Shown here piece by piece: positions 1-30,676 of a stretch of 30,676 nt of DNA (its first letter is position 1; every line of letters begins with the position of its first letter). Under the pieces are notes generated by a model, which was not told the DNA's origin, made no database searches, and saw only the letters and a program-made list of their open reading frames with translations. The position numbers were made by a program, and so were the translations under genes. Origin of the DNA: a virus; the IMG/VR virus record IMGVR_UViG_3300006100_000053, positions 1 through 30,676 of that record, one strand, 5' to 3'.

Positions 1-872
1 GCCGTAGCGCCTTTTTCTAGCTGGACTCCGGTGATGTAGAAGGTTGCGCCGTTGGTTCCGACTACAGATTGTGTTCCAGTGACACCGTAATATGTTCCAG
101 CAGCCCAAGCATTTGCTGTGCCTCTATAATTTGACCCACAACCAATGTCAAAAACTAACAGAAGTCCAATGCCATTTGTAGTAAGCCAAGTACCAGAAGT
201 GTCACCGGGAATAGTGATTGAAACAGTTGTCCACGTATTGGCGGAAGAAATCGTGTATGAAAACGGGTACGACCTGTTAAACGAACCGTTTGTTATTGCA
301 CCGCCAAATGTTCCTGTGAGACTTGAATAAACTAAAAAGGATAAAGTAATGGATTTCGCGCTTGCGGTTCCCCATGACAAATCAGCGCAATTAAGTCCCT
401 CTACTAATTGACCAAAATCAAAAAATTCTGATGCCGTAGCAGAATACGCAGATAGAGACGTAACACCTAAATATTTAGAAAACCCTGCTGGTGGGGTGAC
501 TGATCCTGCATTTTGCTGAACAGAAATTTTAGATGCCTGTGATACAGCAAAACTCCAGCGATCAAGAATGTAAGTGCCGCCGGCACCCGGAGTAACCGCC
601 GCCCCAGCATTCCGCTGGTCAATCATCATCGCGCCGTTGATGATCTTGTTTCTATTGCCAGCAAGCTGCGTTGACGTTGGGCCTGATGTGGCTTCGATTG
701 AATTTGCCCCCGCCGCTGTCAGCGTCTTGTTCGTCAGCGTCTGAGCTTGAGTATTCAGCGTAGCCGTGTCCGTTGCCGCAGGGATAGTGACCGTGACAGC
801 AGAGGCCGTATCTGGCGTTGAGATCGTTACCGATCCGTTGCTGGGGGTGTTGAGCTTGATGTTGCCGGACAT
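1..872 (-). CDS. Tail fibre-like protein, 3' end cut off by window edge
   Basis: Reading leftward from an ATG at 872-870, an open frame of 290 codons runs off the window start without a stop, so the C-terminus is missing. The N-terminus (MSGNIKLNTPSNGSVTIS) is followed by the motif QTLTNKTLT near residue 45, which is common in phage fibre N-termini. After it come NKIINGAMMIDQRN and ILDRW near residues 75-105, then a Ser/Thr/Gly-rich beta-type region and TGVQLEKGATA at the window edge. The DRW...QLEKG layout is typical of phage receptor-binding or fibre proteins with a carbohydrate-binding-like beta-sandwich. It lies 3 nt after the upstream fibre gene and probably ends the late operon or continues its fibre cluster. 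Fibre role is by family resemblance; receptor unknown. Confidence 0.75.
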   Translation of the reverse strand, partial: MSGNIKLNTPSNGSVTISTPDTASAVTVTIPAATDTATLNTQAQTLTNKTLTAAGANSIEATSGPTSTQLAGNRNKIINGAMMIDQRNAGAAVTPGAGGTYILDRWSFAVSQASKISVQQNAGSVTPPAGFSKYLGVTSLSAYSATASEFFDFGQLVEGLNCADLSWGTASAKSITLSFLVYSSLTGTFGGAITNGSFNRSYPFSYTISSANTWTTVSITIPGDTSGTWLTTNGIGLLLVFDIGCGSNYRGTANAWAAGTYYGVTGTQSVVGTNGATFYITGVQLEKGAT

Positions 873-875
873 GGG

Positions 876-1490
876 TTAGCCTTCGTAAAGAATGTTGACT
901 GAGCCAGCGGTAAATGCACCGGAAGATACTGAAATTTGAATACGGTCTAGAGTACCAGAAAGAGCAATTTGTCCAGCAATTACAAAAGCAAATGGGATTG
1001 ACGTGTTCCACACACTCCCAGCAGCAACCCATGTATTAGTGCTTGAATTTTGTAAAGTAAAAGTTATTGATCCCCATGAAGCCGCACTTGCCCCAAAAAG
1101 AATTCCATTGGTTGTATTTACTATCGTAGCTCCAGATCCATATCCAGCATTGTACCCCGTACTTACATAGCTTCCAGAGCCTACCTGAATAAAAGGAGCC
1201 GCTCCACTAGAGACAACGCCATTATTTTGTATAGTAATCCTCTTAACCCAACTTGGAATACCAGTAAACCCTACAGCCGTTCCTGATGTAGTGGCTTGAG
1301 CCGTACCAGAAGTGATTACACCACCGTTAAAAGTAGTTACACCAAGCGTTGCTCCTGTAATTGCTGGGCTAGTTAAAGTCTTATTCGTCAGCGTCTGAGA
1401 GTCAGTCGTGCCCACACCAGATCCAGCGACATTGTCCGTACCGCCAGCAGGATAGGTAACACCCGTAGTCCCGTTGATCGTAATCGTCAT
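876..1490 (-). CDS. Tail fibre-like virion protein
   Basis: About 204 aa, starting MTITINGTTGVTYP. I chose the ATG at 1490-1488 because it overlaps the stop of the preceding gene as ATGA; the frame is open 4 codons further upstream, but that start has no advantage. The N-terminal ITINGTTG...QTLTNKTLTSPAITGATL pattern is widespread in phage fibre and appendage proteins. The rest is a Ser/Thr/Gly-rich beta-strand region without catalytic motifs. The QTLTNKTLT segment is shared with the next gene downstream, so the two look like paralogous modules or subunits sharing an attachment motif. It is probably a virion appendage protein; a specific role cannot be assigned. Confidence 0.7.
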   Translation of the reverse strand: MTITINGTTGVTYPAGGTDNVAGSGVGTTDSQTLTNKTLTSPAITGATLGVTTFNGGVITSGTAQATTSGTAVGFTGIPSWVKRITIQNNGVVSSGAAPFIQVGSGSYVSTGYNAGYGSGATIVNTTNGILFGASAASWGSITFTLQNSSTNTWVAAGSVWNTSIPFAFVIAGQIALSGTLDRIQISVSSGAFTAGSVNILYEG

Positions 1491-1984
1491 ACCACCACCC
1501 AAACTGAGCCTGAACTGACCGTGACCGTAATCCCCGAAGCGACCGCGATGGGGCCGGGAGAGATGGCGTTATCCGTTGATGCGATTGTGTAGTTCGCCGT
1601 GACCGTCTGAGCGGTCACCAACAGGCCATTAGAAGCCCGGATCTGCGGAGCCGTACCGTTAAGACTTGCATCCTGAATGACAGAGCGCGTAGCAGGATAG
1701 TCACACCAGACATTGATTGTGTTACCAGCGAAGCTAATCAGCGCGGTCGTATTGGAGGAATTGGAGAGGACCGTATCCCGCGATAGCGTCCCGGCGCCGA
1801 CAGTGCCGAGTCCTACTTCCCAGACATTCGCAGTGGAATCGAAGATCGTGTAATAGGTGGTGTTCCCGTTACCGATTCCGGTGCTGAAGGTTTTGTACCC
1901 CGTGACCGCGCCCGACAGGGTAAGTGTTCCCGTACCCGCTGTTGTCGAACTTTCCTGCACACGGTCAGCAAGGACGAAAGCCAT
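1487..1984 (-). CDS. Structural / tail appendage protein
   Basis: 165 aa, starting MAFVLADRVQESSTTAGTGTLTLSG. This N-terminal pattern (xADRVQExSTTxGTG) recurs in phage virion proteins encoded in tail-fibre clusters; the exact function of the family is not known to me. The body is beta-rich with many Thr/Ser/Gly/Val and no enzyme motif. The start is 3 nt after the HNH gene stop, and its AGGAA ribosome-binding site lies inside the 3' end of the endonuclease gene. Its stop overlaps the next start (ATGA), indicating translational coupling. Confidence 0.65.
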   Translation of the reverse strand: MAFVLADRVQESSTTAGTGTLTLSGAVTGYKTFSTGIGNGNTTYYTIFDSTANVWEVGLGTVGAGTLSRDTVLSNSSNTTALISFAGNTINVWCDYPATRSVIQDASLNGTAPQIRASNGLLVTAQTVTANYTIASTDNAISPGPIAVASGITVTVSSGSVWVVV

Positions 1985-1987
1985 GGC

Positions 1988-2506
1988 CTATTCCTGAGAA
2001 TGTATAAAAGTAAAATGCTCTGCTTCTGCCCTTTTCCTAGCAGCTATGGCATCTTTGATATCGAGGTAAGACCCAAAATACATGCTTCGCCCTTTATGTT
2101 TAAGTCGGACTATCCATCTACTGTTCTTAGGGTTCCATATAACACCTTTGTACCCAGAGGTGTTGTTTTTTCCTACCGCCCTATTTTGGTTGTTATCGCT
2201 AGCGTTGTTATACGCTATCCGTAAATTGCAAACTCTGTTGTCCGCCCGATCTCTGTTTATGTGGTCTAGCTGACATCTAGGAAGTTCACCATAATACAAA
2301 AACCAGATTACCCTGTGGACCAAAACGGGCTTTCTGCCTACTCTAACCTCTCTATAACCCGATGTCGTTGTAGACCCCGCTTCCTGTCCCGCCTTTATAG
2401 CACCATTACACTTCGGCTCTTTCCAGTAAATTCTGCCTGTCTCTGGATCGTAGTCCCATAATTGCTGGGCATTTTCAACAATGATATGATCGTTCCGCAT
2501 CTTCAA
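1988..2506 (-). CDS. HNH homing endonuclease with AP2-like DNA-binding domain
   Basis: 172 aa. The N-terminal part contains YDPETGRIYWKE and then HRVIWFLYYGELP...LDHINRDRADNRVCNLR (about residues 65-100), the H...DH...N core of the HNH_3 nuclease family. The C-terminal part, NTSGYKGVIWNPKNSRWIV...YFGSYLDIKDAIAARKRAE (about 115-160), matches the AP2 DNA-binding fold that often accompanies phage HNH endonucleases. The gene stands alone between two virion genes on the same strand and is preceded by a hairpin; it is probably a selfish homing gene rather than a structural one. I found no duplicated host-gene fragment around it, unlike the GIY-YIG gene at 5704-6342. Activity and target are not visible. 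Confidence 0.85.
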   Translation of the reverse strand: MKMRNDHIIVENAQQLWDYDPETGRIYWKEPKCNGAIKAGQEAGSTTTSGYREVRVGRKPVLVHRVIWFLYYGELPRCQLDHINRDRADNRVCNLRIAYNNASDNNQNRAVGKNNTSGYKGVIWNPKNSRWIVRLKHKGRSMYFGSYLDIKDAIAARKRAEAEHFTFIHSQE

Positions 2507-2537
2507 TCTCCCTAACAGATTGTTGGTGAAGCACTTC

Positions 2538-2557
2538 AGGGCGGTTCCAGCCGCCCT
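2538..2557 (-). terminator. GC-rich hairpin between virion gene and HNH gene
   Basis: A 7-bp perfect stem (AGGGCGG / CCGCCCT) with a 6-nt loop lies just after the stop of the gene ending at 2579 and before the HNH gene. There is no U-run on the minus strand, so it is at best a weak terminator, pause site or RNA-stabilising hairpin. Confidence 0.4.
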
Positions 2558-2578
2558 TGGTGCGCTTAGTTTATCAGA

Positions 2579-3190
2579 TCAACTTGTCGCGCTAGTGCTG
2601 TACGTGCAACTGACGGTGTCTCCAGTGGTCGTAGTCTTAGCTACGCTGAAATTGCCTTCGGAGTACAGAACGCCAGCCGTTGAGCTCTGAGTGTTCACAG
2701 CACCCGTACCCGTGACCAAGAAGCATCCGTAGACCGTACCGCCCGCGCCCGTGATGGTGTAGGTGATAGCCGTAGCCGTGGATGAAGTCACGTTGGAAGG
2801 CGTGGTGCCCGTAGAAGTAGCCGCAGCAAACACCGCCGTACCGCGAACCGCAGAGCCGCCCACCGTATAGTTGGTGAATTCAGCCGCATTGGTCGTAACC
2901 AGCGTGGCCATAGTATCTGTCGCTGCCGGGGTCAGGCTGACCTTAGTCAGACCCAAGAACGGGCCTACCGTGGTATACGTTCCCGAGGTGCGAAGCAACG
3001 TATTGAGCAGGAGTTCTTTACCTGCGGCAACGACAAGATTAGGGAATTCTTCAGTCCACTTCAGGTTGCCATCCTTGTCTCGGCACTCAACGTGCCAAGA
3101 ACCTTCGATGCCCATACCTTCGGGAATAACCGCGTTGGCCTGCATAGAGACTTCAGCGTGGTCACCAAAATTTGAAAGTTCGTTACTCAT
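2579..3190 (-). CDS. Virion protein, unknown role
   Basis: 203 aa. The first 70 residues (ending ...LKWTEEFPNLVVAAGKELLLNTLL) are a compact, mixed-composition domain; the remaining 130 are Thr/Ser/Ala/Gly-rich and beta-prone, typical of phage appendage or baseplate-type proteins. The start is supported by TGAGGTTAAC just upstream of the ATG, the same Shine-Dalgarno layout as the virion gene at 8225-8722. It sits 7 nt after the upstream gene. I recognise the general 'ECRDKDGNLKW...N.V...G' start as common in phage structural proteins, but I cannot name the family. Confidence 0.65.
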   Translation of the reverse strand: MSNELSNFGDHAEVSMQANAVIPEGMGIEGSWHVECRDKDGNLKWTEEFPNLVVAAGKELLLNTLLRTSGTYTTVGPFLGLTKVSLTPAATDTMATLVTTNAAEFTNYTVGGSAVRGTAVFAAATSTGTTPSNVTSSTATAITYTITGAGGTVYGCFLVTGTGAVNTQSSTAGVLYSEGNFSVAKTTTTGDTVSCTYSTSATS

Positions 3191-3197
3191 GTTAACC

Positions 3198-3623
3198 TCA
3201 GTAAATGATAACCGGCGCGGCGGTGCTATTGTTTGCCGGGAAAGTTACCGTGAATGGGGCCGCGCTGGTTGAGTAGGAGCCACCAAAATTCAGAACCGCC
3301 ACGGAGCGGTTACCCTTAGACGCATTGTATATCAACGCACCCGCAGTCGTCAGCGTGGAATTAGACCACGTAAAATCCTGCCAGCTTGTGTAGGCCGTAG
3401 TGCCTGAGAGCGTAACCCCAAGACCCGTCAGCGTGCCACCACCCGCGGTGTATCCCGTACCCGTAGTCTCCCCAGAAGTCGTATAGACCGTAGTGGTGGA
3501 GTCGATGTTAGCCGCGCTCGTATACAGGGCGATCTTAAAGGTATCACCACCCACAAGGGAGAAGTTGTGAATCCCTTCGAGGAGTTCCAGCTTAAATGAC
3601 GATGTCAGGCATTGTGTGATCAT
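3198..3623 (-). CDS. Virion protein, unknown role
   Basis: 141 aa, MITQCLTSSFKLELLEGIHNF followed by GGDTFKIALYTSAANID and a Thr/Gly-rich beta region. The 'FK.ELL.GIHNF....DTFKIALYTS' opening is a recurrent pattern in small phage tail-associated proteins; the biochemical role is not known to me. Its ATG overlaps the stop of the adaptor gene (ATGA at 3620-3623), so it is translationally coupled to it. No catalytic or membrane features. Probably a virion component by position and composition. Confidence 0.65.
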   Translation of the reverse strand: MITQCLTSSFKLELLEGIHNFSLVGGDTFKIALYTSAANIDSTTTVYTTSGETTGTGYTAGGGTLTGLGVTLSGTTAYTSWQDFTWSNSTLTTAGALIYNASKGNRSVAVLNFGGSYSTSAAPFTVTFPANNSTAAPVIIY

Positions 3624-4282
3624 ACAACCTTGTCCCTGACCTGCACGGTCCTGTATTCATCCTGACGATCCTTACCGTCACCGAGCTGCTTCAACAGAGC
3701 CATAGCCTGATCGTACTTGGTCTGATACGCTTGGATCAAATCAGCCTCGCCCTTCAAAAATATATAACTCTCAACCAGAGCGCCGTACAGCAATACGTTC
3801 GGGAAGTTGGTGCTCAACCACGTAGTCCCTGCGGTCACAATGGAAGTCGGATACGCAAAATAGTGCAGTTCGATGTCGTAGTTCACATCAGGCGTAGGCC
3901 CAAGAATGTACGTGTTGTTGTCGAACAGTGCGTAGTACTGCGGCGTTCCGGTAACACCGGGGAAGGGAAAGAACTCGCGGATGTAGTTCACATCCTTGTT
4001 CAGCATGTACCGATAGCCGTCCGCCTGTGTGTCTCCAGAGTTCATCACTGCCACGGAGAACGTGGACAGAAAATCGCTCGGAAGCGTCAGATACGGAAAA
4101 GAAGCTGTGGCTGTGCCTGTGACATTCCTACGAAACGCGGGGAGCTCAACGGTGTTATTAACCAGCCGCTCTACATCCTGAACAAAGTTAGGAATGTTGC
4201 TGATGAAGCTCGCCTCATCAACTTCAGTAAAGGCTTGTATTGCCTCTACCAGCCCCGCGTATGTCGTAATGTCGTATGACAT
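3620..4282 (-). CDS. Head-tail adaptor-like protein (SU10-adaptor type)
   Basis: 220 aa. The helical N-terminus (TYAGLVEAIQAFTEVDEASFISNIPNFVQDVERLVNN) followed by VELPAFRRN, a beta-rich middle with LTLPSDFL and PQYYALFDNNTYILGPTP, and a C-terminal helix pair (YGALVESYIFLKGEADLIQAYQTKYDQAMALL) matches the adaptor proteins that dock under the portal in short-tailed phages such as SU10. These proteins form the ring connecting portal and tail. It is the second adaptor-like gene in this operon (the other is 5010-5714). Assignment rests on recalled family pattern, not a search. Confidence 0.65.
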   Translation of the reverse strand: MSYDITTYAGLVEAIQAFTEVDEASFISNIPNFVQDVERLVNNTVELPAFRRNVTGTATASFPYLTLPSDFLSTFSVAVMNSGDTQADGYRYMLNKDVNYIREFFPFPGVTGTPQYYALFDNNTYILGPTPDVNYDIELHYFAYPTSIVTAGTTWLSTNFPNVLLYGALVESYIFLKGEADLIQAYQTKYDQAMALLKQLGDGKDRQDEYRTVQVRDKVV

Positions 4283-4284
4283 GT

Positions 4285-4455
4285 TTAGCCCATCTTGGTG
4301 CTGTGCTTAGTGCCTTTCGTCTGCGCGCCTGTGCCGCGAGTCTTGACAGTCTGCGTAGATGCGATATTGTTCGGGTACCCAGAGGACTTGGGAGTCGGAA
4401 CAGACTTTATTCCTTTGTACTCTGCAGAGCCTTCCTGATGTTCTTTACTTGCCAC
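4285..4455 (-). CDS. Small basic protein, GTG start
   Basis: 56 aa, starting GTG GCA AGT AAA GAA. The frame closes with TAA two nucleotides before the adaptor gene start. The GTG is chosen because AAGGGG lies 7 nt upstream and because it overlaps the 3' end of the preceding 56-aa gene by 11 nt. The protein is rich in Lys, Thr, Ser and Gly (YKGIKSVPTPKSSGYPNN...TKGTKHSTKMG) with no hydrophobic core. Small Lys/Gly-rich proteins like this are common next to neck genes in related phages. Function unknown; possibly a minor virion or DNA-associated protein. Confidence 0.6.
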   Translation of the reverse strand: MASKEHQEGSAEYKGIKSVPTPKSSGYPNNIASTQTVKTRGTGAQTKGTKHSTKMG

Positions 4456-4615
4456 GGCTAGACCCCTTCTGATTCATAGCACGAGCGAGGTTGCGCCCAT
4501 ACTTCTTCATGTCGAGGGAGGTTACACCGCCCTTTTTCATGCCCTTCAGAGCGGACTTTTTAACAGTCTGCTTGATCAGTTTCTTGTCTTCAGCGACATC
4601 ATCATGCTTGGCCAT
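4445..4615 (-). CDS. Small lysine-rich protein
   Basis: 56 aa (MAKHDDVAEDKKLIKQTVKK...GGVTSLDMKKYGRNLARAMNQ). ATG at 4615 with AAGAGGTAAC upstream as ribosome-binding site. Strongly basic, with a short amphipathic helix at the N-terminus and a conserved-looking 'VTSLDMKKYGRNLARAMNQ' C-terminus of a kind I recall from small proteins near phage neck genes; no function is established. It overlaps the next gene by 11 nt and follows the zinc-ribbon gene by 11 nt. The neighbourhood suggests a minor virion or assembly factor. Confidence 0.65.
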   Translation of the reverse strand: MAKHDDVAEDKKLIKQTVKKSALKGMKKGGVTSLDMKKYGRNLARAMNQKGSSRGK

Positions 4616-4626
4616 CGTGTTACCTC

Positions 4627-5010
4627 TTAGAGAAGTGCGTTACCCGGAAGCGGAGGAACAATCACAGCGCCGGGAGCTACCGAAGTGAATGCCGTAATTC
4701 TAACATTGTTCAGATACGTGGTGAGCTGCTGGGTAGCCACAGGGTTAAAAGCGAAGTCAGCGCAAGAGTCATTCCTGTTCGTGTCAGGACGAGGCTCACG
4801 GAGAGCCTGCGGGTCATTTGAAACCTTCTGCGAACCAATGATTCCGACCCAATTCTGAGGATGGTCAATTTCCCAACACTCAGTACACCGTTTGGTGTTA
4901 ATGAGTTTCCCCATAATATAGATCTTTTTCATCACCTTGAGGTCATAGCGCTGGCCACAAAGATCGCAATACCCGAACGCCCGCTTATAACTCGCGAACC
5001 GTGTAGCCAT
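4627..5010 (-). CDS. Zinc-ribbon-like virion-region protein
   Basis: 127 aa. Two CxxC pairs, Cys15/Cys18 (YCDLCGQ) and Cys42/Cys45 (RCTECWEIDHPQNW), make a likely zinc ribbon in the first 55 residues. The rest is a linker (REPRPDTNRND) and a Pro/Val-rich C-terminus. The ATG overlaps the upstream adaptor stop (TAATG). Proteins with this 'FGYCDLCGQRY...RCTECWE.DHPQ' arrangement occur beside phage neck genes; to my knowledge the role is not characterised. A structural zinc site in a small neck or tail protein is plausible. Confidence 0.65.
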   Translation of the reverse strand: MATRFASYKRAFGYCDLCGQRYDLKVMKKIYIMGKLINTKRCTECWEIDHPQNWVGIIGSQKVSNDPQALREPRPDTNRNDSCADFAFNPVATQQLTTYLNNVRITAFTSVAPGAVIVPPLPGNALL

Positions 5011-5714
5011 TACCAGCCACCACCCAAGTACCCAGCCATCGGAACAAATCTCACAGGACTTTTATCTCTGTCCTCATCCATTGCCAACTGCAATGCTTCA
5101 TCATAAGACGCTTTCAGCATCTGCAGTCTATTCATATCCAAATCCGGTTGTTTTCTACCCAAATGATACGAAAGTCCCGCGGTCAATGCTTCGTAAAAAC
5201 GGAAAGGTACATCTTGCGTTGTAGCACCTGACTGCCCAGCGTCTTGAACGCGGCGCAGATACCAATAATGAAAAGAGTAGCCCGATTGATTGGGCACTTG
5301 CCACAAGTAAATTTTCGGGATAGGTGACTGCCTGTTTACCCATACCTGTACGGGGCGTCCTTGCGACAGCTTGTTTGGGATCGCGTCATAAGTCGGCAGG
5401 GCTATACGTGGGATAACTAAATCGGTCTGGTTGTATTGGCTACCCGGATTCTGTCGAATCACTTGATCAACAAGGTCTACGCAGTCTTCTGGAAGATCGT
5501 AAATGTACTGTCCTTGGGTGAGCGGGATGTCCGCTTCTTCGTAAGTCCAAAGATTCAACCCGTGGTTAGCAAGCTCGGTTATGAGATAGTTGAGACTTCG
5601 TCGCGCGGTACGAGCTTGGTAACCCGTGCGGATTTCGACCCCAACTCTTTCATAACTTTCTTCAATAATTTCATCTAGCTGGGGGTTCCAATTAGCTGTT
5701 CCACTAGTCGCCAT
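5010..5714 (-). CDS. Head-tail adaptor / neck protein
   Basis: 234 aa. Starts MATSGTANWNPQLDEIIEESYERVGVEIRTG, then YQARTARRSLNYLITELANHGLNLW (helical), ADIPLTQGQYIYDLPEDCVDL (beta), a PVQVWVNRQ...KIYLWQVPN sheet and a C-terminal helix (LDMNRLQMLKASYDEALQLAMDEDRD). This order matches adaptor/tubular-type neck proteins of short-tailed phages. Its ATG is inside the 3' end of the GIY-YIG gene (11-nt overlap). A 20-codon relic of the same N-terminus lies on the other side of that endonuclease (6345-6407). The present 5' end is largely recoded relative to the relic, pointing to repair or replacement after invasion. Confidence 0.7.
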   Translation of the reverse strand: MATSGTANWNPQLDEIIEESYERVGVEIRTGYQARTARRSLNYLITELANHGLNLWTYEEADIPLTQGQYIYDLPEDCVDLVDQVIRQNPGSQYNQTDLVIPRIALPTYDAIPNKLSQGRPVQVWVNRQSPIPKIYLWQVPNQSGYSFHYWYLRRVQDAGQSGATTQDVPFRFYEALTAGLSYHLGRKQPDLDMNRLQMLKASYDEALQLAMDEDRDKSPVRFVPMAGYLGGGW

Positions 5715-6342
5715 TATTTGTTGCCTCCGCTTTACGCCTGCGCCATGATTCTAACAGCGCTGCGCTCCGCATTGCGCGCTCCTCTTCAGATTGCACCCTG
5801 CCTCTGGTCTTAGCGTGGGCTGCGGCTGTTATTTGTGGAGACATGCCTCTTTTCTTAGCGGAAGCGCTGATATTACGTCGATGCTCTTCAGAGAATACTT
5901 TACCTTGCATACTCCGCGATACTTTCAATCTGTGCGCTTCTGGTAGCGGTTTTCCTTTTCTCGCGGTTACGGTAGCGGTTCGGCAGGCTGCTGATACGCC
6001 GCGTTTTTTTGCCGCTATGGACAACTTCTCTAATGTCTCCGGTGTTAAAACTGTGCCCTTCTCGCCACCATCCGTGCAATTAGTTAGTTTAACTCCAGAA
6101 CGTTTGAGACACTTGATGATGCCCCGTTCCAACTCTAGTGATATCGCATCAGATGAGCATTCTATGGTTCCGATAAAAATGTTTTCCTTACCGTGCTTAG
6201 CTACGACCCGCTTATGGTACTCATTCCGTTCCCTAAGATTTTTTGCTCGGCGCATAGCACCCTTGCCTACATAAAAAATAGACCCATCAGGACGACAGTG
6301 CACATACGCATATCTGGTCGTTTCTGGATTTATTGCTCTCAT
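5704..6342 (-). CDS. GIY-YIG homing endonuclease with NUMOD3-type repeats
   Basis: 212 aa. The N-terminal domain has YAYVHCRPDGSIFYVGKG (residues 11-28), the GIY-YIG signature in its Y-x-Y...YVGKG form. It is followed by a basic stretch (RRAKNLRERNEYHKRVV) and SLELERGIIKCLK, where a Glu supplies the catalytic metal ligand in this family. The second half has repeated LTPETLEKLSIAAKKRG, LPEAHRLKVSRSMQGK, FSEEHRRNISASAKKRG and QSEEERAMRSAALLESW units, typical DNA-binding NUMOD3 motifs. It begins 2 nt after the truncated relic of the adaptor gene and overlaps the intact adaptor start, so it interrupts that gene. Target specificity is not visible. Confidence 0.9.
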   Translation of the reverse strand: MRAINPETTRYAYVHCRPDGSIFYVGKGAMRRAKNLRERNEYHKRVVAKHGKENIFIGTIECSSDAISLELERGIIKCLKRSGVKLTNCTDGGEKGTVLTPETLEKLSIAAKKRGVSAACRTATVTARKGKPLPEAHRLKVSRSMQGKVFSEEHRRNISASAKKRGMSPQITAAAHAKTRGRVQSEEERAMRSAALLESWRRRKAEATNNGD

Positions 6343-6344
6343 AT

Positions 6345-6407
6345 CTAGGCTTCCTCAACGATCTCATCAAGTTGCGGGTTCCAATCTGTGACGCCGGAGG
6401 TGGTCAT
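6345..6407 (-). pseudogene. 20-codon relic of the adaptor gene 5' end
   Basis: Reads MTTSGVTDWNPQLDEIVEEA then TAG. Fourteen of 20 residues match the N-terminus of the intact adaptor at 5714 (MATSGTANWNPQLDEIIEES). It lies 3 nt after the stop of the upstream virion gene, where the adaptor gene would be expected to start, and is cut off exactly where the GIY-YIG gene begins. Many codons differ synonymously from the intact copy. This is best explained as the remnant left by insertion of the endonuclease. It may still be translated as a leader peptide. Confidence 0.8.
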
Positions 6408-6410
6408 GGC

Positions 6411-6935
6411 TTAACCGTAATGGATGGTTACGAAACCGATGTTCAGCATGTAGACGTAGATGCCGTTAGCGGCCAAAAGTCCTTCACCGGGAACATTCAC
6501 ACTTGAGGTAGCCGTAGATCCTGTCAAAGTTTCATAGGTAGTGATCCAGCGATTGCTGCCTGAAACATACTGACAAGCAGGGGGTGATCCGCTGAGCGTG
6601 TTGCTATTCGGATCGGTAATCGTGAAGGTGTTAGCCCCCGTCACCGTAATAGTGTAATTGCCGTCGGTAGCGGAACCGCCTGTAGTAGACGCGTATGAAA
6701 TACCCACTGTCGCCCCCGTAGCCAACCCGTGCGCGGTGCTAGTTACCGTAACAGTGTTTGTGCCTGACTGAGCATAAGTAGCGGCGGTTGGCGCTGACAG
6801 GCAGTCAAAAGCCACGAGCCTACCGTTCTGACCACCCGTACCGGCAAATGTAAACTGCTTCAGTCTCGCACGCCCACTTAGGATAATTCCAGAAACACTT
6901 ATGTGCGCGGCTTTTACATCATATTGCATCGTCAT
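6411..6935 (-). CDS. Virion protein with beta-sandwich insert
   Basis: 174 aa, ATG at 6935 with GAGG 8 nt upstream. The N- and C-terminal parts (YDVKAAHISVSGIILSGRARLKQF... and VPGEGLLAANGIYVYMLNIGFVTIHYG) look like one small structural domain. Between them, about residues 58-120, is a module with SGTNTVTVTSTAHGLATGATV, then ATDGNYTITVTGANTFTIT. The HGLxxGxxV...NGxYxVTxxxxNTFTI pattern recurs as an inserted beta domain in phage tail proteins. The flanks also join plausibly without it. Role unknown; a tail or head surface protein is likely. Confidence 0.65.
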   Translation of the reverse strand: MTMQYDVKAAHISVSGIILSGRARLKQFTFAGTGGQNGRLVAFDCLSAPTAATYAQSGTNTVTVTSTAHGLATGATVGISYASTTGGSATDGNYTITVTGANTFTITDPNSNTLSGSPPACQYVSGSNRWITTYETLTGSTATSSVNVPGEGLLAANGIYVYMLNIGFVTIHYG

Positions 6936-6945
6936 TGTCGTTACC

Positions 6946-7206
6946 TCAGCAGTTCCACGCCTTCAACGATTTGTTGATGCGGCTATTTGGGTCATTCGCA
7001 GTCTTGCTGCTCGTGAGTTTCTTTTTCATACCTGACATTCGGGCGCAAAAGGAGGCTCTCCTTCCGGCGTCTTCCTTTGTCTTGGGCTTTGGGGCCGGGG
7101 GTTTCAGGTTCATGCCCTGCTTCTTGGCAGAGGCGCGACCCTTGGCGTTTAGACCGCCCTTGGGGTCTTTACCTTCAGCTCTTTGCCACGCGGGAGACTT
7201 AGCCAT
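6946..7206 (-). CDS. Small basic conserved phage protein (DUF6321-like)
   Basis: 86 aa. Contains GKDPKGGLNAKGRASAKKQGMNLKPPAP and later RRASFCARMSGMKKKLTSSKTANDPNSRINKSLKAWNC. The 'DPxGGLxxKGRxxxxxxGxNLKPP...SFCARMxGM' pattern is one I associate with DUF6321, a basic protein of unknown function in phages. AGAGGTAAGC precedes the ATG at 7206. It has no membrane segment and is rich in Lys and Arg, so nucleic-acid contact is possible. It lies within the tight late operon, 2 nt after the previous gene. Confidence 0.7.
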   Translation of the reverse strand: MAKSPAWQRAEGKDPKGGLNAKGRASAKKQGMNLKPPAPKPKTKEDAGRRASFCARMSGMKKKLTSSKTANDPNSRINKSLKAWNC

Positions 7207-7208
7207 GC

Positions 7209-7640
7209 TTACCTCTGCTGGGGCCTCTGCACTACTTGTGAAGTAGGGTTTCCTTGAATCTGCAGTCCTTGCGGCTGCTGAAACTGGCTCATACCCAGAG
7301 GTTTGTTGCCTTGCTGCAGAGGACTCTGCATCGGGGCGGGCTGACCACCTACGCCGCCATCACTGCCGCTACCATCAAAACCTTCGTTGCCGCCGGGCAT
7401 ATTGCCTGTCACATCAGGACCTGACATAAAATTCTGATTTTGAGGAGTCGCGCCAAACGCCGGAGGCGGAGTGCCGGGCGTAATACCCTGTGGCTGGTTC
7501 GGCTGACCCTGTCCTTGGTAGGACATGAAGTTTTGGTTGGGGGCGGCAAAGTTGTTATAGCCAGACTGGCTATTCGCACCGCCCGATAAGCTCTGCTGAA
7601 GCTGAGATAAATCAACTCCCTGCCCGCCGCCCCCAGCCAT
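7209..7640 (-). CDS. Gln/Gly/Pro-rich low-complexity protein
   Basis: 143 aa, almost entirely Gln, Gly, Pro, Asn and Ser (for example GQGQPNQPQGITPGTPPPAF and SQFQQPQGLQIQGNPTSQVV), with repeated QNFMS segments. It is predicted to be disordered. The start overlaps the upstream stop (TGATG at 7640). Such proteins sit next to the Lys/Gly-rich proteins in this phage type. No enzymatic feature is visible; a flexible minor virion or assembly protein is the most that can be inferred. The ORF has normal operon placement and a coupled start, which supports it being real despite low complexity. Confidence 0.6.
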   Translation of the reverse strand: MAGGGGQGVDLSQLQQSLSGGANSQSGYNNFAAPNQNFMSYQGQGQPNQPQGITPGTPPPAFGATPQNQNFMSGPDVTGNMPGGNEGFDGSGSDGGVGGQPAPMQSPLQQGNKPLGMSQFQQPQGLQIQGNPTSQVVQRPQQR

Positions 7641-7924
7641 CAGACAAACTTCCCTTTGGTGTGGCCCTTAGAGATGCAGCCATCGACAGAACCACCTTTA
7701 TAGTAGCCCTTCATCGCCTTGCCACCGCAAGCCATCTTCTTGGTGCCACAAGAACCGCCAGACTTCATACCCATAGGGCCAGCGGTACGGAGACCTGCTG
7801 CCGGAGGCATAGGAGCATTAGCCGCACCCAAAGACATAGCGTTCAGTGCGGGAGCGCGCTTGGTTACACGAGCCTTCATAGACTCTTTCTTTGCCAAAGT
7901 AGGCATACCTGATTTCTTAGCCAT
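7640..7924 (-). CDS. Lys/Gly-rich small protein with Cys motifs
   Basis: 94 aa from the ATG at 7924, chosen over an upstream ATG at 7981 because AGAGGAAAT lies 3-4 nt before it and the protein then begins MAKKSGMPTLAKKES like other small basic proteins here. The middle is Ala/Pro-rich (APALNAMSLGAANAPMPPAAG). The C-terminus, MKSGGSCGTKKMACGGKAMKGYYKGGSVDGCISKG, is glycine-rich with three cysteines. Basic Gly-rich C-termini ending in a 'GCISKGHTKGK' type tail recur in phage neck regions without known function. Possibly a minor virion component. Confidence 0.6.
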   Translation of the reverse strand: MAKKSGMPTLAKKESMKARVTKRAPALNAMSLGAANAPMPPAAGLRTAGPMGMKSGGSCGTKKMACGGKAMKGYYKGGSVDGCISKGHTKGKFV

Positions 7925-7977
7925 TTTATTTCCTCTAGCTTTACGCTGAATTGGAGAAATACCGCGGGACGGCAGTG

Positions 7978-8211
7978 TCATTTGTCCACCTTGTTGTCCA
8001 ACTTGTCCATGATCCGGTTAAACATACCCTTTATTTCGGCCATGTCGATTCGATAATCATCTTTACGGACGTAGTTCTCATGGAGAGACTGGTTGGTTTC
8101 TTTCACGTCTTTCTGGAGTTCTTTAACAGAATCCCACATGATTTTTACAAACCAACCAATGACTGCTCCGATGACCGCTGCAGTGATATTAATGATATTT
8201 TGCGCATCCAT
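7978..8211 (-). CDS. Small membrane protein with coiled coil (holin-like candidate)
   Basis: 77 aa from the ATG at 8211 (MDAQNIINITAAVIGAVIGW). An ATG 14 codons upstream would overlap the preceding gene and lacks a better ribosome-binding site. Residues 5-25 form one hydrophobic segment ending in FVKIMW, followed by a charged heptad-type helix (SVKELQKDVKETNQSLHENY) and a second amphipathic helix. The arrangement of one membrane segment and a coiled coil fits small phage lysis-accessory or holin-like proteins. No endolysin gene is visible in the window to support that, so function remains open. Confidence 0.55.
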   Translation of the reverse strand: MDAQNIINITAAVIGAVIGWFVKIMWDSVKELQKDVKETNQSLHENYVRKDDYRIDMAEIKGMFNRIMDKLDNKVDK

Positions 8212-8224
8212 CGCTACCAGTCTC

Positions 8225-8722
8225 TTAGGCAGAGGCTGGAGCTGCAGTGCCATCGCTGTTCTTCTGAGCGTAACGCACCGTGAGGTTCAATGCACCTGCA
8301 TTGACAGAAGAAGGTGAGCCGGTGAAGGCCAGCGTGACCACGACCGGAATATCGACAGAACCGATACTTACCCAGTTGGCGTATGAGCCAGTGGTGGCCA
8401 GTGAAGCCCGACCTGCAGAAGTCACAGTGGTCGTGGTGACAAACTTATTTGCCGTGGTCCCATCACCCACCGTAATGGTGGCTGCTGGAGTGGTGCCTCC
8501 GGTGAAGGTGAAGGCCGTGGTGGTGTCGAGTTCGATACCGAGAATCTGAGAACCTGCCGGAATCCAACCGATCGTGGTCGTGCCAGCGGTAGTAGCAGGA
8601 GACACAACAGAGTTCTGAGAAAGACTGACGACGCCGCAGTTAGCGACAGTACCAGCGGTGGTTCCGGTGGTGTCCTTTACGGTACCCGTGCGAATCGGGC
8701 CAAGCCAAGTGGAGAATCCCAT
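8225..8722 (-). CDS. Virion protein (possible capsid decoration)
   Basis: 165 aa from the ATG at 8722, preceded by ATGAGGTTATC; a start 5 codons upstream would lose this site. The sequence begins MGFSTWLGPIRTGTVKDTTG and continues as a Thr/Gly/Val-rich beta protein with IPAGSQILGIELDTT and a C-terminal VNAGALNLTVRYAQK strand pair. It probably followed the major capsid gene directly before the GIY-YIG gene and two terminators came between them. A head decoration or tail-surface role is inferred from position and composition. A candidate promoter at 8811-8839 could drive it separately. Confidence 0.6.
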   Translation of the reverse strand: MGFSTWLGPIRTGTVKDTTGTTAGTVANCGVVSLSQNSVVSPATTAGTTTIGWIPAGSQILGIELDTTTAFTFTGGTTPAATITVGDGTTANKFVTTTTVTSAGRASLATTGSYANWVSIGSVDIPVVVTLAFTGSPSSVNAGALNLTVRYAQKNSDGTAAPASA

Positions 8723-8810
8723 GATAACCTCATGCACATGCGCCTGTCGTCTTGTGCGAGTACCGCTAGGGCGGTCGAGCAGGCAATTAGAAAATCCCTA
8801 GATTTGAGCC

Positions 8811-8839
8811 TTTGTAGCTTACTTATTTTTCAGTGTCAA
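8811..8839 (-). promoter_or_regulatory. Candidate sigma70 promoter after GIY-YIG terminator
   Basis: On the minus strand, TTGACA (8839-8834) is followed after 17 nt by TACAAA (8816-8811). The -35 is perfect; the -10 matches 4 of 6. It starts 2 nt beyond the terminator U-run and points at the gene starting at 8722, so it could restart late transcription. Confidence 0.5.
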
Positions 8840-8840
8840 G

Positions 8841-8868
8841 ACAAAAGAAAAGGGGGCCGAAGCCCCCT
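8841..8868 (-). terminator. Rho-independent terminator downstream of GIY-YIG gene
   Basis: Minus strand: a 7-bp stem AGGGGGC / GCCCCCT closed by a TTCG tetraloop and followed by TTTCTTTTGT. A textbook intrinsic terminator, 25 nt after the endonuclease stop. Confidence 0.85.
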
Positions 8869-8893
8869 TGTCCCGACCGGGATCTCCCAGTCC

Positions 8894-9709
8894 TCAGTCA
8901 GTATATCTAAAACTCCACCCCTCGGCTTTGCCTTTTGTCAGGGCGTTGCCAGATTTTAAAGCCCTATCCACCGTGGGTGGAGTCAGCCCAAGCTCCTTTC
9001 GAAGCTGAGTGATTGTAGCAAACCTATGCTCTACACCAGCAGGATCCGTCGCTATGACGGCGCGGCCCATCTTCTCCTTTGACTCCTCCGAATGAGTGCG
9101 ACCTTCCCAGTGACTGTAGTGCCCCGCCTCAGCTGCGGCACGGATTTTGGCACGGCCTTCAGCGGATATGGTTCTCCCGGGCGCTTTAGGTTTACCACGT
9201 TGAGCATCGCCAATCTTTTTACGTGTCTCCTCTGAAACTGTTTTACCGTAGCGGTAGTGGTCTGCGCCTGCTGCTTTACCTTTACGCGTCTCTGACATCT
9301 GAGCGCGGGATTCTTCTGTATGTGCTACGCCTTGCCGAGGGTGTCCCTCTCGTTTAAGCCATGCTTTGGTTTTTTCAGCTAATTTAGCCCGGATCTCTGG
9401 GCTCGCATCCCTCATAGGGGAGTCGGCGTGGGCAGCTACGTTGTAGCAGTAGTCTTTACCGAAATGCTCGTCCAGCCATTTTTGTTCCGCTGGGTACAAC
9501 TCGTCTTTAGAGCTATGCGTCTCTAGCACTTCGAATTTAAAACAGTCCTCGCCATATTTGTTCCATGCACGTTGCAAATGCACGCAGTCATGGTTCCCTA
9601 AGCGAAGAGCTTTTCTATGCGCCCAAAAGCGTTTGCGAGAGTCGACTGTGCTGCCTACGTAGTAGTGGTCGTTGACTACGTTTCGGATTTTGTAAATTAC
9701 GTTCTTCAT
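8894..9709 (-). CDS. GIY-YIG homing endonuclease (SegB-like) with NUMOD3 repeats
   Basis: 271 aa. GIY-YIG domain at residues 1-85: VIYKIRN, YYVGSTVDSRKRFWAHR with catalytic-type Tyr and Arg, and PAEQKWLDEHFG with the expected Glu near residue 75. Residues about 125-205 carry repeated NUMOD3 helices (HTEESRAQMSETRKGK, VSEETRKKIGDAQRGKPK, HSEESKEKMGRAV). The end, FATITQLRKELGLTPPTVDRALKSG, is a helix-turn-helix of NUMOD1 type. GGAGG precedes the ATG. The gene is a self-contained cassette between the major capsid gene and the next virion gene, with its own promoter and terminator, unlike the intrusive GIY-YIG at 5704-6342. Confidence 0.93.
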   Translation of the reverse strand: MKNVIYKIRNVVNDHYYVGSTVDSRKRFWAHRKALRLGNHDCVHLQRAWNKYGEDCFKFEVLETHSSKDELYPAEQKWLDEHFGKDYCYNVAAHADSPMRDASPEIRAKLAEKTKAWLKREGHPRQGVAHTEESRAQMSETRKGKAAGADHYRYGKTVSEETRKKIGDAQRGKPKAPGRTISAEGRAKIRAAAEAGHYSHWEGRTHSEESKEKMGRAVIATDPAGVEHRFATITQLRKELGLTPPTVDRALKSGNALTKGKAEGWSFRYTD

Positions 9710-9732
9710 GCGCCCTCCGGGTTGGTAAAGAT

Positions 9733-9761
9733 ATTAAACCACTGAAGGAACGCTGTGTCAA
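9733..9761 (-). promoter_or_regulatory. Candidate sigma70 promoter for GIY-YIG gene
   Basis: Minus strand TTGACA (9761-9756), 17-nt spacer, TTTAAT (9738-9733), about 24 nt upstream of the endonuclease ATG. It directly follows the capsid-gene terminator and would let the endonuclease be expressed independently of the late operon. Confidence 0.6.
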
Positions 9762-9770
9762 CATGCGGGC

Positions 9771-9797
9771 AAAAGAAAAGGGCCCGAAGGCCCTTTT
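9771..9797 (-). terminator. Rho-independent terminator after major capsid gene
   Basis: Minus strand: a 9-bp perfect stem AAAAGGGCC / GGCCCTTTT with a TTCG loop and a TTTTCTTTT tail. It lies 22 nt after the capsid stop and should end, or strongly attenuate, the upstream late transcript carrying head genes. Confidence 0.88.
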
Positions 9798-9818
9798 CTC
9801 CCGATAAACCCTGATAAA

Positions 9819-10733
9819 TCAGGAACTTCCGGGACTTCCGAATACTCCGAGGAAATCGGACCATCCAAAGCTGTAGCGCTCTCTCGCCTTGTACCTAGCG
9901 TTCCCCGTATCAAAATCAGCGTCCATTGAAGTCGCCAAGGGGGTACGGACAAAGTGCTTGAGGCCATTCGGAACGTCGGTGGTCAAGAACCAAGCATTGG
10001 TGTCGGTCAACCAGTGGTTGACAGTCCAGCCGCCCGGGATTGAGCCGTTGTTCTTCAGAGCGTTGATGTCGTTGTCGGAGGTACCAACACGCAGTTCAGT
10101 TTCGAGGATACGGGTCGCCACGAACTGCAGTGCAGACGGGATGATCAGTTTCTTCGGCTTAGCTGCGATGAGCAGGCCACGTTCGTCGGTCCACAGAGAG
10201 ATCTGAATTACCGCATTTTCAAGTGAGGTTTCGTTCAGGTCCGCTGCAGTCGTCGGAATGTTGGAAATGGTTGAACCATAAACCAGCGGGTGAGCATTTG
10301 AGAACAGAGCCTGACCGTCACCACCTTTGTAGTTCGAGTTGAAGCCGTTATTCAGAATGTTAGCCGCCTTGACTTCCTTGGTGTAAGCCATAGCACGAGC
10401 CAGCGCCTTGGTATAACGAGCAGACAGTGAGTCGTACAGGTTATCTTCGATTGCTTCTTCCGTCAGGGAGAAGCCGAGAGCGATGGTTTCGTGGGTGTAG
10501 CGGGTGTTCCATGCTTCCTGCGCATTGTCATACGCAATCGCTGAACCTTCCGCCTTAACCGGGGCAGCACCGAAGCCAGAGAGCTTCTGTTCTTCTTCAA
10601 AGGAACGCTCAGAGCTTTCGGTCTCGAAAAGCTCCTTGTATTCCTCGCCATACCGCTCATATTCCAGACCGAACAGGGCGTTCAAGCCGGGGAGCAGCTC
10701 TTTAAGTAATTGCGCGCGTGAAATAGCAGCCAT
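9819..10733 (-). CDS. Major capsid protein
   Basis: 304 aa. N-terminus MAAISRAQLLKELLPGLNALFGLEY followed by YEELF-type charged helix and SFEEEQKLSGFGAAPVKAEG. The middle has ALGFSLTEEAIEDNLYDSL, LARAMAYTKEVKAANILNNGF and GDGQALFSNAHPL, and the end has AWFLTTDVPNGLKHFVRTPL...KARERYSFGW. The layout (N-arm, long spine-like helix, 'F...HP' segment, 'R.R..FGW' C-terminus) fits HK97-fold capsid proteins, including the Mu gpT-like group. It is placed after scaffold-like and decoration-like genes and directly before a strong terminator. AGGAG precedes the ATG. High-level expression is expected. No cleaved prodomain or internal protease is apparent. Confidence 0.85.
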   Translation of the reverse strand: MAAISRAQLLKELLPGLNALFGLEYERYGEEYKELFETESSERSFEEEQKLSGFGAAPVKAEGSAIAYDNAQEAWNTRYTHETIALGFSLTEEAIEDNLYDSLSARYTKALARAMAYTKEVKAANILNNGFNSNYKGGDGQALFSNAHPLVYGSTISNIPTTAADLNETSLENAVIQISLWTDERGLLIAAKPKKLIIPSALQFVATRILETELRVGTSDNDINALKNNGSIPGGWTVNHWLTDTNAWFLTTDVPNGLKHFVRTPLATSMDADFDTGNARYKARERYSFGWSDFLGVFGSPGSS

Positions 10734-10745
10734 TTAAGTTACTCC

Positions 10746-11408
10746 TTAGATACCAGTGGCCTGACGATAGAAGTGGAAGCCTGCATTGAAGCTCACCAGA
10801 ACCTGCTGGTAGGTACCATCAGACAGAGCCGTAGAACGGACAACGTCAACGATACGCAGCGGCAGAGTGTTGGTGGTAGCTGCAGAGGTGAGGTCCACAG
10901 TCACGAGGCTGTCACCAGTCGTGGTGTTAATCAGACCCGTCTTTACGTAGTAGCCAATGTTCTGGCCTACGTTAGCCTGAGTAGCTGCGCTAGAGGTGTA
11001 CAGAGCGCCTGAACCGTTAGAAACGGTAGCTACAAAGACAGCATCGGGGTCTTCACAGACGTATGCCCAACCATAACCGTAGTTAGTGTTAGCGCTGTCG
11101 GTGAGGATCGTGGTGCCCGTCGGCCAGTACTGTGACCACAGCGGCTGCTTGAGGCCGGTGCTCGGTGAATACTGACATCCAAGGAAGATACCAACTGGAG
11201 CCGCTGCAAAAGCAGCTTTCTGACCCGCAGCAGTGTCAACACGAACGATGGTGCCATCAGTGGTGTAAGTGACGAAATCGCCATAGCCGATGTTCTGAGC
11301 GTACCCAGATGCAATCGGAATTTCACGAATCGCTCCGCTATAAACACGACCACCGATCAGGTTAACAGGAACCAAACCGGAGGGGCCGATACCGTTAGGA
11401 TATGCCAT
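10746..11408 (-). CDS. Head decoration-like / capsid-associated protein
   Basis: 220 aa, MAYPNGIGPSGLVPVNLIGG..., with AREIPIASGYAQNIGYGDFVTYT and a beta-rich body (APVGIFLGCQYSPSTG...LPLRIVDVVRST). AGGAGTTTTAT precedes the ATG. It sits 12 nt before the major capsid gene. Proteins with 'G..GL.P..L.GG.....G..R..PIA.GYA..I..GD.V' occur next to capsid genes in related phages and are likely decoration or stabilising proteins; no experimental role is known to me. No enzymatic motif. Confidence 0.65.
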   Translation of the reverse strand: MAYPNGIGPSGLVPVNLIGGRVYSGAIREIPIASGYAQNIGYGDFVTYTTDGTIVRVDTAAGQKAAFAAAPVGIFLGCQYSPSTGLKQPLWSQYWPTGTTILTDSANTNYGYGWAYVCEDPDAVFVATVSNGSGALYTSSAATQANVGQNIGYYVKTGLINTTTGDSLVTVDLTSAATTNTLPLRIVDVVRSTALSDGTYQQVLVSFNAGFHFYRQATGI

Positions 11409-11446
11409 ATAAAACTCCTAATTTTGAATGAACCGGCCCCTAGAGA

Positions 11447-11905
11447 CTAGGAACCGCTACCAAAAGACACTTTGGACTTCCCTTCTCTAAAGAGGGGCAT
11501 CCTAGGATCATTTTCGCGGAAAAGATTGTTGTCTACGGACTGCGTCTGCTTCTGAGTCATGTTCTCATAGTACGCATAGCGCTGATTAATCAATTCCTTT
11601 GGTGCTTTGCACAGCACCAAACCGCCGATCTCGATGAGGTCAGAGGTCGGAGCCAAACCAAACGCAGCAAAATCTGAGCTGATCTCTGGATGATCAGAAG
11701 CCTTACAAGGCACCCAGCCTTCGCGTCTGGCGCGAGCCATATTAGCCGGATCGGGGTTACCCATCATGGCGACTCGAATCCAGCGAAAGCCATACCCATC
11801 AATGGGGTTAGGCACAGGAAGATCGTGCGCGGGTTTCCAAGAGTCCATGCGAACTTCTTTTTCTCGCGTTTCATTCTGTCTAAGCGAACGGTCGATATTA
11901 GCCAT
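11447..11905 (-). CDS. Conserved head-region protein, unknown function
   Basis: 152 aa from the ATG at 11905, which overlaps the scaffold stop by 8 nt; an upstream ATG at 11935 would overlap more and lacks support. Contains RMDSWKPAHDLPVPNPIDGYGFRW, RVAMMGNPDPANMARARREGWVP and IEIGGLVLCKAPKELINQRYAYYENM. The 'GYxxRWxR...GxPDxxNxxxARREGWxPV' layout is conserved in a phage protein found between scaffold and capsid genes; the function is not known to me. It is soluble and mixed alpha/beta, and probably takes part in head assembly. Confidence 0.7.
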   Translation of the reverse strand: MANIDRSLRQNETREKEVRMDSWKPAHDLPVPNPIDGYGFRWIRVAMMGNPDPANMARARREGWVPCKASDHPEISSDFAAFGLAPTSDLIEIGGLVLCKAPKELINQRYAYYENMTQKQTQSVDNNLFRENDPRMPLFREGKSKVSFGSGS

Positions 11906-12869
11906 TGCGTTGCTCCAGTTTGCGTTTCTCAGCAAGGTAAGCCTCTGGCTTAATCCCGAGTCGCTTAATAAGTGCGTCTTCAGATTTGGTCACTGCGGTC
12001 TTTTTTGGTGCGGTGGTTCTACCAACCGATGCTACAGTGCTTACTTTCTTGGTACGTTGGTTAAAGTTTTGAGGGAACATCTCCCTCATGCGGGCGTCCA
12101 CCTTGCCGTAATACTCGTCAGAGGTAGGATCGACACCGGATTTTACTAGCCGTTCATGTACCCCGTAGGCGAATGCAGTCATCTCTTCGTCCTTGCCAAA
12201 CCAAGGATTCTGGGCTGACCATGCTTCTGCCTTATAGTCCCTTGCGGGTGGTTGCTGAGGCTGAACAGGTGCTGGTTGGTTATATACAGGATTGTTTTCC
12301 TGTTGTAAAGGTGCTCGTGGAGGTTGTGGTGCAGGTGGTGTCCATTGCCCAATCTGACTACGCTCGATAGCCAGTTTGTTGAGCTCATTCTGCGCATCAA
12401 TGACTCCATCTGTATCGCCCGCTTCAAATGCCTTGCGATACTTGTCCTGAGCAATCTGCTGCTGGTACTCGAGCCGGTTTGTCGCTTCTTCAGTCAGGCG
12501 TCCTGAACCCCAAGTTACGGTCTGCTCAAGCTCCTGCGCGCGGTTGTAAAACATCTGCGCAATTTTGACGGCTTCCGCGTGCTCGCGCGCGAGACGTTCT
12601 TTTTCGCGCCGCTCGTCATTGATCTTGTGTGTTAGCCGGTCGATACGCTTTTTGACGCGTTTTGAATAGCTCTCCTGCTCTTCTTCCTGATCTAAGTCAT
12701 CGTCGTCCAGCGCCAGAGGCGGGCGGTCTTGATCTTCTTCAGGCGTATCGTCTACGACTTCGTATTCATCTTCTTCAGGCGCTACACGAGTGTTCTCTGC
12801 GAGAACCTTGCGCCCTACTACGTGGACTTCCTCGTCATCGGAAAAGTCTAAATCGTCTTCTCTTGCCAT
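11898..12869 (-). CDS. Scaffolding-like protein
   Basis: 323 aa, strongly charged and largely helical. Residues 1-70 are acidic (DDLDFSDDEEVHVV..., EEDEYEVVDDTPEEDQDRPPLALDDDD). Residues about 70-125 form a basic coiled coil (RVKKRIDRLTHKINDERREK, REHAEAVKIAQMFYNRAQEL). Then comes a Gln/Pro linker (residues about 180-210), and the C-terminus is basic (KTAVTKSEDALIKRLGIKPE...). Acidic start, central coil and basic C-terminal helix are typical of phage scaffolds, whose basic tail binds the capsid protein. It lies between portal and capsid genes, as scaffolds do. AAGGTG precedes the ATG. No protease signature. Confidence 0.7.
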   Translation of the reverse strand: MAREDDLDFSDDEEVHVVGRKVLAENTRVAPEEDEYEVVDDTPEEDQDRPPLALDDDDLDQEEEQESYSKRVKKRIDRLTHKINDERREKERLAREHAEAVKIAQMFYNRAQELEQTVTWGSGRLTEEATNRLEYQQQIAQDKYRKAFEAGDTDGVIDAQNELNKLAIERSQIGQWTPPAPQPPRAPLQQENNPVYNQPAPVQPQQPPARDYKAEAWSAQNPWFGKDEEMTAFAYGVHERLVKSGVDPTSDEYYGKVDARMREMFPQNFNQRTKKVSTVASVGRTTAPKKTAVTKSEDALIKRLGIKPEAYLAEKRKLEQRNG

Positions 12870-12878
12870 AAATCACCT

Positions 12879-13268
12879 TTAGTATGCGCGGTTGATACCG
12901 CGTGGATCAGCAACAGTACCCTCAATCTGATCATCATTCACGATGATGAACTCTTTGCCATCTACAGAGAACCGGGAGCCAGAATACGCGCGGAGGAGGA
13001 CAAAATCTCCTTCCTTGCACCACGGACCCGTGGGGAACTTATCCTTGTCCATGTAGCACATATCGCCTTGTTTGAGGACAAGACCAACGACTGCCCCCGC
13101 TTCTTCGCGCTTGGCGGTAATGTCAGCGATAGCGATGCCGCCATCCGTAGTCTTGTTGATTTCCGGCTTTACCACCAGCATCTTGTATCCCTTTGGCTCA
13201 GGGAGACGTTCGGCCAGCTTCTCTGCACTTTCTTGAGTCTTTTCAGCGTCGATGTTAGCGACAGACAT
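12879..13268 (-). CDS. GroES-like co-chaperonin
   Basis: 129 aa. After a 20-residue charged N-terminus, residues 22-115 follow the Cpn10 layout: LPEPKGYKMLVVKPEINKTT (first strand), a mobile-loop region TTDGGIAIADITAKREEAG (residues 40-58), GAVVGLVLKQGD, then KEGDFVLLRAYSGSRFSVDG and KEFIIVNDDQIEG (the GxxV...Y.G......G.EY.I....D pattern of GroES). Phage GroES analogues such as T4 gp31 replace host GroES so that GroEL can fold the capsid protein. Its place between portal and scaffold/capsid genes supports that role. The start overlaps the previous stop (TGATG), with GAGGAAAT as ribosome-binding site. Confidence 0.8.
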   Translation of the reverse strand: MSVANIDAEKTQESAEKLAERLPEPKGYKMLVVKPEINKTTDGGIAIADITAKREEAGAVVGLVLKQGDMCYMDKDKFPTGPWCKEGDFVLLRAYSGSRFSVDGKEFIIVNDDQIEGTVADPRGINRAY

Positions 13269-13450
13269 CAGATTTCCTCTTCGTACTTACGCAGGTCTTT
13301 TACACGTTCCAGCGCTGAGGTCAGACCTGTGATTACCCCAACGAGATGCCGATACTCGGCGTAGTCAACAGCGTGCCCGAAGGCGATCGCGTCTTTGCGA
13401 GCTTCAATGAGCTCGTTCAATTCTTTCTGCAGGATTTCTAGTCCAGTCAT
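13268..13450 (-). CDS. Small helical protein, unknown
   Basis: 60 aa (MTGLEILQKELNELIEARKD...VITGLTSALERVKDLRKYEEEI). Two amphipathic helices with heptad spacing suggest a helical hairpin or dimer. The ATG overlaps the portal stop (ATGA), and the stop overlaps the GroES-like start, so it is coupled on both sides. Small proteins of this size and position recur between portal and later head genes. Function unknown. Confidence 0.7.
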   Translation of the reverse strand: MTGLEILQKELNELIEARKDAIAFGHAVDYAEYRHLVGVITGLTSALERVKDLRKYEEEI

Positions 13451-16323
13451 TTTTTAGGTTTCCCTATGGTGTGTGCTTCGCCTTTATCCACTGCGGCGCG
13501 TGCTCGTGCCAGCAGCTCTTCCTTGTTGGCGGTCTCTGATCCGAGACGCCGCCCCAACTCGTTGTTGAACGTATCCATTTCTTCTTCCGCAGGGCTGTCA
13601 GAACTAAGCTTCTCATGCGCCCAACCAGCCATTGACGCCGGAATATCTCCGTACTGCTGCTGTAGTTCTCCCTGCCAGAGCAGGTGACGCAATGCGTCTC
13701 CGCGAAGATTGTGCTCTTCACCGGGGTAATACTGGTCGGCCATTTCCGTAGAGTGCCTTGTCGCATCACCCATACCTAGCGCATCAGCCACCGCGTACTG
13801 GCCCTTCCGTGCGTATTGATTGATCTTGTCTGTGGTGCTTCCGCCATCAGCCATACCGGGCGGTGGTGGGGCAGGTGGACCTCCTTGCGGACCTTGAGGG
13901 CCGGGCGGCGGAGGCGTTTGCGGGCCGGGTCCACCCGGCGGCGGAGCCATTTGTGTTGCGTTCTGTTGCTGGATGGCCATGTCCATGCCCTTGAACAACC
14001 CTTCGACCTGCGCGTCCTCATGCTGAAGGAGCAGCTTGGCCTCGTTGTTGATCATCGCAATTTCTTTCTGCGTCTTCAGTTTCTCGAGTTCGAGGAACTT
14101 CTTGTCGTTGATCTCTTGCTCTTTAAGCTGCAGTTCCTTCTGCTGCATCTGAACCACGGGGTCCTGCGCGGCCTGCTGATTCTGCTGTTGCTGCGCCTGC
14201 GCCTGATTGGCCTGAACAAGCTGCTGTGCTGCCTGTGCCGAGAGCTGCGCGAGCTGCGCAGCGAGTTCCGGTTTGAGCTGTGTATCCGGCGGCGGCAGGC
14301 TGACACCCAACTGCTGCTGAAGCTCCTGACGGTAGCGGAACCCTACGTGCTCCTGCACATGGGCCATAAGCGCCGCCTTGATGGCGTTAGCGTTCGGATC
14401 TTGCCCCATGATCGCGGCGACCTTCGGGTCGTTGATCATGCTCATGTGGATGGTGATATGCGACTCGTGGTCCTGCTCGATGAACGCCTTGCAGGGCTTT
14501 TGCTTGAGAATCTCCATGTTCTCAGTGACTGGGTCGGTCGGCTTCTCGTCGTCTTCCGGTACCGTAACGATCTTATCCGCGTCCTTGATACCCATAACTT
14601 CAAGCATCTGACGGTGAAGAACCGGCAGGTTATAGATTTGCGGAGACTGCTGAGCAAGCTGAATCGCAGCCTGATACTGAATGATCCGCTGCGCCATGGT
14701 GGAGGCATTAGGATCACTGACCGGAATGATGTCGACCTGATCGTAATCTTCCTTCTTCGCGGTGGGTTTGGCACCGAAGTCAGGCATGTAGTCATAGGTC
14801 GGCGCGGTGAAGTCGCGGATGAGCCCCGCGATCAGTTTGAACTCCTGCGCCATGGACGCATGGACGCGCGCCTGAACGGCACTCATCACCTTGAGCTCAC
14901 GCTCGAGAATCGCCAGCGTGGTGCCTACCGGAGCTTCCCCATTGACTTCACCGAACTTCACATCGCTGACTGCCGCCAGCTTGCGCCCTTCATCGACTAC
15001 GTTTTGCAGAAGCTGGAACAGCGTTGCGCTCGGTTCCTTGTAGGGGAGGGGGAGGATATTGTCCTTGATGTTGGAGGAAGGAACGTCCACATCTCTCCAT
15101 TCGCCGGGCATGATGGGAGTGTCATCACCCTTGATTCGGAGCCCCCTTGACTTGAGTCCGCCCGGAAGGTTGGACAGTGTGCCAGCATCCACAAGCTGGC
15201 GAGTAATCGAAGTCGCGCTTTTCGCGGACCCACCCAGCAGGTGAATCAGCCCGTATCCGTAGGCACCAAACCCCGGAATGTACGTGTACTGTACGAAGTG
15301 CTGTTTCTTTTCCTTGAGCGGATCATGCTCGTCCCAGTTACGCCGAATGGCGAGAACTTCTTCCGTTCCCCGGTCGATGGTCACTATGTAGGGCAGTGCA
15401 ATCCCTGTCTCTTCACCGTCCTCTTCGTCCGTATCTTCAAAGCCGGGCAGGTCGAGGTCTATGCTGATTTCAAGGAGCTGATACCGATCGTCATCGAGCT
15501 GTGCGTACCCTTCAGCGTCATCCTTGCGGCGCTGAATCTCGTCAATAAGCTTGGTCGGCTCTCCGAGGTCAATATCCCGGTAGAACCCCGTGTATTGGAG
15601 CTTCTTGATTTCATTCTTGGTTTTCCGCATCACATGCGTAATGCGTGGTGCCGACCGCAGATCCGAGGCACCGTAAGGGATGATCAGGTCTTCTGCCGGG
15701 ACGTACATCGAAGTCGGGCGGTCCATTGTCGGGTCGTAATACACCTTCTTGAACCCAGCACCCGAGAGCGCCAGCCCCCACAGCATCTTTTCATGCTCGG
15801 GGCGAAACTCCACCATCTTGTCCGTCAGGTGGTGATTCATATCCTCCACTACCCGCTTGGCTGCTTCCTGCGTCGCCCGGTCGTCCTTACCCACGATTTT
15901 CGCCCTCACCGGCCCTTGCGCCGGGAAGGTCTCCGCGATCATTTCAGCTTGAAAACGAATAACCGCTTCAGAGAGGATGGGATGGAATACTCCGCAGGCA
16001 CCGCTCCACGGCTCGCTGCGCTCCTCGATTTTTAGTCCGAGAAGGTCCAGCCCGTCGACATAAGTCCTTTCCCACTCTTTTCTCGACATCTTGTCGTTGT
16101 CAAAGTCCTCCATGAGATCGGAGGCAAGGGAAGCAAGGTGACTTTCGTCGATGAACTCGGCCAGATTGGAATCAAATGCAGGCTGCTTGTCGAGCTCTAT
16201 GTCCGCTTCTACCTCTACCGGCTCGTTAGGATCTCCAATATCAATTTCAATCGGCGCATCGTCATCTTCCATAAGAAACGGAGACTGAGGAAGCATAGCC
16301 TTGTCGATATTGGGGATAGCCAT
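13447..16323 (-). CDS. Portal protein with Q/P-rich linker and extra C-terminal domain
   Basis: 958 aa, long for a portal (commonly 450-750). Residues about 55-690 are the portal body: FIDESHLASLASDLMEDFDND, RSEPWSGACGVFHPILSEAV, a region with FKKVYYDPTMDRPTSMYVPAEDLI (about 195-220) and GYGLIHLLGGSAKSATSITRQL. These are typical of the P22-like/large podoviral portal group. Residues about 690-790 are Gln/Lys coiled coil, and about 791-823 are Pro/Gly-rich. Residues 824-958 form a separate domain with GDALRHLLW (875-883), AHE (902-904) and MDTFNNELGR (916-925). The frame is continuous through the linker. The portal ring is the head vertex through which terminase packages DNA. The tail domain is odd for a portal; see findings. 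Confidence 0.88.
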   Translation of the reverse strand: MAIPNIDKAMLPQSPFLMEDDDAPIEIDIGDPNEPVEVEADIELDKQPAFDSNLAEFIDESHLASLASDLMEDFDNDKMSRKEWERTYVDGLDLLGLKIEERSEPWSGACGVFHPILSEAVIRFQAEMIAETFPAQGPVRAKIVGKDDRATQEAAKRVVEDMNHHLTDKMVEFRPEHEKMLWGLALSGAGFKKVYYDPTMDRPTSMYVPAEDLIIPYGASDLRSAPRITHVMRKTKNEIKKLQYTGFYRDIDLGEPTKLIDEIQRRKDDAEGYAQLDDDRYQLLEISIDLDLPGFEDTDEEDGEETGIALPYIVTIDRGTEEVLAIRRNWDEHDPLKEKKQHFVQYTYIPGFGAYGYGLIHLLGGSAKSATSITRQLVDAGTLSNLPGGLKSRGLRIKGDDTPIMPGEWRDVDVPSSNIKDNILPLPYKEPSATLFQLLQNVVDEGRKLAAVSDVKFGEVNGEAPVGTTLAILERELKVMSAVQARVHASMAQEFKLIAGLIRDFTAPTYDYMPDFGAKPTAKKEDYDQVDIIPVSDPNASTMAQRIIQYQAAIQLAQQSPQIYNLPVLHRQMLEVMGIKDADKIVTVPEDDEKPTDPVTENMEILKQKPCKAFIEQDHESHITIHMSMINDPKVAAIMGQDPNANAIKAALMAHVQEHVGFRYRQELQQQLGVSLPPPDTQLKPELAAQLAQLSAQAAQQLVQANQAQAQQQQNQQAAQDPVVQMQQKELQLKEQEINDKKFLELEKLKTQKEIAMINNEAKLLLQHEDAQVEGLFKGMDMAIQQQNATQMAPPPGGPGPQTPPPPGPQGPQGGPPAPPPPGMADGGSTTDKINQYARKGQYAVADALGMGDATRHSTEMADQYYPGEEHNLRGDALRHLLWQGELQQQYGDIPASMAGWAHEKLSSDSPAEEEMDTFNNELGRRLGSETANKEELLARARAAVDKGEAHTIGKPKK

Positions 16324-16331
16324 GTGTGTGC

Positions 16332-16748
16332 CTATAGAAGTTCGAGGAGTTTCTGCAGATAGTGATGCGCCTTCTGGATGTCTTCCTTAAAAGCACCCTT
16401 CTCACCTGCGCGCATAATGTACTTGAGCGCATTGTACCTGTAAAACCCAATAGCCTGCTGCCTAGGCCCGTGGTCGACCACATCCCATGGCTGAATGTCC
16501 ATTCTCTTGTAGTGATCTCCTCCCACCTGCCGGGTGCTCGCGATGCCTGCAACCATCTGCCTTACATTCTCCACGCCCATGTCCTCGTTAAACTTCTGCT
16601 GGTCCACAGGATCGGGATAGTAGCGGCTGTAGTCCTTCTCGGCCTCGTACTCCTTGTTGCCGGGCAGGAACTTCACGCGGTTGCCGTCTTTATCCCACTC
16701 ATCTTCAAACGTCATATCTTCGCTCTCACATAGCTTTTCTTGCTTCAT
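16332..16748 (-). CDS. DUF3310 protein
   Basis: 138 aa from the ATG at 16748, chosen because GAGGGG lies about 8 nt upstream; the frame extends 11 codons further to an ATG that overlaps the terminase stop. The C-terminal 55 residues (RQVGGDHYKRMDIQPWDVVD, then ALKYIMRAGEKGAFKEDIQKAHHYLQKLL) match DUF3310, the 'YQPGGxHYxxMxIQPWD...KYIxRxxxKxGxxDLxKAxxYL' family. It is widespread in phages and sometimes labelled nucleotide kinase-like without firm evidence. The N-terminal 80 residues are acidic and phage-specific. It lies between TerL and portal genes, an unusual position for a non-virion gene. Confidence 0.85.
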   Translation of the reverse strand: MKQEKLCESEDMTFEDEWDKDGNRVKFLPGNKEYEAEKDYSRYYPDPVDQQKFNEDMGVENVRQMVAGIASTRQVGGDHYKRMDIQPWDVVDHGPRQQAIGFYRYNALKYIMRAGEKGAFKEDIQKAHHYLQKLLELL

Positions 16749-16777
16749 AACATCACCCCTCAAATGTATATACATGT

Positions 16778-18289
16778 TCAATAGTATGCCGCCTTTCGCC
16801 CTTTAAACATCCACTCGTTCTCGTACTCCTTGTCCATCGCCGTGCCGATGAACCCACCCGAACGGAAGCGCGCCAGCGCGAGGGACACGCAGTCCACCAA
16901 GTCATCGTTTCTACCTGCCGGGAATGAGGCGACTTCGTCGATGACCTCTTCCGCCCAGCGTTTCTCTGGCGACCAGACTTTCCCCGAGGCGAATATGTCC
17001 GCGATCGCATTCAAACGAGTAATCTTGTCATTACCCTTGTTGGGGGTGAACTCTTGCACCGGAATGCCCATACGCCGCAGTTCGTAGATCAGCGGAGCGC
17101 CCGAAGCCTTCTTTTCGATAATCACCGCATCAGGCTCCCACTCTTGGTACAGTTCCAGCGTTTTCGCTTTCAGCTCGGGGAACTCGAGCCGCTCGCGCCA
17201 AGAGTTTAGAAGGATCAGGTTCGGCTGGCCTCCGTCCTCCTCGTTATCGAATACACCGAATATGACTGCAGCGCTGTAGTCAGCAGAGGTCTTTTTCTCG
17301 AAGGCTGTGTCCATCGCCATGATGATGAAGTCTACAGGCGGCGGTTTCTCGTGCGGCCATGGTTGCCACCACTCCCGTTTGATGATGGCATTCGACTCAG
17401 AGGTGGGTTCCTGCTGATACTGCGCCATCCACTTGCTATTCGGCAGTTCCTGACGAATGGCTTCCAGTTCTTTCAGCGGCCAGAATTCAGGCCAGAGGGG
17501 TTTGCCGGAGGGCATGATGGCAGGGAACTCAATCACCTCCCACTTATCGCCGCCGCGAGAGGCGGACGCCTCTAAAACTTGTCCAGTCAGGTCACGCAAT
17601 GACCATCTTGTCATAACGATGATTATGGCCCCGCCCGGCTGTAAGCGCTGCCGGGGTCCCGAGGTGTACCACTCAAATACTTTGTCGTAGATCTCGGGGT
17701 TGTGCTGGGCAAGTACCGCTTCCCCTTCTGAGTGAGGGTCGTCGATGATAAGTAGATCAGCACCGCGACCAGTAACGGTACCACCAACACCAGAAGCAAA
17801 GTACTCACCATTGTAATTAGTGTTCCAACGTCCAGCCGCCTTGGAGTCGGTTCGGAGCTCAACTTCTGGGAAGATTTTCTTGTACTCATTGCTGTCCACG
17901 AGGTTACGCACCTTACGACCGAATCCTTCGGCCAGCTCGGCAGTGTTACTGATCTGCATCACCTTTTTCTTGGGGGATTTACCCAGAATCCATGACGGCA
18001 GCAGGTAGGAGGCAAACTCACTCTTCGTGTGGCGAGGGCCAAGGTTGATGATGACTCGCTTTTTCTCCCCACGGGCTACGGCTTCAAAGAGCTTCGCGAT
18101 GCGTCGGTGATGGGTACCCGATATGAAGTCCGGCCAGACCGCTTTTACGTAGGCAATGAAGTCATCCTGTGCCTGCGCGCGTACCTTACGGGTATGCAGC
18201 TCATCAATGAGCCCTAAAATCTTCGCTTTTTCGCTCTTTGGGGCGCTTGCGAGGAGGTTTTCTATCTGTTCGGGAGTGAGATCGAGCAT
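16778..18289 (-). CDS. terL: Terminase large subunit (TerL)
   Basis: 503 aa, normal length. ATPase domain: Walker A-type LGPRHTKSE at residues 83-91, Walker B LLIIDDPH at about 179-186, then an MTRWS segment at 226-230. Nuclease domain (RNase H-like): AMDTAFE with Asp327, VIIEKKASG with Glu392, and GRNDDLVDC with Asp462/Asp463, giving the acidic triad that cuts concatemeric DNA. TerL packs DNA through the portal encoded downstream. GGAGAGGCT precedes the ATG, which directly follows the stop of the previous gene (TAAATG). All key motifs are present, so it should be active. Confidence 0.95.
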   Translation of the reverse strand: MLDLTPEQIENLLASAPKSEKAKILGLIDELHTRKVRAQAQDDFIAYVKAVWPDFISGTHHRRIAKLFEAVARGEKKRVIINLGPRHTKSEFASYLLPSWILGKSPKKKVMQISNTAELAEGFGRKVRNLVDSNEYKKIFPEVELRTDSKAAGRWNTNYNGEYFASGVGGTVTGRGADLLIIDDPHSEGEAVLAQHNPEIYDKVFEWYTSGPRQRLQPGGAIIIVMTRWSLRDLTGQVLEASASRGGDKWEVIEFPAIMPSGKPLWPEFWPLKELEAIRQELPNSKWMAQYQQEPTSESNAIIKREWWQPWPHEKPPPVDFIIMAMDTAFEKKTSADYSAAVIFGVFDNEEDGGQPNLILLNSWRERLEFPELKAKTLELYQEWEPDAVIIEKKASGAPLIYELRRMGIPVQEFTPNKGNDKITRLNAIADIFASGKVWSPEKRWAEEVIDEVASFPAGRNDDLVDCVSLALARFRSGGFIGTAMDKEYENEWMFKGRKAAYY

Positions 18290-18820
18290 TTATAGCCTCT
18301 CCGCCGTCCCTTCGATCACTTTTTCGCCAGAGAACCGCTTTATGGCACTCAGAAGTTCCTTTTCGAGGTCTGCGGTAGGCATCGTGTTGATGTTGATCTC
18401 CGTTTTCTCGGTTGCGAGGCCGACTACGGACGATTTTGCGAGAGAATCAAGCGCAGGTTTGCTGATTTTCGGGTCTGGATCGAGTGAAAGCTCGAAATAC
18501 TTGTACATCACATAGTTCTGCCACTGTTCCTGAGAGGCAGGCATGACGAAATTGAACCGCTCAAGCTGGCTTTTGAAGAATCTTTCAGCCGCATAGCTGG
18601 GTGGAGGGCTGGTGTTCTCGGGGGTAGTGGCCTTTTGCGCCAGCCATTGCTTGTCTTCAGCGGATAAAGGCACTTCCTTGTCGGAAGGCAGCTTGCCTGC
18701 CTGAAAGCTTGCGCGAGAAAAGATCTCTTCCATAGGGCAACGTGCCTCAAGTGGCACGGGAACATCGTCGATGGCACCATCAGGTGCCCAATCGTCCAGC
18801 TCAAAATATAAATTGTCCAT
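18290..18820 (-). CDS. Putative terminase small subunit
   Basis: 176 aa, first gene of the minus-strand operon and contiguous with TerL. The N-terminus is acidic (MDNLYFELDDWAPDGAIDDV). The middle, SYAAERFFKSQLERFNFVMP...WQNYVMYKYFELSLDPDPKI, is helical. The C-terminus, PTADLEKELLSAIKRFSGEK, is another helix. Small size, helical content and position directly before TerL fit a small subunit, which recognises packaging sites on the phage genome. No clear helix-turn-helix is visible, so the assignment is by position. The ribosome-binding site is weak (ACCTGCG). Confidence 0.5.
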   Translation of the reverse strand: MDNLYFELDDWAPDGAIDDVPVPLEARCPMEEIFSRASFQAGKLPSDKEVPLSAEDKQWLAQKATTPENTSPPPSYAAERFFKSQLERFNFVMPASQEQWQNYVMYKYFELSLDPDPKISKPALDSLAKSSVVGLATEKTEININTMPTADLEKELLSAIKRFSGEKVIEGTAERL

Positions 18821-18957
18821 CGCAGGTCACACGAAGTACCAGAAGGCATGACGATAGCACGAGGCAAAGGGCGAATCAAACGTATAGCGGGTGCTATAGA
18901 ATAGTATACAAAATTTTGTATGGAAATTTTTTGAGTTGGATGGGACCCAAAGGGTTT

Positions 18958-18987
18958 GGGGGTATGTAGGGGGAAGAGGGGGTGGGG
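18958..18987 (+). other. G-quadruplex-type motif
   Basis: Four runs of G on the plus strand: G5 (18958-18962), G5 (18969-18973), G5 (18978-18982) and G4 (18984-18987), with loops of 6, 4 and 1 nt. It meets the usual quadruplex sequence rule comfortably. Whether it folds is unknown. Confidence 0.6.
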
Positions 18988-19094
18988 CTCACTATGTGAG
19001 CTTGGGTTATGTAGTAAAAATTTTTAGTGAGGATGGGACCCAGAATGTGAGATTGGAAAATGGGGATTGAATGTGCGGATCACAGTTTATGTGC

Positions 19095-19155
19095 GCGCGT
19101 GGGACTCCGCTGACCAGAGGGGCCTCCCCCCGGAGGTGGGGTCGCGCCCACGCGC
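19095..19155. repeat. GC-rich nested inverted repeat
   Basis: Outer arms GCGCGTGGG (19095-19103) and CCCACGCGC (19147-19155) are perfect; an inner pair CCTCC (19123-19127) / GGAGG (19132-19136) closes a 4-nt C loop. It could form a large cruciform or RNA stem. It is followed by CG-rich repeats (CGCGCGTTCGCGCG). Confidence 0.55.
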
Positions 19156-19228
19156 CTGCGCCCGCGCGTTCGCGCGCGTTCGCGCATCATGCGCCCGCGC
19201 TACGCGCCTTCCTCTAAGCGGATCTTTG

Positions 19229-19248
19229 AACTTCATACGTATGAAGTT
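19229..19248. repeat. 20-bp palindrome, copy 1
   Basis: AACTTCATACGTATGAAGTT, perfectly self-complementary. It lies 9 nt upstream of the -35 of the promoter at 19258-19285, a position suited to an activator or an operator. Confidence 0.9.
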
Positions 19249-19257
19249 AAACAAGGG

Positions 19258-19285
19258 TTGACACGGTTAGCTATTGGTGTATGAT
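19258..19285 (+). promoter_or_regulatory. Sigma70 promoter of first plus-strand gene
   Basis: TTGACA (19258-19263), 16-nt spacer, TATGAT (19280-19285). About 85 nt upstream of the ATG at 19370; predicted transcript start near 19292. Confidence 0.75.
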
Positions 19286-19320
19286 GGGAACCGTGGAAGG
19301 CAACAAGCCAACCACGCAAT

Positions 19321-19351
19321 CGAACCGCGCGTTCGGTTCGTTCTTTAACAA
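19321..19351 (+). promoter_or_regulatory. boxB-like hairpin plus rrn-type boxA (antitermination leader)
   Basis: In the 5' leader, a hairpin CGAACCG-(6 nt)-CGGTTCG (19321-19340) is followed at once by GTTCTTTAACAA (19340-19351). The latter matches the rRNA boxA consensus (TGYTCTTTAACAA), the RNA site bound by NusB/S10. The order boxB then boxA is that of rrn leaders. The ribosome-binding site GGAG follows 7 nt later. Confidence 0.55.
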
Positions 19352-19369
19352 ACTGATTGGAGATTTACT

Positions 19370-20008
19370 ATGGCAGCACAAGCCAAAAAACCAATAGCCG
19401 AAATCGTCGGCTTTCTCACCAATGCCGGTAATGCGGTTGGCGCAATGGTCAAGGCGCAAGCCGATGGCCGCGAGTCCATGAAAAAGACTCGGGAAGCCGT
19501 GAAAGCGGCGGTCGAAGTTCACCGCGCCGAACTCAACCTCAACCTGAAAGCCGCAAAGCTGGCAGGTTGGAAGTGGACGGGCACGGCTAAAACAAATTCG
19601 GGTATCAAAGCCTTGATGGACTCTCAAACCCAGCAGGGACTTGAAAAGGGTTCGGTTGCTAACAACCTTTCCGCCATGAAAAATTTCTACAATGGCGGCA
19701 AGAATGGGTACGAAGTAACGGACCTCAACCCGAGCCGATTCAAGGAAAAGACGCGGCACATCGACCTGATCGACGGCAAGGTCATCAAATTGGCCGCGGC
19801 TGATATCCCTTGCACTGAATCACTGATTCTCTCACTGGATCGCGAAGGTTTCGGGGCGATCGCTCTCGGGGTGTTCGAGACTCTCGGGGTCGATGTTAAG
19901 ACGGTCAAGAAAGCCGACGAAAAAATCATCGCGGCTTTCAAGTCCACGCTAGTTGCTAAGGGATACGCGGTACTCGACGCGAAGGGCAAACTGACGGTAA
20001 AGAAATGA
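19370..20008 (+). CDS. Early protein of unknown function
   Basis: 212 aa; GGAG 7 nt before the ATG, and its own sigma70 promoter and leader. Not recognised. Residues 1-70 are helical and Ala/Lys-rich (KAQADGRESMKKTREAVKAAVEVHRAELN). Residues 80-110 carry SQTQQGLEKGSVANNLSAMKNFYNGG, resembling the packed-helix core seen in some DNA-binding or recombinase N-terminal domains, but the match is weak. The end is basic (VKKADEKIIAAFKSTLVAKG...GKLTVKK). It is the first gene of the plus arm and probably expressed early and strongly. It could be a DNA-binding or regulatory protein; this is only a guess from charge and place. Confidence 0.75.
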   Translation: MAAQAKKPIAEIVGFLTNAGNAVGAMVKAQADGRESMKKTREAVKAAVEVHRAELNLNLKAAKLAGWKWTGTAKTNSGIKALMDSQTQQGLEKGSVANNLSAMKNFYNGGKNGYEVTDLNPSRFKEKTRHIDLIDGKVIKLAAADIPCTESLILSLDREGFGAIALGVFETLGVDVKTVKKADEKIIAAFKSTLVAKGYAVLDAKGKLTVKK

Positions 20009-20076
20009 GATTCACCGTCTACATGATCGTGATGCTAGGGTTATACATTCTCACTCACTCTTGCACCACATATTAA
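20005..20076 (+). CDS. Tiny membrane peptide
   Basis: 23 aa, MRFTVYMIVMLGLYILTHSC then TTY. The ATG overlaps the previous stop (ATGA), so translation could be coupled. Nearly all of it is one hydrophobic segment ending in a Cys. Its small size makes it uncertain; a strong point is that a second hydrophobic mini-gene follows. Confidence 0.4.
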   Translation: MRFTVYMIVMLGLYILTHSCTTY

Positions 20077-20082
20077 CCATAC

Positions 20083-20102
20083 GGGGCCGAGCAATCGGCC
20101 CC
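20083..20102 (+). other. GC-rich intergenic hairpin
   Basis: Perfect 8-bp stem GGGGCCGA / TCGGCCCC with a GCAA (GNRA-type) tetraloop between the two mini-genes. There is no U-run, so more likely mRNA stabilisation or processing than termination. Similar hairpins sit before other plus-strand genes. Confidence 0.6.
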
Positions 20103-20117
20103 ACTTTCGGAGATACC

Positions 20118-20192
20118 ATGAAAGATAAATACGTTATTTGGTTCTTGATCTTCGGTTTGTTGATCCTCCCCGGATTGATTGAAAAATTCTAA
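20118..20192 (+). CDS. Tiny single-span membrane protein
   Basis: 24 aa, MKDKYVIWFLIFGLLILPGL followed by IEKF. CGGAGATACC supplies a good ribosome-binding site before the ATG. It has one hydrophobic segment with charged ends. It lies directly before a strong terminator, so it is the last gene of this short operon. Function unknown; small phage membrane peptides can act in lysis timing or superinfection exclusion. Confidence 0.5.
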   Translation: MKDKYVIWFLIFGLLILPGLIEKF

Positions 20193-20205
20193 GTTCCTCC
20201 CTCCT

Positions 20206-20235
20206 GCCCGTCACGTTCGCGTGACGGGCTTTTTT
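20206..20235 (+). terminator. Rho-independent terminator
   Basis: 10-bp perfect stem GCCCGTCACG / CGTGACGGGC, TTCG tetraloop and a TTTTTT run. Ends the 19370-20192 operon. Confidence 0.93.
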
Positions 20236-20357
20236 GTGTCTGAAGGTAGGTCAGCCTACCCTACGTTCGTTTCGCGCCTTGTGGACGCTCTCACGAAGCC
20301 AGTAGTCGGGCAAGGGGCGTCAGGGATGAGGCGCGCGAGGGCGCACGACGAGGGGCG

Positions 20358-20377
20358 AACTTCATACGTATGAAGTT
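20358..20377. repeat. 20-bp palindrome, copy 2
   Basis: Perfect copy. It lies between the two 26-nt direct repeats in the gene-free region. Confidence 0.9.
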
Positions 20378-20422
20378 GTAGAGATGAGAAGCCAGTAGGA
20401 TGGCAAGGGGCGTGGTGGTTTG

Positions 20423-20442
20423 AACTTCATACGTATGAAGTT
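20423..20442. repeat. 20-bp palindrome, copy 3
   Basis: Perfect copy, 9 nt after the second 26-nt direct repeat and 65 nt from copy 2 (start to start). Confidence 0.9.
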
Positions 20443-20554
20443 GGTGATAAAAGCATGGCAGGCTACGTGCAGCCCACACCAGACGCGAGGGTAAAGAATA
20501 AAAATTAGAAGCGCGGAAAGTAGGCACTACAGGACTTTTTATGCACAGCCCTTA

Positions 20555-20574
20555 GAGGCAACGGGAGGCAACGG
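20555..20574 (+). repeat. Tandem 10-bp repeat
   Basis: Two adjacent copies of GAGGCAACGG, next to the AT-rich segment. Iteron-like in position, but only two units. Confidence 0.5.
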
Positions 20575-20592
20575 GCTTTCTCTCTCTATAAT

Positions 20593-20622
20593 AAGTTTTA
20601 TAAAAAATAATATATAAAACTT
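20593..20622. repeat. AT-rich inverted repeat
   Basis: Perfect 10-bp arms AAGTTTTATA / TATAAAACTT around a 10-nt AT loop. The 30-nt unit is almost free of G/C, so it would melt easily; candidate unwinding element. Confidence 0.55.
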
Positions 20623-20859
20623 TAGCGAGTATCTCCCCGGCTATGTCTATCTCTGTCTACTCCTCCCGTTCTATCTCTCTATCTATAGCTTGGTGCTTTT
20701 TTATTTATAAAACCTTTTTCTAAACTAAAGAACCCGCTCATCCCCCGTCACACCTAGCCCGTCCATTAAAGTTGTCGGTTCCTCGTTTTTCTGTTACATT
20801 TAGTCCGTCCTTTTAATCCCGCGCCCCGCAAGGGCTGAACACCACATAGGAGGTTTTTA

Positions 20860-21786
20860 GTGGGTATGCTACGCGATCTCATGAACAATTCAGTTGACGT
20901 TATCCGTGTGGATAGCAATGCTCGTGCAGAAAAGAAAGAACTTACACCCGAGGAACGCGAGTTCTACCGAACTGCCAGTATGCGCTACGAACCCGACACC
21001 GACACCCTCTACATCAAGGCCCAAGTAGCCAAAGAGCTTTACGAATGTGGAGGATATGAAACACTCAGGCTCACCGATAGCTTCATCTGTTCAAAACTGA
21101 CAGGGTTCTACAAGGGCACTCCCTACAAAGGAGCACAATGCCAATGCCACATTTACGACCTGAGTAAGAAGGAAGAACTACGTGCTGATCGACTGAACCC
21201 GCCCGAGCATGAGTATAAGAAAACCGCCGCGCGCATGCGTAGGCGATACCGGAATGACGTTGCCCTTGTTGCCCGTGCTATGGATGAGTGGGTCGAGCAG
21301 TACCGCGAGCGCATGATCCGTGGCGAGCACATGGCACATAATAGAAAGACAGAGGAGGAACTGGAACGTGAGCGCATGATGCGCCGTATCCGCACGCTTG
21401 AAAGAAAAGTTCTGCATCGTGCCAAACCCAAAGAAAAGGCACAGCGCGCTACGCTATCGGAGCTGGACAATTATATAGCCGAACACAAACCGTTCATTCG
21501 GCGCACCGTAGTGAAGATAGAGAAGGTCGATGGCAAGTACGTATCCACAACCAAGCGTTACAACCCGGAGGACTACAAGCGCACATACGTAGGGCGGTTC
21601 GAGGATATAGAGAACACGATGGGAGGACGGTCGATCAAACTGCATCTACAAGTGGCCGCGTTAAAACTCTCCGTGCCGAACTTCAAACAGGATGTGCGCT
21701 ACACCCACTCACAGAAAACACGCATCAGCGAACAACCCAACGCGGCTCAGGACTGGTGTGCTGTGTTCGACCTGACGAGGAAATAA
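20860..21786 (+). CDS. Basic protein of unknown function
   Basis: 308 aa with a GTG start, chosen because AGGAGG lies 6 nt upstream; an ATG two codons later is too far. Not recognised. Residues 45-110 contain DTDTLYIKAQVAKELYECGG and GFYKGTPYKGAQCQCHIYDL. Residues 115-200 are a long, strongly charged helix (YKKTAARMRRRYRNDVALVA, EELERERMMRRIRTLERKVL) that may form a coiled coil or bind nucleic acid. The rest is mixed, with KPFIRRTVVKIEKVDG. It follows the repeat-rich region and leads a three-gene operon. DNA or RNA binding is possible from charge. Confidence 0.75.
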   Translation: MGMLRDLMNNSVDVIRVDSNARAEKKELTPEEREFYRTASMRYEPDTDTLYIKAQVAKELYECGGYETLRLTDSFICSKLTGFYKGTPYKGAQCQCHIYDLSKKEELRADRLNPPEHEYKKTAARMRRRYRNDVALVARAMDEWVEQYRERMIRGEHMAHNRKTEEELERERMMRRIRTLERKVLHRAKPKEKAQRATLSELDNYIAEHKPFIRRTVVKIEKVDGKYVSTTKRYNPEDYKRTYVGRFEDIENTMGGRSIKLHLQVAALKLSVPNFKQDVRYTHSQKTRISEQPNAAQDWCAVFDLTRK

Positions 21787-21787
21787 G

Positions 21788-22027
21788 ATGGATGCTCTCA
21801 TATTCAAAAGCGCGGATGACGTTTTATCTTTTATGGACAAGCTAAAGCTAGAGCACAGGAAAGCGATTGGTTTCTTTGTTACACACTTCCAACGACTAGA
21901 GGGTGCATACGTCTATCACTATAAACCACAAGCGGCGCTACGCTCACCAACCTTCGCTAATCAGGAAATCACCTGCCTAGCTGTCATCAACGCTACATAC
22001 GAGGATTGGAGGCTTCAGCATGGATGA
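21788..22027 (+). CDS. Small early protein, unknown
   Basis: 79 aa (MDALIFKSADDVLSFMDKLK...). The ATG lies 1 nt after the previous stop with GAGG 7 nt before. Mixed alpha/beta composition with FFVTHFQRLEGAYVYHYKPQ. Overlaps the next gene by 8 nt. Not recognised; small soluble early phage proteins often modify host functions, but nothing here shows that. Confidence 0.65.
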   Translation: MDALIFKSADDVLSFMDKLKLEHRKAIGFFVTHFQRLEGAYVYHYKPQAALRSPTFANQEITCLAVINATYEDWRLQHG

Positions 22028-22295
22028 GGTCACTGTTCTGCAGATGTACTCCTTCGGGGATAGCCAATACATCCTTGTGGAACTAACCCATGCGGGGAGG
22101 ATATTCAAGCTATCCTTCAGTCTGACAATCAGAGGGCGAGTGAAGATAACACCACCTGTGTTCGAGGTGCATAACCGGAACGAACATTCGCTCATAAACC
22201 AAGACAACTTGCCCCGTCCTGTGCGGAACTGGGTAGAAGAAATGAAACCCACACTCCTGATTGCCCTTCAAGGCGAAGGATGGGGTGACGAGTAG
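22020..22295 (+). CDS. Small early protein, unknown
   Basis: 91 aa (MDEVTVLQMYSFGDSQYILV...). Overlaps the previous gene by 8 nt, with GGAGG upstream. The sequence alternates beta strands (ELTHAGRIFKLSFSLTIRGRVKITPP) and ends with a Trp/Glu-rich helix (RPVRNWVEEMKPTLLIALQG). Last gene of this operon; the stop is 1 nt before a palindrome copy. Not recognised. Confidence 0.65.
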   Translation: MDEVTVLQMYSFGDSQYILVELTHAGRIFKLSFSLTIRGRVKITPPVFEVHNRNEHSLINQDNLPRPVRNWVEEMKPTLLIALQGEGWGDE

Positions 22296-22296
22296 G

Positions 22297-22316
22297 AACT
22301 TCATACGTATGAAGTT
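22297..22316. repeat. 20-bp palindrome, copy 4
   Basis: Perfect copy 1 nt after the stop of the gene ending at 22295. An inverted copy of the 11-mer GAAGCCAGTAG from the 20193-20859 region lies close by at 22327-22337. Confidence 0.9.
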
Positions 22317-22333
22317 GTGGGTGGCTCTACTGG

Positions 22334-22356
22334 CTTCGCCCCTTATGGGGGCGAAG
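22334..22356 (+). terminator. Intergenic hairpin after gene 22020-22295
   Basis: 9-bp stem CTTCGCCCC / GGGGCGAAG around a 5-nt loop. There is no clear U-run, so termination would be weak or Rho-dependent. It separates the upstream operon from the next promoter. Confidence 0.45.
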
Positions 22357-22424
22357 TGCCCATCAAACGCAGGGTAGGCCCCAAAAACACCCTATTTACG
22401 CGGGAACTCCAAAGTCCGTAGGGC

Positions 22425-22453
22425 TTGACAAGCCATGTATATGTGTGTATAAT
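22425..22453 (+). promoter_or_regulatory. Consensus sigma70 promoter with palindrome in leader
   Basis: TTGACA (22425-22430), 17-nt spacer, TATAAT (22448-22453): both boxes are perfect. It shares GTAGGGCTTGACAAGC with the promoter at 24007. Palindrome copy 5 begins 36 nt after the -10, about +30 in the transcript. Confidence 0.9.
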
Positions 22454-22488
22454 GGTAGCCTGAGTTGGAGAAATCCCACTCGCTTCCG

Positions 22489-22508
22489 AACTTCATACGT
22501 ATGAAGTT
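22489..22508. repeat. 20-bp palindrome, copy 5
   Basis: Perfect copy inside the 5' leader of the gene at 22549. As RNA it can fold to an 8-bp stem with an ACGU loop. It is followed by a second small hairpin CTCGG-CGTTA-CCGAG and then the ribosome-binding site. Confidence 0.9.
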
Positions 22509-22548
22509 CACGACGCTCGGCGTTACCGAGTTGTTTTAGGAGATTGCA

Positions 22549-22818
22549 ATGAAATACACGACTAAAAAGTTCGGCGCGAAGAACTGCCATGAGCGTACTT
22601 ATGAGAATGGTGCGCGGATATTCTTCTCTTACGCTACCCCTGTGGGTGCGTTCATGCCGGGAGTGGGAGCGGTGCGTACCACTGCTACGTATAGCAGGAC
22701 TACGAGTAATCACGTGACGATGTGGTCACGCGACGAGTTGTGTGGGTTCGCTACGGCGAATGATCTCAAGGACTTTTACCATGTGTGTGAGTACGAACCA
22801 CTGTGGACTCGTGGGTAA
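22549..22818 (+). CDS. Small early protein, unknown, strongly expressed
   Basis: 89 aa (MKYTTKKFGAKNCHERTYEN...). Driven by a perfect-consensus promoter with TTAGGAGATT as ribosome-binding site, so high early expression is expected. It has a basic N-terminus, a Gly/Thr-rich middle (PVGAFMPGVGAVRTTATYSR) and an acidic C-terminus (FATANDLKDFYHVCEYEPLW). It ends GTGGGTAA, whose last two bases begin a palindrome copy. Not recognised. Strong early promoters in phages often drive host-takeover or anti-defence proteins, which makes it worth testing, but the sequence itself shows no function. Confidence 0.7.
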   Translation: MKYTTKKFGAKNCHERTYENGARIFFSYATPVGAFMPGVGAVRTTATYSRTTSNHVTMWSRDELCGFATANDLKDFYHVCEYEPLWTRG

Positions 22819-22836
22819 CTTCATACGTATGAACTT
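22817..22836. repeat. 20-bp palindrome, copy 6 (one mismatch)
   Basis: AACTTCATACGTATGAACTT: one base differs from the perfect copies (GAACTT instead of GAAGTT). It begins within the stop codon of the preceding gene (TAA). It is directly followed by a GC hairpin. Confidence 0.85.
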
Positions 22837-22855
22837 GGCGGGGCCTCGCCCCGCC
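22837..22855 (+). other. GC-rich hairpin before gene 22874
   Basis: 8-bp perfect stem GGCGGGGC / GCCCCGCC with a 3-nt loop, abutting palindrome copy 6; no U-run. Same arrangement as at 26114-26155: stop, palindrome, GC hairpin, then AGGAGATA and ATG. Confidence 0.65.
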
Positions 22856-22873
22856 CTCAACAGGAGATAAGCA

Positions 22874-23242
22874 ATGTACGAAGTAAACGGTTGGCATAAG
22901 TTCGGTGAACAGGATCACTACGAGACTGGGTGCGACCCCGATGGTGGATACGTCAGTTTTGCGGGTAACGAGAGGTGGGGCGCTGAGACTATCCCTGATC
23001 TGCTTGATATGTTGCGCTCTTTCGTGGGTGTCGACGATGACTATGAGATCGAACTCGATGCCTGCGAGGAAGATGGGCGCGTGGATATCAGTGTGCTAGA
23101 GACTGCCCATAGTTACGTAGCTGACAAATGGGATATCGAGAAGTGGAAGCGAGGCGAACTGGATCTGTGGTATTCCACGTACACATTCACAGTAGAAAAA
23201 GTAGAGCGTAGGTTTGTGCGTCTGAAGGAGAATGACCAATGA
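22874..23242 (+). CDS. Acidic small protein, unknown
   Basis: 122 aa (MYEVNGWHKFGEQDHYETGCDP...), notably acidic: DLLDMLRSFVGVDDDYEIELDACEEDGRVDIS. AGGAGATAAGC precedes the ATG. It is a compact protein with several Trp and Tyr. Highly acidic small early phage proteins include DNA mimics that block nucleases or regulators; that is only a possibility suggested by charge. It overlaps a tiny ORF (ATGA) and shares its transcript with the following genes. Confidence 0.7.
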   Translation: MYEVNGWHKFGEQDHYETGCDPDGGYVSFAGNERWGAETIPDLLDMLRSFVGVDDDYEIELDACEEDGRVDISVLETAHSYVADKWDIEKWKRGELDLWYSTYTFTVEKVERRFVRLKENDQ

Positions 23243-23310
23243 CCAAGAAACCAACCAAGAGTAAATCGTTCGCGAGGTGGGAGTATGGTGCACAACCCCG
23301 ATGGTGGTGA
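23239..23310 (+). CDS. Possible 23-aa coupled peptide
   Basis: MTKKPTKSKSFARWEYGAQP then RWW. Its ATG overlaps the previous stop (ATGA) and it runs into the start of the next gene. Very basic and short. It may simply couple translation between the two flanking genes rather than encode a functional product. Confidence 0.3.
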   Translation: MTKKPTKSKSFARWEYGAQPRWW

Positions 23311-23602
23311 GAAGTTTTCGTTTGAGTATGGGAGCGAAGATCACGAGTTTGTGCGACTGAGCCGAGTAACCATAACGCGAGTGAGTGACGGAGTGCGGTG
23401 CTCCGTCACAGGGAATGGTATCAAGCGAGATATTAGAGTGCCCGTCCATGTGGCTGTGTATTGGCCTAATGGTGAAGCGATGGCGTGGACTACATACGAG
23501 GGTGATGGTACGTCGAACCTAACGTATATGCGAGAGATCGAACCCGACTTCGTAGAGGAGATAGATAGACAGATCCCTCTGCTGACAATAATGCTGAGTT
23601 AG
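23285..23602 (+). CDS. Small early protein, unknown
   Basis: 105 aa (MVHNPDGGEKFSFEYGSEDH...). AGGTGGGAG lies 1-2 nt before the ATG, close but usable. Predicted beta-rich (FVRLSRVTITRVSDGVRCSV, IRVPVHVAVYWPNGEAMAWT) with an acidic C-terminal helix. Not recognised. It is in an operon with 22874 and 23611, so any shared role would concern all three. Confidence 0.65.
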   Translation: MVHNPDGGEKFSFEYGSEDHEFVRLSRVTITRVSDGVRCSVTGNGIKRDIRVPVHVAVYWPNGEAMAWTTYEGDGTSNLTYMREIEPDFVEEIDRQIPLLTIMLS

Positions 23603-23610
23603 GAGGAGAT

Positions 23611-23862
23611 ATGCGAGAGTGGGTCGTCATAAATTTAGAGAAGGAAACATCGAAGGGTATGAACCGGATGCACGTATACATAGGCAATGGATCAGGCCGA
23701 CTCTATGTAGCAACGTACTTTCATACGGACAAGTGGTATCTGGATCATCACGTACGTTCCCCCTATAGCGTGGCATATATACCCGCAGGGTGTGCCCCTC
23801 GTGCAGTCAAGAGGAAGATCAAAGAAGCGTACCCACTCATTGCGCTGATAGAATTCGATTAA
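23611..23862 (+). CDS. Small early protein, unknown
   Basis: 83 aa (MREWVVINLEKETSKGMNRM...). AGGAGGAGAT directly before the ATG is a strong ribosome-binding site. Alternating strands (MHVYIGNGSGRLYVATYFHT) and a basic segment (APRAVKRKIKEAYPLIALIE). Last gene before the hairpin-rich gap leading to the next promoter. Not recognised. Confidence 0.65.
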   Translation: MREWVVINLEKETSKGMNRMHVYIGNGSGRLYVATYFHTDKWYLDHHVRSPYSVAYIPAGCAPRAVKRKIKEAYPLIALIEFD

Positions 23863-23867
23863 CGGTG

Positions 23868-23907
23868 GGAGGTGTAGACCTCCGGGGCGTAAGCCATGAG
23901 TGGCCCC
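23868..23907 (+). terminator. Possible terminator hairpins after 23611-23862
   Basis: A 6-bp hairpin GGAGGT-GTAG-ACCTCC (23868-23883) is followed by GGGGC...GCCCC (23884-23907). No clean U-run follows, so termination is uncertain. The rest of the gap to 24005 shows nothing I can name. Confidence 0.35.
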
Positions 23908-24005
23908 TTGCATAATAACCTTGGCAGGTAGCGATGGTCATCGGTGCGTTGCACCCGTCTTATATCTCCGATCAGGCGCTACCACTATTTATGATTTCTG
24001 TAGGG

Positions 24006-24035
24006 CTTGACAAGCTGTGTCAAGTAGTGTATAAT
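24006..24035 (+). promoter_or_regulatory. Consensus sigma70 promoter with overlapping operator-like inverted repeat
   Basis: TTGACA (24007-24012), 17-nt spacer, TATAAT (24030-24035). An inverted repeat CTTGACA-N5-TGTCAAG (24006-24024) covers the -35 and half the spacer, where a repressor would block RNA polymerase. Upstream sequence GTAGGGCTTGACAAGC is shared with the promoter at 22425. It drives the DUF3150-MoxR-VWA genes. Confidence 0.88.
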
Positions 24036-24072
24036 GTATTCCACAGTTGGCGGACTGTATCCGCTTAGTTCC

Positions 24073-24092
24073 AACTTCATACGTATGAAGTT
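24073..24092. repeat. 20-bp palindrome, copy 7
   Basis: Perfect copy in the leader of the DUF3150-like gene, 38 nt after the -10, the same spacing class as copy 5. Confidence 0.9.
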
Positions 24093-24121
24093 CTTTTCGA
24101 CCTTTCGTTTAGGAGTGAATC

Positions 24122-25006
24122 ATGAACGCTGTTGTTAATTTAGTTTCTGTTGCCCCGACCCTGCACAGCAGTGCAGTCCTTGTGAATCTGAAGATCGGTA
24201 TCTGGAACACAAGACGTAAGGACAAGCAACAGACCGAGAAGGTTAAGAATGATGCGGGTGCTCAGGGTAACGTGGGTGCATACAACAAGAACATCATGCC
24301 TGACTTCAAGGAGTTGGAGGCGATCAATAAGTTCGGTGCGGATAGTAGGAATTGGTGCAAGCGTGAGACTGTACCGTGGACGTTCGATGGTGTGAACGTG
24401 CTGTCTACCGAGAAGTTATGGAATGGTTTCGATCAGGAGATGCAGGATAGGCAGAAGCATTTCTATGACATGGTTGAGTTGGTGCTGATCGAGTATGCAC
24501 AGGCTAGGCAGATAGCGCAGTTCCGACTGAACTCCATGTTCGATGTGAATGAGTACCCGACTGTCGATGAGGTGCGCCGTAAGTTCTACTTCGAGTATAG
24601 CTATCACCCTGTCCCGCAGACAGGTGACTTCCGGGTTGACGTTGGCAATCAGGGGTTGCAGTTTCTACAGGAGCAGTTCGAGCGTGAGGCTAACAAGGCA
24701 GTTAGTGAAGCTATGTCATCACTATGGGAGCGAGTTAAGAAGATAACCGAGACTTTGAGTAACCAACTGCGTGTGTCCAAGGATGAGAAGGGCAAGATGT
24801 ATCAGTCCACACTTGATACTGCGCTCGATCTCTGCGCGATGATGAAGGATCTGAACCTGACGGGTGATCCCAAGATGGAGCAGATGCGTAGGGAACTTTA
24901 CTCTACGTTGAATGGTATGGACCTGACTGACCTGAAGAAGAATGACAGCGCACGACTGTCAGTGAAGCAGGAGATCGACGATCTCCTCAGCAAGTTCGAG
25001 TTCTAA
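24122..25006 (+). CDS. DUF3150-like protein, partner of MoxR ATPase
   Basis: 294 aa. SSAVLVNLKIGIWNTRRKDK...VKNDAGAQGNVGAYNKNIMP (about residues 16-60) and ETVPWTFDGVNVLSTEKLW (about 82-102) follow the pattern I know for DUF3150 proteins, which are encoded next to MoxR-type AAA+ and VWA genes in phages and plasmids. The rest is mainly helical (EEQFEREANKAVSEAMSSLW region, 185-240). The first gene under a strong promoter, with TTAGGAGTG as ribosome-binding site. No catalytic motif. Likely a substrate, adaptor or structural component acting with the ATPase 26 nt downstream; the role has not been worked out as far as I know. Confidence 0.75.
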   Translation: MNAVVNLVSVAPTLHSSAVLVNLKIGIWNTRRKDKQQTEKVKNDAGAQGNVGAYNKNIMPDFKELEAINKFGADSRNWCKRETVPWTFDGVNVLSTEKLWNGFDQEMQDRQKHFYDMVELVLIEYAQARQIAQFRLNSMFDVNEYPTVDEVRRKFYFEYSYHPVPQTGDFRVDVGNQGLQFLQEQFEREANKAVSEAMSSLWERVKKITETLSNQLRVSKDEKGKMYQSTLDTALDLCAMMKDLNLTGDPKMEQMRRELYSTLNGMDLTDLKKNDSARLSVKQEIDDLLSKFEF

Positions 25007-25032
25007 TTGTAATTATTTTTAGGAGTGTAATC

Positions 25033-26115
25033 ATGAAAGTTTCTAAGGCGTATTCATCTGTATCTCTTGCCGATGCAACCGAGTTGCTCGCGTCCTCTGG
25101 GCATCTTGTGACCTATCTGTTCTCGGGTGAGATGGGTATCGGTAAGTCATCCATGCTCAAGTCACTCAAGAAGAAGTTCGGGGACAAGTACCACTACTGC
25201 TACGTGGACATGACCATCAAGGACGTAGGTGACTTCCTGATTCCCAAGATCATGACGGTTGATGGTGTCGAGGTGTGCCGGTTCGTACCCAACGAGGAGT
25301 TCGGTGTGCATCTGGATAAGCCTGTCATCTGTATGTTCGATGAGTTAGGCAAGGCGATGCGAGCGGTACTCAATGCGTCACTGCGTCCTATCCTTGAACG
25401 TGCATTGGGTGGGTATCTGTTCCCCGAGGGTTCAATCGTATTCGCTACGACCAACCTATCCATCGAAGGTCTGGGTGATGTGATCCCTGCCCATGCTCGC
25501 AATCGTATGGTGCAGTGTGAGATTCGTAAGCCGACTGCTATGGAGTGGGTCGAGGACTACGCTATTGCTCATCAGCTTGAGCCTGTGGTGATTGGTACGG
25601 TGATCGAGTTCCCGCAGATGTTCCAGTCCTTCAAGGAGGTCGAAGATCCTGCGAGCAACCGATATATCAATGACCCGCGGTGCCCACGTACGGCTGTCGT
25701 TACGCATCGTTCTATGGAGAGTGCGAGCAAGGTATACCGTGCGACCAAGCATCTGCCTGATGATGTTCGCCTTCATGCTTTGGCGGGTGCGATTGGTGAG
25801 GCGGCGGCGTTGGACATGATGACCATCGTCAAGTTGGATGAGGAGTTGCCTACGTGGGATCAGATCATCCGTGACCCTGACGCTACCAAGGTATCGTCCT
25901 CTGCTGTGGCTAACTGCATGATCGTATCCAAGGCGTGTATGCGTGTGGATCGTGAGACGTTCGGTGCATGGATGACCTACTGCAAGCGTCTGCCCAAGGA
26001 AGTGCAGGCGCTATTCGCCAAGACCATTATGCGTGGTGAGAAGATGGCACTCGCGGCTACCTTCGCTGACTTCACCGCGTGGGCAAAAAATAATATGTAT
26101 CTGTTCACCAAGTAA
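25033..26115 (+). CDS. MoxR-like AAA+ ATPase
   Basis: 360 aa. Walker A GEMGIGKSS (residues 32-40), Walker B VICMFDELGKA (98-108), sensor-1 type FATTN (137-141), and IPAHARNRM (151-159) with Arg residues fitting the arginine finger. The AAA+ core fills residues 1-170, followed by a helical lid and a C-terminal region (FPQMFQSFKEVEDPASN..., HRSMESASKVYRATKHLPDD). MoxR ATPases act as chaperone-like remodelling machines with VWA proteins. AGGAGTG precedes the ATG. The downstream palindrome begins in its stop codon. All ATPase motifs are intact, so it should hydrolyse ATP. Confidence 0.88.
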   Translation: MKVSKAYSSVSLADATELLASSGHLVTYLFSGEMGIGKSSMLKSLKKKFGDKYHYCYVDMTIKDVGDFLIPKIMTVDGVEVCRFVPNEEFGVHLDKPVICMFDELGKAMRAVLNASLRPILERALGGYLFPEGSIVFATTNLSIEGLGDVIPAHARNRMVQCEIRKPTAMEWVEDYAIAHQLEPVVIGTVIEFPQMFQSFKEVEDPASNRYINDPRCPRTAVVTHRSMESASKVYRATKHLPDDVRLHALAGAIGEAAALDMMTIVKLDEELPTWDQIIRDPDATKVSSSAVANCMIVSKACMRVDRETFGAWMTYCKRLPKEVQALFAKTIMRGEKMALAATFADFTAWAKNNMYLFTK

Positions 26116-26133
26116 CTTCATACGTATGAAGTT
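26114..26133. repeat. 20-bp palindrome, copy 8
   Basis: Perfect copy beginning in the TAA stop of the ATPase gene. It is the last copy in the window. Confidence 0.9.
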
Positions 26134-26137
26134 CAAC

Positions 26138-26155
26138 GGGGCGGGTGACCGCCCC
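26138..26155 (+). other. GC-rich hairpin before gene 26169
   Basis: 7-bp stem GGGGCGG / CCGCCCC with a GTGA (GNRA-type) loop, 4 nt after palindrome copy 8 and just before AGGAGATAGC. Without a U-run it is probably an RNA processing or stability element. Confidence 0.6.
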
Positions 26156-26168
26156 ATAGGAGATAGCA

Positions 26169-26501
26169 ATGAGCAAGCCTAAAGAGATTTACGGTAGGGT
26201 CAACATAGGGTGGGGAGGCAATGTGATCCTTCCTCTTGAGCAGGCACATAAGGTGCAGGAGATATTTGCTAGGTATGCAGTTGGTTTCGGTGATGCGTAC
26301 CGACCAGACGAGCCGAACATCAAGTATGTAAAGGACTACGGTGTGCCCGACGTATGTGTGACTGAGTACCCTGCCTATGACTGCACAGGCATGACGGCAA
26401 AGCAGATAGAAGAATGGGAGCAAGCGGTGCGCCACTCAGAGGGCAACACCTTTCTTACACCCCAAGAGTTTATGGCAATGAGGAGTGACAACAATGAATA
26501 A
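26169..26501 (+). CDS. Small protein between ATPase and VWA genes
   Basis: 110 aa (MSKPKEIYGRVNIGWGGNVI...). AGGAGATAGC precedes the ATG. Contains VILPLEQAHKVQEIFARYAV, then DAYRPDEPNIKYVKDYGVPD and a C-terminal helix (GMTAKQIEEWEQAVRHSEGN). Not recognised. It lies inside the MoxR-VWA operon and overlaps the VWA gene by 8 nt, so it is co-translated with it and may be a specific component of the module. Confidence 0.7.
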   Translation: MSKPKEIYGRVNIGWGGNVILPLEQAHKVQEIFARYAVGFGDAYRPDEPNIKYVKDYGVPDVCVTEYPAYDCTGMTAKQIEEWEQAVRHSEGNTFLTPQEFMAMRSDNNE

Positions 26502-27642
26502 CCTGACCCCCAAGCAACGTATAGAGAAAGCACACGTACAGATGATGGGACACCAAGCGACCATGCTCTACTCTGGTGTGTTCATGGTAGGCAAGACCGA
26601 GATCAGCGAGACAGTACGTACTGCTTGCACCAATGGTAGAGATACATGGTATGGCGCTGAGTTCGTGGATAAGTTGTCTACCTCTGATCTGCATGGCCTC
26701 ATCCTCCATGAGAATCTGCACAAGGTCTATCAGCATCACTGGTTGTGGAAGCATCTGTGGGATGAGGACAAGCGACTGGCTAATCAGTCTGCTGACTATG
26801 TGATTAACCTAGAGATCGCTGACCTGTCTGCCAAGTACAAGGACTTCATCACTCTGCCCGAGGGGGCGCTACTCGATGAGCGGTTCCGAGGTATGAATAC
26901 GCAGGAGGTGTTTAACATCCTCAAGGATGAGCAGGATGGTGGCGGTGGGGGCGGTGCGGGTGATGAGTTCGATGAGCATGACTTCGATGACCTGACTGAG
27001 GAAGAGAAGGATGCAATACGTAAGGAGGTAGAGCAGGCCATTCGTCAGGGTCAGATCCTTGCGGGTAAGCAGGGTGGTGATGTATCCAAGTCTATCAAGG
27101 ACTTGCTTGAGCCCAAGGTTAATTGGCGTGATCAGCTTAGTGAGTTCATGACCGAGCTTAGTTGTGGTAAGGATGACAGCACATGGCGGCGTCCCAATCG
27201 GCGGTGGCTACAGCACGATATCTATCTGCCATCTTCGATCAGCGAGTCGATGGGTTGCTTGGCTGTGATTCGTGATACGTCTGGTTCTGTCGATGACCTA
27301 CTGGCTTCCATCTTCTTCAGCGAGCTTGTCGCGTTGGTTGAGACGGTCAAGCCTTCCCTGATTCATGTCATCGACTGTGACGCAGATATTCAAGGGCATC
27401 GTATCTTCGATGAGTCCAACTACCATACTCTGCGCGATGCGCGTGATCTCAAGGGCGGTGGTGGTACGGATATGCGCGTGGCGTTTGACTACATCGTGGA
27501 GAAGAACCTGCGCCCCGAGGCAATCCTTGTTCTTACGGATGGGTATACGCCCTTCCCGACTACATCCTGTGCGCCCTCACTGTGGGCGATAACTACCGAT
27601 CAGCGTTCCCCGATCGGCGTAACTATTCGTTTGGAGGTTTGA
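26494..27642 (+). CDS. Metallopeptidase-like (HExxH) and VWA domain protein
   Basis: 382 aa from the ATG at 26494, preceded by AGGAG at 8 nt; a GTG at 26485 overlaps that site and is rejected. The N-terminal domain (1-140) has LHGLILHENLHKVYQHH with HENLH at residues 72-76, a zincin-type HExxH, plus NQSADYVIN (97-105), typical of DUF2201-type N-terminal domains. Residues 149-154 are a Gly run, followed by an acidic linker. The VWA domain (about 255-382) has a complete MIDAS: DTSGS (261-265), Thr325 in GGGGTDM, and Asp349 in LTDG. It probably binds metal and partner proteins under control of the MoxR ATPase. Proteolytic activity is possible but unproven. Confidence 0.85.
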   Translation: MNNLTPKQRIEKAHVQMMGHQATMLYSGVFMVGKTEISETVRTACTNGRDTWYGAEFVDKLSTSDLHGLILHENLHKVYQHHWLWKHLWDEDKRLANQSADYVINLEIADLSAKYKDFITLPEGALLDERFRGMNTQEVFNILKDEQDGGGGGGAGDEFDEHDFDDLTEEEKDAIRKEVEQAIRQGQILAGKQGGDVSKSIKDLLEPKVNWRDQLSEFMTELSCGKDDSTWRRPNRRWLQHDIYLPSSISESMGCLAVIRDTSGSVDDLLASIFFSELVALVETVKPSLIHVIDCDADIQGHRIFDESNYHTLRDARDLKGGGGTDMRVAFDYIVEKNLRPEAILVLTDGYTPFPTTSCAPSLWAITTDQRSPIGVTIRLEV

Positions 27643-27643
27643 T

Positions 27644-28255
27644 ATGTACGCAATGAGAGAAACCGTTCGTTACAAGATGTACTACAACTACGCGAGGCTG
27701 AAGGAGGTCTGTGCGGATAGCCCCGTCATGATGGGCATCTATGCCAACTACAGTCAGCCGTGCTTTGTAGATCAACTCAACAAGGAGAATGAGCGTAGGC
27801 TACGCATCCTCATGGACCCGACCACGCCTATGAATAAATACGTCGATGGTGTGGGGTACAAGGTTCCCTACAAGTATGCGTCCAAGAAGGGCGCAGAGGG
27901 TTCGATTGTCTATGTCATTGATGGTGCGATAAAACGCGCCGGGCAGGATGAAACAGGCCGAGAGACGATCAACCTACGCCGAGTTAAGTGGAGTAAGGTA
28001 CCGCAATGGGATAAGTGTGCTTGGGTCAATGGTGACTATGTACTGCTAGAGAAAGCCGAGGGATGGATGAAGCACGTGCGTAATCAGTGGCCCAACCCTG
28101 TGTTCATGGACCGCATGACCAACAAAGAGAAGGACAAGTTAGCCATGCTTCTGCTCCTGCCTGATGATGTGTACCTCGAAGGGATAGGTAGCGCGCGTAC
28201 TGGGCATACCGGAGACAGGATGTACTTTATGGAGATGGACTGTGAAGAAGAGTGA
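27644..28255 (+). CDS. Unknown protein downstream of VWA gene
   Basis: 203 aa (MYAMRETVRYKMYYNYARLK...). GGAGGTTTG precedes the ATG 1 nt after the VWA stop, so it is likely co-expressed. Contains IYANYSQPCFVDQLNKENER, a Lys/Tyr-rich region (KVPYKYASKKGAEGS), SKVPQWDKCAWVNGDYVLLE and an acidic end (MEMDCEEE). Not recognised. It could be a fifth member of the MoxR-VWA gene set; neighbouring phage genomes would show whether it travels with it. Confidence 0.7.
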   Translation: MYAMRETVRYKMYYNYARLKEVCADSPVMMGIYANYSQPCFVDQLNKENERRLRILMDPTTPMNKYVDGVGYKVPYKYASKKGAEGSIVYVIDGAIKRAGQDETGRETINLRRVKWSKVPQWDKCAWVNGDYVLLEKAEGWMKHVRNQWPNPVFMDRMTNKEKDKLAMLLLLPDDVYLEGIGSARTGHTGDRMYFMEMDCEEE

Positions 28256-28631
28256 CCCGATGGCCGATGCGATGACCAAGCTGACGATGCAAATGACTTG
28301 GGGTTTAGCTGTACCTGAGATCAATGCGTTCAGCATGGCGATGGCGCGGAAGAAGCAAAGCATCAAGGCACGAATACGTGTGGAGTATAGGCAGGGTGAG
28401 AGTGCGTATCTTGTGCACGATCTCTCAGACAACGAGGTCTACTATGTGACCGAGGAAGAGTTACCTGAGTGGGCCACAGAGTCTATGTCTCTGCTTCACC
28501 TACTCCCGCCGGGGTCTGAGCTTGATGACGTAGGATTCTTCTATGCTCCGGGCATATACTACCTTGAGATAAAGACAGCCGTGCCTAGTGAGCACAGGAG
28601 AAAGCTACGTGCAGAACAAGATGGCTCTTAG
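28242..28631 (+). CDS. Unknown small protein, GTG start
   Basis: 129 aa; GTG start with GGAG 7 nt upstream, overlapping the previous gene by 14 nt. Contains an N-terminal helix (MADAMTKLTMQMTWGLAVPE), a strand-rich middle (KARIRVEYRQGESAYLVHDL) and EVYYVTEEELPEWATESMS. Not recognised. Overlaps indicate continuous translation through this part of the operon. Confidence 0.65.
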   Translation: MKKSDPMADAMTKLTMQMTWGLAVPEINAFSMAMARKKQSIKARIRVEYRQGESAYLVHDLSDNEVYYVTEEELPEWATESMSLLHLLPPGSELDDVGFFYAPGIYYLEIKTAVPSEHRRKLRAEQDGS

Positions 28632-28818
28632 GTGGAAGTTCGTACTGGATGGTATGGCCTCTGTTCGCCCTGAGATGGGTGAAGACGGTGAGGTTGAGTT
28701 CATGTTGGTAGAGACACAGTATTCAGCAACGAGATGCTACAGCCCACAGGAGGTGGACGATGCGATAGATATCGCCATGCACTTGGCTCAAAGAGGTCAG
28801 GCTATTTACGTTCATTAA
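28609..28818 (+). CDS. Unknown small protein, GTG start
   Basis: 69 aa from the GTG at 28609 (AGGAG 8 nt before); a GTG at 28588 has no such site. It starts MQNKMALRWKFVLDGMASVR and ends with a helix (SPQEVDDAIDIAMHLAQRGQ). Overlaps the previous gene by 23 nt. Not recognised. Last gene before a 108-nt gap containing no clear terminator. Confidence 0.6.
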   Translation: MQNKMALRWKFVLDGMASVRPEMGEDGEVEFMLVETQYSATRCYSPQEVDDAIDIAMHLAQRGQAIYVH

Positions 28819-28926
28819 TAGATGTGTTCAAATATGTTCGGGCGGGCAACCATTTTAACCAATGGCTGATAGGAGTATCCCCGCCCCCTAACTAGGTCTG
28901 CACACCTTATGTGCATGGAGAAAACG

Positions 28927-29127
28927 ATGAAGAAGATTGCTTTGTTTGGTGAGTTTGTTCGTGAAACGTGGCCGCTGTGGGCGCTGATGTTCAGCGGTGG
29001 CGTAGGTCTTTTGCTGTGCGTAACCGCTCCGCCCTCTGTGACCCTCGATAGTAAATGGGAGTGCACGCTGTCACGCCCCGCCGGGTTAGGCGCAATGTGT
29101 TTGGAATACCAATACAAGGGGAAGTGA
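28927..29127 (+). CDS. Small single-span membrane protein
   Basis: 66 aa from the ATG at 28927, chosen because GGAG lies 6 nt before it. One hydrophobic segment, WPLWALMFSGGVGLLLCVTA (about residues 14-33), follows a basic N-terminus (MKKIALFGEFVRET). The outside part has two Cys (WECTLSRPAG, MCLEYQYKGK) that could form a disulfide. No lipobox or signal-peptidase site is clear. Function unknown. Confidence 0.6.
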   Translation: MKKIALFGEFVRETWPLWALMFSGGVGLLLCVTAPPSVTLDSKWECTLSRPAGLGAMCLEYQYKGK

Positions 29128-29128
29128 G

Positions 29129-29425
29129 ATGAAGACCTATGAATTGAACGCTGTGGAAGCATACCTTGCGCTGACCGCCCTGCGCTTTACCGCAGAGCAG
29201 GGATATACCTATGAGATCGAACATGGAGGGGATCTTACGGATTACCACGGGATGAAAGCCCTGATCGAGAGGCTCGAGCCTAAGCCGGCGAAGAAACACG
29301 CATGGATGGTGGTGTACCCGGACGAGTCTAGGTCTAGGCTCTTTGATTATCAGGACGATGCGGCAGGGTGGGCGTGTCATGCGCCGGAGAAATGTAAGGT
29401 AGTGCAGGTTACATGGGAGGAGTGA
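29129..29425 (+). CDS. Unknown small protein
   Basis: 98 aa (MKTYELNAVEAYLALTALRF...). The ATG is 1 nt after the previous stop, with GGGGAAG upstream. Contains a helix (AVEAYLALTALRFTAEQGYT), then PKPAKKHAWMVVYPDESRSR and a short Trp-rich end. Its stop overlaps the next start (TGATG). Not recognised; soluble and mixed in composition. Confidence 0.65.
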   Translation: MKTYELNAVEAYLALTALRFTAEQGYTYEIEHGGDLTDYHGMKALIERLEPKPAKKHAWMVVYPDESRSRLFDYQDDAAGWACHAPEKCKVVQVTWEE

Positions 29426-29847
29426 TGAGTAAGTCCATAAACCCCGGCGAGAACAACGGGCAGTCCAAGCTGACGATGGAGGCAGTGCAGATCATTCGAC
29501 ACCTGCTTCGCTGTGGGCATTCGGGTAAGGAAATCGCTACGGTTTATGGGCTCTCGTCTGGCCTGATCTCAGGCATACGCACAGGCAAGTTGTGGTCAGC
29601 ACCGGAGGAAGAATTGGTGGACAAGAATAAATTCAAGGGGCGTCCCTTCAGGGACGAGGACATTCAGATTATCACCGAGGAGGTGACGTATCTCATAGAG
29701 CAGGGCTATCGCGCACAGGACAGGGATCGTATTCTCGAAGGACTCGAAGTGGCTCTCGATGGCTCGACCAAGGACGAGTGGAGGCTGTGGACAGGGATGA
29801 AGTTGAGGAATGTGATTGATGACTTTTACATATTAGGAGCACCGTGA
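29425..29847 (+). CDS. Helix-turn-helix DNA-binding protein
   Basis: 140 aa from the ATG at 29425 (GGGAGGAG upstream, overlapping the previous stop as TGATG). Residues 11-55 read NGQSKLTMEAVQIIRHLLRC then GHSGKEIATVYGLSSGLISG with IRTGKLW. This is a resolvase/NUMOD-type helix-turn-helix in which the recognition helix is GLSSGLISGIRTG. The rest is acidic and helical (EDIQIITEEVTYLIEQGYRA, RILEGLEVALDG). No nuclease motif follows, so a transcriptional regulator or DNA-binding accessory role is plausible. It is the only clear sequence-specific DNA-binding protein in the plus arm, and a candidate binder of the palindrome family. Confidence 0.7.
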   Translation: MSKSINPGENNGQSKLTMEAVQIIRHLLRCGHSGKEIATVYGLSSGLISGIRTGKLWSAPEEELVDKNKFKGRPFRDEDIQIITEEVTYLIEQGYRAQDRDRILEGLEVALDGSTKDEWRLWTGMKLRNVIDDFYILGAP

Positions 29848-30053
29848 TGAGTAAGAACAATGGAGGCCCGGCGTTTCCGTCTTCAATAGTAGATGACTCC
29901 TTGCATGTGCCGGGTATGTCCCTCCGCGACTGGTTCGCGGCCAAGGCGATGCAGGGATTACTGCAGTACGCCTATGCACACGCGGATAGAGCGTCGGTTG
30001 CATACAAGGTGGCAGATGCCATGCTCGCTGAACGGGAGAAGGACAATGACTGA
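29847..30053 (+). CDS. Conserved small phage protein
   Basis: 68 aa from the ATG at 29847 (AGGAG 7 nt upstream); a GTG one codon earlier is less likely. NNGGPAFPSSIVDDS, PGMSLRDWFAAKAMQGLL and AYKVADAMLAERE form a pattern that is widespread in phages, usually of unknown function. It overlaps the next gene by 8 nt. No catalytic motif; size and conservation suggest a small accessory protein. Confidence 0.75.
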   Translation: MSKNNGGPAFPSSIVDDSLHVPGMSLRDWFAAKAMQGLLQYAYAHADRASVAYKVADAMLAEREKDND

Positions 30054-30384
30054 CAAAGCACTCCTAGAACTCGCGGCGAAAGCGGCGGGGATTGAACTTT
30101 TGTTTGAGGAAATGAAAGACGGGAGTATCTATTACTACTATAAGATTCCCGGTGATACGCAAGGGTGGAACCCTTTGAACTCTGATTCTGACGCTCTGCG
30201 CCTTGCGGTGAAGTTAGAAATTGATGTGAACTTTAATGACGTGAAGAAGCGCGTCTGGGCCGAACCGCAATACATAAATGAGCCGCCCTATCCGGTACAT
30301 GAAGGCTATGGAGACGACCCCTACGCCGCAACCCGTAGAGCCGTCGTAAGAGCAGCCGCTGAGATTGGCAGGGGGATGGAATGA
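30046..30384 (+). CDS. Conserved phage protein (WNPL...ALRLAV type)
   Basis: 112 aa (MTDKALLELAAKAAGIELLF...). It includes GDTQGWNPLNSDSDALRLAVKL and a C-terminal DDPYAATRRAVVRAAAEIGR. The 'W.PL..D.DALRLA...AATRRAIVRAAAEIGR' arrangement is common in phage proteins of unknown function encoded in accessory clusters. The start at 30046 overlaps the previous gene by 8 nt; upstream codons in this frame lie inside that gene and lack a ribosome-binding site. Confidence 0.75.
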   Translation: MTDKALLELAAKAAGIELLFEEMKDGSIYYYYKIPGDTQGWNPLNSDSDALRLAVKLEIDVNFNDVKKRVWAEPQYINEPPYPVHEGYGDDPYAATRRAVVRAAAEIGRGME

Positions 30385-30488
30385 ATAAGGAAGATATAAA
30401 AATTGCTTTGGGCATCCTTGTATTTTTCTTTCTTACTGGATTGGTGTGTATTTTTTTGGTTTGGATAGTGAAGCAGGTGCTGTTATGA
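30381..30488 (+). CDS. Small single-span membrane protein
   Basis: 35 aa, MNKEDIKIALGILVFFFLTG then LVCIFLVWIVKQVLL. Charged N-terminus and one long hydrophobic segment. The ATG overlaps the upstream stop (ATGA), and its own stop overlaps the next start (ATGA), which argues that it is a real gene. Function unknown. Confidence 0.6.
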   Translation: MNKEDIKIALGILVFFFLTGLVCIFLVWIVKQVLL

Positions 30489-30676
30489 GTAAAACAAACA
30501 TCCTCCCCAAACCCGATGGCTTTTATCGACACCATAGCGGGAAGGTCTATCAAGTTCTTGAGATTGCCAAGATGGAAGCAACCGGAGAGGTGGTGATTGT
30601 CTACCGTGAGCGTGGCTCAATAGACAACGTGTGGGTGCGCCCTGCATCCGAATGGTGGGATAAGTTTAAAGAGGTG
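30485..30676 (+). CDS. DUF1653-like protein, cut off by window end
   Basis: First 64 codons only. PDGFYRHHSGKVYQVLEIAK, then EVVIVYRERG and VWVRPASEWWDKF, match DUF1653, a small domain with 'Y.HyKG..Y.vl..A..sEt.e.lVvYr.l.....wVRP...f'. These are of unknown function and occur in bacteria and phages. It is coupled to the upstream membrane gene by ATGA overlap. Confidence 0.75.
   Translation, partial: MSKTNILPKPDGFYRHHSGKVYQVLEIAKMEATGEVVIVYRERGSIDNVWVRPASEWWDKFKEV

Follow-up and report, generated by a model that had tools for sequence, protein, structure and literature searches.

Dispersed palindromes in the early arm of an aquatic phage: probable operators for the product of the first early gene

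What is a 20-bp palindrome doing at eight places in one arm of a phage genome, and which protein, if any, reads it? We analyzed a 30,676-nucleotide viral sequence (positions 1 to 30,676 of IMG/VR virus record IMGVR_UViG_3300006100_000053; hereafter, “the window”), for which an earlier inspection of the sequence (hereafter, the original prediction) had reported such a palindrome confined to the early arm, perfect in seven copies and with a single mismatch in an eighth. Searching with up to three mismatches, we find the same eight copies of AACTTCATACGTATGAAGTT (Table 1) and none before position 19229 or after position 26133 of the window. The chance expectation is none, with 0 matches in 100 dinucleotide shuffles. 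The copies are the sole perfect palindromes of at least 18 bp in the window, and ATACGTAT has no further occurrence in the window outside of them. Their placement is also as had been described: the copies are intergenic or touch a stop codon, lying upstream of a promoter, in leaders, or between genes, and none falls inside a gene body.

Table 1. Coordinates of the palindrome copies, putative promoters and candidate regulator gene in the window
Feature	Position	Strand	Description
Palindrome copy 1	19229..19248	.	perfect; upstream of putative promoter of first early gene
Palindrome copy 2	20358..20377	.	perfect; in long gap after first early gene
Palindrome copy 3	20423..20442	.	perfect; same long gap as copy 2
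Palindrome copy 4	22297..22316	.	perfect; immediately 3' of TAG stop
Palindrome copy 5	22489..22508	.	perfect; leader of gene 22549
Palindrome copy 6	22817..22836	.	one mismatch; overlaps TAA stop of gene 22549
Palindrome copy 7	24073..24092	.	perfect; leader of gene 24122
Palindrome copy 8	26114..26133	.	perfect; overlaps TAA stop of MoxR-like ATPase gene
Putative sigma70-type promoter of candidate regulator gene	19258..19285	+	TTGACA, 16 nt, TATGAT; consensus match only
Putative promoter TTGACA-17-TATAAT	22425..22453	+	ends 35 nt before copy 5; consensus match
Putative promoter TTGACA-17-TATAAT	24007..24035	+	ends 37 nt before copy 7; consensus match
Candidate palindrome-binding regulator, first early gene	19370..20008	+	212 aa, pI 9.7

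Three IMG/VR contigs of near-identical strains carry 7, 7 and 8 copies, with positions and spacings preserved as far as the contigs reach, and the 41,514-base contig among these three continues through the late side without an additional copy. Relatives that share the gene order lack the 20-mer, because they carry other palindromes: many related aquatic phages have a different multi-copy palindrome of their own in the same early arm. The original prediction had named such an absence as a refutation, and taking it as one would mislead. The confinement itself extends to the relatives, as 252 copies lie on the early side and 0 on the late side of 27 contigs, many of which are partial and not all of which are independent (G016 and L205 share the same protein). 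A blastn search of window positions 19000-26200 against phage records gave no match.

Selection on exactly 20 bp, with no spacer and with unrelated flanks, had also been proposed. The length and the lack of a spacer describe this phage, but in most relatives conservation covers ~14-16 bp, the central base being free to vary, and the spacer is 0 or 1 bp. The immediate flanks do differ between copies, but the promoter-leader stretches that precede the copies at 22489 and 24073 share 74% identity over 54 nt, and the putative promoters within them are mutually related (repeat family D3). Nothing beyond repetition favors sites of a host regulator or functionless mobile palindromic repeats, and we regard these explanations as most unlikely, given that the sequence varies among related phages and tracks a phage gene, that a collection of bacterial and archaeal genomes contains no exact occurrence of the 20-mer, that the late side is devoid of copies, and that the immediate flanks differ.

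The phage gene in question is the first of the early arm. Among relatives of the first-early-gene protein, a palindrome lies upstream of the gene in 66 of 66 loci, 9 of which are contigs of seed proteins picked for their arrays. These upstream palindromes show 0-1 mismatch in their half-sites and are ~90-170 bp from the start in 65 loci; the distance is 436 in L221, where the ORF call is truncated. At least two copies are found in 55 loci, and the other 11 have just 65-390 bp of downstream sequence. For those 11, we set the half-site from the most similar protein; five have an identical or near-identical known protein, so that six predictions count. An additional family member, on an alphaproteobacterial MAG contig, is accompanied by 7 copies. 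No family member was detected in the palindrome-bearing relatives G048, G051, G022 (whose first palindrome is ~3.6 kb away from TerL), G041, G050, G034 and G035; hhalign found no kinship of G041-type and G051-type first genes with the family; and no array was seen in L014 (2.8 kb of early side) or L040 (5.4 kb of early side).

Once duplicates (12 identical proteins) and the short frame of L221 had been removed, 53 proteins from the 66 loci were left in the family alignment, and alignment A4 comprises 51 of these (L200 and L218 were left out) together with the window protein. Among 51 proteins (E 0.01), at most one matches any single Pfam family and at most two match any single PHROG. The best hit of a PDB profile search, the entry Tet4 Variant, had E 0.0022 and extended over 37 positions, with no significant family-wide match.

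By profile similarity, the product of the first early gene in the window (19370-20008) appears to belong to this family as a remote member. It has no match to the family model by blast or HMMER. Its hhalign score against the family profile is 28.2 (probability 22.7); none of 16 other proteins of the window exceeds 15.7, and 60 shuffles of its sequence stay at or below 18.0. Its 10-nt half-site is also that of the copy preceding the L181 gene, and the core of copy 1 is located at -137 relative to its start. The original prediction had pointed to a different binder, a helix-turn-helix (HTH) gene at 29425-29847, for which tblastn finds no homologue in 15 palindrome-bearing relatives. As the same search likewise finds none for the 19370-20008 protein, our preference for the latter derives from its profile similarity, its location next to copy 1, and a half-site common to it and its relatives.

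The structure model of the window protein has a mean pLDDT of 68, and a predicted helix at residues 93-109 is the putative recognition helix. Among solved folds, the models have no good match; the best VIA-align Z values, 7.4 and 5.0, are within the range common for helical models and do not imply a novel fold. We rejected the SAM-like N-terminal domain of phage integrases (PF02899), to which the protein scores 13.6 bits versus a cut-off of 22.3. Four early matches to the window protein (L100-L103) were discarded as chance, since they fall inside a much longer, unrelated protein, which we read as lysin-like.

Do the proteins and their palindromes vary together? Natural domain swaps indicate that the palindrome tracks the N-terminal domain. 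L208 and L199 are 92% identical in the C domain and 25% in the helix, and have different half-sites, whereas L164 and L159 (C domain 24%, helix 82% identical) have the same half-site, as do L185 and L179 (25% and 100%). The correspondence is not absolute, as the helices of L185 and L176 are 88% identical, yet their half-sites are TTCATAT and TTCATAC. In the set used for these comparisons (48 of 52 proteins, those at least 95% identical being removed), there are 12 distinct 7-nt half-sites. Partial Mantel tests against the half-site gave r 0.32 (p 0.0005) for the helix, r 0.28 (p 0.0005) for the C domain and r 0.08 (p 0.08) for what remains of the N domain; the test does not set the helix apart, given that a correlation is seen for the C domain too.

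At the level of residues, 10 proteins with TTCGTAC and 16 with TTCATA are discriminated without overlap by two columns only, in an alignment-dependent test limited to columns where L159 has a residue. Both columns fall within one predicted helix starting at L159 residue 76. The whole-protein tree shows at least 4 independent A/G changes (3 of them forced by well-supported branches), and the N-domain tree with the helix left out shows 2, which is not enough for a sign test. The association of these residues with A or G is suggestive and is not phylogenetically significant.

Taken with the linkage, these patterns lend comparative support to the suggestion that the original prediction favored, an operator for a dimeric phage regulator, though with another gene as the binder. 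We consider it probable that the palindromes serve as scattered operators for a phage DNA-binding protein that is dimeric, regulates itself and likely damps early transcription. Each palindrome would act as double-stranded DNA, occupied by a dimer of the small basic first-early-gene protein, with each half-site (AACTTCATAC in the window) read by one protomer via helix residues 93-109. On comparative grounds, direct DNA binding by the 19370-20008 protein seems likely. Copy 1, which ends 9 nt before the gene's own putative promoter, would allow the protein to regulate itself. At the other copies—in leaders ~35 nt past strong promoter-like sequences, in gene gaps, and before ribosome sites—the protein, once bound, would stand in the way of host RNA polymerase during elongation and thereby damp the early arm; we judge repression by such a roadblock about as likely as not. 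(As to promoters of a phage RNA polymerase, the family PF00940 gave no match, but its control matched nowhere either, so that this search carries no weight.) Such damping might time the early-to-late switch or silence a superinfecting related phage. Binding, dimerization, roadblock, repression over activation, and the direction of control are all things that we infer; together, a palindrome and its matching gene look like a self-contained, fast-evolving switch for early expression.

The placement of the copies bears on both repression and its alternatives. In the window, copies 5 and 7 lie in leaders, 35-37 nt downstream of a TATAAT box. Across 26 contigs (the 27-contig set minus L205), a sigma70-like promoter lies upstream of 39 of 244 early-arm copies, and 34 of the 39 are 29-49 nt downstream of the -10 box, versus 104 of 4880 random early-arm positions. 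The same protein and sites could instead belong to an activator or to a histone-like DNA-organizing protein that coats the early arm, e.g., for replication, which we hold possible but rather unlikely. The small, basic protein, the Lys/Ala/Gly-rich linker of many of its relatives, and the 205 of 244 copies with no promoter-like sequence close upstream would all suit such a role. However, leader copies 29-49 nt past a -10 box are ill-suited to activating that promoter, and general coating is difficult to reconcile with high sequence specificity and with at most 15 sites on any contig examined. Copy 1 immediately precedes the -35 box, a location open to activators; its position is thus activator-like, and this counts against a repressor.

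Most copies appear to be transcribed, and a Shine-Dalgarno sequence with an ATG follows within 80 bp downstream of 90 of 244 copies, versus 833 of 4880 random positions (and 3 on the opposite strand). Both observations would fit RNA hairpins that serve as processing signals (a role that the original prediction had listed) or as stability or translation signals in early mRNAs, which we find improbable. Hairpins would be expected to preserve pairing, but the 71 deviating pairs comprise 58 broken, 12 GU and 1 Watson-Crick pair, with 59 of the 71 being the outermost pair, where the consensus is weak; the GU share, about one sixth by our arithmetic, is as expected if pairing is irrelevant. Moreover, the putative promoter of the first early gene begins only after copy 1, the window contains no Rfam families, and the palindrome sequence is associated with a protein domain.

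A nucleoid- or partition-type site had been suggested as well. An array of several perfect palindromes to which a phage protein binds would resemble parS, and centromere-like sites could stabilize a plasmid-like phage genome. We find this very unlikely, as ParB_N or ParA-type families occur in 0 of 19 records (which may be fragments), in a search whose positive controls matched in 10 of 14 and 14 of 14 genomes, and as the sites, rather than clustering, are spaced across about 7-9 kb in leaders and between genes.

The operator reading could extend to an immunity-like code among aquatic phages that lack an integrase, run by a DNA-binding family not in Pfam, which we put forward tentatively. Each phage would silence its own early arm via up to 15 private palindromic operators, and the specificity would shift quickly among close relatives through helix changes and domain swaps, so that a superinfecting phage with the same code would be shut off and one with another code would escape. 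A search of 19 records from this phage group, many of which may be fragments, gave no tyrosine or serine recombinase (integrase) family.

By comparing dozens of natural variants, we arrive at a likely partner gene and at candidate specificity residues that can be tested in vitro. If the reading is true, the 12 half-sites among 48 proteins would constitute a natural protein-DNA recognition data set, a DNA-binding family missing from Pfam would be gained, and cross-regulation among environmental phages would become predictable.

Dispersed operator arrays are already known, e.g., stoperators and Cluster O repeats; what appears to be new is that the array is palindromic and specific to its lineage, and that a partner family not in Pfam can be identified for it. 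Among open-licence PMC papers, we recognized none describing such an array, and five palindrome strings were unmatched. Stoperators are asymmetric, orientated with transcription, and found in temperate phages. Those of Cluster A are dispersed sites of one phage regulator, the L5 repressor, with a proposed role in stopping transcription (PMC4351075), and are 13 bp long (PMC3203893). Our array is likewise a set of dispersed sites ascribed to one phage regulator, but in the window it is made up of 20-bp perfect palindromes, and the relatives have inverted repeats, rather than asymmetric, orientated 13-bp sites.

Cluster O mycobacteriophages (Corndog) have 17-bp dyad repeats, with 34 copies of an invariant inverted repeat of 7-bp arms (TGTTCGG) and a 3-bp spacer, located genome-wide and about one third in coding regions; in the available passages, the function is described as unknown, with dimeric DNA-binding proteins predicted by the authors, and the phages are without integrase or parAB (PMC4351075). 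Many copies, dyad symmetry, a lack of integrase and parAB (here as judged from 19 records that may be fragments), and a majority of sites away from promoters are common to both systems (PMC4351075). Here, however, the spacer is 0-1 bp, the arm sequences differ from TGTTCGG, the sites occupy the early arm and avoid gene bodies in the window, and a gene family is linked to them, whereas the available passages on Cluster O name no binding protein. The Start Associated Sequences of Cluster K, as far as the passages available describe them, are 13-bp asymmetric sites, typically 3-7 bp from the start codon and in the non-structural half only, with an extended form whose inverted-repeat consensus varies by subcluster (PMC3203893). 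They resemble our array, to the extent of that description, in being limited to one genome half and in their lineage-varying consensus, and differ in their asymmetry and start-codon proximity, as the sites here are symmetric and at varied distances. In the temperate phages P1 and SPbeta, one repressor (C1 and YopR, respectively, presumably unrelated to the protein here) acts at many operators scattered over the phage genome, and the array described here would have the same general layout of many scattered operators for one regulator.

A 20-bp palindrome occurs eight times in the window: all copies are perfect except copy 6, which has one mismatch, and 100 shuffles contained none; a whole-window scan for perfect palindromes of at least 18 bp returned these copies only. 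Number, positions and placement are as in the original prediction, with every copy in a gene gap, in a leader or on a stop codon. The accompanying claim that the flanks are unrelated holds for the immediate flanks, but copies 5 and 7 each follow a promoter-leader unit, and these two units are diverged repeats with 74% identity (repeat family D3). Over the stretch that each of them covers, three IMG/VR contigs from near-identical strains have matching copies at matching spacings (7, 7 and 8 copies); in the longest, the remainder of its 41.5 kb is free of further copies. A search of the collection of bacterial and archaeal genomes for the exact 20-mer gave no match.

Features of the window, by position
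Feature	Position	Strand	Remark
Palindrome copy 1	19229
Palindrome copy 2	20358
Palindrome copy 3	20423
Palindrome copy 4	22297
Palindrome copy 5	22489
Palindrome copy 6	22817		single mismatch
Palindrome copy 7	24073
Palindrome copy 8	26114
Candidate regulator gene	19370-20008	plus	212 aa, first early gene
G-rich element	18914-19150		before copy 1
Non-coding gap	20190-20860		after first early gene; two palindromes
Promoter-leader unit	22415-22468		repeat family D3
Promoter-leader unit	23997-24050		repeat family D3
Homing endonuclease-like frames	5704-6342, 8894-9709, 1988-2506	minus	GIY-YIG or HNH, by eye

In this virus record the late genes run leftward and the early arm rightward. The large terminase shares 47-57% identity with its counterparts in the Pelagibacter phages HTVC027P and HTVC023P, in 023Pt_psg01 and DSL-LC04, and in the Planktothrix phage Pag-Yong1. 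The early arm encodes a metallopeptidase/VWA-like protein and a MoxR-like ATPase, whose family is present in 18 of the 50 terminase relatives searched. The contigs of relatives were scanned de novo for perfect inverted repeats that recur at least three times (arms of 6, gap 0-5). The scan found nothing in 10 first-order Markov resampled sequences per contig and uncovered lineage-specific palindrome arrays in the early arms of many relatives. Examples are TTTCATACnGTATGAAA, TTTCGTACnGTACGAAA, TTACTGTCnGACAGTAA, CTTCACACnGTGTGAAG, CGTACGGCnGCCGTACG, CCTAACAnTGTTAGG, CTCAAGTCnGACTTGAG and GTTAAGTAnTACTTAAC, with 6-13 core copies per array; two contigs (G019, G035) have just three perfect copies each. 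In HTVC023P, HTVC027P, 023Pt_psg01 and DSL-LC04 the scan covered the initial 50 kb; it gave a three-copy palindrome in the first of these phages and no array in the other three. The scan detected none in three ATPase-bearing contigs (G028, G037, G046), nor was one found in loci L014 and L040, where 2.8 and 5.4 kb of the early arm are covered. Across 27 contigs, 252 copies with at most 2 mismatches of 16 fall within 321 kb of early-side sequence, against none in the 201 kb of late side that these contigs contain.

For most arrays, about 1 kb separates the terminase gene from the first copy, which lies directly before the first early gene; the distance is 3.6 kb in contig G022, an exception. The first early gene encodes a small, variable protein. 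Searches with two alignments of this protein gave 66 loci, including the nine contigs from which the seed proteins came, and 53 distinct full-length proteins remained. A palindrome precedes the gene in all 66 loci, and 55 have at least two copies; in the remaining 11 the contig extends just 65-390 bp downstream of the gene. For those 11, the half-site (one arm of the palindrome) was named from the most similar protein before the upstream sequence was inspected, and it was present every time (10 perfect, one with one mismatch); six of these predictions are informative, since the other five proteins match known ones completely or almost completely. An additional member, on an alphaproteobacterial MAG contig, accompanies seven copies of TTTCGTACnGTACGAAA. 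No Pfam or PHROGs family is common to the members. Seven further relatives (G048, G051, G041, L060, G050, G034, G035) have arrays or weaker repeats and a first early gene of no detectable kinship to the family, judged by eye only for L060 and some others; these genes either are distantly related to the family or encode a regulator of a second, independent type.

The window protein itself has no match by plain blast or family HMM. Profile comparison with the family scored 28.2. The 16 other window proteins tested scored no higher than 15.7, and 60 shuffled versions of the protein no higher than 18.0; the first-gene protein of locus L013, where the terminase is 85% identical, scored 34.6. The core of copy 1 sits at -137 from the window gene, and upstream of the family gene of L181 lies AACTTCATAC-C-GTATGAAGTT, the window 20-mer plus one central base. 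Position and half-site agree with family membership. The window's lack of a spacer falls inside the variation seen in the family, since loci L208 and L209 each mix spacer-0 and spacer-1 copies within one contig.

Natural domain swaps show that the half-site goes with the N-terminal domain, which holds the putative recognition helix. L208 and L199 are 92% identical in the C domain and 25% in the helix and have different half-sites; the half-site is the same in L164 and L159 (C domain 24%, helix 82% identical) and in L185 and L179 (25% and 100%). Within TTC[A/G]TA, two columns split the groups without overlap, Q76 (Q/H vs K/A/P/S) and T82 (T vs N/V) in L159 numbering, both in predicted helix 76-93 (block mean pLDDT 86-91), which corresponds to 93-109 in the window model. 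The independent A/G changes number four or two, depending on the tree; in a partial Mantel test the C domain likewise correlates with the half-site, and L185 and L176, with helices 88% identical, have half-sites that are unlike at one base. At least two unlike types of C-terminal domain are swapped among N-terminal domains (L164, L182, L185 vs L159, L179); their role is perhaps dimerisation or signal input.

Among the roles first proposed was an RNA hairpin. Imperfect copies contain 71 deviating pairs (58 broken, 12 GU, 1 Watson-Crick), 59 of them at the outermost pair; by our own arithmetic, chance would give a GU share of about one sixth, or 12, if pairing were irrelevant. Taken with the free central base, the location upstream of the promoter and the link to a protein domain, these deviations make it more likely that a dimer recognises the sites as double-stranded DNA.

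In 26 of the 27 contigs, a sigma70-like promoter precedes 39 of 244 copies, 34 of which lie 29-49 nt after the -10 box, compared with 104 of 4880 random early-arm positions. A Shine-Dalgarno sequence and ATG follow within 80 bp for 90 of 244 copies vs 833 of 4880 random positions. By eye, some copies precede terminator-like sequences and a few lie within a reading frame. Apparent examples of the latter, one each in oriented contigs G013 (near 14450) and G025 (near 18657), read by eye as MTFVPYESNGV and MNFIPYEKDGV, and the residues coded would vary with each phage's palindrome. In the window, L193 and L206, a putative promoter of the TTGACA type, serving the regulator gene, directly follows copy 1; many other relatives have a weak promoter match there.

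Our preferred reading is that the palindromes are operators, scattered through the early arm, of a dimeric protein that controls its own gene and represses early transcription, both at its own promoter and, as a roadblock, in leaders and between genes; that the candidate regulator binds directly, dimerises and represses is what we infer. Lysogeny is not supported, because no tyrosine or serine recombinase family was found in the 19 records of the phage group searched, although these may be incomplete; the more likely uses are superinfection control or timing of the early-to-late switch. Two integrase matches, both in unrelated contigs (of L100 and L101), were discounted.

The closest known systems are the 17-bp dyad repeats of Cluster O phages, which lack integrase and in which the repeats have no known function (PMC4351075), Cluster A stoperators, Cluster K SAS repeats (PMC3203893) and the asymmetric repeats of Nostoc phages, suggested as stoperators (PMC4916379). 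The array departs from the first three in defining features that were tested. It would act like a stoperator or dispersed-operator system, yet is not classed in those families. The word palindrome occurs 0 times in the main text of a pelagiphage paper (PMC9599517).

A G-rich element of the GGGGGGTGGGG type precedes copy 1 in the window and at the matching place in many relatives, often with ATGGGACCCA nearby; since the neighbouring gene is placed like a small terminase gene, the element may serve in packaging or replication. The long non-coding gap includes a strongly A+T-rich stretch, and in the matching gap of G025 a motif like CCTGTATCCTTGACGCGTGCCA is repeated between palindrome copies. 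The homing endonuclease-like frames of the window sit between late genes.
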